Positions 1-64,000 of a DNA stretch of 64,000 nucleotides are shown piece after piece. Every line of letters begins with the position of its first letter. The stretch's first letter is position 1. This DNA comes from Turnera subulata (lineage: Eukaryota > Streptophyta > Magnoliopsida > Malpighiales > Passifloraceae). Location of the stretch: the NCBI GenBank assembly GCA_028386065.3, contig JAKUCV010000319.1, positions 102,088 to 166,087 on the forward strand. Reading direction: 5' to 3'. The position numbers were made by a program, and so were the translations under genes. The notes below the pieces were generated by a model. It ran no database searches, was not told the origin of the DNA, and saw nothing but the letters and a program-made list of their open reading frames with translations.

Positions 1-720
1 TAATGAAGTATTGAAAACCATCTCTAGCCTGTGTAGACATTGGTCCGCATACATCAGTATGTATTAGACCTAGCAAGTCCTAGGCTCTTCACCTTTACCC
101 GTAAAGGAAGCCTTAGTCATTTTGCCTAACAAACATGACTCATATGTCTCATATGATTCAAAATCAAATGAGTCTAAAAATCCAACTTTATGGAGTTTAG
201 GAATACGAGTCTTTTTTATATGGGCCAAACGACTATGCCAGAGATAGGTTTCACTAGAATCATGTAATCTAACCTTCTTTTCGTATTAATGTTATAAATA
301 GGCGTTACTAGGTTTAGAACATACAAACCATCGTTTAAAATGCACCATCATAATCAATTTCATTGAAATAAATAGAACAACAATTGTTCTTTATTCTCAA
401 TGAAACTTTTCTTGTTCATACAAGACACAGAAATCAAATTCCTGCTTATGGTAGGTACATAATAGCAATTGTATAGTTCTAAAACCAAAATGCTAGGTAA
501 GAATAGATAGAAAGTCCCTACGGCTAATGTAGCAGCTCTTGCTCCAATTCCGAGGCATAGGTCTATCTCATCCTTAGCCAATCTCCCACTCTTTCTCAGT
601 TCCTACACATTTCTACAAATGTGAGAACCACATTTGGTATCTAATACGCATGAGGCAGAGGTAGAGATATAAGCCTCTATAACAAAATACCTGAAGTGGA
701 AGTCTCACTTCCCTTTTGCT
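1..720 (-). pseudogene. copia-1 protease, gag_pre-integrase and integrase start (broken)
   Basis: Decayed pol N-terminal region on the minus strand. The pre-integrase segment in 360-581 contains the copia-typical LYNCYYVPTISRNLISVSC string. Upstream, around 600-680, a protease-like VLDT-C-HIC pattern is readable, but the residue after D-T is Lys where copia proteases have Gly. At the left edge the reverse strand reads TDVCGPM, the usual start of the integrase core including its first Asp. Stops interrupt the frame between 300 and 360 and elsewhere, so no functional protein is possible. The lineage resembles the TNT1-94-like annotations common in plants; this is from family knowledge, not a search. 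Confidence 0.75.
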
Positions 721-759
721 TCTTTACCTCTTCAAGGTAAACAGGGCAGTTGCGTTTCT

Positions 760-1366
760 AATGGCCTGGTTTGTTGCAACGGAAACAATTTCCTACCTTT
801 GCAACACCACCCTTGGGTTTCAGCACATGAGAATAAGAAGATGCACATTCACCAAACCATTTGGTACATTTCTTCTTCTTGTCAAACTTTGCTTTACCCC
901 TTTCCTTTTCAAAGGAAACCAAGACCCCTAAGGCTCTCAATGTATCTAATCATCTTGAGCACATGAGATCTAACGGGTGATAACTTAGCCATCTTGCATT
1001 GGAACAATGCCTTAGAGGTCTCGTACCTCTCATGCCTTACTTGCTCTCCTCAGAGCAATTTCAGGTGTTCGATCATATCGAACGCCCACATGTTCTCATC
1101 TTGCTTCTGAAGCTCAGAGTCCATGGCAATTAGCATAAGGCATGCAACATCCAATACTTCATCAACATGCTTCTCACAAGCATCTACTTCTGCCCCTAGA
1201 AGCATTAGGCGCCAATTCATTAAAAGTAGGCCCTTCAAGGACATACAAATTTTTCTTGTTTGAAGACTATCCTCAAAATGTGATGCCACTCTAGGAAACT
1301 ATTCCTATTCAGCTTGTCCTATTCAAGGACGAATCGCAATAATAAAGTGCTAGTGTTTTGTGCCAT
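760..1366 (-). pseudogene. copia-1 gag with zinc knuckle (broken)
   Basis: Gag begins at the ATG complementary to 1364-1366 (MAQNTS...). The frame meets a stop within about 20 codons and again about 25 codons later, then shifts. The middle part at 1050-1289 reads as gag (ENMWAFDMIEHLK), and 758-940 ends in the zinc knuckle CFRCNKPGH. Gag would bind element RNA through the CCHC knuckle and form particles. The many breaks make it a pseudogene. It lies between the leader (palindrome array) and the protease region, in normal copia order. Confidence 0.75.
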
Positions 1367-2156
1367 GGTAATTCTACAACAATGATCAACTCACACAAAT
1401 AATAGTCATGCATACAAATCATTTAATAAGGAATTCTATTAAATGGGCTCCTACTACATAAATCAAGACAATTATATAAGTAGGCCAAGATCCATATTTC
1501 ACTACAACATAAGTCAGCTTTGGCTGATCACCTAAATCATAGCTATTTAGGTAGACAACTCTTGTCAATTACATCTCTATGTAACTCTTGGATAGTTGAG
1601 TGAACAACACCTTGTCCAAGTCTATCTTATAGACATTGCTCAACCCTTGCCTCTAGGTCCTTAATCCTATTAAGATAACCTAGTTAAGTCCACACCCACA
1701 ATAAACAGTCGAGATATTACAATTATCCACTCGCATCTTCCTAGGATAAACAATGGCACCTTGCTTTGGCAAAAATCTACCAATTGTCAATCTTAGGCAT
1801 GATGAGTGCTTATCATGGAAGGCAACTAAGAACTTAATATTTCATCAACATATAATTCCAATACATCAAATGCTTGTTCTTGATAAATCATACATTGATG
1901 TCATGTAAATTTGGAAACCAAATACATGTGAATATCGATGTCTAACTTGTACATCAATGTTTTTGAGAATCTGATTCTCCCAACTACTTGGCAACACTTA
2001 GTATTTCGGCCATATCCAGAGCTATAGAGCTCAGATTTGTGCAAAATTGGTGTCTCTGGAAAGCTAAGAAGTAGAGCTACAAGTTTGCTGTTCAGGCTAG
2101 ACACCAATTCGGCCTCCATCTGCCCCGAATTTGCTGTTGAACTCACTGGTCTTCAC
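1367..2156 (-). other. copia-1 leader, gag-proximal part
   Basis: Non-coding leader between gag and the palindrome array. I see no gene. Three decayed relatives of the 12-bp palindrome occur near 1891, 1931 and 1950 (for example AATATCGATGTC), suggesting the array once extended further toward gag. Confidence 0.5.
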
Positions 2157-2711
2157 AACATCGATGTTGAACCCTTCAACATCGATGTTTGAAGTTTGCG
2201 AATCCACAAAACATCGATGTTGACACTCAAACATCGATGTTGGAGGTTGCCGAACCCTCAGAACATCGATGTTGACCATCAAACATCGATGTTGGAGGTT
2301 TGCGAGCCCTTAGAACATCGATGTTGACAATCAAACATCGATGTTTTAGTGCTTGAACTCCAAACTATTTGGCAGTAGCTCAAGAACATCGATGTTGAAC
2401 ACTTAAACATCGATGTTTTGAGTACTTGAAAGTTCAAGATTTGGCAGTAGCATTATAACATCGATGTTTAACATTTAAACATCGATGTTTAGGTTCTGGA
2501 ACTCAAGAACATCGATGTTGGGACTTAAACATCGATGTTGTTGGAGCTCTGGAACTCAAACCAATTTGGCCGAGCTCAAATAACATCGATGTTTAACACT
2601 TAAACATCGATGTTGTTGAGTGTTTGCATGAAAACATCGATGTTGGTCACACAACATCGATGTTGTGGAGATTCGCCCAAGGCCAATCTTCATGTGACCA
2701 ACATCGATGTT
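2157..2711. repeat. Phased palindrome array 1 (19 perfect AACATCGATGTT)
   Basis: Nineteen mismatch-free copies of the palindrome AACATCGATGTT start at 2157, 2178, 2210, 2230, 2262, 2282, 2314, 2334, 2385, 2406, 2457, 2478, 2508, 2528, 2582, 2603, 2633, 2653 and 2700. They form nine pairs with a start-to-start step of 20 or 21 bp plus one single. Pair-to-pair steps are 51-53 or 67-74 bp. Spacers inside pairs are 8-9 bp, loosely GA-rich then TCA/TTA. Spacers between pairs are only partly similar. The array lies in the copia-1 leader, about 455-1010 bases downstream of the LTR. Confidence 0.95.
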
Positions 2712-3152
2712 ATGGCCTAAACTTGCTTGAACGACAATCGTTCGATACACAAACCGGCACTCGGTTTTTCTGAGTTGAACCCTTCGACCTACTGCCATAA
2801 ACATCTTGATTGATATCTCATACCAATCAAGTGCTTGTTGTCAAAACACTTTTGACAAAACAACCTTAACAACATATATATCACATATATATAACTGAAT
2901 ACAATATGACATGATCATGCTCTATCACATAAAACATATCATGTATATTTACTCAAAAACATATCAAACATATGCATATAATTGGATGGCAAATCACATA
3001 TACCAAAACAAAGTCAGCATATCATTTGATAATACACAAACACATCATGTTCAAAACCATTTAGCATATCTCATACACAAAACGATTCCTACACATGCTA
3101 AGATGATCATATCTCATATGCATCATTTATACGGTTTAGAGCTTCACAAGAA
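2712..3152 (-). other. copia-1 leader, LTR-proximal part
   Basis: AT-rich, non-coding. Many ATAT and ACATATCA runs are present, but no gene or structured repeat beyond short TA-rich stretches (2874-2890). Confidence 0.5.
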
Positions 3153-3166
3153 GGCTCCGCTACCAC
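3153..3166 (-). other. copia-1 primer-binding site
   Basis: The minus strand immediately inside the LTR reads GTGGTAGCGGAGCC. The SIRE-type element has the same motif directly inside its own 5' LTR (18494-18508). Position and sequence fit a tRNA primer site of the initiator-Met-like TGGTA..GAGC type. Confidence 0.7.
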
Positions 3167-4692
3167 TGTAAGTTTCCGTAATCTACATGACACTTCATAT
3201 AGAACATAAAATGCACAGCGGAAGTACGGAAACTAACCAAGAACCAAGTGAAGCATGCATAAACCGTATAACAAAATTTACATACCTGGAAGATTAGGGT
3301 CTTTCACCTAACTCGTGTATGGAATCAGTGAGAGCAAGACAACGGCCTGGCTCCTCTATGGTATCCACACGAACCGTGACCTTCCCGGAATCGTCACACG
3401 AATCCAAGAACGAGCTCCCCGGACTGATGTGTTAGCAAGAGTAAACCGGGGCTGTGTGTTTTGGGTGTTTTGGTTCTTCTTCTTTCTTTCACAAAGAGGA
3501 TGGAGAAGAGAAGAGGAGGTGTGTTTTGAGCTCTGCAAAATGTGGTGAAAGAGGGGAGGGAGAGGAGTGATCAGATTACACACCAAAAAATCCCAACACA
3601 CTCAACCATTATGCTTAGAATAAGCACTAATGGCCAACACTAGGCCCCAAAGGTAATGACCATCATTACCTTGTCTCCACTAATGGACAATATGATAACA
3701 CACTACCAAAGCACTAATGTCTGGTCAATTATTCAGCTAATAATTATGCCAAAACCGACCCTGGTTCAACCACGGTTCAACCACGGTCCAACCACACCCG
3801 GTCCAACCATGGTCCAACCACGGTTCAACCAACTGCTCGAACCAACGGTTCTATGTGTGTGACCCTGTAGGCACTTGTAACATCCGGCAATAATTATAAA
3901 ATCTCATTTTACAATTATAGGCAAAGAGCGGCGTCTAGCAACACATCATTGCTACCCGAACGACAAGATCAATACTGATTCTCTATGCCTCGAAACATGT
4001 CATCGTCCCTTCGTCCCATTATCAGATTAAACCGAGACATGGAATATGTCAATCTCGTATATGTTTAATCTCGGTTTCTTGATCCTCGAGTTAACTGTGT
4101 AAAACGGATACCAATGATATCACCATATCATAATCCGAGCACGACCGTGCATTTACAGTTCGACTCTATCAAGAAACCATCAGATAATATACCCGTTATA
4201 TAGGTCGGACGAATCCCCTCTTGACTCATCAAAACCCACTACATAATCATCATATACCCAATGATTACCCTTATGTCCACCCAGTTACGGATGACTAGGA
4301 ATAATATCAAAGTACATGACTCATATGTTGGGAACCTTGATGATCTCAGGTCGGAGGACAATTACATCTATAAGAACCACTAATGACATACATATAACGT
4401 TCCATGTAGGGTTCTTATGTGGGTCGGTCCAGTCCACAAGTTCTCCAACTTGTACCCGTATGTAGAATTCATATCACACATGCAATTCTCAATATACGCT
4501 AGTCTTAATTTATTATTACAACCCATCCGTAATAATAATCGACTAGGGACATTTAAGAATATGAAATATTCTAGGGTTATAAGTATGTGCAAGCGTTTAT
4601 CTCATAAACAATACTTATTGGAATAACCTTAATGTGTATACATGACTACAAATAATCATCCATGATTGGCTTTTGGGCATATTACACTAACA
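3167..4692 (-). repeat. copia-1 5' LTR
   Basis: 1526 bp, bounded by TG at 3167 and CA at 4692 on the plus strand (minus strand TGTTAGTGTAATATGCCC ... CTTACA). The homologous solo LTR 42738-44250 (1513 bp) aligns in opposite orientation, which confirms both ends. Inside, 3763-3831 holds six copies of an 11-bp GGTYCAACC motif, also present in the solo LTR. Confidence 0.9.
3763..3831. repeat. GGTYCAACC short tandem repeat in LTR
   Basis: Six copies of GGTTCAACC or GGTCCAACC, mostly at an 11-bp step. The related solo LTR keeps the same type of cluster at 43602-43671 although the individual bases differ. Confidence 0.7.
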
Positions 4693-5798
4693 CTGACATC
4701 TCCATGGACTTTATTGATGGATTGCCCAAGTCTTGCAGTAAGACAGTGTTGTTCGTTGTTGTTGATCGGTTTTTCAAGTATGCACATTTTCTTCCCCTTG
4801 CACATCCATATAGTGCTGCCAGAGTTGCTCAAGTCTTTTTTGAGCATATTGTTCGATTGCATGGCATTCCAGAAACCATCACTTGTGATAGGGATGTGGT
4901 GTTTACAAGCAACTTTTGGCGAGAGTTGTTTCGTCTGAATGGCACAAAGCTGCAATTTTCTACTGCCTATCACCCCCAAACAGACGGTCAAACAGAGGTG
5001 GTCAACCAAACAGTGGAAATGTATCTGCGTTGCTTTGTTGGCGACTTCCCTACCTAATGGGTGTCATGGGTTGCATGGGCTGAATATTGTTATAACACCT
5101 CCTTTCACACTGCCCTCAAAACCACACCCTTTCGGGTACTGTATGGTCGTGACCCTCCTCGCTTATTATCTTATGTGGCAGGTTCAACTCGGGTAGAAGC
5201 AGTAGATTCTACCTTGCTGGATCGTGATGTTGCCCTGCATGATATCCGGGGTCGCCTCCTCACTGCTCAACAGAAAATGAAGGAGTCCTATGATCGTGGT
5301 CACCGTGATGTTGCATTTGACCCTGGCCAACTTGTATGGCTTCGCTTGAAACACTCCCGCCCACAGACTATGGGTACCATGCGGTGCAAGCTGTCCCCAA
5401 AATACTGTGGCCCCTTTCCTATCGTTCAGCGCATTGGTACAGTGGCTTATGAGCTGAAGCTTCCACCTGACACTAAGCTGCACAATGTGTTCCATGTTTC
5501 TTTGTTGAAAGAATACCGAGGTGAGCCACCCTTGACAGCACCTATGTTGCCCCCAACTAATGATGGCAGAGCAGTTCTTACCCCTGCTGTGATCCTCCGC
5601 ACTCGCCTCAATCGTGGCAATTATGACTTGTTGGTCCAGTGGCAGGGTCAATCAGATGCAGACGCAACCTGGGAAGACATGGCAAATTTCCAGCAAACCT
5701 ACCCAGATTTCGAGCTTGAGGACAAGCTCTTTCCCCAGGACGGGGGAGATGTTATGGACGCTTCCATAGGCAGGAATTATGCTAGGCGTCCACACTGA
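4693..5798 (+). pseudogene. Ty3/gypsy chromovirus integrase with chromodomain (truncated)
   Basis: Integrase core and C-terminus of a plus-strand chromovirus, Reina-like by its C-terminal motif. The core starts at DISMDFIDGLPKS (first catalytic Asp), continues with FVVVDRFFKYAHF (second Asp) and PQTDGQTEVVNQ (catalytic Glu). A GPF..V..IG..AY segment follows, then HNVFHVSLLK and a chromodomain-like tail LLVQWQGQSDADATWEDM. A TAA stop at 5055-5057 splits the frame, consistent with one C-to-T change in a Gln codon. Everything upstream of 4693 was displaced by the copia-1 insertion. The stop of the frame at 5796-5798 lies inside the 3' LTR. Confidence 0.85.
5741..5749 (+). other. Polypurine tract of the chromovirus
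   Basis: CGGGGGAGA directly before TGTTATGG, the expected plus-strand priming site ahead of a 3' LTR. Confidence 0.6.
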
Positions 5799-6190
5799 TT
5801 CAGGTCATCAATTTCATCCACAATTCAAGGACACTGATTCAGCAATCACAATGTTATCATTGATTCTTGGCAATCATCATTATCCTTCTTTCCTTAGTTA
5901 TCCTGAAGTCAACTTTATATTTCCTATTAGACAACAAGCTGGTCCACTAAAGATCTGCTATTATCCCTTTGATTATGTCTTTTAATGCTTTCCAATTAGA
6001 CTATGATTCTATCTTTAATATTTGCTATTAGAGTAAGGATGTACTTCTATTCCTGTACTACTCAAAGTCCTATTTAAAGGATCCTACTATGAATAAAGAA
6101 ATCAAGTCATATTCAGCAAACACCTAGAGGTCAGAGCTCCCTTTAACGAGTTCAGGTTCAGACTCCCTTCAAGAGTCTAGTTCACCATCA
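5750..6190 (+). repeat. Chromovirus 3' LTR (right end approximate)
   Basis: Starts TGTTATGGACG after the polypurine tract. It holds a TATTTAAA box near 6071 and AATAAA near 6093, spaced as in short Reina LTRs. The end is placed at CCATCA near 6190 by TG..CA logic only; no second LTR is available to confirm it. Confidence 0.5.
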
Positions 6191-6869
6191 TAGGTCGGGG
6201 GAAGGGCAAGGTCAAAAGTCCAGGCCAAGGCCCGAGGACTCGATCCCAGAAGTGTGGTGCTAACAGAGAGACTGTGGGTAATTGGCACCAACACCGAGCT
6301 TCACCTCTAAGTGGACGTCTGACAGGGGGTAGATGGAAGCTTAGGGAACTATCAATAAGATCGAAAGCCGTTGGTAGTACATTAGGTTGGGAGCCCCTTC
6401 GAGACATCTTATTAAACACAGGGCCTCACACAGGTCCAGCCTGTGAAGGTGCTGTTGAGCAATTTAGAGCATAAAGGCAAGACATGTGAATCCCTGGATA
6501 CCTAAGATTTCATCAATCCTGATCCCTACCCACTTCAAAATTACTATTACTTTTTATTCTCTTGCTTAATTTAATTTCGATTTGCACTCACCCCATAATC
6601 CATTTTTGTTTAATTGTCTCGAGCCTAATTCGTCTAAAGTAAGGAGTAACAGACTCAATCCAGTCCCTGTGGATACGACCTTGATAGTACTACAACAATC
6701 TTGTGCACTTGCAGGACTCACAGCACACATCAATTGTGCCAAATGTTACATTCTCAAGATCATAGGTATCGAAATAGCAGAGCACCTGTGAGGACTCTAG
6801 TATTATACAGTATAATAGATATTAGATATATTTGTATATATATTAATGTTCACGTGATGATAATGCCCC
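6191..6869 (+). mobile_element. Gypsy leader/LTR scraps
   Basis: No coding sequence is supportable. The 6540-6790 stretch contains CCTGTGGATACGACCTTGATAGTACTACAACAATCTTGTGCACTTGCAGG-type sequence, the hallmark 3' end of OTA-type gypsy LTRs, here in plus orientation. 6191-6540 looks like retroelement non-coding DNA but I cannot place it. Confidence 0.4.
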
Positions 6870-7403
6870 ACTACTTCTTTTTTTCTTTTTTTTGATAAAC
6901 AGAGGTAGATTCCTTCATAGATCTGAAAGTGTTACATAGAAATACATCAACACATCGAACAAGAGAAATATAAAAGCCTTAAAATCTATTACAAGATGTA
7001 AAGCCAGAAACTCTATAGTAGTAAAACCTACTGCGTGAATATAGAAATTGAGACTTAAACTATTTCTCAATGAAATAAGATCCAAAGGAATACAGGCATA
7101 CTGAAGCTCCACAAGTCCCAAACGGTTGTTCATCAAAGAGTTGATGAACGATGAGAGGAAAAAGGGGCGATCCTACAATAAAGAGATAAAAGCTTCTAGA
7201 TCCACTTAAAAAAAATGATTGTTGTAGCTTCTATGAATTATCATGAGTTGCCTAACAAAACTAATCTACCCAAAAAAACAAGAAAACAAAACGGTTGCAA
7301 GCCATTCTCTTCTTGGGAATTGTATATTAAATATATACATAAATGCAAAGGCATATATATATTTTAGATAAATAATATCAATTGTTATCCCGTTCCGGTA
7401 TAT
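6870..7403 (-). mobile_element. 5'-truncated LINE 3' end with poly(A)
   Basis: On the minus strand the segment ends GTTTATC followed by an A-rich tail of about 20 (plus-strand T-run 6877-6895), which is how plant L1 LINEs end. It has no readable reverse transcriptase. A possible imperfect target repeat, TGCCCCA, occurs on both sides (near 6864 and 7405). The extent is therefore an estimate. Confidence 0.45.
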
Positions 7404-7446
7404 GTGCCCCATCTGTGCTTTATTGAGATTGACGTGCCAAAACAGT

Positions 7447-7459
7447 TTTCTAGTAGTGG
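7447..7459 (-). other. CACTA-type terminal motif
   Basis: The minus strand reads CACTACTAGAAAA, the terminal inverted repeat motif of CACTA (En/Spm) elements. No partner end or 3-bp target duplication was found, so this may be a remnant or chance. Confidence 0.3.
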
Positions 7460-7972
7460 TGAATATAATATATATATTATATTACTCACAAATCATTTGC
7501 CTGTCTTCTTCGTTTAACGTGTCACAGTGCTGCAAAAATATTAATATCTTCCAATGACACGCGCTCCTCTTGATATTGCAGCTCGTGTGGTCCCCATCTC
7601 AAACTCAGTTGCAATTCTTCTTGAAGAATATATCCTCCTTGATCAATGTGCCAAATAGTTGGACTACAACATATATAAAAATAATTTGGAAGTGTTGGTT
7701 TGACTTGATCCTTCACATCACATATTTAATATCTTGTTAGATATTAATATACGAAGTGAAGGCACAGACACATTGTACTCCCTCGAACTGTCGCTTCGTT
7801 TCTTGGCCGCACGTGTCCTTGTTTTATTTGCTGTTTCATGAAGCACAAGTGAGGTAAAGAGGAATTTCACCCCAAACTTGTTGCTTTCTTTATTTGCTGA
7901 AAATTGGAAATAATCGTGAGTCGTCTCCCACGCAACACTTCTTTAACATCATGTAGCTGGACTTGAAGCTCG
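7460..7972 (-). other. Gypsy 3' non-coding region
   Basis: Follows the integrase stop on the minus strand. It includes a GCGTGGGAGACGACTCACG-like stretch typical of the post-integrase region of OTA gypsy elements. No gene is visible. The expected 3' LTR (plus-strand start TGTAAGTATACAGGG, as at 20041) is not found here, so the element is truncated at this end. Confidence 0.45.
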
Positions 7973-8202
7973 TCATACAGAAGGCATGTCTGCGAACGGT
8001 AGCACTACCTCTTGTTCGATAGGCTCTTCGGGAATGTACAACTTGAGACGTCTTCCATTCATTGTGAAAGTACCGTCGTCTTTGCTCTGAATTTCAACGG
8101 CGCCAGACTGGTAAACTCTGATTACCTCAAAAGGTCCCGACCATCGTGACCGAAGCTTTCAACGGAAAAGCTTGAGTTTGGAGTTGAATAGTAGGACATG
8201 GC
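7973..8202 (-). pseudogene. Gypsy integrase C-terminal fragment
   Basis: The minus strand reads HVLLFNSKLKLF, then KLRSRWSGPFEVI and MNGRRLKLYIPEE, ending at a TGA at 7973-7975. This is the conserved integrase end of Athila/Tat elements, which would help bind DNA during integration. It is joined without gap to gag sequence at about 8199-8206, so the catalytic core is missing. The joined ORF at 8122-8577 reads integrase DNA in the wrong frame after the junction. Fragment only, no function expected. Confidence 0.8.
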
Positions 8203-8595
8203 CTTTGCCTTGTTTTTTAGTGAAAAAGGAAAAAGGCGCAGTTTGATAGCATCTTCGGAGGCTCCATTTACTTTAATGGTTTCCAGGAAATCTTGTAGAT
8301 GCTGATTTGAGTCTTCAGTGGAGGAGCCCCTAAAAGGATCTTGCTGGACCATCTTGATATGGGTCGGCTTTAGCTCAAAGTTATTTGCTTGCACAGCTGG
8401 CCGAACCACATTGGACTGTGCAAGAGTCGAGTCAGGGATAGAGAAATCCCCGGACTGGTCTATGCCGAGGTCCGTATTGGACTCCCTCAATCTCCTCGAC
8501 GATGAGCCCATTATGTTCTGCCATTTTTTCTTCGGACGTAGTGTCATCTTCCGATTTCTTCTCAAGCTTTTGCTCACGGATACGCCTCCAAAAAG
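8203..8595 (-). pseudogene. Gypsy gag, 3' part before the deletion
   Basis: Continuation of the gag started at 19893. First readable as WRRIREQKLEKK and MAEHNGLIVEEIE, then after a frameshift as STLAQSNVVRPAVQANNFELKP, IKMVQQDPFRG, LRLFPFSLKNKAKA. These are the signature N-terminal gag strings of Athila/Tat elements. It stops at the deletion junction near 8203. The right edge (8591-8595, AAAAG) is the target-site copy of the SIRE insertion. Confidence 0.8.
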
Positions 8596-9133
8596 TGTTA
8601 GAATAGGTTCCCTACGCTAGAGGGGGGTGAATAGCATTTTATGGACAAAATCAAGAATTTTCAGGAAATAATTGCGGAATTGAAAGAATGAAGGATACAC
8701 CAAATTTTATACTCGTTCACACACACAACTTGTGTGGCTAATCCAGTCCTCCGAGAGACTCTCTCAGAGATTTAACTATCTAAGTTAAGCTTCCGGGTGC
8801 TTAACAAATCGTTTACAGACCTAGAGCTCGAGTCACACGAAACTCTCCTTACTTGTTTGAAGGTACCACACTTCAAGACTTTCCTAACAGAAAGAAAGAA
8901 CCTCTCCCTATGAATTACAGCACGGAAACTAACCTCCCAAAATAATGAATGGCAACTGAATATAACACTCAAAGCAGAAACTCTCTCAAGAGTGGTTATT
9001 GAGCAACAATGTAAGCACTATAAGGCAACTCTTAAATTCCAAAGGTATTAGCTCATAAAAGTGCATGAATGTTTTTCAATGTATGCTTGAATGTATGAAG
9101 AGTTGATGTTTTGAAAGAGAGGTTTAAAGCCTC

Positions 9134-9141
9134 TATTTATA
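9134..9141 (-). promoter_or_regulatory. TATA box of SIRE 3' LTR
   Basis: Minus-strand CTATAAATAGAGGC. The equivalent box in the 5' LTR is 19048-19055. In both LTRs the nearest palindrome lies 97 bp upstream. Confidence 0.7.
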
Positions 9142-9237
9142 GCTTCAAAAACTCATATGGTCGTTGGGGACAAGTTCTAAAACCTTTTAGACAAGATAGC
9201 ATGCTTGGTGGAAAAAGTTGTTTAATTCCAATGGCAC

Positions 9238-9643
9238 AACATCGATGTTGGGGTCACAACATCGATGTTTGTCCGTTGGATTTGAATAATTGAGCCAACG
9301 GCTACTAAAACATCGATGTTTGTTTGATAAACATCGATGTTTTCATAGACAACATCGATGTTCACAAACCCAACATCGATGTTTTGGTGCTTCGCAAAAA
9401 AATATGATGAAGTTGATTTTTTAAGAACACTGATGTTGGAGGAGGCAACATCGATGTTTAAATGCTGCGGCAAAACCATTTTGAAAACAAATATCATAAC
9501 ATCGATGTTGTGTAAGCCAACATCGATGTTGTGGACGCAACATCGACGTTTTGGACACAACATCGATGTTCTTGAGCCACGACAATTGTTTGATTTGTTT
9601 GAAGGTAAATAACGTCGATGTTTGGACAGGGAACATCGATGTT
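9238..9643. repeat. Phased palindrome array 2 (3' LTR U3)
   Basis: Perfect AACATCGATGTT at 9238, 9258, 9309, 9330, 9351, 9372, 9447, 9498, 9519, 9559 and 9632; one- or two-base variants at 9426, 9539 and 9611. Steps are 20-21 bp within groups and 51-54 bp between groups (9258 to 9309, 9372 to 9426, 9447 to 9498, 9559 to 9611). The sequences between groups are unrelated to one another. Confidence 0.95.
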
Positions 9644-9936
9644 TAGGACTCAAAAATCAATTTTATGACTGAAAGCATGCTATGAAATGCATGAGTAAAT
9701 TTTGTTTTGTTTTGAGCTAATAACATGAAAGTTTTGAGTTACCATTTACAAGGAGTTCCTATAGATAGTTCCTATAATTCTTCATCCTTGTTGCTTCAAT
9801 CCTTGTGCTCCTTTCTCTTTAGACTTTTGCTTCTTTGATTGGTTTCTTTTTGCTTCAAGGTTGTCATCAATTGAGCTATGGTTGGTTTGTCATTATCAAT
9901 ACCCTGAAATGAGACAATGAAGCATGAGTTCTAACA

Positions 9937-9952
9937 ATTTCCCCCTTTTTGA
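9937..9952 (-). other. SIRE polypurine tract
   Basis: The minus strand reads AAAAAGGGGGAAAT just before the 3' LTR. A second AAAAGGGGGAA tract occurs at about 10088-10098, flanking a 24-bp duplicated segment (CCCTAACTTGGTGCATA at about 10014 and 10054). Confidence 0.8.
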
Positions 9953-10194
9953 TAATGACAAACATATAGAAGTATATGCCAAGTTTTATGAATTTATAAG
10001 TGAGGTTGATTCCCCCTAACTTGGTGCATATGTTAATTTCATATGTTAATTCTCCCTAACTTGGTGCATATACTTCTTCTTATCATCTTCCCCCTTTTGT
10101 CATTAGCAAAAAGAATTGGCAATAAGTAGCATTTTATTGAATTGGAAAAATAAATATAAAGATAGCAAGAAAATAAAAGTTTAGAAAATGGGGT
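9953..10194 (-). other. SIRE 3' non-coding region
   Basis: Between the env-position ORF stop and the polypurine tract. Contains the duplicated 24-bp segment and the second purine tract, no ORF. Confidence 0.6.
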
Positions 10195-11478
10195 CTAGGT
10201 CCCATTATTATCATCATCATGGTCATCATCAGTTGCTTCATTATCACCATCATCTTCTTCTTCTTCATCATCCTCTTCCATAGGTGTGTAGTCCTCATCA
10301 TCATTATCATCTTCAGCATCAAAATGGAGGTCTTGAAATGATGTGTGATACGGTGGAGGAGCGTAATTGACATGAGCAAAATATGACCGAAGATCATGTC
10401 CTTGTCGTTGCACTTCTGTGTCAATCCGCTCAATGGATCGTCCCAGGCCATGGACATATGATTGAAGATGGTGGAGAGAGGCAGCAATTGTTTCAAGGGT
10501 GACGACAGGAGCTTGGTCAGGAGCTGGAAGTGCAAGAAGACGCGCTGCTTGAGGTTCATCTGCTTGTTGTGCAGCTGCCTGTTGTTCGGCTTCTTGGGCA
10601 GGTCGGTGAGCACCCTCAGCTGCTTGTCGAGCTCGGAAGGTTGCATCAGAAATTGCCCATAACTTGACTTCTGTGGTTAGAATTCCTACCAGCGGATTGA
10701 TACCTGCACTCATCAAAATGTTGGTGACCAAGAAAGCATAGGGCAGAGGATGGTCGTTGGTCGCATGTTCCGCCATGTGCCTGAGCACGAATCGTGCCCA
10801 ATTAATGGGTGCACCGTGAAGGATCGCGTGAATAACTTTCTCATCTTCAGTGGTCAGAGTTGTGTGACTCCCGGCTCTTGGTTTGATCACCCGAGTGACA
10901 AGATAGAAAAGGACCCTGTACTCCGGATTGATTGAGTGAATTGTGGGTCGACCGGAACGATTTTTCTTCACCTCCGTGAAGCCAAGCTCAACAAGAAGAG
11001 GGATTTCATAGTTAGTGAGAAAATGATCACCCCCATAGCCAGAGATGTCGTGACCTTGGAATGGCAATTTGGCAATGGTCCCGAACTGCTCCAAGGTGAT
11101 CTGAATAGTCTTCCCATTTACTTGTGCAGATAGGACATCTCCTTCTCGGGTGAGACTTGAGTAGAAGGCTCGGATGAAATCGACATTAAACTCATGCCTC
11201 GTATGGGTAACAAACTCCCAAAGGTGAGACTCTTGAAGAAGTCTTGGAAGATTTGTGTATTGTTTTTCTTGAGGGTAGTCTTCGGGGAGGTACCGTGGTG
11301 GTGCAATGGATCGTTTGGCGAAAAAGGATAGGTAATGGTTGAGTTGATTCCGGGAAGTGAACCAAATGTTTGAACCCTCCACGAAATATTGACGGACAGA
11401 GCTTGAGGAGCTTCTTCTTTTGGATGGGTGCTCTTGCAAAGGGTCTTTTCCTTTGGAACTTTTCTTTCCACCAACCAT
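10195..11478 (-). CDS. Env-position ORF with plant-transposon-protein domain
   Basis: Open frame of about 427 aa. The ATG at 11476-11478 (MVGGKKSSKGKD) is the first true ATG; the frame extends upstream only through non-ATG codons. Order: basic Ser/Lys-rich N-terminus (to about residue 32), a globular region of about 230 residues (VEGSNIWFTS..., HLWEFVTHTRHEFNVDFIRAFYSSL..., ITLEQFGTIAKLPF..., HAILHGAPINWARFVLRHMAEHA), an Ala/Gln-rich linker (about 250-300), then a very acidic Asp/Glu tail. The globular part resembles the putative plant transposon protein family (PF20167 type, from memory). No signal peptide or membrane segment, so it is not a classical envelope protein. It has no stop, unlike gag-pol of the same element. 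Function unknown; a nucleic-acid or chromatin role would be a guess. Confidence 0.8.
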   Translation of the reverse strand: MVGGKKSSKGKDPLQEHPSKRRSSSSSVRQYFVEGSNIWFTSRNQLNHYLSFFAKRSIAPPRYLPEDYPQEKQYTNLPRLLQESHLWEFVTHTRHEFNVDFIRAFYSSLTREGDVLSAQVNGKTIQITLEQFGTIAKLPFQGHDISGYGGDHFLTNYEIPLLVELGFTEVKKNRSGRPTIHSINPEYRVLFYLVTRVIKPRAGSHTTLTTEDEKVIHAILHGAPINWARFVLRHMAEHATNDHPLPYAFLVTNILMSAGINPLVGILTTEVKLWAISDATFRARQAAEGAHRPAQEAEQQAAAQQADEPQAARLLALPAPDQAPVVTLETIAASLHHLQSYVHGLGRSIERIDTEVQRQGHDLRSYFAHVNYAPPPYHTSFQDLHFDAEDDNDDEDYTPMEEDDEEEEDDGDNEATDDDHDDDNNGT

Positions 11479-11538
11479 GATTAAAGAATAGGAAACTTGT
11501 GAGCAGAGGAGTAGGTGGAGATGAGAAGAGGAGATGAG

Positions 11539-11547
11539 TATATATAT
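11539..11547 (-). promoter_or_regulatory. Internal TATA box for env-position ORF
   Basis: The minus strand reads TATATATA at 11547-11539, followed by a CT-rich stretch (CTCATCTCCTCTTCTCATC) and the ATG 61 bp after the box. Spacing fits a plant core promoter with a 5' UTR of about 30 bases. Palindrome array 3 begins 67 bp upstream. Confidence 0.6.
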
Positions 11548-11613
11548 GGAGGGGTTCAAAAAGTAGCCGTTAGAGGCCTCAAACGGCTATTTTTTTTTTA
11601 AAAACAACGGCAG

Positions 11614-12057
11614 AACATCGATGTTCTGACCCAAAACATCGATGTTGAGATGGCTCAACGGCTATATTTTTTTGAACTGCAACGGTACAACATCGATGTT
11701 TTAGAGGGAACATCGATGTTTTATGCACTCGGCCGAAAAAAGAGAAAACATGCCCGCGATGCAACATCTACTCAAACATCGATGTTTTTTGCGTTCGACC
11801 GAATTGATTTTCATCAAAATGGTCAAACATCGATGTTGGTACTCAAAACATCGATGTTTTGGACCTTCAGAAATTTAGAGAAATTAAGTGAAATAGTGCA
11901 AATATCGATGTTGGATGACTAAACATCGATGTTGTAGTGAGAGTTTTGAAGACTTACCTGAACATCGATGTTGTGATACGCAACATTGACGTTTTGAACA
12001 TTCGGTCAATTGTGAATTGCATCCAACATCGATGTTATGTTGGGCAACATCGATGTT
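11614..12057. repeat. Phased palindrome array 3 (upstream of env-position ORF)
   Basis: Perfect AACATCGATGTT at 11614, 11635, 11689, 11709, 11775, 11826, 11847, 11922, 11961, 12025 and 12046; variants at 11901 and 11982. Steps are mostly 20-21 bp inside pairs and 51-54 bp between, with three exceptions (66, 39 and 43). Confidence 0.95.
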
Positions 12058-12816
12058 GGCTCTGTTTTGCTTAGTTAAGTCCTTTTGTTCATCCTCGCTT
12101 GTGATCCGAATTGAGGTGTACCTGCAAAACAGAGTTAGTAGAGCCTCGGGTGCTCGAGTTAGCAAAGATAATACACGAGCTTTAGTAAGATAAAACCATG
12201 TGTGACAATTTTAAGGGTAGTAAGAAAGCCTCTGCCCCCAAGAAATATTTTCTTGGATTTCTATCCTGCCAGGATGAGGAGGTGTCTCCTTGTCGTAAGT
12301 ACATCGGGCTCGAGAAAATGTCTTGTCAGTTGGACTTTGGTTGCCTTTGATGCCCAGCTAATCAGACAGTAAATCCCGTGATGAATCAATAATGTAATTA
12401 AAACCACGATTGTCAAAAAAAAATCTTTGATAATCGGAAAAATTTGTAGGGTTGCAGACATTGATTGAGCAATAATTTAACTAATTGACAAGTTTTTCAA
12501 AGAGAAGATTCTTGAAAATTGAAGCAGTTTGGAGGGGCCTTCTGCTGAACATTTTTCAAAGATGGGTAGGGGTCACCTCCTAAACAATCTCGGGACATTT
12601 CAGAAATTGGTAGGGGTCACCTTCTGAGAGAAGAAGCAATATAGTTGTGTTTCTATAAATAGGCAGACGATAGAGCTCATTAGACACAGAAAATTATAAG
12701 CTAATTTCTGAAAGAGAGTTAGTAAAAAAAATCAAAAGCAAGAATGCCTTCCCCTTCCACTGTCTTTTTTTGTTGAGGGTGCAGCCTTAGGCAGGAGAAA
12801 CTGATTAGCCCATAGT
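12058..12816 (+). other. SIRE internal spacer with plus-strand promoter-like segment
   Basis: No gene on the minus strand. On the plus strand CTATAAATAGG at 12652-12662 is followed by a leader-like A-rich stretch and then the LINE ORF. It may be the promoter or 5' UTR that came with the LINE-derived segment; the segment's left boundary is not defined. Confidence 0.4.
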
Positions 12817-13428
12817 ATGGTGAGTGAGCCGTCTGAGGAGCTGCCTAATGAGCTAGGTAGAATCCCTCGCTTAGTATTTGTTGATGAGCTTTACTCTTCT
12901 AGGTTTTTTGTCACACCCATGAAAGAGTCAATTTTTCTTGAGAGTCAAAGCCCACTTAGAACATCCTTCTATGGTACCGCCAATGCCACCATGTTCTTCA
13001 TATCTAAAAGGCTTGAAAGTTTTCAAATGGAGTCTACCCATCAAACCTTAGAACAAGGAAGTTACTATCGTCTTTCAATGACTGCTCAGAGTGCTTCACA
13101 GGCCCCTGTCTTACCACCAACGTGGCCAAAGGTTCGCCTGCTAGTGTGGAATTGCAGGGGAATCACTAGGCGCTCTGAAGACTTTGCAAGAACCTTGAGA
13201 GACCCAAAGAACCAATACAAGCCGAACATGGTTCTGCTCACTGAGACATTATGGCAACCTGGCGAAAACCACGGGGTCATCCCTCTCCGTTTTCCATCAG
13301 TGAACCGGTTTGAAATCTCTGGCCAAAATAACTCGGGTGGAATGTGGTTTGCATGGAATGATAGTGTGAGGGTTAATATAGTCAATGACTCTAATAGCTT
13401 CTCTGTAACTGCTGTACCAAATCGTTAG
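12817..13428 (+). CDS. LINE endonuclease-domain fragment, antisense inside SIRE
   Basis: 203-codon plus-strand ORF starting at a true ATG. The first 95 or so residues are unrecognised. From about residue 105 it reads VRLLVWNCRGITRR (endonuclease/exonuclease/phosphatase motif with catalytic Asn), then NMVLLTET (catalytic Glu), NNSGGMWFAWND. This is the N-terminus of L1-type LINE ORF2. The frame ends after NR, well before the Asp and His motifs and the reverse transcriptase, and no poly(A) tail or target duplication was found. It lies opposite to the SIRE genes, between pol and the env-position ORF, so it is a truncated or captured piece. Confidence 0.75.
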   Translation: MVSEPSEELPNELGRIPRLVFVDELYSSRFFVTPMKESIFLESQSPLRTSFYGTANATMFFISKRLESFQMESTHQTLEQGSYYRLSMTAQSASQAPVLPPTWPKVRLLVWNCRGITRRSEDFARTLRDPKNQYKPNMVLLTETLWQPGENHGVIPLRFPSVNRFEISGQNNSGGMWFAWNDSVRVNIVNDSNSFSVTAVPNR

Positions 13429-13634
13429 GAGCTAGATTATGATAGGTATGTATGTTTAAAAATATGTGTGATTGTAATGTAATATAAATAATGTAAGTGT
13501 GTGTGTGTGTTTGTAAGCGTGATTGTAATGAAATATTATGAAATGGTGTGAGCGTGTGTGTGTGATTGTAATGAAGAAATTCAGGTTTTATGATCTTTGT
13601 ATGTGTGATAATTATGATGAAAGAATGCATGAAT
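13429..13634 (-). repeat. TG-rich imperfect tandem repeat downstream of pol
   Basis: Three rough copies of a GTGTGTGTGATTGTAATGAAAT-like unit between the LINE fragment and the pol stop. No gene. Confidence 0.5.
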
Positions 13635-16600
13635 TTAGATTATTGTAGAGTCAAGAATGCCAAGTTCAGTACGAATGCGAAAGAATGACTCTTGCTCCAA
13701 AGGTTTTGTAAAAATGTCTGCTAATTGAAATTTTGTGTCCACAAATTCAATAGCTATGTCTCCCTTGAGAACATGATCTCTAATAAAAGGATGTCTAATG
13801 TCAATATGTTTAGTCCTTGAGTGTAAGATTGGATTTTTAGTTAGACTTATGGCACTAGTATTGTCACACCCAAGAGGAATGTGATTAATGTTAAGACCAT
13901 AATCCTCTAATTGTTGTTTCATCCAAATGATTTGAGCACAACAACTACCAGCTGCAATGTGTTCTGCCTCGGTGGTGGATAATGCTACACTAGCTTGTTT
14001 CTTACTAAACCAAGAAACTAAGGAGCTGCCAAGTAAGTGACAAGTTCCACTAGTACTCTTACGATCTAGTTTGCATCCTGCAAAGTCTGAGTCGGAATAG
14101 CCCATGAGTTGAAGTGTAGAACCTTTAGGATACCATAGTCCAACATTAATTGTGCCTATTAGGTATTTCAGAATTCTTTTAATTGCCTTAAGATGAGACT
14201 CTTTAGGGCATGCTTGATACCTAGCACATAAATAAACGCTAAACATAATGTCCGGCCTACTTGCAGTTAAGTAGAGAAGGGATCCGATCATACCTCGATA
14301 TTTTTTGACCTCAACTTCCTTACCTTTCTCATCCTTGTCTAGATGTACAGAAGTGCTCTTGGGTGTGGCCATTTCCTTTGATCCGTCTATTTTAAAGCGC
14401 TTAAGCAATTCCTTGCAATACTTTGATTGTGAGATGAATGTGCCTTCCTTCATTTGTTTGACTTGCAGTCCCAAAAAGAAAGTCAATTCACCCATCATGG
14501 ACATCTCAAATTCGCTGGTCATCATAGCAGAGAATTCCTTGCACAAGGATATGTTAGTAGCACCGAAAATGATGTCATCTACATAAATTTGTACTAAGAG
14601 GATGTCATTGTTTTTACTTTTAATAAAGAGTGTAGTATCCACCTTCCCCCTTTTGAACCCATTGTCCAAAAGACCATAGAGTGCTTTCTTAAGTTTGAAG
14701 ACATGATCAGGAAATGCATGATCTTCAAAGCCTCGGGGTTGATTAACATACACTTCTTCTTGAATGAAGCCATTTAGAAATGCACTTTTAACATCCATTT
14801 GATACAGCTTAAAGTCCATTGACGATGCAAATGCAAGCAATAAGCGAATGACTTCTAATCGTGCAACCGGTGCATATGTTTCTTCAAAATCGATTCCCTC
14901 TTCTTGATTATAACCTTTTGCTACTAACCTAGCTTTATTTCTAGTTATTATGCCATTTTCATCTAATTTATTTCTAAACACCCATTTCGTGCCAATTATT
15001 ATATGATCAATAGGCCTTGGAACCAATTTCCAAACATCATTACGTTTGAATTGGTTTAGCTCTTCTTGCATAGCCAAGGTCCAATGTTCATCATTAATTG
15101 CTTCAGAAATGGTTGTTGGCTCAATTTGTGAAACAAATGCCATGTGACTTACAGTATCTCTAAGGGAATTACGAGTACTTACACCGCGGTTGATATCACC
15201 AATTACCGTTTCAAGAGGATGGTCTTTCGATTCTCGCCATCCTCTAGGGAGTTCTTGGTTGACATCAACCGTTGTTTCTTCCGCGTTTGAGCTGTCTTTG
15301 GGTGAGTGACTTGGCTATTCTTCTTCTTTGTCGCCCAAGGATATCTTCTCAAGTGTACCTACAAGATCATCACAAAAGTCCTTTCTCGCCAAGCGAGTAT
15401 CATTTTCTGCAAACACAACATGAGGGGATTCTTCAACATTTAAAGTGCGTTTATTGAAGACTCTATATGCTTTGCTGCGCAATGAATAACCGAGAAAGAA
15501 GCCTTCATCAGACTTTGCATCGAATTTTCCCAAACTGTCTTTCCCATTATTATGAACAAAACATTTGCATCCAAATACTCGTAAATGAGAAATGTTAGGC
15601 TTTCTTCCCTTGTATAATTCATAGGGCGTTTTCATGAGTATTGGCCTAATGATTGCTCGGTTTAACGCATAGCTAGCCGTACTCACTGCATCAGCCCAGA
15701 AATACTTAGGAATTTTAGCATCATTGAGCATTGTTCTTGCCATTTCCTCAAGACACCGATTCTTGCGTTCAACAACGCCATTCTGTTGTGGTGTCCGAGG
15801 GGCTGAGAAATCATGCTCAATGCCATGTTTATCACAAAAAGTTGAAAATTGATTGTTTTCGAATTCACCTCCATGATCACTTCTAATGCAAGCAATTGAA
15901 CAATCTTTTTCATTTTAAACTTTCTTAAGAAAGCTCTTGAAAACATTAAATACTTCACTTTTATGTGTAAGAAACAAGGTCCAAGTGTATCTTGTGTAAT
16001 CATCAACAATTACAAAGACATAATAGTTACCTCCAAAGCTTTTGGTTTGTGAGGGACCAAAGAGATCCATGTGCAAAAGTTGAAGCGGTCTAGATGTTGA
16101 GACAACGTTCTTGGAATTGAACGAAGCTCTCACTTGCTTCCCCTTTTGACATGCATCACATATAGAATCCTTCTCAAATTTAATCTTTGGAATACCAACC
16201 ACTAAGTCTTGAGTCACCAATTTGTTTAACATCTTCATATTAACGTGAGCTATTCTACGATGCCATAACCACATATCATCTTCTTTGCTCATTAGACATT
16301 TTGAAAACTCTGATGAAGACTCTTCCAAGTTAACCATATAAATGTTGTCAATTCTATCACCATGTAGAATGATCTTATTATCACTAAGACGTTCTACAGT
16401 GCATGACTTGGAATCAAAAATCACACGATTTCCCTTGTCACATAATTGACTTATGCTCAAGAGATTGTGTTTAAGACCTTTAACAAGTAAAACATTATCA
16501 ATGGAGGAAGATTCATTTTTACCAACCGAGCCAATGCCGATGATCTTTCCTTTGTTGTTGTCTCCAAAGACAACGTTTCCTCCATTTGATGGCTTAATTT

Positions 16601-16690
16601 GTAGGAACTTGGATGCTTCTCCGGTCATGTGCTTGGAGCATCCGCTATCAAGGTACCAAAGTACACTTGATGCCTTCAAGCATACCTACA
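13635..16690 (-). pseudogene. SIRE protease, integrase, RT and RNase H (pol)
   Basis: One pol frame broken by stops at 15915-15917 and 15315-15317. Protease: LDSGCSKHMTG near 16650. Integrase: zinc motif (WHRRIAHV ... CDACQKGK), LLHMDLFGP and VIVDDYTRY (two Asp), NGVVERKNR (Glu, between the stops). [22 protein letters not shown] (motif A Asp) and VQIYVDDI (catalytic YVDD). RNase [43 protein letters not shown]. At about 14674 the segment between KKALYGL and DNGFKRGK is shorter than in other copia RTs by roughly 16 residues (in-frame deletion of the KQAPRAWY region). Both stops fit C-to-T changes in Gln codons. The frame differs from gag by a frameshift near 16690. Confidence 0.92.
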
Positions 16691-18453
16691 AAAGCAAATC
16701 AATGAGATTTTGGTACCCAAATCTTCTTGGGTCCTTGAGTGTTAGGAGCATAGCGGTAATGAGCTTCTTCTTGCGCCCAATGCCTATGCCTAGTAAAGCA
16801 AACGGGAGCAATATGTCCTATTCTATTGCAATAATGACAAATGACATTTGGATTGTGCATCCTTCTAGGTTGATAATAGTTACTATATTGCCTATGTTTG
16901 TGCATTTTACTAACCTTGTTTTCCTTAGGTTAAACCGTAGGTTTCCTAGGCTTAGTCTCAATTTTCTTCTTTTTAGACTCATTTTTGAATCCTACTCCAT
17001 GTTTGGTTGATTGCAAATTACCTAAGAGAGAATTCAAGTTCTTTTGAGGGGTGTTAAATTTCTTTAGTGTTGTTTCAAGTTCATTAACTTGTTCTTTTAA
17101 TGTCTCACAAGATGAACACTCCCTAGTTTTTGTTTCAAGTTCTCCAATTTGTTCCTTTAGTGATTTGCATGATGCACATTCCTTAATTGGACTTTCTGGT
17201 TTATTAGCACTGCTCTTTCCGCAAAACTTATTCTCCTCTTTAAGCTTTTCATTTTCACTTGACACTTTCTCCATATCATTCTCTAGAGTTTCAAGTTGTT
17301 TCTTTAAGCCCTTATTAGCTCTAGATGCCGAAATATATTTATCATAAAGCTCATTAAATGCATCTTGCAATTCTTCAAAAGTATAATCTTCGCTTGGGTG
17401 AGAAGTAATTACCTCTTCCGGTTCTTCCTCTCGTGCCATGAGACATAGGTTGGCCGTTTCTTCTTCATCACTATCGGATGATTCATCGCCGGAATCGCCT
17501 CCCCAAGAGATGTATGCCCTTTGCTTCTTGTAGGGCTTCTTTTCTTTTCCCCCCTTTGCCTTGGGGCACTTAGGCTTGATGTGCCCAACCTTTCCACATC
17601 CATAGCACTTGGGTGGACCGGACGTCTTCCTTCCTTTCCTTTCAAATTCTTTCTTCATGAATTTATGTATTTTACGGGTGACAAGTCCGAGTTCTTGATC
17701 GTCATCACTAGAGTCCGATTCAGTGAGCTCTTGCGTCTTGGAGGTGGAAGCTTTGAGAGCTACGTTCTTCTTCTTTGGTTCCTGCAAAGAGGGTTTAAGA
17801 ATAGTAGTTTCATAGGTTAGAAGATTACCTCTAAGAAGGTCAATGGTTGTGTTCGATGTCCCAATGTTTTCATAGATTGCGTCGGCTTTAGAACGCCATT
17901 CGGGAGTGAGGCATCTAAGGACTTTTCTGACCAAGTCCTTGTCGGAGTAGACTTTCTTGAGAGCATGAAGGTTGTTTACGATTTTAGAAAATCGTTCTAA
18001 CATCTCCTCTATTCCCTCGTTCTCCTTCATTCAAAAGAGTTCGTAATCTACAGTGAGGGAGTCGATTTCGGCCTCTCGGACTTGATCGGTTCCTTCGTAG
18101 GTGACCTCCAGCTTATCCCACATTTCTTTTGCGGTTGTGCAGCAAGAGATTTTCCGGTAATCTTCTGGGTTTACTGCACAATAGAGCATGCTGATTGATT
18201 TGGCGTTGTTTTCAACTATCGTAATTTCTGCAGCGTTATACTCCTCCTCCGTCTTTGGCACTGTGATTTCACCAACTTTCTTCGTCGGAATTTTCTCTCC
18301 AATCTTCATGATTCGCCAAAGAGCATAATTGTTGGATTGGAGGAAAATTCTCATCCTCTCCTTCCAGTAGCTGTAATTAGTGCCATCAAAGACCGGTGGA
18401 AGAGTGGTTGATTGCCCTTCGAAGAGTCCTGCATAATTACTTGAAGAAGCCAT
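16691..18453 (-). pseudogene. SIRE gag (broken)
   Basis: ATG at 18451-18453 (MASSSNYAGLFEGQ). N-terminal retrotransposon gag domain (YSYWKERMRIFLQS, EMWDKLEVTYEGT), interrupted by TGA at 18031-18033 (fits CGA to TGA). It continues with KVLRCLTPEWRSKADAI, a CCHC knuckle CYGCGKVGHIKPKC, an acidic stretch, then a coiled coil with two tandem CASCKSLKEQIGELE-like units. A second stop at 16930-16932 precedes a second knuckle CHYCNRIGHIAPVC. The long coiled coil and two knuckles are typical of SIRE/Maximus gag. It would form particles and package RNA but cannot be made whole here. Confidence 0.9.
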
Positions 18454-18493
18454 GGAAAGTTTCTCTCAAACGGTTAAGTCTTTCAGAGAGTTA

Positions 18494-18508
18494 GGCTCCG
18501 CTACCAAT
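18494..18508 (-). other. SIRE primer-binding site
   Basis: The minus strand directly after the 5' LTR reads ATTGGTAGCGGAGCC, near-identical to the copia-1 site. Confidence 0.75.
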
Positions 18509-19047
18509 TGCTAGAATAGGTACCCTACGCTAGCGGGGGGGTGAATAGCATTTTATGGACAAAATCAAGAATTTTCAGGAAATAATTGCGGAATTGAAAG
18601 AATGAAGGATACACCAAATTTTATACTGGTTCACACACACAACTTGTGTGGCTAATCTAGTCCTCAGAGAGACTCTCTCAGAGATTTAACTATCTAAGTT
18701 AAGCTTCCGGGTGCTTAACAAACCGTTTACAGACCTAGAGCTCGAGTTACACGAAACTCTCCTTACTTGCTTGAAGGTACCACACTTCAAGACTTTCCTC
18801 ACAGAAAGAAAGAACCTCTCCCTATGAATTACGGCATGGGAACTAACCTCCCAAAATAATGAATGGCAACTGAATATAACACTCAAAGCAGAAACTCTCT
18901 CAAGAGTGGTTGTTGAGCAACAATGTAAGCACTATAAGGCAACTCTTAAATTCCAAAGGTATTAGCTCATAAAAGTGTATGAATGTTTTTCAATGTATGC
19001 TTGAATGTATGAAGAGTTGATGTTTTGAAAGAGAGGTTTAAAGCCTC

Positions 19048-19055
19048 TATTTATA
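19048..19055 (-). promoter_or_regulatory. TATA box of SIRE 5' LTR
   Basis: Minus-strand TATAAATAGAGG; presumed start of genomic RNA about 30 bp downstream. Confidence 0.7.
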
Positions 19056-19151
19056 TCTTCAAAAACTCATATGGTCGTTGGGGACAAGTTCTGAAACTTT
19101 TTAGACAAGATAGCATGCTTGGTGGAAAAAGTTGTTTGATTCCAACGGCAC

Positions 19152-19537
19152 AACATCGATGTTGGGGGTCACAACATTGATGTTTGTCCGTTGGATTTGA
19201 ATAATTGAGCCAACGGCTACTAAAAAAATCGATGTTTGTTTGATAAACATCGATGTTTTCATAGACAACATCGATGTTCACAAACCCAACATCGATGTTT
19301 TGGTGCTTCGCAAAAAATATGATGAAGTTGATTTGTTAAGAACATCGATGTTGGAGGAGGCAACATCGATGTTTAAATGCTGCGGCAAAACCATTTTGAA
19401 AACAAATATCACAACATCGATGTTGTGGACACAACATTGATGTTTTGGACACAACATCGATGTTCTTGAGCCACGGCAATTGTTTGATTTGTTTGAAGGC
19501 AAATAACATCGATGTTTGGACAGGGAACATCGATGTT
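19152..19537. repeat. Phased palindrome array 4 (5' LTR U3)
   Basis: Perfect AACATCGATGTT at 19152, 19246, 19267, 19288, 19341, 19362, 19413, 19453, 19505 and 19526; variants at 19173, 19225 and 19433. Steps: 21, 52, 21, 21, 21, 53, 21, 51, 20, 20, 52, 21. Confidence 0.95.
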
Positions 19538-19835
19538 TAGGACTCAAAAATTAGTTTTATGACTGAAAGCATGCTATGAAATGCATGAGTAAATTTTGTT
19601 TTGTTTTGAGCTAATAACTTGAAAGTTTTGAGTTACCATTTACAAGGAGTTCCTATAGATAGTTCCTATAATTCTTCATCCTTGTAGCTTCAATCCTTGT
19701 GCTCCTTTCTCTTTAGACTTTTGCTTCTTTGATTGGTTTCTTTTTGCTTCAAGGTTGTCATCAATTGAGCTATGGTTGGTTTGTCATTATCAAAACCCTG
19801 AAATGAGACAATGAAGCATGAGTTCTAACAAAAAA

Positions 19836-19893
19836 TTCTTTTGATCTCAGGGTCTTGTTTTCCAGGTGGCACTCCCGAGCTTCTCGTATTCAT
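19836..19893 (-). pseudogene. Gypsy gag, first codons
   Basis: ATG at 19891-19893, MNTRSSGVPPGKQDPEIKRI. The frame continues at 8590 (WRRIREQKLEKK) after the SIRE element, so this is exon-like continuity across an insertion, not splicing. Preceded by a 110-bp leader and the PBS. Confidence 0.8.
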
Positions 19894-20005
19894 GCACTAG
19901 AGAAACTTGAAGAAAGCGAACAAACTAACCAAACGGGTGAAAGCGAAAATGAATAATAAAAATCTAGATTAACCTAATCACAAAGTTAAACAATATTAAT
20001 GCCGA

Positions 20006-20023
20006 TCCCCGGCAACGGCGCCA
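20006..20023 (-). other. Gypsy primer-binding site (tRNA-Asp type)
   Basis: The minus strand reads TGGCGCCGTTGCCGGGGA, the 18-nt site used by Athila/Tat elements, complementary to a plant tRNA-Asp 3' end. It lies 17 bp inside the LTR. Confidence 0.85.
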
Positions 20024-20040
20024 AAAACTTAATAGCATCC

Positions 20041-23000
20041 TGTAAGTATACAGGGTTGTTGTAGTACCAAGGTCGTCTCACAGGGTTCTTTGCTAAGTAC
20101 TAATAACAGTGTGACTTGTGATTATCTAGAGAAATAAATAAAAGTGAAGAGTTTGATGATTTAGATCGGAAAGCTAAAGCAAATAGAAACAACTAAAATA
20201 AATAATATTAAATATCTAGGACTTCGGGGAATTCCTTACTAAAGCTTCCATGCAGTTACGTGCAACACAACCAAGCTATGTTTTGTCACTACACAACCTG
20301 CCTATGTAAAATCTCATATTAAATCTGAAAATAAACTCCTTTAAAAGAACAGGTAAATCTAAACTAGATCGATAGCCTACTCTCGTAGCGCCGTAAAATC
20401 CCTTCCTAATTTATTTCCACTATCCATTTGCCACTGTTAAAATAAACTAAGAGCATTAAGAAATTTACCTACTTAATCTCCAATAAAAAGCACGATTTAG
20501 CCCGATTCTAGGTCGGTTTTTAAAGCCCGATTTATGTTTTCGTATAGGTAAACGACGTTGTCACTTAACGTTCTCCTATTTTGGATTTATACTAAAGGAT
20601 GGCCAGTCAATTAACATAGTGAAGTTTCATGAACCAAATTGAAGAAGAATAAATCAGAAAAAAAAAAAACTTAACTAAATAAGCATGGAAATAATTAACA
20701 AGTTCAACCCCCTCATCCTAGATTGTAAATTTAGCAAGACATAACTTTAAAGAAAATAACAAGTACTTGAAAATAATTCATCATGATTTAATTCAAGGAA
20801 ATCAAAAGAGAAAATCCCCAAGCCAAGAATTTTCAAAAAAGCTAAAGCTAAAAATGCTAAAGTTTACAAGAGAATGTAATAAAAGGAAAGTAGAAGCTCC
20901 AAAACTACTTGTATCTTTTTTTTTCTTGCCAAATGAAGGATGCTTTTTATGCCTAGGATTGCCTTCCTTTTATAATACTAAGGGGGGACCATCATGTGGC
21001 TGGAAAGTGTCTTTAGATGGAGCAAAAAGTGGAGCATGTGTGGTTCCTTATTTTTGCGCCAAATACAGGAAGTGGAGGACCACTTCTTGCACCAATTTTC
21101 AGCCAACCAAAACCACCTCTTCCTTTCATTTTTTCATGCAATGTAAGGTGGTGGCCTAGCTTCATGCAAATGAAGCCACATGTTCTTGGACCAAGTCTTC
21201 TTTGGATGACATCAGCTAGAAAAAAGTCACAAGCATGACACAAATGTATGGTGCTTCACATGATGGGCTTTTAAAATTGGGCTTCTTTACTTTTTTCTTC
21301 TTTCTAAATCAATCCACAAAAATTTCTGGAGTGTTCTTATGAAGAACTTGGGCCAAATTTTGGGTGGTGCCACCCGAGCTTGTCACGTGTCCATAGGTTG
21401 TCCATGCTGAAATAATTCGCATAGGCAACCTATGATTTTACTGCACATCTTGTCAAAAATCTATCATTTATTTCTAAATTCTGCATAAAAATATTAGAAC
21501 TTGAACAAAGGGAAATTAAGAGGTAAATGAATAGAAAATGATAAAAAGTAAACAAAATAATGAAATAAACAATATTTTGCAAGTTAAAAACTGTAAAAAG
21601 AGTCCATAAGGCACCGTTTGTTTCGTGGTACTTGGACCAAGTCCAAGTGGACTGGCGTGGACTTGGACTCGAGTCTGCGTTTGGCTCGCGGACTTTGGAT
21701 GAGTCCATGTGGACTTCCATGGACTCTAGTCCCCTGCTCGTGGTACTCGGGCATGGACTCGAGGCCCCTCTAAATGGTGTGGCCTCGGAGTCCAGGCGCA
21801 ATGGACTCAAGATTAATGACAAAATTAACCCTGCTTATTTTTCAATATTCCAACACTACCCAACCCAATAAAATGCCCTAAACCATTTTTTCCCTCTCTC
21901 TCTATTTTCTTTTCTTCTCCCCCTTTCTCTGCTTTCCCCCACGACCTCTCCCTACTCCCACCTCCTGTTCACACGCAACACAACCACCAAATTCCTTTTG
22001 ATTTTGCCAAGCCACCACGAGGAAGAAGTCGCCGGCCTCCTCTCCTCTAACCCTCTTCTTTTCTAATTGCTTTATATTACTTTTTCGTTTTCTTTTGGCT
22101 TCCTCTTCTCAACCAAAAAGCCTATTTCCTCCATTTTTCTTGCCCGTTTCCAGCCATGGTATCCATCAAACCGCAGTGGGGTGGGTGCCGCGATTACATG
22201 GGAAGCAATTTGATGGGTTAAAAAGAATTAAATGGAGGGTTTGTGAAGGGATTTATGGTGGGATTGGTAAAGCTAATGAAAAATTGATTTTCAATTTTGG
22301 GTGCGTTTTACTTTGATTTAGTTGAGGGCCTTTGCTTCTGGAAGGTTAACTGATGTCTGGGAAGGTTGAATTCGAGTTGAAACTGTAAGATTTGGCGGAT
22401 TGAAAATCTAGGGTTCAGAAGGGGAAAATTTTGGGAATTTTTGTCAATTCGAGTTCTAATCTCGAAATTGGTTGGGGGGAAGTGTTTACGAGACACTGAT
22501 TATAGGTTTGATAGCTTGATTTAGTATAGATAATTCGCATTTTGGAGCAATTTTGGATTTTTGATGCGGAATAAATTAAGAATTTTATTTAATCTGAATT
22601 CTAATGTTCAAATTGGCAGTAAAGAAGTCCGACAAGATTTTTGTTCGAACTTCATGGATTGTATTACTGGTGGTTAATTAATTTTTTGAATTTTTATGAA
22701 ATTTTAAATTAAAAATTTTGATATATTGAGTTTAAATCGTAAAATGGAATAAAAAAAATACTAAATTATATAGAATATATATGGGTTGATATTTTTTTCC
22801 CGAAACTTGGCTGAACTGTTCGTAAAATACTCTTGAATACGATCTTTTGTAAATTTTCATGTTACAAGAATTTATTTAATATAAAAATATTTTTTGATGA
22901 TAACATCATGTATTAATAATCACAATATATATAATAACAATTAAATTATTTGTTTTTATGGCCAATTTGATTTGTTTGTTTGTTGGAGGAAATTGCAATT

Positions 23001-23370
23001 ATTTATCTAGAAGAATCCAAAAGTTTTACCTTTATATAATTTAAGATACATATATGCATGCGTATATATTATAAATGTTAGTGGTTTTGGAAAAAAAGAG
23101 GCAAAGGGTAATGATAATATAAGATTATGACTTAATGTTCATATTTTTTCCCAATAATATAGGGACATTCACGTCATTTTTGTCATTTAGTCCAACTCCA
23201 GTCCACGTATAACCAAGCTTCATTTCTCTGGACTAGGCTTAAGTCCACGGTGTACAATACACACAACCAAACGCAGTCTGGACTTGCCTAGTCCATGCCC
23301 ACTTGGACTTGGACTGGCAAGTCCCACGTTCCAAACAGTGCCGAACTGAGTGCAAAATTCGCACTCATCA
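20041..23370 (-). repeat. OTA gypsy 5' LTR, split by a DNA transposon
   Basis: Plus-strand start TGTAAGTATACAGGG at 20041. The far end is taken as CTCATCA at 23370, since the minus strand would then begin TGATGAGTGCGAATTTTGCAC, usual for this group. Removing 21610-23342 leaves about 1.6 kb. No ORF within is credible. Confidence 0.65.
21610..23342. mobile_element. PIF/Harbinger-like non-autonomous element
   Basis: Imperfect terminal inverted repeats of about 75 bp: GGCACCGTTTGTTTCGTGG on the left against GGCACTGTTTGGAACGTGG (reverse strand) on the right, both running into CAAGTCCAAGTGG and CTGCGTTTGG. Flanks are TAA (21607-21609) and GAA (23343-23345), a 3-bp target copy with one change. No transposase is visible. 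A CT-rich then GC-richer stretch at 21890-22300 looks gene-like (short ORF 22095-22316) but is not recognised. Confidence 0.65.
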
Positions 23371-23839
23371 CCCTCCTACAAGGACAGTGTCGGATGATGA
23401 CATACCTTGGGGTCAAAAGTCTCTTTCAAGAGGTCCAAAACAACATTCAACTCTCCATCTATTCAAATGAATGCCTCAAAGAATGGGGTCCCTCCAAAAG
23501 AAAAGCCTTTTGCATCTGCCGTGCAAAAACACCATTTGAGAGAAAGCACTAATACTCAATGAATGTGCGGTTCTATCAAGGGGAAAGAAAAGGTTGTTCT
23601 TGAGGTGGAAGATTGCGGTGGCTGAGGATGATGAAGTGTAGCCATCAGATGGTGAGGAAGTCTTTGCTCAACACACTAGCAAAAAGGGAAATGTCTCCAA
23701 ATTTATAAAGAGACCCCGCGCACAGAAATTGGTCCTTCTCACTCCAGGAACATCTATGACATTAGAGATGTGGCTAGGTTAGTTGGTAAAGAGTTCAAAT
23801 TCCTGAAGTCATTCACTATTCACTTTGATGACTTGGTTG

Positions 23840-25427
23840 CGTGAACACCCAAATTTGACCCACCTATATTTTGTTAATTTAAATTTTAGATGTGTTTGCA
23901 CCTAGTGAGATAATTTAATCTTAGGGTAGAATATATCTAGAATTTAATTTAAAAAGTATGGATATTATATTAATTTGGGCTTTTGATATGCTTAAATTGG
24001 GTGATTAATGAGATAATTTTATCCTGAGCTAAAATATATTTAAGGTCTGATTTAATATTGTGGTTAATTTGTTCATTTGAACTTTTCATTTGTTTTAACC
24101 CATTATCAATTAGATGATTTAATTTTGGGCAAATAATAGGTTTAGAGTCTGAATTAATAAAATATCGACCCTCCAGCAATAGTGACCCATGAAAACATAT
24201 TACTTGCAGCTTAATTTAGCTCTGAAATTCGTGGAAATTAAGAATTAATTTTTTCCTCTTTTGTGTTTTGTGTATTTGTGTTAAGAAAGTGTGGAAAATA
24301 GGCAAAATAGGGTGTGTTAATGATAAAGAGAAAAAGAGTGGGAGTTCCCTACAAGTTATGAGAGTTTCCTCGACAGAGAGTATTAATGTTGGGCGTAGGA
24401 ATCAAGCCAAGTTGGAATAAATGAGAATCAAAGCTGAAATAGGAAAGAACATGAACAGTACCCGGGTCTCGACGGTCATCTCGCCATGACCGCTAGGCCC
24501 GAGCGATCATTCAAGGATTCCGCCAAACCATGGCGGTCATGCATTCCAGTTTCGGAAATTTTTCATATTTTTCCTCTTTTCTTGGTCCTAGCTCTTAGCT
24601 ATCAGATCTAGGGTTTCATTCTTGGCCCTATGATTACAGTGACTACTCTTGCCTAAACACTGTATATAGACCCCCTACTCACTTTTTAAGGAGTCACATT
24701 TCTTTTCTACAGACACACTATAAGCTTAGGTGCTTGGAGAAACGTTTTTCCTCTAAGCCTAGAAACACTTTTGGGAGCTGTTATTTTGTTGGAATTTCGT
24801 GGAATGAGCATCAAGAAGTTTTCAGCAAGAAGAGTTTGAGAGGAGATCAAGATAGAGCTTAGAAGTGGCAATAATTTGGGGTTAGAAGACAACCCCAAGC
24901 CATGAGCTATGGGAGAGCTACAAGAGGTAATCTAGATCCCTTTTTGATTGATTTTTGCTACTGATTTCATGATTGATGCTTGCTGTAATGATGATGATAT
25001 GATTCTTGTGTGATGCCATGTAAGAACTACGTGAGTTTTGAATCCGGGGGGTATGTAGGTGGTTTCTAGTGGTGAAAAATCAAGCTCAATTATTTATTTA
25101 TTTTCATTGCTATGATTTTTCTTCCACACATGCACAATGTTCACAGGCCATACCTTTTGTTCTTCAATTGCACACGATTTCGCCCCAACACAAGTGGGTG
25201 CCTAACACCTTCTCACTTGTGACGAATCCCCCGAATCCAACATTCTCTAGTTCGCTAAATATCAGTCCCTTATGATGTTGTCTATGAAAGAGGAAGTGAT
25301 ACTAGAGGTTTTTCAATTAATTTTTCCACAAAATAAAATCGAGGTGGCGACTCCTTTGATTGTTGGATGAAAGAAGGTGTAAGGAAAAGGTGAGGAGGTC
25401 AATTAATTTTTGGCCTGGGTTCTCACA
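23840..25427 (+). repeat. Solo LTR, OTA-like family (1588 bp)
   Basis: Starts CGTGAACACCC (TGTGAACACCC in the related LTR 48791-50521) and ends TCTCACA. Flanked by GGTTG (23835-23839) and GGTTA (25428-25432). The interrupted protein reads through when the LTR is skipped, which confirms the ends. Contains a conserved hairpin at 25190-25220. The ORF at 24707-24898 and others inside are chance. Confidence 0.9.
25190..25220 (+). promoter_or_regulatory. Conserved LTR hairpin, copy 1
   Basis: ACAAGTG pairs with CACTTGT around the constant core GGTGCCTAACACC-TTC. Same position as the hairpins at 50324-50354 and 53660-53690, with compensatory changes. Confidence 0.7.
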
Positions 25428-25959
25428 GGTTAGTTCGGGACAATGAAATTGTTGAGAGACCCGGACTCATGGGACTTGCCACATTCCAAGCTCCTGCATA
25501 CAAATTGTTAGTTCAAGAATTCTACACCAGCATGAACCCCTTGCGCGATGATGATAGAAATACCATAAGGATTCAAAGTTCCATTTGTGGAAAATCTATC
25601 TTTGTTGATGCCAGACTTATCTGAACTCTACTTAACCTCAAGACAGAGATTGTGATTGTACTACAACACTAGCTCTGGAAATGCCATTTCCATTCCTTAC
25701 ACAGCAAGTGTATCAGAACAAAGAAAGCTTCTATTTGGGCAGATTAACAGGAAGGGCGAATATCAAGAATTGTCTACCGAACATAGGATTATTTGTTAAT
25801 TCATCAAGTATGTTCTAACCCCTCGTCATGGTCATCAAACCTATCTGAAGACCTATGACATGTGGATTCTCGGTTACTTGTTGTCAAATAGCCCAGTCGA
25901 TTTTGGCTTTATCATCTTCGCTCATCTTCTACATAATCAAGCCTGAACCTATGGCAATT

Positions 25960-27350
25960 TGTAACGCGCTGACATTTCGTAATTTATTTATGAATTCTGG
26001 AATTTAATTTCCAATTTTACCCTTAAAAAATTTTTTGGAATTTATTGTCAAGGGAAATATTTTATTTCCTTGGAAGTATTTTTTTTGTTTTGGAATTACC
26101 CTTAATCGATTTTTTTATGGAAATAAATCATGTTCGAGTATGAAACACAACATTTAATGTAGTTTTATCAAAAACTACATTGTTTTGAGGAAAGAAGGAA
26201 AAAAGCAGAACAAACATAAATTGCATTCACCGCGACCGAGTCCAAAATGATATTCAAACCCTAAACCTCCTTTTCTCTTTTCCTCCTCTGTCCTATCTTT
26301 TTTGTCCCAGTCGCTGCTCCCAAACTTCTCTTATCTCTCTCTTTCTCCCACGATTCTTTTCTCTTCTCTCCCTTTTAACCATTACCGCTGCTAGCCTCTC
26401 TCTCTCTCCCGCTCCCTCTTCAAGTAGCTTCTCATGCAGTCAGGAAACTGTTGCCGCATTGAGGAAGAAAGAGACGTGGGAGGCCTACTAGGCTTGGACT
26501 GGGCAGCGGTATAACGTCGTTGGCTCTGCCTTACACGTCGCCCTTTAGAGGTAGGCGTCGCGCTACTTCTCCCTCTCGCTCCTCTTTTCCCTCTCTATTT
26601 ATTATCTCGTGATGGATTTCTATTTCAATTAACTCGGCTTGGGTTTTCATTGTTGCGGTGGCGGGTCAGGTGTGGGTGTTGTTGGGCGTGTGGTGGTCGG
26701 GATGTTGGCTTCCAGTAGTGCGTTGTGTTGTTGCTAAGGTTTCGAGACCTAGGTGTGAAGGTCCAACCTTGGGCAGAGTGGATTCTTGTTTTCCGCTAAG
26801 GATCCGACACCCTCAAACCCTTACTAAATTTGTTTTGATGCCTTGTAGGTTTTTGTGTATTGAATAGGATGTTGGTTGCTGGTTTCTGGGGTTTCGCAGG
26901 GTTTTGTGGTCGTGTTTCCGGGTTTGCTATGGTGTTTCTCTAGTGAGCTCGTGTACTATTCCGGCGGGGTTTGACTGGTATCTGGCGAGCAGATTACTCT
27001 TCCGGCGAGTAAGTAGGGTCCCAGTGGAGCAGAATCTTTTTCGAGACATTATTTTAAGTTTCATACATGGCATGTATTATGCGGATATAATCTATGTGTC
27101 GGGAATAATTAGGTCTTGGTGAAAACCGCGTGCGGAGAGTGAGTGGCGCGTGGCCAAAATCCGACCGACGCACATAGTACCTTTAGGACGGAAAGTCTTG
27201 AGCTTGGGTATAACCTTAGAGCGAGTATTAAGAAAACCTGGCCTAGGCCCATTAACATTGCACTATAATCATGCATGAGCTTAATTTGACTTAATAGGGG
27301 CTAAATCATATTACTATTCGCTCCAAGTGGCAGTCTCATCGCCAGGCTCA
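25960..27350 (+). repeat. Tekay-like LTR, possibly solo
   Basis: Begins TGTAACGCGCTGAC, like the Tekay LTR at 61195 (minus strand TGTAACGCCCCGAC), and shares the following AT-rich, then CT-rich layout. A possible end is GGCTCA at 27350, with CAATT (25955-25959) and CAATA (27351-27355) as flanks. The short ORFs within are not credible genes. Confidence 0.5.
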
Positions 27351-30143
27351 CAATATTTATGTATTTTTTAAAAAATTTATTGTTATATTATTTATTTATT
27401 TATTTGAGTCAAAAAAATTAATATATTAGTTATTTAATTTCCGATTGTATAAATGAGAAATCTTAAGAGAATTGATTCTTCCTTAAAAAAACAAATCAAC
27501 AAGAAGAGAAAAATGTACAATCTCCAATGTTTCAAGAGCCTTTGATTAGTTTCATGAGTTATTTCATGTTATATTGTCATTGAATTGATTTGCAATTAAG
27601 CTTTTTTCATGATGATATATACACAAAATATGGAAAATGCTTGGCGACCTGGAAGAGTAATTACTTGAATAAGAATTGAAATTCTGGTTTGTGAGGGCCA
27701 TAAATATCATATGTTTCTTTTTCTTTTCATTTTGTATTATATACCATCTGAATGGTTAAGTTAACATAGTCATTCACAAATTAACTATATATTTAATTTA
27801 AGATAGTAATAATAATTATATTAAAATTGTACAGTTTCTAAAAAATAATTAATATATTTATATTGAAATATATAGTAAATTTAATTTTAAATTATTTTGT
27901 CTTAACTATATTCTGGGGGTCTATTTGTGGTATTATTTTCTGTTTCTAAATAATTACTGGTGTTATTTATTAAAAAATAATTAAACTAAATATTTATTTT
28001 CAAATTAATTTTTAAATTTTATAGACTGTAAGGAAACATAGTAGTAAAAAATGTTGAATGAGTTAATTGTCACCAATAATTAGCCCCAATATTTTTTAAA
28101 TAAATGAAAGTAATTATTTAACTAAAAAATAATTAATATATTTTTATTAATTATGTGGTAATTATCTGATATATTTTATTAATTACCTGTATTTTAGAGC
28201 TCAATATTTTTTAATAAAATTAGATTTTATTTCCCAAAAAATATTAAATGGAATTAATATAACTAAAAATTAGTTAAAATAATTTTAATTAAATTATAGA
28301 AGAGATTTAATATTTTGTGCATTTTATTTTAAACATATTCTATTTTTGCATGGTATTTTTATATTATTAGAAATTTTTTAAATGATTACTCACATTATTT
28401 ATTTATAATTTTAAAAATTAATTAATATATTTATATTTAAATATATAGTAAATATAATATTTTCCCTATTTTAAAGCCGTAATCTATTTTTCAGGGGCTA
28501 TGTGGGAATTATTTTGTATCTATATAAATACGTTAAAGCAAAAACCCAAACCAACTTCTGAAACGTGTCAATCTCGCCACAAAATGCAACCAGGCCTCCA
28601 TATGCTGACATGACAGGGTGATAGCCCCTCTCCTGAATTTGAAATTTCGTTTTCTTTTTGTAATTTGGAATTTCTGCTAATTAGAAAAAAAATAAAGAAG
28701 CAATTCGTTATATATTTGTCTTTCCTATAAGAAAACCTATATGCACTGTTTTAAGACCTATTAATGTGTAATTAAGAAGCAATTCTAAACTGACATGCAC
28801 TAAACATTGTACATAGTATTTACTGTACAACGCAAAAAAAAGTAAAGAAATGTTAAGAAATCGAAATGTATATGAAGAGATAAGAGATATGGAAAGGCAA
28901 ACCATCCAGGGAATATGAAGTAGTAGGCTTTCGTATATGATTGTAGTAAGATATCGTACATTTATTTCAAATTCTTTATATCAATATTAAACTAATTCAT
29001 GGATTTAGTAGAATTAAAATTTAGCAAAAACACACTACGGGGGTAATTATGGCCAACATAGAAAGCAAACTCTTGGAGGAATTTTAAGGAATCTTAACGT
29101 ATTAATTCCCTCTATTTAGTAACACTAAGTTTTTTTATAAGATTGCCAACAGAACAGGATCGTGGTAGGGGTAAAAAAAAAATAATAAGTTGGAGGATCG
29201 GGGACTGAACAGATTCGTCAAGAGAATTGCAAGAGTTGGCGTCGTGGTCGGCGGCGAAGAGAAAGTGTGGGTGACGACGGGAGTTAGGTAATTTTTGGTT
29301 AGGGTTTCAGAGACACAGGACGGAAAAGAAAAGAGATAAGAGATAGGTTTCGGGAAGAAAAGAAAAATGAGTGAGAGAGCTGAAGATACAAACAAGAAAA
29401 CCATCCCCCAACCACACCCATTGAAAAACAGCATCGTTAAAACACTCATGCACCACCGAAAACGACGCCATTTTCTGTTTTATGCTTCATTTTTTCAAAA
29501 CGATTTAGTTCTAGGGAAAGCTGCACAAGTCAGGTTAAGAAAACTATCCCAAACATTGATGCTAAAATTCATACCTTATTATATCTTATCTATCAATTGA
29601 TATTGAAAACTAATATACATTTTTTTTGACATCATCATAAAAAAGTCATAAAACGGTACTTAATATATGTATATAGTTTTTACTGTCCACTAATGTGCAA
29701 ACCATTGGGGCTATTAACCATTTTGTACTAAGTCGAATACATACAAATAATTAAAGAGCATAAAACTTACGGACATTACGAGAAAAATAATTAAGGGATC
29801 CTTACATAATATCCCAAACTAAATTAATTAATAAAAAAATAGAGAACCAGACCCACACCAATAAGCCCAATACAAATATCCCTTTTATAAAATATTAAGT
29901 CAAAGAATCCAAAACAATCATTAACCCTAGACGATGAGACCTTTAAAATCGGAACCAATAACTGTCTTCTCAACTTCTGCTCCCAATAGAGGCGATGATT
30001 CAATATCCCAACTGAATGCAGTATATTGCAATATGAGAAAATGTTAGGAAGAACCAACTGAACGTGCACAAAACTTCCATATAAGGAGACGTTGTTGGTA
30101 TCAAAAACTCCCACCAAAAAGCAATATCTCTTACCATAGTACA
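27351..30143. other. AT-rich DNA without recognised gene
   Basis: 27360-29110 is very AT-rich with many TTATTTAA runs and no coding signal. 29150-29470 is less AT-rich and looks like a minus-strand 5' region (CTAACCAAAAATTACC, CCGCCGACCACGACGCC) but gives no recognisable protein. 29600-30130 shows nothing. Confidence 0.5.
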
Positions 30144-30419
30144 GTGCAAGACTTCAACTCCAAAAAGTCTGATATCGAACAAGTTATTTCCTACCTCAAA
30201 GAGGAGAGAAAACAACTGTATGAAAGTTGTTCCAAGTTATTGTCTGCAATGCAAAGGATGCAGAAAATTGTGAATGACCAAGATAGGGCATTGGAGATGT
30301 GGCAGGAAGCGACACTGGAAATCCATTACAAGTGGGCTGCGAAAGAAAGAGAATGTTTAGTGCTTTTAGAGGAAAACCTCGACCTCAAAGTGGAAGTCAA
30401 AAAAAGAAGAAAGATTTGA
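30144..30419 (+). CDS. Hypothetical coiled-coil fragment
   Basis: 91-codon frame without an ATG at its start (GTG), so probably an exon or fragment. The protein is charged and helical (KSDIEQVISYLKEERKQLYE, MQRMQKIVNDQDRALEMW, WAAKERECLVLLEENLDLK), with a coiled-coil heptad look. An AATAAA occurs about 65 bp after the stop. I do not recognise it. The upstream AG at 30137-30138 could be a splice acceptor. Confidence 0.4.
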   Translation: MQDFNSKKSDIEQVISYLKEERKQLYESCSKLLSAMQRMQKIVNDQDRALEMWQEATLEIHYKWAAKERECLVLLEENLDLKVEVKKRRKI

Positions 30420-30563
30420 GAATGAGTATTTTGTATGTCTGTAATGTTCGTTAATATGATTAGTAGTACAACTTTTTCCTTCAATAAAAAAACTGTTTCT
30501 ATGATCTATGAATCTATATTGTTACTGTAACTGGAAACCATATTGTCAAGTACAAGACTTTGC

Positions 30564-31676
30564 ATCATATACTTATTCACTACCTTAAGACATCTTTTGC
30601 ACCGATAGGAAAAAAGTGGTAGACAAAAATATAATTTATAGCATAAATAGTTGCCATGGAATTATAAGTTGGCATTACAGAACACTGAAAATCTATTAAG
30701 ATTAAAGGTTTCTAAATAGAAATTCTATACTTTTAAGTATCTAATGTTAAATTAGTTCAAAAAAAGGCGATCCAATTTAATCAGCCAACTTTATTTTCAA
30801 AAAACAAAATACCGGTTAGAATACAACAACGTACTAGGGTTTTCTATTTGGAACGGTTGACATTCCTAATTGATAGGTGCTAATCATTCCCAAGAAGATA
30901 GCAGCCCCATTAAGATAACAATAACTATTGGGCTATCATATACTTATTCACTACCTTAAGACATGTTTTGCACCGATAGAAAAAAAAGTGGTAGACAAAA
31001 ATATAACTTATAGCGTAAATAGTTGCCATGGAATTATAACTTGGCATTACCGAACATTGAAAATCTATTAAGATTAACGGTTTCAAAATAGAAATTCTAT
31101 ACTTTTAAATATGTAATGTTAAATTAGTTAAAAAATGGCGATCCAATTTAATCGGCCAACTTTATTTTCAAAAAACAAAATACCAGTTAGAATACAACAT
31201 TGTACTAGGGTTTTTTATTTGGAACGGTTGACATTCCTAATTAATAGGTGCTAATCATTCCCAAGAAGATAGCAGCCCCATTAAGATAACAATAACTTTG
31301 GGCTATCATACACTTATTCACTACCTTAAGACATGTTTTGCACCGATAGAAAAAAAAAAAGTGGTAGACAAAAATATAATTTATAGCGTAAATAGTTGGC
31401 ATGGAATTATAACTTGGCATTACAGAACACTAAAAATCTATTAGGATTAACGGTTTCAAATAGAAATTCTATACTTTTAAATATGTAATGTTAAATTAGT
31501 TAAAAAATGGCGATCCAATTTAATCGGCCAACTTTATTTTCAAAAAAAAAAACGGGATAGAATACAACAATGTACTAGGGTTTTCTATTTGGAACAGTTG
31601 ATATTCCTAATTAATAGGTGCTAATCATTCCCAAGAAGATAGCAGCCCCGTTAAGATAACATAACTATTGGGCTAA
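30564..31676 (+). repeat. Three tandem copies of a 370-bp repeat
   Basis: Units start at 30564, 30936 and 31306 with TCATA(T/C)ACTTATTCACTACC and end near TAACTATTGGGCTA. They are close to 95 percent alike by eye, and non-coding. Confidence 0.9.
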
Positions 31677-31689
31677 GCGAACCGCCTCG

Positions 31690-31833
31690 CACTTCCATAT
31701 ATAAAGGTTACCATCTCCTATAAACTAATATTGAACACCATTCGAAAAAGAGTAAACTCAATCTTACTATCCAAACATGGAGTTGAACTCACTGAACCTG
31801 TGGTGGTGACGGCCTGTGGGCGCGGCGACAGTA
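31690..31833 (+). promoter_or_regulatory. Promoter plus truncated gene start
   Basis: CATATATAAAGG at 31696-31707 is followed about 75 bp later by ATG (31776), MELNSLNLWW and then a stop. It looks like the core promoter and first codons of a host gene whose body is missing. Confidence 0.35.
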
Positions 31834-32649
31834 TTTGAACTTCAAAGAATTCTGGGTTAGTTTGGGAAAGTGTAAGAATGATGTGGGGAAAGTGAAGATA
31901 ATGAATTCAATTTCGCTCGTTTGGGAACAGGACAGAACGACGAGGGATTGAGTTGAGGGGACAGCGAAGCAGCTGAAAGTACAAAAATAACCTTACTTAA
32001 TATTAATATGAAAATAAAAAACTAGCCGAAAGTACAAAAGTAATCTTACTTAATATTAATATAAAAAGCAAAAACTACATGTCATATAATAATAATAAAT
32101 GACAAGTAGTTTATCTATATTTATAACTATATAGCACGAGCTAGAAAAATAGAAAATTAATGTAATTACAATTAATTAACTAGTATATGCTTGCGATACT
32201 AAAATAACATTGGGTCGCATATTTAATTTTTTTTCCTGCACAACTCCTACAACTTCTATTTTTATTTCTACTCAAAAACAAAATAGAGCTAGAAAAATAG
32301 CAAATTAATATAATTACAATTAATCTACTATCATGTGCATGCGATACTAAAATAACATTAAGTCGCATATTTAATTTTTTGTTTTCCTCCACAACTCCTA
32401 TTTTTATTTCTACTAAAAAACTAAATCTAAATAAAATATTTTTATTTACATTATACATAAGAACCTATTTCTATTCGTTATAAAACAGGGTGATAACAAT
32501 CTATAATCACACCGTTTGGATTCGATCTAATGTTACAGTTAACTATTTAACCCATAACCCCTTTGATTTTGGTGTACAGTGGAATAATTTAAGAAAACTA
32601 CCAACATGAACAACTACAATAAAAAAAATAATAGTAAAAAGTAATAATT
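31834..32649. repeat. AT-rich spacer with short duplications
   Basis: AGC(T/C)GAAAGTACAAAA units recur at about 31972 and 32022. A 145-bp segment is duplicated in tandem at about 32138-32280 and 32284-32430 (TAGAAAAATAG...GTCGCATATTTAATTTTTT). No gene. Confidence 0.6.
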
Positions 32650-33289
32650 TCAAGGGGAAGAAAGAAAAAGAAAAGAAACGAGTCTTTTTCGGGGTTTGAG
32701 GGGAAAGAAAAGAGATTGTGAAGGAATTGATGCCTCCCCTTATTAAATTGCTACTGTGATGGCTTAGGGTTTTTTGAAAATTTTTTAACAAAATTCATTG
32801 GTGCCGAATCCAAAGCGTGCCAAAATTCTAGCCCATTCGTCCCACGTGAACGGGCCCACAACACTCCTCAATTTATCCGTAAAACCTAAAGAAAAAAATA
32901 ATTATCCTTTATTTATCCTTCCACGTGGGTAAAGGAAAACAATTTCCGAAATTAAAAAAACAAATTAAATAATTAAAATAATCGGGCAGCTGGTGGGCGC
33001 CACTGCCACGTGTGATCTTCTAAGTGCTCACCGGTTACCGCAGGTGACATGTACACAAACACCCCGTTTCCACAGAGTTTAGGGACAATAATGTTGATTT
33101 TCAAAGCGTAGGGATAACAAGATTGAAATGTACAAAGTATAGGGATAAAAAAGCCTTTTTACCCTTTTATTGGGTGCGAAGAGGTGATAATATTTTTCCT
33201 CGGATCATTTAGCCTATTTTTCTGTTCCTGGCAAAAATTTTCCCTTTATTTTCTAATCAAACAAGCTCAAAACTGTAACAAGCCTGATT

Positions 33290-33585
33290 CTTTGGTGTTG
33301 TGTGAATGCAATATCTCTTAAAACGAAAAGCTTCTTCAGGGATAACTTGATTAGCGTTCACTCCAAAATCAAAGTCTACGTGGGCATATACTTCTGTGTA
33401 TATCTGCACCAATTTACACCATCATGATCTTTGAGGTTGTCTAAAAGAACTTTCACATCATTTGCATCCGACAACATGTCATTCCCTCCATATGCAAGGA
33501 AAAGAGGAAGATCACTTTGAATGCTTGCCATGTTATACACTGGTGGAGTAGGCTGCCTGTAATAAATGGCAGTGGGCCGGGGGGC
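33290..33585 (-). pseudogene. Triacylglycerol lipase C-terminal exon, copy A
   Basis: The minus strand reads RQPTPPVYNMASIQSDLPLFLAYGGNDMLSDANDVK, VLLDNLKDHDG. This is the C-terminal part of plant acid-lipase-like triacylglycerol lipases, with the catalytic Asp in the GGNDMLSD motif. A frame break after KDHDG separates the rest. The nucleophile Ser region (GHSQG) is not in the window, so this is a fragment. Copy B (41774-42124) is longer. Confidence 0.7.
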
Positions 33586-33703
33586 CATGGCCTTCCCTTG
33601 CTTTTTGAAGTTCAAAGAAATGTAAAATGGAACACTCTAGGGGCTAGTTTTTCAATAAGTTTTTATGATTACGTTACAAACTTTCGATCTATTTTGTTAC
33701 AGA

Positions 33704-33990
33704 TCGTTTGTATGCCAAATGATGGTTTTGTGGGACTGCCAGCTAGAGGCAGGCATGTGCATATGTTTGGGGCAACTACCTATGGGATCAACTTCAACAT
33801 ATTTGTACAGCATTGACCTTCATGTTTCATGGACTATATTGGCGACTACGCCACCCACGGGATGCTAGTTGACCGTGAGCCCGCTCATAAGAAGAGAAGC
33901 GGAGATCACCCAGTGGATTATTCAACAAAGCTAGCATCTGTGGTTGCTAACTAGAATGAACGCCGTCCAAACGGTTTGATCTTTATTTTA
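33704..33990 (+). pseudogene. Unidentified exon, copy A
   Basis: After a TTACAG acceptor-like site the frame reads QIVCMPNDGFVGLPARG, HMFGATTYGINFNIFVQH, then a stop, DYIGDYATHGMLVDREPAHKKR, YSTKLASVVAN, stop, NERRPNG. Copy B (42268-42530) is free of these stops. I do not recognise the family. The composition is that of a real conserved protein. Confidence 0.6.
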
Positions 33991-34104
33991 TGCTTTGTAA
34001 ATAATTATACTCTTCTTATTTAATGCTTTGCTTTTAATTATATCCTACAGAAACTAATGCTAAATATATTTCTACTTTATATTCTTTGGTGTAAAAGAAG
34101 GTGT

Positions 34105-35115
34105 TTCTTTTGCTGCAGCTGACCCTCCAGAAGCAAACGTGGAGCAGGAAGAAGCAAATGTGGTGCAGGAGGACTCTCTAGTAAATGAAGTTCATCATCA
34201 AGAAGATGAAGGTAAAGAAAGGAAATAGAAACTGATGCTAAATATATTTCCATTCTATAATTTTGGTGCAACTAACCCACAAGAAAATTGCTTTTGCTGC
34301 ACTTGACGCCATACATGTTGTAGATAACGTCACACCTTTTACTACTACCGAGGCTGATACCAAGAGCATTCCATCAACTGCTGCTGATGACAGAAATGAA
34401 GGTAAAGGATGTTAAATATATTTCCCATTTATAGTTTTGGTGCAGCTAAGCCTCAAGAAAATTGCTTTTGCTGCAATTGACGTCATACCTGATGCAGTTA
34501 ACATCACACCTGTTACTACTACTGAGCTGCTACCGAGAGCGTTCCATCAACTGCTGCTGGTAACAAAACTGAAGGTAAAAAATGCTAAATATATTTCCAT
34601 TTTATAATTTTGGTGCAGCTAACCCACAAGAAAATTGCTTTTGCTGCAATTGACGCCATACCTACTGCTGGTAACGTCACACCTTTTACTACTACCGAGG
34701 CTGCAACTGAGAAAGTTCCATCAACTGCTGCTGATGACAGAATTGAAGGTAAAGTATGCTAAATATATTTCCATTTTTTAATTTTGGTGCAGCTAATCCT
34801 CAAGAAAATTGCTTTTGCTGCAATTGACGCCATACCTATTGCAGTTAACGTTACACCATATACTACTATCGAGGCTGCTACCAAGGGCGTTCCATCAACT
34901 GCTGCTGGTAATGTAATTGAAGGTAAAGGATGCTAAATGAATTTTCAATTTATAATTTTGGTGCAGCTAACCCTCAAGAAAATTGTTTTTGCTGCAATTG
35001 ACGCCATACCTGCTTCAGGTAACGTCACACCAGTCACATCTGTTACTACTGTCGTGGCTGCTATGGAATCATCTGCTGCTGATAACAGAAATGAAGGTAA
35101 AGAAAAGAACTAGAA
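34105..35115 (+). repeat. Acidic exon plus five tandem mini-exon-like units, copy A
   Basis: An exon-like stretch (TTTTGCTGCAG then ADPPEANVEQEEANVVQEDS..., ending GAAG|GTAAAG) is followed by five units of about 174 bp beginning near 34265, 34440, 34614, 34790 and 34964. Each unit has TTTTGGTGCA(G/A), a block starting CTAACCC.CAAGAAAATTGC, a Thr/Ala-rich segment (VTPVTTTEA), and GAAG|GTAAAG. The 44-bp interval between donor-like and acceptor-like sites is too short for a usual plant intron. Confidence 0.7.
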
Positions 35116-35139
35116 ATTGATGCTAAATATATTTCCATT

Positions 35140-36290
35140 TTTATAATTCTAACTCATGCTAAAAAAACATTCTGTTTATATAAATCAATACAATAAAACA
35201 ACCAACAAGGCTAAACCAATCGAGTTTCTTTATTTTAGAGAGAAGAAGGGAATTAAAGCTTAAAAGGATCAATAGAATGACACGTCGTTGCCTTGCCTTT
35301 TTTTTTTCCTTTGATATGGACGTTAGTATTTTGATTTTGAGTCCAACGACTATAATGCAGGCTTTGACCTTTCGGTCTCTTCTAGGTGACGACCCAACCC
35401 TCCTTAAGACTAGGACTATAACGCATTTTCCCTTTTATGACTAAAGTATTTCAATTGGGTGACACATCTATATTTACAATTCAATGACAAAATTAATCCA
35501 ACTCTTTTGTTTTCTTCATTCTGATATGCAAAATATATATAACCTGAATCTTTCAAAAAAAATATATATTGAGAGGAAATTTTCCAAGCAACCAATATCT
35601 ATAATGGTATTTGCATATTATCAAAGAAATTGTCCAACTTTCAGCCTAACAAGAGTGCTAATTGAGTTCAACTAATTGTGTCAACCCTCAATTTCTGTGC
35701 GTCCTTTCTTTATCAATGTATAGGATGAATTATACAGCGTATGTAGATTTCTTATTTCGTGGGCTGGAGACTCGTAACCTTTAGTAAGTTTAACTTTCTA
35801 TGTTTATTGCTCAAAAAAAAATTTCTATGTTTGGGCTTTCATGTACGAATAATTTTATAAACAAATATTTCTCGGCTTCTTTTTACTCCTTAGGTACAAA
35901 TTGTTTGGGTAGGACTTGTTTACCGGTGCTTGAACCGAAGCAAAGCATGTCAGCAGGTATCATCAAAATCTATAAGGAATAGGGGTAAAATGCGGCACGG
36001 ATTTTGTAATGATCTCCAAACAAATTGAAATGAGAATCTCGTGAAATTTTTATAATTGTGAGTTAAAAAATTTATATTCAAATAGATTCCCAATAAATCC
36101 AATTTTTCAGGCAATATAATTGTGGAGGAGTATAGTTATAAAGTTGTGGAGTATGGATACAACATCCCCAAAAAATATTGGTCTATTTATCAATATTTAT
36201 CTCCCTTTCCCAGAGGTACATTTTTTAAAAGAATATAATTTGTCTATATGGTCTCCTTTGTGAAATGAAAATTCTTGTAGGAATAGGAAT
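35140..36290. other. Module spacer, copy A
   Basis: Non-coding, shared with copy B (44850-46000). No gene recognised; short exon-like AG/GT islands near 35895-35955 (GGTACAAATTG..CTTGAACCGAAGCAAAGCATG) occur in both copies. Confidence 0.5.
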
Positions 36291-36299
36291 ATAGTCAGC

Positions 36300-36650
36300 G
36301 GAATATAAAGCCCCAATTCCGGTTATCGAAAATTTCCCTCACTTTCCTTCTCTCCCCCAAAAAAAACCCTAAGCCCCAATTCACAGTTCTCGATTCACAG
36401 CTACACGTAGAACCAATCTCTCGATTCGTCGTTCCTCCTCCTCCGCCGGCCACCGCCTCTCCACCGGAAAATACCTCTCTCCAGTTACTCTCCTCGCCTG
36501 CTTCCTCTCCTTCGCCGCTATCTCATTCCCCATCCGTCCCATGCAGGCCTGGCTTCTCTATCACTCCTCTTCACCTTAGTCTGCACCGGCAATCGCCATG
36601 ACCTCCTCCAGCGCCCGATGCTCATCCCATCCGAGAAGGATCACAAGGTA
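36300..36650 (+). pseudogene. Gene 5' end / first exon, copy A
   Basis: CT-rich 5'-UTR-like stretch with CCCTAAGCCCC, then GC-rich coding-like DNA ending in ATCACAAG|GTAGCATG, a good donor site. The last frame reads LVCTGNRHDLLQRPMLIPSEKDHK. Copy B at 46010-46345 keeps the same donor. Not recognised. Confidence 0.45.
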
Positions 36651-37479
36651 GCATGTTTGAGTGTGTTTAGCATTGAATTTTCATTTGTTTTTCGTTTCTT
36701 TCTCTGGAAATTTTCATGTCATTTTTTTTATTTTCACTGAGATTTGATGTACAAATCTGCGGCGATTTTTTTTCTCTCTTCAAAATTTTTATGTCTCTTT
36801 TTTTCCTATAAATTTGGTTGTTTACAATCTGCTTTATTTTTATTTTTAAAAAGAAAATTAGAATCACCATTTAATGCACCATCTTATCTTCAAACAGTTC
36901 TTAATAAGAGTGGTTGTGTGGTGAGTTAATTTTTCTTCTGCCGCTAAATGTTTTTCCCCGAAACATCTTATCATTTATATTTATTGTCAGAAAATCTTCT
37001 CATTCTTCAGTTTGACATAAAGATAGGGATTATATATTCTGATTCTTTTCAATCTCTTCCCCCTTATATCCCCTATAGCCCCTACATACTCTGTATATTT
37101 ACTAATGAAAAGGAGGAGAAGCGGTTCTTCTTCTTCTGTAAACTCAACTTTCCTTCCTCTTATTGCTGGTGCTCCTTGTGTAAAAAAAAAAAAAGAGAAG
37201 AGGAAAAGCAATGTCTTCGGTTGGTGCTGGTACTGCTACTGATGGTGTTGGTACTGTCTTTTTTAGTCGTAAGATGTGGGAATTATATATCTGTTGGTTG
37301 GATGCTGCCAAATAAATAGGTGTTGGACTGCTCCCTCCGTGCATCTCTGTCTTGGCTTGACACATACTTTTCGCAATCTTCTCGGTAATTTTTTTTTCTT
37401 CTTTTGAGTGTGTGTTTTTTCGTCCTTACTTTTCCTCTCTTTAGATGAGAAATTCGGAGCCTTCTCCAGAAAAAAATAA

Positions 37480-38105
37480 GATATCTACAACTTTAAGTTC
37501 AAAGAAAAGTACAAGCTGCTCAAGGACAACTATTTAGGCCTCCTGTTTGAAGCCCACAACGCCATACAGAGACAGAAGCTGGATCGGATAGCTCTGGATC
37601 TAAGTCAAACTGAAAATTTTATTCTCCTTAACGATTTTGTCTACGACCCCATAATTTTCTGTCCGTTTGAATTTTTAAATTAGTGTCCTTCTATTCTATT
37701 TGTCCTTGTTTAGATGATAGAAACATTTTCATGCAGATGCGAATTGCAATGTTGGAAAATTATACCAACATCCAAAGGCTGTTCCCAAATATCCAATGGG
37801 AGTTTGTACTTACTACAACTCCAATTGGTGGCGGTTCAGCTGGTGGTTGTTGTGATTCAGGTGCTGGTGAAGGAAGTTCAAGTTCAAGAGGTGGAGATCG
37901 CCCCAATGCCCCCGGACCTACTGTTGTGCTAATCCTATTAATTTTGTAATGAACTCATCAATTAAACCTTCTTTTATTATGGAATTGCTATGAAAATTAA
38001 CATCCATTTTAATTATGGAATAATTTTCTGTTTGCTGCAGCACCATTCATCTACGTCTTCTATTTTCGCCTGATCTCGAGCCCAAGAGCGAGTAGTTATA
38101 CGATA
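37480..38105 (+). pseudogene. Unidentified exon fragments
   Basis: 37500-37670 reads FKEKYKLLKDNYLGLLFEAHNAI and QRQKLDRIALDLSQTENFILL. 37735-37949 reads MRIAMLENYTNIQRLFPNIQ, then a Gly/Ser-rich tail (GGGSAGGCCDSGAGEGSSS) ending in a stop. A CTTTGCAG-like acceptor precedes the last piece at 38035. Not part of the A/B duplication. Coiled-coil-like, family unknown. Confidence 0.4.
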
Positions 38106-38830
38106 GATACCTTTTCTAGACGAATATGACTATAGTTTCTAGGTCAGTCAGTGTTGGATTGTCCTTTAAAATCTTAAAAAACATAATTAATAGTTGCTGG
38201 TACTAATTAATTCTAAGGCATATGCTGGTGGGCTAACAAACGGATAATATTTGCGGTACAATTCAGGCAACCCTGAACATGTTGGCCCGTTTTGATTTTC
38301 TTAACCTGCGTATTTATGTTGGTAATTTCGGTATTACTTGCAATGGCCCTTCACTTTCACGTTAGTAAAACAATGGAACATCATTGGAGAATATTGTGCG
38401 TGAATTGAATGTATGTAGTTTGGCATGCAAATGACTGTCACTATACCGTTATCTAAATTTAGAATAATCATTCGTCTGACTCTATAATATTCCTATTTCC
38501 ATATTTATACTACAGTATTTTAAAGACTAAAAACCGATTGACTGCTCTATCGAAAACAAAGAGAATGGATTCACTGTTACATAAATAATGAGAGACATAG
38601 CACACATGTAAGATCTCATTTGATGATACATGAGATGTATTAAGGGTAAATGGTGCTGACAAGTCATAATACATCTCGTAAGTAATTGTTATTACTGGCC
38701 CAATTTGGATGAGGAGAGATAGAGAGACCAACGCTTTATTGGGTTTGGCTTTTTTTGTTTAATTCTTGAGGCAGTGAAATTAGGTTGCAGCAGTCATTGT
38801 TCCTATGGAAAGCAAATATAGTGGTAGAAT
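38106..38830. other. AT-rich spacer
   Basis: Nothing recognised on either strand. Confidence 0.5.
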
Positions 38831-38839
38831 TGCATGGAA

Positions 38840-39185
38840 GCTAGTGCAGGGAACCACAAGCAGATATAGGCGTCATGGACCATAAGTGCTTACCCAGTCG
38901 CAGGAGGTTTACTTGAGGCAATTGCTTCCATGCAAAGACCTCCGAATAAATGCATATGACAAAGAGTGTGAATGAAGTTGACAAAAGCAAGACGAAGCTG
39001 TGAGGTAGGAGTTCTGGGAATATATGTGATTTTGATTCTACAAAGAGTACCATCTGGGAGACATACGCCCGCAAAAACACCAGATTACTCCTTTGTAATC
39101 ATAGTCGGGCATTTGAGAGATGGTTGACAGTATAAAATCTCCATCCAACAAAGCATCATCGCTTGAAGGCCTGATGAAATAGATT
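38840..39185 (-). pseudogene. Unidentified minus-strand coding fragment
   Basis: The minus strand reads QIYFIRPSSDDALLDGDFIL, STISQMPDYDYKG, then after a frame change FLRAYVSQMVLFVESKSH, with a hydrophobic stretch VLLLSTSFTLFVICIYSEV. Possibly a captured gene piece. It lies just outside copy B. Confidence 0.3.
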
Positions 39186-39812
39186 TGAGGGAATTTTGAG
39201 GTGAAGAAAATGGTGACATGACCAGGCCAAAGGCAAACAACAAGTTTTTTTATGGGGAAAAAGAAAAGAAACAAAATTTTTTTTTAGGGGGGAGGAGAAG
39301 AAAGAAAAAGAAAAGAAGCGAGTTTTTTTGGGGTTTGAGGGGAAAGAAAAGTGATTGTGAAGGAAGTGATGCCTTCCCATATTAAATTGTTGCAGGGATG
39401 GCTTAGGGTTTTTTAAAATTTTTTTAACAAAATTCATTGGTGCCGAATCCAAAGCGTGCCAAAATTCTAGCCCATTCGCCCCACGTGAATGGGCCCACAA
39501 TGCTCCTCCTCATTTTTTCCGCAAAAACTAAAAAAAAATCTATTTATCCTCTATTTATCCTTCCACGTGGGTAAAGGAAAATAGTTTTTGAAATTAAAAA
39601 ACAAATTAAATGATTAAAATAATCGGGCAGCTGGCAGGCCCCACTGCCTCGTGTCATCTTCTGGGTGCTCATTGGTTACCGCAGGTCATATGTACACAAA
39701 CACCCCGTTTCCACAGAGTTTAGGGACAATAACGTTGATTTTCAAAGCACATGGACAACAACATTGAAATGTACATAGTATAGGGATAAAAAAAAGCCCT
39801 TTTACCCTTTTT

Positions 39813-40948
39813 TGAGTAAATGACATATATAAGGTCCGTACTATTTCAAAAGTACTGTTCAGGGGTCTGTACTATTTTTTGTCCCTTTTACGGGTCTGTA
39901 CTCTTATTTTTCGTCCTCTTTAGGGGTCTCGGGCAGCCCCGCTGATGATGTGGACTACACGGCCCGAGAGTGCATTACACACGCCCACTTTTTTAAAAAC
40001 TTGAAGGCACATGAAGCGCGTGCATAACACGTCTTGTCCACTAGGCAATATGGGCCCCACTTTGGGTTTTTTCTAGACGAAATGATTTTCCTATTTTCTA
40101 AAATTCAATTTTAATTTAAATATTTTTTAAAAAAATAGTAATAGCATTCATACACTAATGAGAAATACACAAGTAGCCACGGAGGCCACGAAATAAATCC
40201 AAGAAATCTGCTTGGAAAAAACTAAAAGAATAGGAAAAATAAGTCCCGGTCAAGTCCTCTACTTGAAAACCCGGCCAGCTCAATTCCTGCAACCCACTAC
40301 ACCGGAAACAACCACCAAAGTTTTGGCCACCAGCAACAACAACAAATCCAACCGCAACCGAATCCGCCACCATCCACGTTAATACAACATAGAAAAATTA
40401 ACCACCCAATTAAGAAAAATTAGCAAACAAAAAATGAAAAGAGAGAAGAGAGGAACAATAGGATGTGTTTGGTGGTGATTGTGATCCGGGAAGAGGGAGG
40501 AAGAGAGGAACAAGGGGATGGAACTGCAGACGGTGGCCTGGATAATGGAATTCCTCCTTGGACAGAAAACGCTTCCCGCACCGGTGAAACCCCAACTCCG
40601 ACCAGAACCAACACAATACACAGACGATAAGACGAACCACCCAGCATAGGCAATCCATCACTGACAACCAACACACATCTGCTGAGCCACAAAGCACAGA
40701 ACCCCAAATTCGATGGGTTAATTACAAACAATACAACCGCAAGAAAGAACCAAGGAGGAGGGAAGAGGAAGAGGGTGGTGGCACATTGCTTTCCAGACGG
40801 CGGCGTCAAAGATGGCAGCGACTCGCGGCGTCCACGAGCAGATCAAGGCCTCCCGTGCCAAGCCTGATGGTTCTCCCTTCAAAGACTGCAGTGGCGACGT
40901 GGTTGCTGACTGAAGGTGGTTTGAAGGAGGAAGTACGAAGGTAGAGAC

Positions 40949-41000
<52 letters not shown>

Positions 41001-41725
41001 AAGCGGCACTGTGAGACTGACCGCCGGTGGCGAGGCGGTGACAAAGGAGGAGGAGGGTCGTACTCGTGTTCTTGATTGAGGGCAATGAATTTTTTTTCCT
41101 TTAAAGATTTCGTCGATGTGCTGATTGAAGACAATGAAAATTTGTTTATGTTTTTTTTTGGTTTTATTGAATTTAAGAAATAAAAGTTTGTGAACGTTTA
41201 TGGAAGAAAATCGTTTAGCTTGGCACCGTTGATTGAAAGCACCGGAAATTAGTTTAGATATTTTTCTATTTTAAAATTTAGGGAATAAAAAATATTTTTG
41301 AAAATACTAAGCTGCAATGTTGATTGAAGGCACATATTTTTTCCCTTTTTCTAATTTAAGAAATGATTTTTTTCAAAAAAAATAGTTAGAATAAAAATTT
41401 TGAGCTCTAGAAATATAATATATGTATATATATAAAATTTTAGGAGATAATAAATATTTTAGAAAAAATTTGGAATTTAGTTTTTGGAAAAAATTTAGAA
41501 GTGGGACCCACCATACACAGTGGGCATCACTCTCAGGCAGGTGTAAAGAAGAGTGCGCGTGTAATGCACGCCTGGGCCGGGAAGTCCACGTCATCAGCGG
41601 TGCTGCCCGAGACCCCTAAAGAGGACGAAAAATAAGAGTACAAACCCGTAAAAGGGACAAAAAATAGTACAGACCCCTGAACGGTACTTTTGAAATAGTA
41701 CGGACCCTATAGGGAATACTTTTCC
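39813..41725. mobile_element. Mutator-like element with long TIRs
   Basis: Inverted repeats of about 170 bp contain GGTCCGTACTATTTCAAAAG, GGGTCTGTACTATTTTTTG and TTTAGGGGTCTCGGGCAGC on the left and their complements on the right. It is flanked by ACCCTTTTT on both sides (39804-39812 and 41726-41734), the 9-bp duplication typical of Mutator. Copy A shows the empty site at about 33168. No transposase. The interior (40150-41140) is GC-richer and gene-like, with a (GA)n tract at 40955-40995, so it may be a Pack-MULE; the cargo is not recognised. Confidence 0.85.
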
Positions 41726-41773
41726 ACCCTTTTTTTGGGTGAGAAGAGGCGATAATACTTTTCCTCGGTTCAT

Positions 41774-42124
41774 TTAGCCAATTTTTCTGTTCCAGGCGAA
41801 AATTTTCCCTTTAGTTTCTAATGAAACAAGCTCAAAAGTGTAACAAGCCTGATTCTTTGGTGTTGTGTGAATGCAATATCTCATGAAACAAAAAGCTTCT
41901 TCAGGGACAACTTGATCAGCATTGACTCCAAAATCAAAGTCTATGTGGGCATATTCTTCTCTGTATAACTGCACCAATTTATCACCATAATGATCTTTGA
42001 GGTTGTCTAGCAGAACTTTCACCTCATTGGCATCCGACAACATGTCATTCCCCCCATATGCAAGGAAAAGAGGAAGATCACTTAGAATGCTTGTCATGTT
42101 ATACACTCGTGGAGTAGGCTGCAT
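41774..42124 (-). pseudogene. Triacylglycerol lipase C-terminal exon, copy B
   Basis: The minus strand reads PRVYNMTSILSDLPLFLAY, GGNDMLSDANEVKVLLDNLK, then DKLVQLYREEYAHIDFDFGV, NADQVVPEEAFCFMRYC. It contains the catalytic Asp (GGND.LSD) and His (YAHIDF) of acid-lipase-like triacylglycerol lipases but not the Ser nucleophile. The tail after FMRYC is not lipase. Plant homologues normally have about 400 residues, so about a quarter is present. Antisense to the other exons of the module. Confidence 0.75.
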
Positions 42125-42267
42125 CTAATCAGTGGTGGTGGGCCGGGGGGGCATGGCCTCCCCTGGCTTTTGGAAGTTCAAAGAAATGTACAATGCAACA
42201 CTCTAGGGGCTAGTTTTTCAATCAGTTTTTATAATTGCAATACAAACTTATGATCTATTTGGTTGCA

Positions 42268-42589
42268 GATCGTTAGTATGCCATATGATGGTTTTGTGGG
42301 ACTGCTAGATAGAGGCACACATGTGCATATGTTTGGGGCAACCACCTATGGGATCAACTTCAGTATATTTGTACAACATTTCCCTCCACGTTTCGTAGAG
42401 TATATTGGCGACTACGCCACCCACGGGATGCTAGTTGACCGTGAGCCCGCTCATAAGAAGAGAAGCAGAGAAGACACAGTGGATTATTCAACAAAGCTAG
42501 CATCTGCGGTTGCTAACTGGAACGAACGCCGTCCAAACAGTTTGATCTTTATTTTATGCTTTGTAAATAATTATACTCAGCTTACTTAA
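42268..42589 (+). pseudogene. Unidentified exon, copy B
   Basis: Open version of the exon in copy A: QIVSMPYDGFVGLLDRG, HVHMFGATTYGINFSIFVQH, PPRFVEYIGDYATHGMLVD, REPAHKKRSREDTVDYSTK, LASAVANWNERRPNS. Preceded by GTTGCAG (acceptor-like). The openness suggests a recent origin from a working gene, but only one exon is present. Confidence 0.6.
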
Positions 42590-42737
42590 TGCTTTGTTTT
42601 CAATTATATACTACAGAAACTAATGCTAAATATATTTGTAAATTTATATTTTTTTGTGTAAAAGAAGGTGTTTCTTTTGCTGCAGCTGCCCTTCAGAAGC
42701 AAATGTGGTGCAGGAAGAAGCAAATGTGGTGCAGGAG

Positions 42738-44250
42738 TGTTAGTGTAATATGCCCAAAAGCCAATCATTGGATGATTGTACATAGTCATGTAAATACATT
42801 AAGGTTATTCCAATAAATATGTTTATGAGATAAACACTTGCACATATTTATAACCCTAGAATATTTTATGTTCTTAAATGTCCCTAGTCGATTATTATTA
42901 TGGATTGGTTGTAATAATAAATTAAGAGTAGCGTATGTTGAGAATTATATGAGATATGAATTCTACATACGGGTACAAGTTAGAGAACTTGTGGACTGGA
43001 CCGACCCAACATAAGAACACTACATGGAACGTTATATGATTGTCATTAGTGGTTCTTATATGTATTGTCCTTAGACCTGAGAACATCAAGGTTCCCAACA
43101 TGTGAGTCATATACTTTGATATTACTCTTGGCTATTCGTAACTGAGTAGACCTTAGTGTAATCATTGGGTACATCATATAATGTGTAGTGGGTTTTGTAT
43201 GATCAAGATGGGATTCGTCCAAACCTTATAACAGGTATATTATCAGATGGGCCTCTTGATAGAGTTGAGCTGTAAATGCATGGCCATGCTAGGAATATGT
43301 GATATGGTGATATCATTAGTATCCGTTTTACACAGTTAACTACGGGATCAAGAAACGTTGAATCAAACATATGAGAGATTGACATATTCCATGTCTCGTG
43401 TTTGATCTTGATAATGGGACGAAAGGACGATGACATGTTCCGAGGCAGAATGAATCAGTACTGATCTTGTCGTTTGGGTAGCAATGATGTGTTGCTAGAC
43501 GCCGCTCATTGTTTATATTTGTATAATGAGATTTTACAATTATTGCCAAACGTTACAAGTGCCTACAGGGTCACACACTTAGAACTGTTGATTCAAGCAG
43601 GTGGTTGAACCATGGTTGGACCGTGGTTCGACAAGGTGGGTGGACCTTGGTTGAACCATAGTTGGACCGGGTCGTTTTGGGCTGATTTGGTTAACTAATT
43701 ATCAAAATTATTAAACCAGAATTAGTGCCATATGATGTGTAATCCTATATATGATGATATATATAATTAATGCATAGTGGAGCATTAAGTCATAGTGGAA
43801 ACATATTCATGAAGGATAAGACATGATTATGTTGGCCAATGACTTAATAAACTATGCATTTCAAGTGTGTGTAAATAGGGTGAAGGTTTGATCTGATTTT
43901 CAGACAAAGCAAGGCTTAACACACTCTTCACACTTCAGAAAAACACATCACTCTCTAGTCTCTAGCTCTCGAAAACTCTGCAGCTAGCACTGCGGTTCGG
44001 GAGTGCTCGGGTTAGTGATCGTGAGACGGTTGCTAGCTAGTTATCGACAGTTCGTGTGGATACCGTAGAGGAGCCGAATTTCCTGTCGGGTTCATGCTGA
44101 TTCTACACTACATTTGGGTGAAAGACCTCAACCAAGCAACGTACGAAAAATTGTTATTCGGTTTGGTTAGCTTCACTTGGATCCTCCATGAGTACCGGCT
44201 CTTTCCGCTGCAAGTTTTGATTGTCAAGTTTGCATGCCCGGTTGCCTACA
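42738..44250 (+). repeat. copia-1 family solo LTR (1513 bp)
   Basis: Starts TGTTAGTGTAATATGCCC, ends GCCTACA, flanked by AGGAG on both sides (42733-42737, 44251-44255). Copy A of the module holds the empty site GCAGGAGGACTC at about 34167. Homologous to LTR 3167-4692. It contains no palindrome AACATCGATGTT. Confidence 0.95.
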
Positions 44251-44850
44251 AGGAGGACTCTCTAGTAAATGAAGTTCATCATCAAGAAGATGAAGGTAAA
44301 GAACGGAAATAGAAACTGATGCTAAATATATTTCCATTTTATAATTTTGGTGCAGCTAACCCTCAAGAAAATTGCTTTTGCTGCAATTGACGCCAAACCG
44401 GCTACAGGTCACGTCACACCTTTTACTACTACCGAGGATGCTACTGAGAGCATTCCATCAACTGCTGCTGATGATAGAAATGAAGATAAAGGATGCTAAA
44501 TATATTTCCATTTTTAAAATTTTGGTGCATCTAACCCTCAAGAAAATTGCTTTTGCTGCAATTGACGCCATACCTGCTGCAGTTAACGTCACACCTGTTA
44601 CTACTACTGAGGCTACTACCAAGAGCGTTCCATCAAAAGCTGCTGGTAACATAAATGAAGTTAAAGGATGATAAATATATTTCCATTTTATAATTTTGGT
44701 GCAGCTTCAGGTAACGTCACACCTGTCACACGTGTTACTACTACCGCGGCTGCTACCGAATCATCTGCTGCTGATAACCGAAATGAAGGTAAAGAAAAGA
44801 ATTGGAAATTGATGCTAAATATATTGCCATTTTATAATTCTAACTCATGC
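44251..44850 (+). repeat. Acidic exon end plus three mini-exon-like units, copy B
   Basis: The acidic exon interrupted by the solo LTR resumes at 44251 (EDSLVNEVHHQEDEG) and is followed by units near 44350, 44527 and 44697, the last shortened. Same donor/acceptor-like signals as copy A. Confidence 0.7.
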
Positions 44851-46009
44851 TAGAATAAAACATCCTCTTTATATAAATCAATACAATAAAACAACCAACT
44901 CGGCTAAACTCATCGACTTTCTTTATTTTAGAGAGAAGAAGGAAATTAAAACTTAAAAGGATCAACGGAATGACACGTCGTTGCCTTGCCTTTTTTTTCC
45001 TTTGATATGGACGTTGCTATTTTGATTTTGAGTCCAAGGACTATAATGCAGTCTTGGACCTTTCGGTCTCTTCTAGGAGACGACCCAACCCACTTTAAGA
45101 CTAGGACTATAACAAATTTCCCCTTTTATGGCTAAAGTATTTGATTTGGGTGACACATCTATATTTACAAGTCAATGACAAAATTAATCCAACTCTTTTG
45201 TTTTCCTCATTTTGATATGCAAAATATATATAACCTGAATTTTTTTTAAAAAAAAATTAGAATGAGAGGAGATTTTCCCAAGCAAACAATATCTTTAATG
45301 GTATTTGCATATTATCAAAGAAATTGTGCAACTTTTAGCCTAACATGAGTGCTGATTGAGTTCAACTAATTGTGTCAGTCCTCAATTTCTATGTCTCCTT
45401 TTCTTTATCAATGTATAGGATGAATTGTACAGCGTATGTAGGTTTCTAATGTCGTGGGCTGGAGACTCGTAACCTTTAGTAGTTTTAACTTTCTATGTTT
45501 ATTGCTCAAAAACAAAAATTCTATGTTTGGGCTTTCATGTAAGAATGATTTTATAAACAAATATTTCCCGTTTTTTCTTTTTACTCCTTCGGTACAAATT
45601 GTTTGGCAAGGACTTGTTTACCGGTGCTTGAACCGAAGCAAAGCATGTCAGTAGGTATCATCAAAATCTATAGCGAATAGGGGTAAAATGCAGCACAGGT
45701 TTTGTAATGATCTCCAAACAAATTGAAATGAGAATCTCTTGAAATTTTTATAATTGTGAGTTAGAAAATTTATATTCAAATAGATTCCCAATAAATCCAA
45801 TTGTTCAGGCAATATAATTGTGGAGGAGTATAGTTATAAAGTTGTGGAGTATGGATATGGCGTCCCCCAAAAATATTGGTCTATTTATCAATATTTATCT
45901 CCCTTTCCCCGAGGTATATTTTTTAAAAAAATAAATTCTGTCTATATGGTCTCCTTTGCGAAATGAGAATTCTTGTAGGAATAGGAATATTGTGAGCGGA
46001 ATATAAAGC

Positions 46010-46345
46010 CCCAATTCCGGTTATCGAAAATTTCCCTCAATTTCCTTCTCTCCCCCAAAAAAATCCCTAAGCCCCAATTCACAGTTCTCGGTTCACAACT
46101 ACACGTAGAACCAATCTCTCGTTTTTTCGTTCCTCTTCCTCCGCCGGCCAAGCCTCTCCACCGAAAATACCTCTCTCCACTTACTCTCCCTGCCTGCTTC
46201 CTCTCCTCCGCCGCTGTCTCATTCCCCAACCATCCCATGCAGGCCTGGCTTCTCTATCACTCCTCTTCACCTTCGTCTGCACCGGCAATCGCCATGACCT
46301 CTTCCGGCGCCCGATCCTCATCCCCTCCGAGAAGGATCACAAGGT
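46010..46345 (+). pseudogene. Gene 5' end / first exon, copy B
   Basis: Equivalent of 36300-36650, ending ATCACAAG|GTAGCATG. Not recognised. Confidence 0.4.
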
Positions 46346-47119
46346 AGCATGTTTGAGTGTGTTTAGCGTTGAATTTTCATCTGTTTTTCTTTTCTTTCTT
46401 TGAAAATTTTCATGTCAATTTTTTATTTTCATTGAGATTCGATGCACAAATCTGCGACGATTTTTTTTTCCTCTCTTTTGAATTTTCATGTCTCTTTTTT
46501 TCCTGTGAATTTTGTTGTTTACAGTCTGCTTTATTTTTTATTTTTTAAAAAAAATTGGAATCACCTATTAATGCGCCATCTTATCTTCCAACAGTTCTTA
46601 ATAAGAATGGCTGTGTGGTGAGTTAATTTTTCATCTGCCACTAAATTTTTTTCCCCGAAACATCTTATCATTTATATTTGTTGTCAGAAAATCTTCTCAT
46701 TCTTCAGTTTGACATAAAGAGAGGGATTATATATTCTGATTCTTTTCAATCTCTTCCCCCCAATATCCCCTATAGCCCCTACATACTCTGTACACTTAAT
46801 AATGAGAAGGAGGAGAAGTGGTTCTTCATCTTCTATAAACTCAACTTTCCTTCCTCTTATTGCTGGTGCTCCTTGTGTAAAAAAAAAAAAAAAAGAAGAA
46901 GAAAAGCAATGTCTTCGGGTGGTGCTGGTACTGGTACTGTTGGTGTTGGTACTGTCTTTTTTAGTCGTAAGATGTGGGAATTATATATCTGTTGGTTGGA
47001 TGCTGCCAAAGAAATAGGTGTTGGACTGCACCCATCCGTGGATCTTTGTCTTGGCTTGAAACTATGTTTTTTATTTCGAAAAAAATCAACCGTGCCCACT
47101 GTAAACCGCCCTAATTATT

Positions 47120-47480
47120 AGACATCTTTAATCCCTCAGCCACCGAAAGCTTCTACGACCTTCCTTTCGACTTTATTGCGCATTAGTGCTTCAGAAGTCC
47201 AGGCTTGTTGCATCGGTTTGTGGAGGATTCTATTTGTACTTTTGATCCTCACTTAGATTAAATGCAATATCGATTGGTGGAGGTGGAGCGACAATTACTC
47301 GATGGTTAGGTGAAGACAGAGCTGCAATTTGCCGATTCGAAGGCATTCATGGATCAGCAATTTTTTGCCAACACTGCTTAATTAGATTGCTTTGAGCTGT
47401 TAATTCTTACGTTGACCCCTTCATCCTCTGATCCACCGGATCTGCCACATCAAAAAGAACCATTGGATGTTATGCTCCCC
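47120..47480 (+). pseudogene. Unidentified coding remnant
   Basis: The plus strand reads SATESFYDLPFDFIAH, MQYRLVEVERQLLDG, VKTELQFADSKAFMDQQFF, DPPDLPHQKEPLDVMLP in one frame interrupted by several stops. A protein-coding past is likely; the family is unknown. Confidence 0.35.
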
Positions 47481-47959
47481 AATTCTTTTTGAACTCTAGT
47501 CAAGCTCGTTCGTTTGCAGACGACTATGCCTTCCGCATCATCGGAATGTCCACTATGCGTGCGTTTGGCGTCGCTAACAACTTCGTAGTTTATTGTTTAC
47601 TCTTCGATTTCTATAAATTTTTTGCATTTTTTTCTGTCACAACTGCCCCAACACCAGGCCCCGTTCACTACCGTTATCAACACAACCCGCCAACAACATA
47701 AACTTGAATTGGGTTAGTTCAATTAAAAACCCAATATATTAAGGAATCATAATCAGAGAGGAGTAGGAAATGAAGAGCATCTTACCCTTGGTTTAGTCAT
47801 AATTAGGGCCTTAGTCGCCTCACCCAAACTCAACATCTCCGTGGTTGGCTTGCTGCAACTACCTCATCCTCTACTCTTTGAGGTGCTTACTGCACTGCAA
47901 CTCCATGTGCAGTAGAGGAAGGCAATTGCGCCGGCGTGAAGAGCACAATGACAGTGGTT

Positions 47960-48537
47960 GTCTTGGGAAGAAGAAGGGAGAGAATGCGGGAAAGGAGTAG
48001 TGATTGCATGGTCACAAAATCTCTTGCTTGTGGTGGGTGCCACAATTTCTAACCCAATATCCAAGGATATCATTTTGCAGCTAGTAGAGAAGTACATGAA
48101 CTTTTTTATTTTTTCCTACCGTTACTTTTCTGTTAACTACTAAGTTTTAGTGTAGTTAGAAAGGTAGAATGCTCGAGCAATTTTAGTATTTCTTTCCTTG
48201 CAGAAAGGGAGAATGCTAGTATTTCTTTCCTTGCAGAATTTTGTTAGACCTTGATGCTCGAGCAATTTTAGTAAATGGTGTAGTTAGAAAGGGAGAATGC
48301 TTAATTTCACCTCTCGCTCTTGAGATACTGCTGCGATTTACCTTCCCTGCCTCATCAGCTAGAGTGAAGGTACGTATTGTCTATGATTGTGACAACTTGT
48401 ACTTGTATGGATTTAGGGTTCTTAATTTTTCCATTGTGACCTTGGCTTTCACACTAGCTACTAAGAGGTTTGAGGGTGTGCATTCCACCCAAAAAGCGGT
48501 GGCTGCGCTACAGGAAGCAAAGCCACGAAACGAGTAA
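47960..48537 (+). pseudogene. Pseudo-exons, possibly ECM29-like
   Basis: 48241-48369 reads ARAILVNGVVRKGECLISPL, ALEILLRFTFPASSARVK, then a donor (AAG|GTACGTATTG). After an 89-bp intron ending CACACTAG it continues ATKRFEGVHSTQK, followed by a degenerate tail. From memory this resembles a segment of plant ECM29, a HEAT-repeat proteasome adaptor, but I could not check. An upstream exon-like piece (GATISNPISKDIILQLVEK, about 48030-48095) may belong to it. The intron is kept, so copying was at DNA level. The tail no longer matches a conserved protein. Confidence 0.4.
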
Positions 48538-48790
48538 CTTTAAATAATTTACCATTTACATTTTGTTGTACTGTCCTGATGTATTTTGGACAAAGATATA
48601 GGCCTTTAAGTTAGGTTGATATACGAATTCCTGAGTTATCCAAGGTAGCAACTCGTATTCCCATCTAGTGTTTTATGCAAAATGTTGATTGCTACAAGTA
48701 GTGGATAAGTTGTTTTTCGTTTAATTATTTGCATCCTAATAGATATTCTTATCATCTTTTTAGGCCACTTATGAGGTTGTGTCTTGATAG

Positions 48791-50521
48791 TGTGAACACC
48801 CTAAATTTGATCCATTAATATTCTATTGATTTGAATTATGAATATATTTTTGACTATCGATTAATGAGAAGACTTAAACCCGAGTTTGGGTATTTTTGTA
48901 ATTTAACTTAGTGGAATATTAATATTTTATTATTTTTGGATTTTTAATGTATTTGATTCGAAATTATTGAGATGATTTAATTCTAAGTTAAATGTATTTA
49001 AAGGTTTAATTGTAATAAAATATGAGAGATGATTTTGGGCTTAAAATAATTTAGGAGCCTGAACCAATTAAATATGGATCCTCCAGCATTTTTGGCCCCA
49101 TCAAAACACTAGACTTAGCGGCTAATTTACTCTGAATTTTCGTCTAAAATTTGGATTAAATTATTAGCTTAAATGTTTTTGGTGTTTTATGGTAATTAGA
49201 GTGGAGTGGAAAGAAAGTAATGAAGTTAGGAACAGGGTGAGGGTAGGCTACAAGTTAGGAGTGTTTCTGGAGCTTAAAACAGGTTAAAAACCATTTAGGA
49301 AGGGCGTGGGAATCAAGTTGGACCAGAATAATGAGGATCAAAATCTGAAAGGAAAGAACTATTTTGGAAACAGGTGTCGGCAGACATGGCGACAATGAGT
49401 GCCAGCACTTGGTGGGCTTTGAGAGAGGACCGCCAGCACCTGGCGATCGCCGCGACATGACCGCTGGCGCTTAGCGGACATCTCTCCCGGTTTTGGCAGT
49501 TTTCCGGATTTTTCCTGTTTTCTTCATTTTGGGTATCTACAGTTGGATTTTGGGGTTCAATACTGACCCTTAGATCAACACCACGTCCAAACCCCCTGAA
49601 AACTATAAATAGGACCCTCCATTCACCCTCATTCAGACACAATTTCTTTCTTCTCCCTCTATATACACATAAGCTAGGTGCTTGGAATAATTCTCTAATT
49701 CCAAGCTTAGGAACCCTTCTAAGAATTGAAATTCTAGAGGAACTTTGGAGAGGATTAGTAGCAATGCAGCAGCGAGAGGAGAGCAAGAGAAGAGGAAGGA
49801 GGAGAATTGGAGCAAGCTTGTGGAGAAGAAGAGGAGGAACCCGAGTAGAGAGTTCCTGTGCGGGCAGTTCTGGAAGAATCATCATATCTGTAGCTGTAGG
49901 AGACGGATTGCTGCATTCGTGGATTCCGAAGAAATCTAGGAAGTATCTCTACAATTTTACTGTTGACACCAGAGACCAGTTAGGCCTTTTTCCACACCGA
50001 ATTGCTTGTTGATATTCTACCAAAATTCTGCTTAGAAGTGGTAAGCAAGTATGAACAAGAGGAGGGCTTCAAGAGGTAATCCGTTCTAATTTTCCGGAGT
50101 GATATGACATGATGATGCTTGTGATGTGATTGTATGTGATGCATGTTAAGAACTACATGAGCTTTGAACCCATTACCAGGGGGTATGTAGGCAGTTTCTA
50201 GTGGTGGAAATGCAAGCTCAATCTTTATTTATTTTCTGTTTTGTCTTCGTTTTGCCTTCTTGTTATTTGTTTGGTTGTGCATGGCATATGCTGATCTTTA
50301 ATTGCACATGATCTCGGGCCATTATGGATGGGTGCCTCACACCTTCCCATCCGTGTCAAACCCCCGGGTTCACTTCTTTGGTTCGCTTATCGGTTGCCTA
50401 AGGAAAATTTTCTCCGAATTTTTCCCTATAATAAAATTCGGGTGGCGACTCCAAAGATGTGGATGATGGTTAAGAAGAAGGTGGTGGCTAAGCCCATTGA
50501 ATTTTGGGTCGGGTACTCACA
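48791..50521 (+). repeat. 5' LTR of the pol-less OTA-like element
   Basis: 1731 bp, TGTGAACACCC to GGGTACTCACA. Hairpin at 50324-50354. ORFs within (for example 49313-49885 on the minus strand) are not credible, because the same LTR elsewhere does not keep them. Confidence 0.85.
50324..50354 (+). promoter_or_regulatory. Conserved LTR hairpin, copy 2
   Basis: ATGGATG pairs with CATCCGT (one T-G wobble) around GGTGCCTCACACC-TTC. Confidence 0.7.
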
Positions 50522-50523
50522 GT

Positions 50524-50540
50524 TGGCGACTCCACTGGGA
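50524..50540 (+). other. Primer-binding site (tRNA-Arg type)
   Basis: TGGCGACTCCACTGGGA starts two bases after the LTR, a known OTA-group primer site. Confidence 0.7.
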
Positions 50541-53500
50541 ACATAAAGGCTTTAAAAGATTATGTGCAATTATTGATTGATATATCCGTTTTGTTTGTCA
50601 TGTACGTGCCTTGCAATCACGTATTATGTTGTGAAGCTTCCACCATAAGAGGGTGAGGGGATCCTGGTCCAGTACATACCGTCCTACGGGGTTATCAGCC
50701 ACAGCGAACCCATTTCTCGCTGTTTAGCAATGACAGGGATTAATAGGCCAGTGACTGCGCTGGGTGTAGTATTGTGTGGTGTGAATCGACGAGTTTAGTG
50801 AATGCACTCTAGGGATGTAAGTCTATAAATGATGATTTTTGGTGTTGTTTTCCTAGGCATCAGTCTACTTTCTTGTTGGAATCCATAATTGCATACATTG
50901 CATCACATGTTTTCAAAGAAAAAATTGGAGCTGAGGTGTGTTGGTTTAAGAAGAATTTTCTTCTTCTTGACTTAGATCTTCAAAGAAAAAGGGGAAACTT
51001 GCTTTTGGAAAGAAGCAAGAGAAAATTGTTTTTTGAAAATAATTTGCGAGTATATCCCGCCACGTTTTCCTACCATGATTTAAAATAAAACGAAGCTCAA
51101 GTCTAGGACTCCCAATGACAGTAAACCTCATTCTTAGGACCGCATGGGTAAGAAGCATTAGATTGTAAAGGCGTTGATGGAGATTGTGAGAGCTTTTGAG
51201 GGTGAAGCCCCTAAGAGTAGAGATAAGCAAGGTACGGAGAAACTTAGCCATGAGGAAGAGATGTCCCAATGGAGTCAACCGCTTGATGGAGCACAATCCC
51301 ACTTGAACACTTTGAATGATAGACGACGATTACGAATATTGAAGGAGAGGATGCACAACCTAGAACGGATGGTGAAGATGCTATATGGGAGCATGAACAT
51401 ACCCGAGGCTGGCAAGCAATGTGCTAAAGGGGAAGCATGATAACACGAAGTTTTACATCAATGGAGGAAGTGCCAAGAAGCCGATGAAGGAAGGATTTCT
51501 AGACTTTGAAGAAGAGTGGATCAAAAACTTGAAGCAGAACTCAAGCGAGAAACTGAGATGCCAAACAATGAGTACACCAAAAAGGCCACACAAATAGGGA
51601 GAGGTACCAGCATTTGCGAAAGAAGAAGAGATGGCCGCAGATGAGGCACTGAAGAATAGTTTACATCCGATACCAATTTATTTAAATTCTGACGGTAAGA
51701 CCATGGCACCAATTGAAGAGAGTGCACGATATATCGAGGACCTAAGGTAGAAGATGAGCACCTTGAAAGACGAGATGAGACAAGATATTGAGAGGCAATG
51801 CATCAGAAGTGATTGTTCTTAAGAGGCAAGGATAGAGGTTTGGCAATGGCCTCATGGGAAAGTGAATGAGTGATCAAGTAAGCCTGAGAAGTGAATCACT
51901 AACTTGCCATAGAAGTCGAGAGAAACGAATGCATCAAAATTCAATTCAAGTGACTGACCTGCATCGACAAAGATGCCTAGTCCAACCACGGGTGGGGGAG
52001 CTTACTCTGGATGATGAATGACTAGTTTAGCAGTGTTATTGATGGGGGAATGGCATAAATAGGAATGGGAGGGGATCAAGAATTTGAGTCTAAAGACAAA
52101 TAGGCGATGATTTAAGCATTTGAGTAAGTGTATTTTTGCTATGATCAAGAATAAAAGAATCTTTGTTTCCTAATTTATGTGTGCATGTGCGTTGAATTAG
52201 ACAAACGTCATGAAAGTCCATTGACCCAGCCCGGGAACCTTTCAAACAAACTACGAAGGCCTGATTTTGTGGGTGTAACCCAAAGCCAATCCCTCCTGAC
52301 CCACTAACATGTAGCCGCACCAACCTTCAGGCACACAATTGATTTGGCCTTTGAACACTTGACCAACCAAACCTCCACTTTGAGCACTTATCTAGAGAAT
52401 TGACTTTCAAAAAAAGCCCTATCAAATGCATATGATAAAAAAAAAGTCACACTCCTCAAAAGAAAGATAGGAAAAATTTGAGGAAAAGTGATCTCTAAGT
52501 TGGATCATTACTTATAAAGGACAAGTGTTGCCTTTAACCTCAAACGCAATCCTACCAAACACAGCCATTCACAAGACATTTTCACGAAAAACACTTCAAA
52601 CCTAAACACCACATTCACATATACGTGGGTAACCTGGAAACGGACCCAATCTATTTGGTTTCTAGGTTGGTTTAATGGACAAGATTGGAGTTCATGATTG
52701 ATATGCCACAAGGGTATTCAAAATCTAATCGAGGAATCGTCGCTTTTCTCAAAAAGGATGTATTTGGACAAAAATGAGATCATTCCTTGGTTTAGTTGAT
52801 GCACCTAATATAGGTTGAGCTGATTCTCTTTCTTGGTGAACCAGAATGACAATTGCTGCAATTTGCAGTAGAATGGTTTGAACTTTTTCGGATTTTGAAT
52901 ATGGATTTGATTGTTGGTTTACTTGTTTCTCTAGGTGGAATGGTTTGACGGTCAGCCAGGACTTCTCGATTTTTGCGGTTGTATAGATATGATGGGTGAC
53001 TAACTTGTTTCTCTCGGCGAAATGGTTTGATAGCCGGACGGGTTTCCTCAGCTTAAAGTGTTTTGATGAATTTGATAAAAGATCGCCTCGCTCCTCTCGC
53101 CAGTTCTTTAGTCCTCTAATGGTACTCCAAATGCACCTTGCTTAAGCAACCTCAGATTTGTCTCCTCAAATAGATTCACCTAGCAATCAGTCAGCATACT
53201 CCCCCAATGATGGTCTCTCACACTCTAAATGACTCTTTGTTTCATCATCTATCCTTCCTTCAAGTCGATAGTCTACCTCTCCAACAGTCATCTGAGTATA
53301 TCCGGCCCGAGTGCTCACCATCTTCCCTAAGCTTAGTGATCCCGGTGTATATGGCCGTTGTTCCCACATGTAAAAGAAAAAAAAAGATGAAAAAAAAGAA
53401 GAAGAAAGAAAAAAGAGTCTGCTAGGTTGAAAACCCAAAAGGGCGGCCTAGACAAAAGTTAGGACAAGCCTGCTAGGTTGAAAACCCGAGAGGGCAGCCT

Positions 53501-53589
53501 AGGAAATAGTTAGGTCCTGAATGAGAATGGGGATAGTAGCCAAAGAGGCATCAACAACACTACATCACATCGCTCCTCAGTCATTATGT
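50541..53589 (+). other. Internal region of the pol-less element
   Basis: One weak ORF at 51174-51440 (LNDRRRLRILKERMHNLERM, coiled-coil-like) may be a gag relic. 53415-53510 holds two copies of CTGCTAGGTTGAAAACCC..AGGGCGGCCTAG. The rest has no recognisable coding sequence. Confidence 0.5.
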
Positions 53590-53885
53590 GTTTTGGTGCT
53601 AACACTTGCACACTTGCACAAGGCATACAAAATCCTCTAATTGTACAAAGTTTTTCCCCAACATGGATGGGTGCCTAACACCTTCCCATCCATGACGAAT
53701 CCCCGGGTCCAGCATCTTTGGTTCGCTTTTCAGTTGCCTAAACGGAGTCACATGAAGGGTTTTTCCCAAGTTTTTGTCCCTTAATAAAATTTGGGTGGCG
53801 ACTCCAAAGATGTTGGATGACGGTTATGAAGAAGGTGTAAAGGAAAGGTGAATAGTTCCAAGTGATTTTGGGTCGGGTATTCACA
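53590..53885 (+). repeat. 3' LTR remnant
   Basis: Matches the last 300 bp of 48791-50521, including GGGTGGCGACTCCAAAGATG and GGGTCGGGTATTCACA. The start of this LTR is missing. Confidence 0.8.
53660..53690 (+). promoter_or_regulatory. Conserved LTR hairpin, copy 3
   Basis: ATGGATG pairs perfectly with CATCCAT around GGTGCCTAACACC-TTC. Confidence 0.7.
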
Positions 53886-54561
53886 ACGGATAATCTGCGC
53901 GCCGGTTCAGAAAACAATGGGATAAGTTACCGAAAAGTTGCCAAGGGCTTCGAAATCTCACGAAACTGAAAACAACCTTGGTATACAGAAATACAGTGTT
54001 TCGGGTAGAAATCTTACGAAACTGAAGACAACCATTGGAATACGGAATTACAACGGTTGTTTTCCTATGGAGGTATATTTTATTCACCACAATGCATTAT
54101 TTTAATCATAATAAATTTGTAAAAAACAAATATGATAGTGATGCTTTATCTGGCCTAATTTCAAAGATCGTTGGCTGTACATGGCTATAACTCAAAACTT
54201 TAGTCCTAACTAATGCACTTGCCATGGGGTTTTACGCCTTGGCTTCTAAGCATGGCTTCTAAGCATTTGTTTCTTTGGACATTGTTATTATTGGCATCTG
54301 GAAAAGATTATTATCACACAGTTCTATTCGATTAATGTTATTAGGATTTCCAATTTTGAGACTGTAACTTGCATGCTTGGAATTTCTTTGAACTTGACTA
54401 ATGATTTTTAAATGGTTTTTAATTTTCCAAAGATTTGGGGTTTAGACGCCTAACTCTATATGTTATGTGCCGAGCTAAAGTATCTTATTCGACACAATGA
54501 TGAAGTCAATCTTTAGCATGCATGTTCTTCGTTATTTGCTAGTTGTGAGTGATAGTGACAA

Positions 54562-54609
<48 letters not shown>

Positions 54610-55018
54610 TTAGGCACTAGTGATGCTTAAGGAGCCGCAAGACATGTGCTAGTTTCCAATACAATTTTACTTATCCAGATGAGGAGACTTATAAACTTCA
54701 ATATGCGTTATTGTCTGCAGTACTCTTGTTGTCAGTTTGGCGAATGTTGTAACAGTCTCTGAAATGATGTGAATTAAACGTGTGTGCCTATATTCCATGC
54801 TTGACCTGTGTTGTATGCCATCTTGCTTGGTCTTTGTTATTGGTATACCATGATATACACGGTTGTTGTGTATGCATAATGTTCATACTACAAGATTAGA
54901 GAGTTTTTATAGTCAATGATGATGAATGCTTTATTTTACTAATTACAGTTCTCTTTCTTCATTTTTCTACTTGTAGATCTTTTCAGATTAATAGGTAAAC
55001 CATTCAGCATGTAGTCCG
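53886..55018. other. Spacer with (TA)n microsatellite
   Basis: No gene. (TA)n at about 54566-54606. The 40-bp stretch 54143-54182 recurs at 56671-56710. Confidence 0.6.
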
Positions 55019-56097
55019 ATGTCCGAAAAATCCCTCCTTCTTCCCCTTGTTGGCAACCACCATTAATTCGTTTATCTGCTACAGAGTCAGTTGGTCACAA
55101 CGACGTTCTCTTGACTCAAATACTCATCCGCTTACCAGTCAAATCTCTCGCCACTTCTGTGTGTGTGTCTAAGCAGTGTCACTCTCTCATAACCCATTGT
55201 TTTCCACCGAGGATCTACCCTCCCTGTGGTCTTCTCATATTTAGACATAGTGAAGTCTGGGAATACCGATTCGCCACTCTGGAGTCCAACCGCAATATTC
55301 GTGTTGCACCTTGCACTAGTACAACTGTAACACTAGGGGAAGAAATTATTCAGTCCACTAATGGATTGCTATTTCTTCGAAAGTTTCTGAATACTTGTCG
55401 CGTTCACAATCCTCTGAACAAGCCTTATTCGATCGTGGAAGCTGAATGTTTAGTTTGTGATCCTATTACGATTTCATGGGCCACTTATCAAGTCGTAGGA
55501 CATTTTCAATGCCTTGATTTCCATCAGTCCGCCCAATACCAGATACTTATTTATTCTTCAGAAACTGGGTTGTGGAAGGTCTCTGAGACACCTCTCACAG
55601 TAGACATACCTACGATATAGAAGTGGGTGCAGCCGGTTTACCTACGGTCTGCCGTTTTTTGGATGGATGGCCACCGTGGCTTTTTCTTTCATCTTGATGG
55701 AGAGCAAATCGAGAAGTTTCAACTACATGCAGACTTAAGCTGTACATATCTTGGTGCATCTGGAGGCCGTTTGTTTGGGGTTGTGCAGGATGTGAGGCTT
55801 AACATGTTGCTTGTGGGGTTTCTTGTGTATAAGATGGGGAAACACTGCACACAATGGACTCTCAAGCACGAAATCGATGCAAGTTCAATCATCAAAATAA
55901 ATTATTTTCTTCACTCATGCAGACTTAAGTTTATGTTTGTTGTTAGGGAAGAAAATGAGGGTGACTCTTTTGCTCTGTTTGAACATGAGGGCAAAATCGT
56001 TGGTTATAACTTCAAGAATAAGACCTTCAAGGCGGTTGCGAATAATTACTGTTTGGAAAAGACTTATTTGTACGAGGAGTTTCTTGCTTTCCCTTGA
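55019..56097 (+). pseudogene. F-box protein (broken)
   Basis: The F-box reads GHNDVLLTQILIRLPVKSL, CVSKQCHSLITHCFP, near the N-terminus, as in plant F-box proteins that bind SKP1 in SCF ubiquitin ligases. An F-box-associated region follows (YQILIYSSETGLWKVSETPL, SAVFWMDGHRGFFFHLDGEQ, ending FLAFP). A TAG at 55618-55620 splits the frame. The only plausible ATG (55019, MSEKSLLLPL) is in another frame, so there is also a frameshift before the F-box. The frame from 55111 starts with TTG. Length fits single-exon F-box genes of about 350 residues. The C-terminal half (55627-56097) is open, so decay is recent. Confidence 0.75.
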
Positions 56098-56690
56098 TGG
56101 CAGCCTCAGTTTCTATTGGAAAATACTAATGGCAAAGCTCAATTTGTCGGCATATTTAAACATTAGCTTTATAATCTTGAATGTTTTTAGTGCTTAATGT
56201 TGATCACTTGTTAAGTCATGTCTTGTCTTTGAAAGATGCTTATATTTTCTTGGATGATGGTGCTGGGGTTTTTTTTGATTCTCTATTTAATTACTGAAAT
56301 AATTTGATCATGACCATTATTGTACATATCAATTATTGTTAGAATATGTCGGATATTTGCAAATGTGTACTGAATCCATTGAATCAGTATAGATTTTAAC
56401 ATCACACAATGCAATTGTGTTAATTGCTTTTGGGTTTCAAGTTATGAAACAATTAATGTCCTTCACTAAATCTTGCACTAGTAGCTTGTGGATACAATGG
56501 TGAAATTTCGTGGAATTGTAACTGGACCAAGTTGATGCATTGTGCATGGGTTTTATATGATTCCATTCATTCCTTTTTAGTAATCCATTATTTTATACAC
56601 ATCTTATGCTACACGTTTAGCATTTTATTTGTCTTTAAATGCGAGTTGACATTCGTGAACTGGCAGTAAAGCTTTATCTGGCCCAATTTC
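56098..56690. other. Downstream spacer
   Basis: AT-rich, no gene seen. Confidence 0.5.
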
Positions 56691-56756
56691 AAAGATCATT
56701 GGCTGTACATAATTAATATAAAGATTGAAAGAATAATACTAAACGCGAGTTGACAT

Positions 56757-57610
56757 TCGTGAAACGGCGACATTTTGGGAAAACAAACCCAGGAGAATCA
56801 TAAACGAACGTTTGCTTATCCTTTGTCCAGTTTGAAACGGCGACATTTTGGGAAACAAACGTTGGCAAAGTAAATTTTAAAAAATATTGTATTAATTTGA
56901 TTTTTTACATTAAAAGATATGTGCAAATAATTAATATAAAGATTGAAAGAATAATACTTTTCAAATACCTGTCAATTGGAGAATTGATCGAGTTTGGGAA
57001 ATAAACATAAGTCAAGGAAACCAAATAAACAAACGTTCGGTTATGATTCCCCAGGGTAAACACACGTCGTCTATGGTACTTCTGAATAAACAAACATTTG
57101 TTTATGCGGTTTTCCTTGACTTAAGTTTATTTCCCAAACTCGATCAATTGTCCAATTGACAGCGATTTGAAAAGTATTATTCTTTCAATCTTTATATTAA
57201 TTATTTGCATATATTTTTTTATGTAAAAATCAAATTATTCCCAAACTCCAGGGTTTGTTTTCCCAAAATGTCGCCGTTTCAAGGCTTTAAAACTGGACAG
57301 AGGATAAGCAAACGTTCGTTTATGGTTCCCCGGGGTAAACAAACATTTGTTTATGTGTGGTTTTCCCTAACTGTAGTTTTCTTCCCAAACTCTATCATTT
57401 TGACAGTGATTTGAAAAGTATTATTCTTTCAATATTTATATTAATTGTTTGCACATATGTTTTTTTTATGTAAAAAATCAAATTAATTATTTGAAAGAAT
57501 ATTTTTTTAGATTTACTTTGCCAACGTTTGTTTTCCCAAAATGATGTCGTTTCATAGAATCGACTTGAGAGTTTCAAAATTGGACAGAGGATAAGCAAAC
57601 GTTCGTTTAC
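56757..57610. repeat. Large nested inverted repeat
   Basis: The core arms 56905-57020 and 57105-57225 are close complements (AATTAATATAAAGATTGAAAG..., GATCGAGTTTGGGAAATAAAC). An outer arm with ACGGCGACATTTTGGGAAA and AACGAACGTTTGCTTATCC at 56757-56860 matches complements at 57250-57330 and again at 57530-57610, so the right arm is partly duplicated. RNA from it would fold into a long hairpin. Confidence 0.85.
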
Positions 57611-58201
57611 TGGACCAACGACGAAACGCATTGTTTATCGTACCAGCGTTAAGCAAAGGTGTTGTTAAAAATTAAAATTCCTAAAACTGCAACGTTTTGG
57701 ACAAAAAAAGTAGGCATAACCCTAAGCATAACCCTACTCTCTAATTCAAATTGAACAATTGACCGAGTTTGGGAACAATTGCTCTCCTCCATCTACCCCA
57801 ATTTCCCAAATTGAAAAAACCTAAGCTCTCTCCCCCAGCCGGCCGCCACCACCGCCACCCAGCTCATTCTCCTCTCGACTTCTCCTCTTCCTCCGTGGCT
57901 CCCTCTCCTCCATCTCTATCTCTCCTCCCATCTCCATTCTCCTCGAAAGTCCAGTGCACTGCAGGTGGCCCCGTGAGTGTCCTTGTCCTCCTCTCCCGAG
58001 TCCAGTCACCCGCCTCCCGCCGCCGCCAGTCCGCCACAGCCACAGGTATCTTTCTGTCCCTGTCCTTTCTCTTAGTTCTCTCAATCATCTATATCTCACT
58101 TTCACACTTCTTCTTTTGATTGAAGTTGTTTCTGATATATTCATGTATAATTGGATTAACTTTATTACCAAGTTGATTCTGAACCAAACGACCTAATACA
58201 T
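57611..58201 (+). other. Exon-like CT-rich segment cut by the Tekay LTR
   Basis: 57771-58047 is CT/GC-rich with AG..GTATCTTTCTG at its end (58045), resembling the 5' end and first exon of a gene (Ser/Pro-rich, as in organelle-targeted proteins), but it has no ATG in the open frame. The rest of such a gene may lie beyond the Tekay insertion. Confidence 0.3.
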
Positions 58202-61195
58202 TGAAACACCCGTGTCCCAATTTTATAATAAAATACTTAAACTTATGGAAATTACCAAAATACCCCTGAAACCCAGGACACGAAATCCAACATTCAAAAC
58301 ATTATCTGGAAGAAATTCATAACATTCTGAGATGTCATAAAGAACAACAACAAAACCGGCTTAACAAGCCTCAAGTCAACCCGGCATCCTGCCGATACAT
58401 CATCAAATACCAAATCCCGGCAACCCGCCGATAAAATAGTCAAAATCAAAATGACACCTCATCAAAATCCAATGCAGCGGAAGATAAAGATAAAATAAAG
58501 CAAAAGTAAAAATGATATGCATGTCGGCTCTATGGATCCAACAGGGAGAAGAAGCACAGCTACCTGCTGAGATAACCACGTCCGTACTCTGGAAGGGTAG
58601 AATGTGACTGCACGGTAACTAAGAGTCTGAAAAACAACGTTGGCGATTATGTGAGTCGCCTACTCACTGAGCAGTATAAATCTAATTATGTAGGTGTGCA
58701 GAAACAAGTTCAAAAGGAAAGAAGAGATACAAGACAAGTATGCAAACATACAACAACCAGTACTAACAAGACATTCAAGTAAGCAGTTCATTATTCCACA
58801 TCTGTTGTGTATTAAGTTTTCGTATTATAATTTATTATTCAGGGCCCCCTACTGTGTGCGTCGAGCTCGGTCCCGTATCATGAGACAACCAGGCATAAGC
58901 CCAAATAAAACCAGGCACGAAGCCCAAACATATCCATAGAGAGAGAGAGAGAGAAAGAGGAAGGTAGAAAGGGGGAGGTAGAAGGAGGGAGGTAGAACCG
59001 GTCACTACAGACCCATATGCTTATCCGCATATCACATGCTATCCCGCATGCAAACCCGAAGGGTATCACTTCCCGCTCGAACCAACCGGTCATCAGCACA
59101 CAGTAGCCTATCTTCTACTGTACATTATCTTTATTCACAAGTTATGAGTTTATGTGTGCCAAGAAACGTGATTAAACAGGGTTGTGTGTATTCTTATCTC
59201 AATCAAATATCCGGGTCTTCGACCCACAGCACATCACACAAATTACCCAAAATCACACCACATGTTATCACCATAACAATCCAACAATTCATGCTCAAAA
59301 GCAAATAGTAAGACATAGGCACACAATACGGATCACAGCATGTTAGCAAATAGGCATGCAACTCAAACAGACCAATCCAACAAGCTCATGCATACAAACA
59401 TAAAAAGACGTATAAAGTCACCTCAACGACGATTGTCCTGTGGAGCTTTTCCCCAAAACAAATCCTCCAGCTCCTGAGGTGTTACCCGTGCCTGAATACC
59501 GGCACACACAAATATCACAAAACAATTATAACCAAAACGTGCATGCATGATTACTAAATGCTCAACTGAGTTAAACCCGTCCCTAGTTAGCCAACTATGT
59601 AATTTCCGGGTCTAAGCCCGTCAAGGTGTTTCCCTCACCTAAACTCCGAGTATCGGGACCTAAGGTTCACCGGGCTTAAGCCCAACTAAGTCCATAAATA
59701 GTTCCCCGGGCCTATGGCCCATTCGTTATGTTCTTAATGAGTTTCCGGCCTAAAGCCCAATCTGAGTCCAAATTCATTTTCTGGGCCTAAGGCCCACTTC
59801 CTTAAGTCCTTAATCAACCAAGTATGAAATTGGGCTCGAAGCCCGTTACTTAAATCCAAGGTCAACCCGAGCCCAAATGTTCCCGGCCTATGGTTCTACC
59901 CGTGTCGGTTAATTCCCAGTTATATTCCATATATTTTCCGTTCTCGATTTCCATTATATACATTAACATTAATACATAACCCAATCCGAAATTATAAGTA
60001 CATGCCATGAATGAACACAAATTACACAACATCGGTAATACCGTTAAATGCCGGAATAAAACCCGAGCCTTCGCCGGAAAAATCCCGAGCCTCGCCAGAT
60101 TCCGGTGAACCTCGCCGGAACTCACCCAAAAACTGACACATCCAACAACAACAACATATTCACATCACGGCAAAACAATTACACAACACTATATCCCACA
60201 GATCCTTAAAACGAATTTCAAAAGGAACTACAAAATGGATTCTTACTCGGTAATCAACCAATCTGCTCAGAACCTCGGAACCCGTACACAACCAAACCGC
60301 ACCGTGAAGCACCCCTTCCCGGAGAAGTACACACTCAGCACCCGAGCACCAACCTCACCCGTCCACGACAACCGCCGGCAACACCCACCAGACCACCAGC
60401 TGAGCCAACACAAACAACCCAACCCGAGCCCCCACACGGGCCACTGCTGAAACCACCCCCATACACAATCCAAAAAAAACCAATTAAACGTAGCCCGGCC
60501 AAAAAGAACGACGACGGAGGAATAGAAAAGATAGGAGGAGCAAGGCTTACCCGACAACTGGAGAGGGCGGCGGCGATTCGTCAGCCCACTGCTCCCACCG
60601 TCGCGCACAGAGCCCGGGACCACCTCGCGTCTCCTTCTCCTTCCTCGACTCGGCAGCAGCGACCCGAGGCAAGGCGGCGGCTCGGCGAGAAGGCGGCAAG
60701 GAAGACGAGGAACGATTTGGGAGAGGGGTTGCAGGAGAGGGGAAGAGAAGAGGGAGAGAGAGAGAGAGAATGGAAAAGAGAGAGAGGGGGAGAAGGGGTC
60801 GGCGGCGTAAGAAGAAAAGAGAGAAAGAAGAAAAGAAAAAGAAAGAAGGAAAAAGAAGAGAAGGCATTAGGGTTTGACCCGCCAGCCCGAACGACGCGTC
60901 GTTCGGTTGGGCGCGGTCAACCCGCCTTGTTGACCCGTTAGTGTTTTTTTTTCTTTCTAAAACTCCAAAACGACGTAGTTTCAGTGAAACTACTTCAAAG
61001 TTTAATTCTCAGCTCCGAAACTCGATTAAACTCCAATGAAGGCCGTAGCCGTCATACCATCGACTTAATTCCAATATAACCAAGGTAAAATAATTTATTT
61101 CCTAGCCCAAAAATCCAGAAATTCCTCAAGGCTAAAATTGGAATAAAAATTTTGAAAATTCCATAAATCAAATTATGAAAAGTCGGGGCGTTACA
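58202..61195 (-). repeat. Tekay 3' LTR (2994 bp)
   Basis: The minus strand starts TGTAACGCCCCGAC at 61195 and ends GGGTGTTTCA at 58202. A long LTR is normal for Tekay/Del. A (GA)n tract lies at 58937-58953. ORFs inside are chance. Confidence 0.8.
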
Positions 61196-61209
61196 TTTCC
61201 ACCCCACTT
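61196..61209 (-). other. Tekay polypurine tract
   Basis: The minus strand reads AAGTGGGGTGGAAA right before the LTR. Confidence 0.75.
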
Positions 61210-61229
61210 AAGGAAATTTCTTCCTCGAA

Positions 61230-63065
61230 ATTACAAGATATGAAACATCAAAACAAATGGGGATACTATTCCCGCATATGGGACTCAACCTCCCAAGTAG
61301 CCTCATTCGGGGAATGACGGCTCTATCTGACCCGAACCATGGGAATGGTACGACTCCTCAACTGCCGCACCTCCTGAGCCAAAATCTCCACCGGCTCCTC
61401 GACATAAGTCAAATCCTCAGAAACCTCCACCTCTGTCGGGGATACAACATGACTAGGATCAGACCGATAACGCCTCAGCATCGAGACATGAAATACATCA
61501 TGTATGCGCGACAGCTCCTCGGGTAAAGCCAACCTGTAGGCCAGCGGACCAATCCGCTCCATGATCTCATAAGGACCAATATAACGAGGGCTCAACTTGC
61601 CGTTCCTCCCAAACCGGATAACACCTCTCCAGGGAGCAACACGGAGGAAAACTCTGTCACCTACATTGTACTCGATCTTCCGACGATGCTTATCAGCAAA
61701 ACTCTTTTGCCGGTCCTGAGCAGCTCTCATGCACTGCTTAACCACCTCGATCTGATCAACAGTCTCCTGGACTAGGTCCGGACCAACCACCTGTCTCAGA
61801 CCTTCCTCATCCCAACAGATCGGACTTCGACACTTCTGCCCATACAAAGCCTCATATGGCGTCATACCGATACTGGAGTGATACCCGTTGTTATAAGCAA
61901 ACTCAACCAACGGTAATGTCTCATCCCAAGAACCACTGAAATTGAGCACACAGGCTCTAAGCATATCCTCAAGTGTCTGTATGGTTCTCTCAGACTGCCC
62001 ATCAGTCTACGGATGGAATGCAGTACTGAAATTCAGCTTAGTACCCAAAGCTGACTGTAAACTCTTCCAGAAGTGGGAAGTAAACCTCGGATCCCTGTCC
62101 GACATAATGGATAGTGGAACTCCGTGTAGACGGACAATACCCGAAACATATAACCTCACCAGTTTATCCATTATATCCGTCTGCTGAATCGGAAGGAAGT
62201 GAGCTGACTTGGTCAACCTGTCAACAATGACCCAGATGGCATCATGTCGACCCCGGGTCCTCGGTAACCCAATAACAAAGTCCATAGTGATATGCTCCCA
62301 CTTCCACTGCGGAATAGTCAAAGATCTCAACTTGCCGGCAGGAGCCTGATGCTCGGCTTTCACCTGCTGACAAGTCATACAACGAGCCACAAACTCCGCA
62401 ACATCCTTCTTCATCTCGGGCCACCAATAATGACTCTTCAAGTTCTGGTACATTTTGGTGCTACCCGGATGCATGGCATATGGCGCATTATGCGCTTCAT
62501 CCCTAATCCATCTCCTCAAATCATCAACATCCGGAACACACAACCGATCACCAGTCATCAGAGCACCATCCTCCCGGACATAGAAACTAGAACTCTCTCT
62601 ACCGAGAGCCTTATCCCGCAACTCTGCTAAATGAGGATCACCATACTGCAACTCCATGATCTTATCCCTCCAGGTCGGTCGGATGCTCAAACTGGCTAAC
62701 AACGCCCCAGCAACATCCACCTCTAACTGTGCATCCAACGACCTCAGCTCCACCAAGGAAGGCAAAGCATAAGAAACAGAGTCCTTATCTGCAGAAACCA
62801 CTCTCTTCCGGCTCAATGCATCTGCAACAACATTGGCCTTGACTGGATGGTACTCAATAGTACAAACATAATCCTTCAGAATCTGAATCCAGTGTCTCTG
62901 CCTCATATTAAGCTCCCTTTGGGACATGATGTACTTCAAACTCTTGTGATCCGTGAAAATCCGACACTTCTCACCGTACTGATGGTGTCTCCAAATCTCT
63001 AGAGCAAAGATCACAGCAGCTAACTCCAGATCATAGGTCGGATAGTTCCTCTCGTGAGTTCTCAA
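61230..63065 (-). pseudogene. Tekay RNase H end, integrase and chromodomain (broken)
   Basis: RNase H part ([32 protein letters not shown]). Integrase: H-H-C-C finger ([17 protein letters not shown] ... CMTCQQVK), [34 protein letters not shown] (Asp, Asp, Glu), then GPYEIMERIGPLAYRL and HDVFHVSMLRRY. TAG at 62007-62009 falls inside the HP-TDGQ motif. The frame stops at 61323-61325 just before the chromodomain, whose remains (SPNEATWEVESHMRE) are readable down to about 61250 with another stop. The chromodomain normally directs insertion to heterochromatin. Confidence 0.9.
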
Positions 63066-64000
63066 CTACCTGGAGGCATAAGCAATCACCCGACCCTCCT
63101 GCATTAAAGCACATCCCAAGCCCAGACCAGAAGCATCACTGAACACCGTGTACTCCACTCCGGGTCTCCGAACAGTCAAAATCGGTGCAGAAGTCAACAG
63201 ACTCTTCAACTCCTCAAAACTCTTCTGACAACCGTCATCCCAAACAAAAGCATAGTCTTTCCTCAACAGCTTAGTCATGGGACCCGCTATTAAGGAAAAA
63301 CCCTCAATGAACCTCCGATAATAACCAGCAAGTCCAAGAAAACTCCGTATCTCCGATACACTCTTCGGTGGCTCCCAATCCATGACTGCCTTAATCTTGG
63401 TCGGATCCAACTTAATGCCTTCACCGGACACCATATGCCCAAGAAATGCGACCTCATCCAACCAAAACTCACACTTACTGAGCTTGGCATAGAGCTGCTC
63501 TTCTCTCAACCTCTGCAAAACCTGTCTCAAGTGGTTCTCATGTTCGGCCTTACTACTCGAGTAGACCAAGATATCATCAATGAACACTACCACAAACCGG
63601 TCCAGAAATTCATGGAAGACCTGCTGCATCATACACATGAATACTGCTGGAGCATTCGCCAGACCAAAAGGAACAAACACAAACTCATAATGACCATACC
63701 GAGTGCGGAATGCAGTCTTCGGTATGTCCTGCTCTGCAATCCGAACCTGATGGTAACCAGATCGCATGTTAATCTTTGAGAATACGGATGCACCCTGCAA
63801 CTGATCGAACAAGTCATCGATCCTAGGCAAAGGATACTTGTTCTTCACAATCACCTTGTTCAACTGTCTATAGTCCACACACATCCGCATACTGCCATCC
63901 TTTTTCTTCACAAACAAGACCGGGGCACCTCAAGGTGAGATGCTCGGTCTAATAAAACCCTTATCCAATAACTCCTCCAGTTGTTTCTTCAACTCTTGAA
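63066..64000 (-). pseudogene. Tekay reverse transcriptase (broken)
   Basis: [47 protein letters not shown] (catalytic Asp pair), [23 protein letters not shown], then the RNase H start ([18 protein letters not shown]). Motif A reads [11 protein letters not shown] where the family has an Asp after KI, so a catalytic Asp is replaced by Asn. Stops lie at 63930-63932 (in place of a conserved Trp) and 63066-63068. Confidence 0.9.

What the first reader, a model, noticed from the sequence alone, without database searches (positions are those of the whole stretch)
2157..19537. Helically phased array of a 12-bp palindrome in two copia elements
AACATCGATGTT occurs 51 times perfectly (about 0.004 expected by chance in 64 kb) in clusters 2157-2711, 9238-9643, 11614-12057 and 19152-19537, and nowhere else that I found. 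Start-to-start steps are 20-21 bp inside groups and almost always 51-54 or 71-74 bp between groups: near 2, 5 and 7 turns of 10.5 bp, so the sites face one side of the helix. The DNA between groups is not conserved while its length is. That is what a cooperative dimeric DNA-binding protein would select. I know of no description of this array.
Basis: partly seen in the sequence, partly recalled or inferred. Interest (0 to 1): 0.93.

Follow-up and report, generated by a model that had tools for sequence, protein, structure and literature searches.

The report
Shared phased operator in plant retrotransposons
A 12-letter DNA palindrome occurs 76,101 times in this plant's genome; the arrays sampled contain it in pairs at a fixed distance, many of them inside several kinds of jumping gene, where it is likely a docking site for a protein that would switch those elements on.

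Summary
The 51 exact AACATCGATGTT copies are real (0.01 expected). The window's own 519-Mb genome holds 76,101 exact copies; the reversed word 63. Spacing is strict: 29,517 exact pairs at 20-21 bp against 708 at 22-23; 20,231 at 51-54 against 150 at 46-49; 6,046 at 42-45. Over 24 array groups, 116 of 124 inter-pair steps lie within 2.6 bp of whole 10.5-bp turns; without the 51-55 peak, 38 of 46. Within four families site cores are 94-99.5% identical, spacers 60-70%, sequence outside the array 77-88%.

The second element is a Sirevirus-like Copia. Palindromic boxes upstream of the TATA box and of the ENV-position gene are a published Sirevirus feature (PMC2829016), so the kind is known. I found no description of helical spacing, of a second TTCGGC-like box 7 bp outside pairs, or of one palindrome shared by three unlike Copia groups, upstream or downstream of TATA. 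The binding protein is inferred.

The parts
2157..2711 (.). Array A: 19 exact palindromes in the 5' leader of a Copia element (sense = minus strand), between primer-binding site and gag; part of the spacing comes from 52- and 72-bp tandem units
   Evidence: leader-like sequence beside arrays also in L010, L039, L046, L052, L055, L056
3163..4694 (-). LTR of element A (5' LTR in sense orientation); predicted TATA box with first base at 4202
   Evidence: a diverged partial copy lies at 42736-43680
1..1367 (-). Element A gag/pre-integrase region (cut off by the window edge, broken by stops), Copia type
   Evidence: gag_pre-integrs PF13976 E=1e-11, weak zinc knuckle below cut-off
18509..19830 (-). 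5' LTR of element B (Sirevirus-like Copia)
   Evidence: 95.4% identical to 3' LTR; ends read
8596..9936 (-). 3' LTR of element B, poly-C run near its 3' end, TG...CA ends
19152..19537 (.). Array B, 5' LTR: 13 sites with up to 2 mismatches, 10 exact, upstream of TATA
9238..9643 (.). Array B, 3' LTR: 14 sites with up to 2 mismatches, 11 exact
19049..19055 (-). Predicted TATA box (TATAAATA) of the 5' LTR, 97 bp from the nearest palindrome (same at 9141 in the 3' LTR)
11614..12057 (.). Array B, internal: 13 sites with up to 2 mismatches, 11 exact, directly upstream of the extra gene
11540..11546 (-). TATATAT box between the internal array and the extra gene: a predicted internal promoter
10195..11478 (-). 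Extra (ENV-position) gene, 427 aa, Pfam PF20167 Transposase_32
   Evidence: E=3.2e-15; relatives in Turnera subulata and Cuscuta campestris
9939..10095 (-). Three polypurine octamers AGGGGGAA in the linker (9939, 10010, 10088); the terminal one starts 10 bp before the LTR with AT/TG junction
   Evidence: one more at 14644, inside pol
18495..18508 (-). Primer-binding junction ATTGG-TAGCGGAGC of element B
11728..11733 (+). Second box (CTCGGC) 7 bp outside a pair; others at 11794-11799, 12001-12006, 9466-9471, and on the other side in array A at 2249-2254 and 2569-2574
11605..11610 (+). CAACGG (CCGTTG read outward) 3 bp outside a TATA-proximal pair; same offset at 11680 and, as CCGTTG, at 9273; at other offsets at 11656 and 9296

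Best explanation
These arrays are repeated 12-bp palindromic DNA boxes in the non-coding parts of Copia retrotransposons, likely bound in pairs on one face of the helix by a dimeric nuclear protein that would activate the elements' transcription. Shown: pairs at 20-21 bp, repeated at 3, 4 or 5 helical turns; sites conserved while spacers change; a second box 7 bp outside many pairs; in the window, arrays just upstream of predicted TATA boxes of element B (in the LTR and before the extra gene), but downstream of the predicted TATA box in element A and in a small Copia family.
For: Number and specificity: 76,101 copies vs 63 for the reversed word. Strict spacing: 29,517 exact pairs at gap 8-9 vs 708 at gap 10-11; 20,231 at gap 39-42 vs 150 at gap 34-37; 6,046 at gap 30-33. 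Over 24 array groups 116 of 124 inter-pair steps are within 2.6 bp of whole turns, 38 of 46 without the main peak; in the first 17 groups the minor steps share the phase of the main peak (projection 0.59, reached by 0 of 20,000 random sets; 26 of 31 within 2.6 bp). All 44 sampled arrays have at least one 20-21 step. Conservation pattern. Mismatches in 213 sites fall mainly on the outermost base (40 of 69), giving RACATCGATGTY, a graded profile like a protein-binding site. The second box, learned from element B, is the best match at the same offset in 49 of 185 flanks of 15 other arrays; a simple pattern hits 36 times at offset 7, 10 times at offset 6 and at most 5 times at any other of 30 offsets, 295 flanks. 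Predicted TATA boxes next to the B arrays.
Against: No binding, expression or chromatin data. No factor named; no plant motif collection could be searched. In element A the array lies about 1.5 kb, and in the small Copia family about 180-440 bp, downstream of the predicted TATA box, so it is not in a classic upstream position there. Copies spread by transposition and tandem duplication, so genome counts are not independent events. In the window alone the phase evidence between pairs is modest (p=0.004; 0.03 after collapsing tandem copies). Some steps (46, 47, 50, 58, 59, 66) are out of phase. The second box is absent from 2 of 15 test arrays and not clear in the left flanks of B (p=0.09). After insertion sites are not protected: 7 of 156 aligned site bases differ between the two LTRs of B vs 30 of 1167 elsewhere. 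15 arbitrary windows had no copy.
Confidence: 0.6

Rival explanations
1. The array acts in RNA: two palindromes 8-9 nt apart fold into 12-bp hairpins that feed the small-RNA silencing pathway, or shape the element's RNA.
For: All 19 pairs folded are predicted hairpins (-8.7 to -21.6 kcal/mol). The placements found (U3, U5, leader, linker) would all be part of a full element transcript (inference). In maize, small RNAs map in excess to Sirevirus regions with palindrome clusters (Bousios et al. 2016, as reported in passages of PMC10760457).
Against: Hairpin energy is nearly flat for loops of 3-14 nt (-12.9 to -14.3 kcal/mol), while genome pairs fall 42-fold between gaps 8-9 and 10-11. Hairpins give no reason for 42-45 and 51-54 peaks with a trough at 46-49. 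No imperfect site pairs better with its actual neighbour than with the canonical sequence, i.e. no compensation (few sites, and several changes still allow G-U pairs).
Confidence: 0.13
2. An element-encoded binder: the PF20167 protein of the Sirevirus-like element recognises the array and protects it from silencing or activates it, like VANC proteins on VANDAL arrays; other families exploit it.
For: Arrays flank this gene and sit in the same element's LTRs. VANC21 binds a dense array of a short motif in non-coding DNA, and its targets evolve through tandem repeats (PMC5735166, sections 8 and 9 read). PF20167 similarity also occurs in a sunflower Athila extra ORF with a predicted nuclear signal (PMC11728184, passages).
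Against: No VANC domain: PF20167 is the only convincing match. Models were poor (mean pLDDT 43 and 52) and the second matched nothing (no PDB hit at E<=0.001). Whether A-type and small Copia copies meet the protein is unknown.
Confidence: 0.15
3. An insulator or nucleosome-setting array: pairs in a repeat of about 73 bp (7 turns, half a nucleosome) block or place chromatin rather than activate.
For: Unit lengths of 71-75 bp from 20-21 plus 51-54; placement downstream of TATA in element A and the small Copia family recalls the Su(Hw) array in the leader of Drosophila gypsy (recalled, not from a call).
Against: Arrays lie next to predicted TATA boxes in element B; 3- and 4-turn steps are also common.
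Confidence: 0.08
4. A plain tandem repeat without function, spread by transposition; spacing is inherited.
For: Array A spacers are tandem-related (mean z 2.9).
Against: Sites 94-99.5% identical vs spacers 60-70% within four families; the same spacing in groups whose flanks do not align and whose proteins are only 27-36% identical.
Confidence: 0.04

Closest known systems
Repeated motif (RM) boxes of Sireviruses (Bousios et al. 2010, PMC2829016)
   Same: Many copies of a palindrome in the LTR upstream of the TATA box and again upstream of the ENV-position gene; Tnd-1 of tobacco has ACAATCGATTGT, with the same ATCGAT core.
   Different: Most RMs have a CGG-CCG core, this one does not (a CGG-CCG-like second box sits beside it). 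The paper calls RMs Sirevirus-specific and absent from classic elements; here the palindrome is also in a Copia leader and in a small Copia family. In its main text 'phasing', 'periodic' and 'apart' do not occur; 'spacing' and 'helical' occur once each, the first seen in a reference title, the second's place not shown to me but matching a reference title seen. Figures and supplements were not seen.
VANC target arrays in VANDAL transposons (PMC5735166)
   Same: Dense arrays of a short motif in non-coding DNA of transposable elements, evolving through tandem repeats.
   Different: Motif is 9 bp, not palindromic, in one orientation; binder is known and element-encoded; nothing on helical spacing in the two sections read.
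[quoted passage not shown] 2016, seen only as cited in passages of PMC10760457)
   Same: Clusters of palindromes in the LTR regulatory region, with predicted secondary structure.
   Different: Motif CACCGGACNNNGTCCGGTG; reported there as a small-RNA target, not as a phased protein array.
Su(Hw) array in the leader of Drosophila gypsy (recalled, no call)
   Same: Array of about a dozen 12-bp-class sites in a retrotransposon leader.
   Different: Sites not perfect palindromes; other host, other protein; insulator.

Membership tests
Sirevirus (element B) | Multiple polypurine octamers AGGGGGAG before the 3' LTR, the last 10 bp upstream, AT/TG junction | tested here: met
   AGGGGGAA at 9939, 10010, 10088: the end variant that the paper reports for ToRTL1 and Tnd-1; the exact octamer AGGGGGAG is not there
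Sirevirus (element B) | 5' LTR junction CA/ATTGG + TATCAGAGC | tested here: met
   CA/ATTGG + TAGCGGAGC, 7 of 9 PBS bases. Not exclusive here: the small Copia has the same ATTGG + TAGCGGAG
Sirevirus (element B) | Poly-C integrase signal near the LTR 3' end | tested here: met
   CACCCCCC about 24-33 bp from the end in both LTRs
Sirevirus (element B) | Palindromic RM boxes upstream of TATA in the LTR and upstream of the ENV-position gene | tested here: met
Sirevirus (element B) | CGG-CCG core of the RM | tested here: not met
   Core is ATCGAT, as in the Tnd-1 exception; not a feature that all Sireviruses in the paper have. A degenerate CGG-CCG-like box lies beside the pairs
Sirevirus (element B) | Reverse-transcriptase phylogeny | not tested
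   RVT_2 present; no tree built
Sirevirus (element B) | ENV-like gene after pol | tested here: inconclusive
   A gene stands in that place, but it is PF20167, not shown to be an envelope
Sirevirus (element A) | Poly-C signal at the LTR 3' end | tested here: not met
   no poly-C in the last 65 bp
Sirevirus (element A) | CA/ATTGG (or AGTGG) junction | tested here: inconclusive
   CA/GTGG + TAGCGGAGC, one base short of the AGTGG variant of six elements in the paper. The 3' half of A is outside the window, so PPT and RT could not be tested
VANC-type anti-silencing system | Element-encoded protein with VANC domains (DUF1985, DUF287) | tested here: not met
   Pfam scan to E=10 lists PF20167 and two weak unrelated names
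VANC-type anti-silencing system | Protein binds the array and removes methylation | not testable with these tools
   needs bench or methylation data

The most novel reading that the evidence does not exclude
One palindrome has become a common operator for the genome's retrotransposons: unlike Copia families use the same two-box module (paired RACATCGATGTY, 20-21 bp, units at whole helical turns, TTCGGC-like box 7 bp outside), read by one trans factor, possibly encoded by the PF20167 gene whose own predicted promoter carries it, so that families are switched on together as a regulon.
Probability: 0.3. Interest if true: 0.88.

Novelty: new variant of a known kind. Interest (0 to 1): 0.72.

Why it matters
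Sirevirus palindromes were described in 2010 and called possibly regulatory, without experiment in that paper. Here the sequence gives a testable rule: two sites two turns apart, repeated every 3, 4 or 5 turns, with a second box at a set distance. That rule points to protein on DNA rather than to hairpin RNA, gives a probe for fishing out the factor, and suggests that unlike elements share one control signal.

Tried and rejected
Coding repeat: steps of 20 and 21 break any frame. RNA hairpin as sole cause: disfavoured on loop energies and lack of compensation. Array A as a fragment of element B's LTR: no alignment beyond the array itself. Structure of the PF20167 protein: two models, both too poor to use; fold search without a hit. 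Relatives in viral contigs: one contig with a single pair, not an array, taken as chance. Literature: the 12-mer is in 2 papers and ACATCGATGT in 28, none on plant transposons by the titles and abstract starts listed; searches for palindromes, leaders, enhancers or helical spacing in LTR elements listed nothing that fits besides PMC2829016. The library lacks most subscription journals.

Limits of sampling: loci L026-L037 are first-listed places of close pairs; L038-L057 are 20 of the places listed for the rare gap 10-11, so such pairs are enriched there. Arrays were counted only with four or more sites. Fifteen arbitrary windows (L011-L025, about 138 kb) held no exact copy. Eight of 32 sampled windows could not be assigned to a family, and one assignment (L040) rests on 63 bp. 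Genome counts are for exact copies, include non-neighbouring pairs (42 = 21+21), and the tool calls its counts of repeats lower bounds. The bins 36-39, 56-59, 18-19 and 71-74 were not counted: the genome tool was busy (36-39 was asked and never answered; the others were not asked). The pattern was shaped on part of the same data; one search is the cleaner test, though array A is in both.
Full report
What was checked. The window holds 51 exact AACATCGATGTT in four clusters, 0.01 expected. The clusters 9238-9643 and 19152-19537 are in the two LTRs of one element and are copies of each other (95.4% identical), so the window has three independent arrays: A (2157-2711), B-LTR and B-internal (11614-12057). 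With up to two mismatches they give 43 steps: 24 of 20-21, 10 of 51-54, 5 of 30-32, and 39, 43, 47, 66 (the decayed pair at 1931/1950 left out).

Anatomy of element B (sense = minus strand). 5' LTR 18509-19830, gag and pol with Copia domains, the PF20167 gene 10195-11478, 3' LTR 8596-9936. The terminal polypurine octamer starts 10 bp before the 3' LTR with the AT/TG junction; three octamers of the AGGGGGAA form are in the linker; the LTR ends carry a poly-C run; the primer junction is ATTGG-TAGCGGAGC. These are features that Bousios et al. give for Sireviruses (PMC2829016; seen: abstract, passages, and sections 6, 9-13 and the first part of 15). Reading on the minus strand, array, CAACGG/CCGTTG boxes, TATA and gene start follow one another before the PF20167 gene (TATATAT at 11546, ATG at 11478), and array, boxes and TATA do so in the LTR (TATAAATA at 19055 and 9141). 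The first is a predicted internal promoter; the paper says that an internal promoter for ENV had been hypothesised and that it could not conclusively identify one.

Anatomy of element A (sense = minus strand). LTR 3163-4694, primer site next to it, a leader of about 1.8 kb with the array, then a broken Copia gag and pre-integrase region. It lacks the poly-C signal; its junction (CA/GTGG) is one base short of a Sirevirus variant, so that test is inconclusive. I recall its integrase motifs as those of Tork/Angela-type Copia; no call tested the lineage. Its pre-integrase piece (71 aa) is 30% identical to the same region of B and 27% to that of the small Copia; the small Copia and B are 36% identical over 252 aa, so these are three unlike groups. 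The array seems a family trait: six other sampled loci have arrays beside leader-like sequence (L010, L039, L046, L052, L055, and L056 on 132 bp).

Genome-wide. 76,101 exact copies in 518.7 Mb, 63 of the reversed word. Exact pairs by gap: 8-9 bp 29,517; 10-11 bp 708; 30-33 bp 6,046; 34-37 bp 150; 39-42 bp 20,231 (reversed controls 15, 0, 5, 0, 5). Copies multiply by transposition, so these are not independent events. For that reason I grouped 44 arrays (4 of the window, 40 sampled elsewhere) by shared spacer words into 24 groups and took one per group: of 158 short steps 146 are 20 or 21; of 124 longer steps 116 are within 2.6 bp of whole turns of 10.5 bp, where about half is expected; without the 51-55 peak 38 of 46. 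With the first 17 groups the phase strength at 10.5 bp was 0.70, and none of 5,000 random sets reached the observed maximum over 10-11 bp; a single broad peak alone would raise this number, so the minor peaks matter: they agree in phase with the main peak. Periods from 10 to 11.5 fit about equally well. Groups of one family with diverged spacers are still relatives, which weakens independence. All 44 arrays have at least one 20-21 step.

Conservation. Aligning arrays within four families (7, 12, 5 and 4 members), site cores are 94.9, 94.0, 96.4 and 99.5% identical, spacers 70.4, 59.6, 69.1 and 67.2%, sequence outside the array 87.9, 77.2, 81.1 and 85.0%. Units can align out of register, which lowers the spacer figure, and the last family has only 200 core bases. 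In 213 sites of 17 groups, 155 are exact and 40 of 69 mismatches are at the outermost base, 10 at the central CpG, so the conserved core is ACATCGATGT.

Second box. The starts of the long spacers in element B are more alike than shuffles (information 9.6 bits vs 4.75, sd 0.85). A matrix learned on 12 such flanks of B picks the same offset in 9 of 20 flanks of array A (1.4 expected) and in 49 of 185 flanks of 15 other arrays (array A is among these). Left out one at a time, 5 of the 12 training flanks themselves give that offset; the left flanks of B do not show it clearly (p=0.09), and 2 of the 15 arrays show none. A pattern [TC][TA]C[GT]GC hits 36 times at 7 bp, 10 times at 6 bp and at most 5 times elsewhere in 295 flanks. 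CCGTTG, which I recall as a MYB-type core, is at 7 bp (13) or 3 bp (5) outside pairs and at most 2 times at other offsets.

Placement elsewhere. Among 32 sampled windows, flanks resemble the Sirevirus LTR (12), the region before the PF20167 gene (4, one of them weakly), the A leader (5), a small Copia LTR (3) or none of these (8). In the small Copia family (gag, integrase and related Pfam domains; arrays 4.84 kb apart) the array is about 180-440 bp downstream of the predicted TATA box and just before the primer site. So the array is not tied to one side of the start site.

How it likely works. Two palindromes two turns apart put two dimers on one face; units at 3, 4 or 5 turns keep the face. 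Cooperative binding would explain strict distance with free sequence. Activation of transcription is the most likely output because the Sirevirus-type placements lie next to predicted TATA boxes, but chromatin roles fit the downstream placements as well. The hairpin reading fits the small-RNA excess reported for maize but not the spacing. The self-encoded reading is untested; the protein could not be modelled.

Known or new. Palindromic arrays of this placement are known for Sireviruses, down to one with an ATCGAT core. The helical rule, the second box and the sharing by unlike Copia groups I did not find described (searches; PMC2829016 seen as stated, without figures and supplements). I file it as a new variant of a known kind.

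Noticed in passing
L009:38-757 (minus), between repeats in C8:42933-45553: A short LTR-like pair with arrays encloses an ORF with a DEK C-terminal domain (PF08766, E=2.4e-10): a possible gene capture in a non-autonomous element.
   Followed up: partly
window 5061-5798 (+): Remnant of a chromodomain Gypsy integrase (SH3_Tf2-1, integrase p58 C-terminal and a chromo match just under cut-off) close to element A's LTR.
   Followed up: no
window 61323-63917 (minus): Long open pieces that look by eye like a Gypsy-type pol near the right end of the window; not searched.
   Followed up: no
window 12817-13428 (+): A 203-aa ORF that looks by eye like the start of a non-LTR endonuclease lies on the opposite strand inside element B between pol and the internal array; no Pfam match.
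   Followed up: no
P0003 and other Cuscuta campestris proteins: PF20167 relatives in Cuscuta are often predicted joined to a Copia gag domain (gag first, PF20167 after it in P0003), perhaps gene-model fusions.
   Followed up: no
window 9263/19178, 9311/19227, 9430-9431/19345-19346, 9544/19438, 9547/19441, 9614/19508: The seven site differences between the two LTRs of B; two of them (19178, 19438) are C-to-T at the central CpG, as expected in methylated DNA.
   Followed up: partly
window 42736-43680 (+): A partial copy of element A's LTR (87.7% identical) without any palindrome array near it in the window.
   Followed up: no
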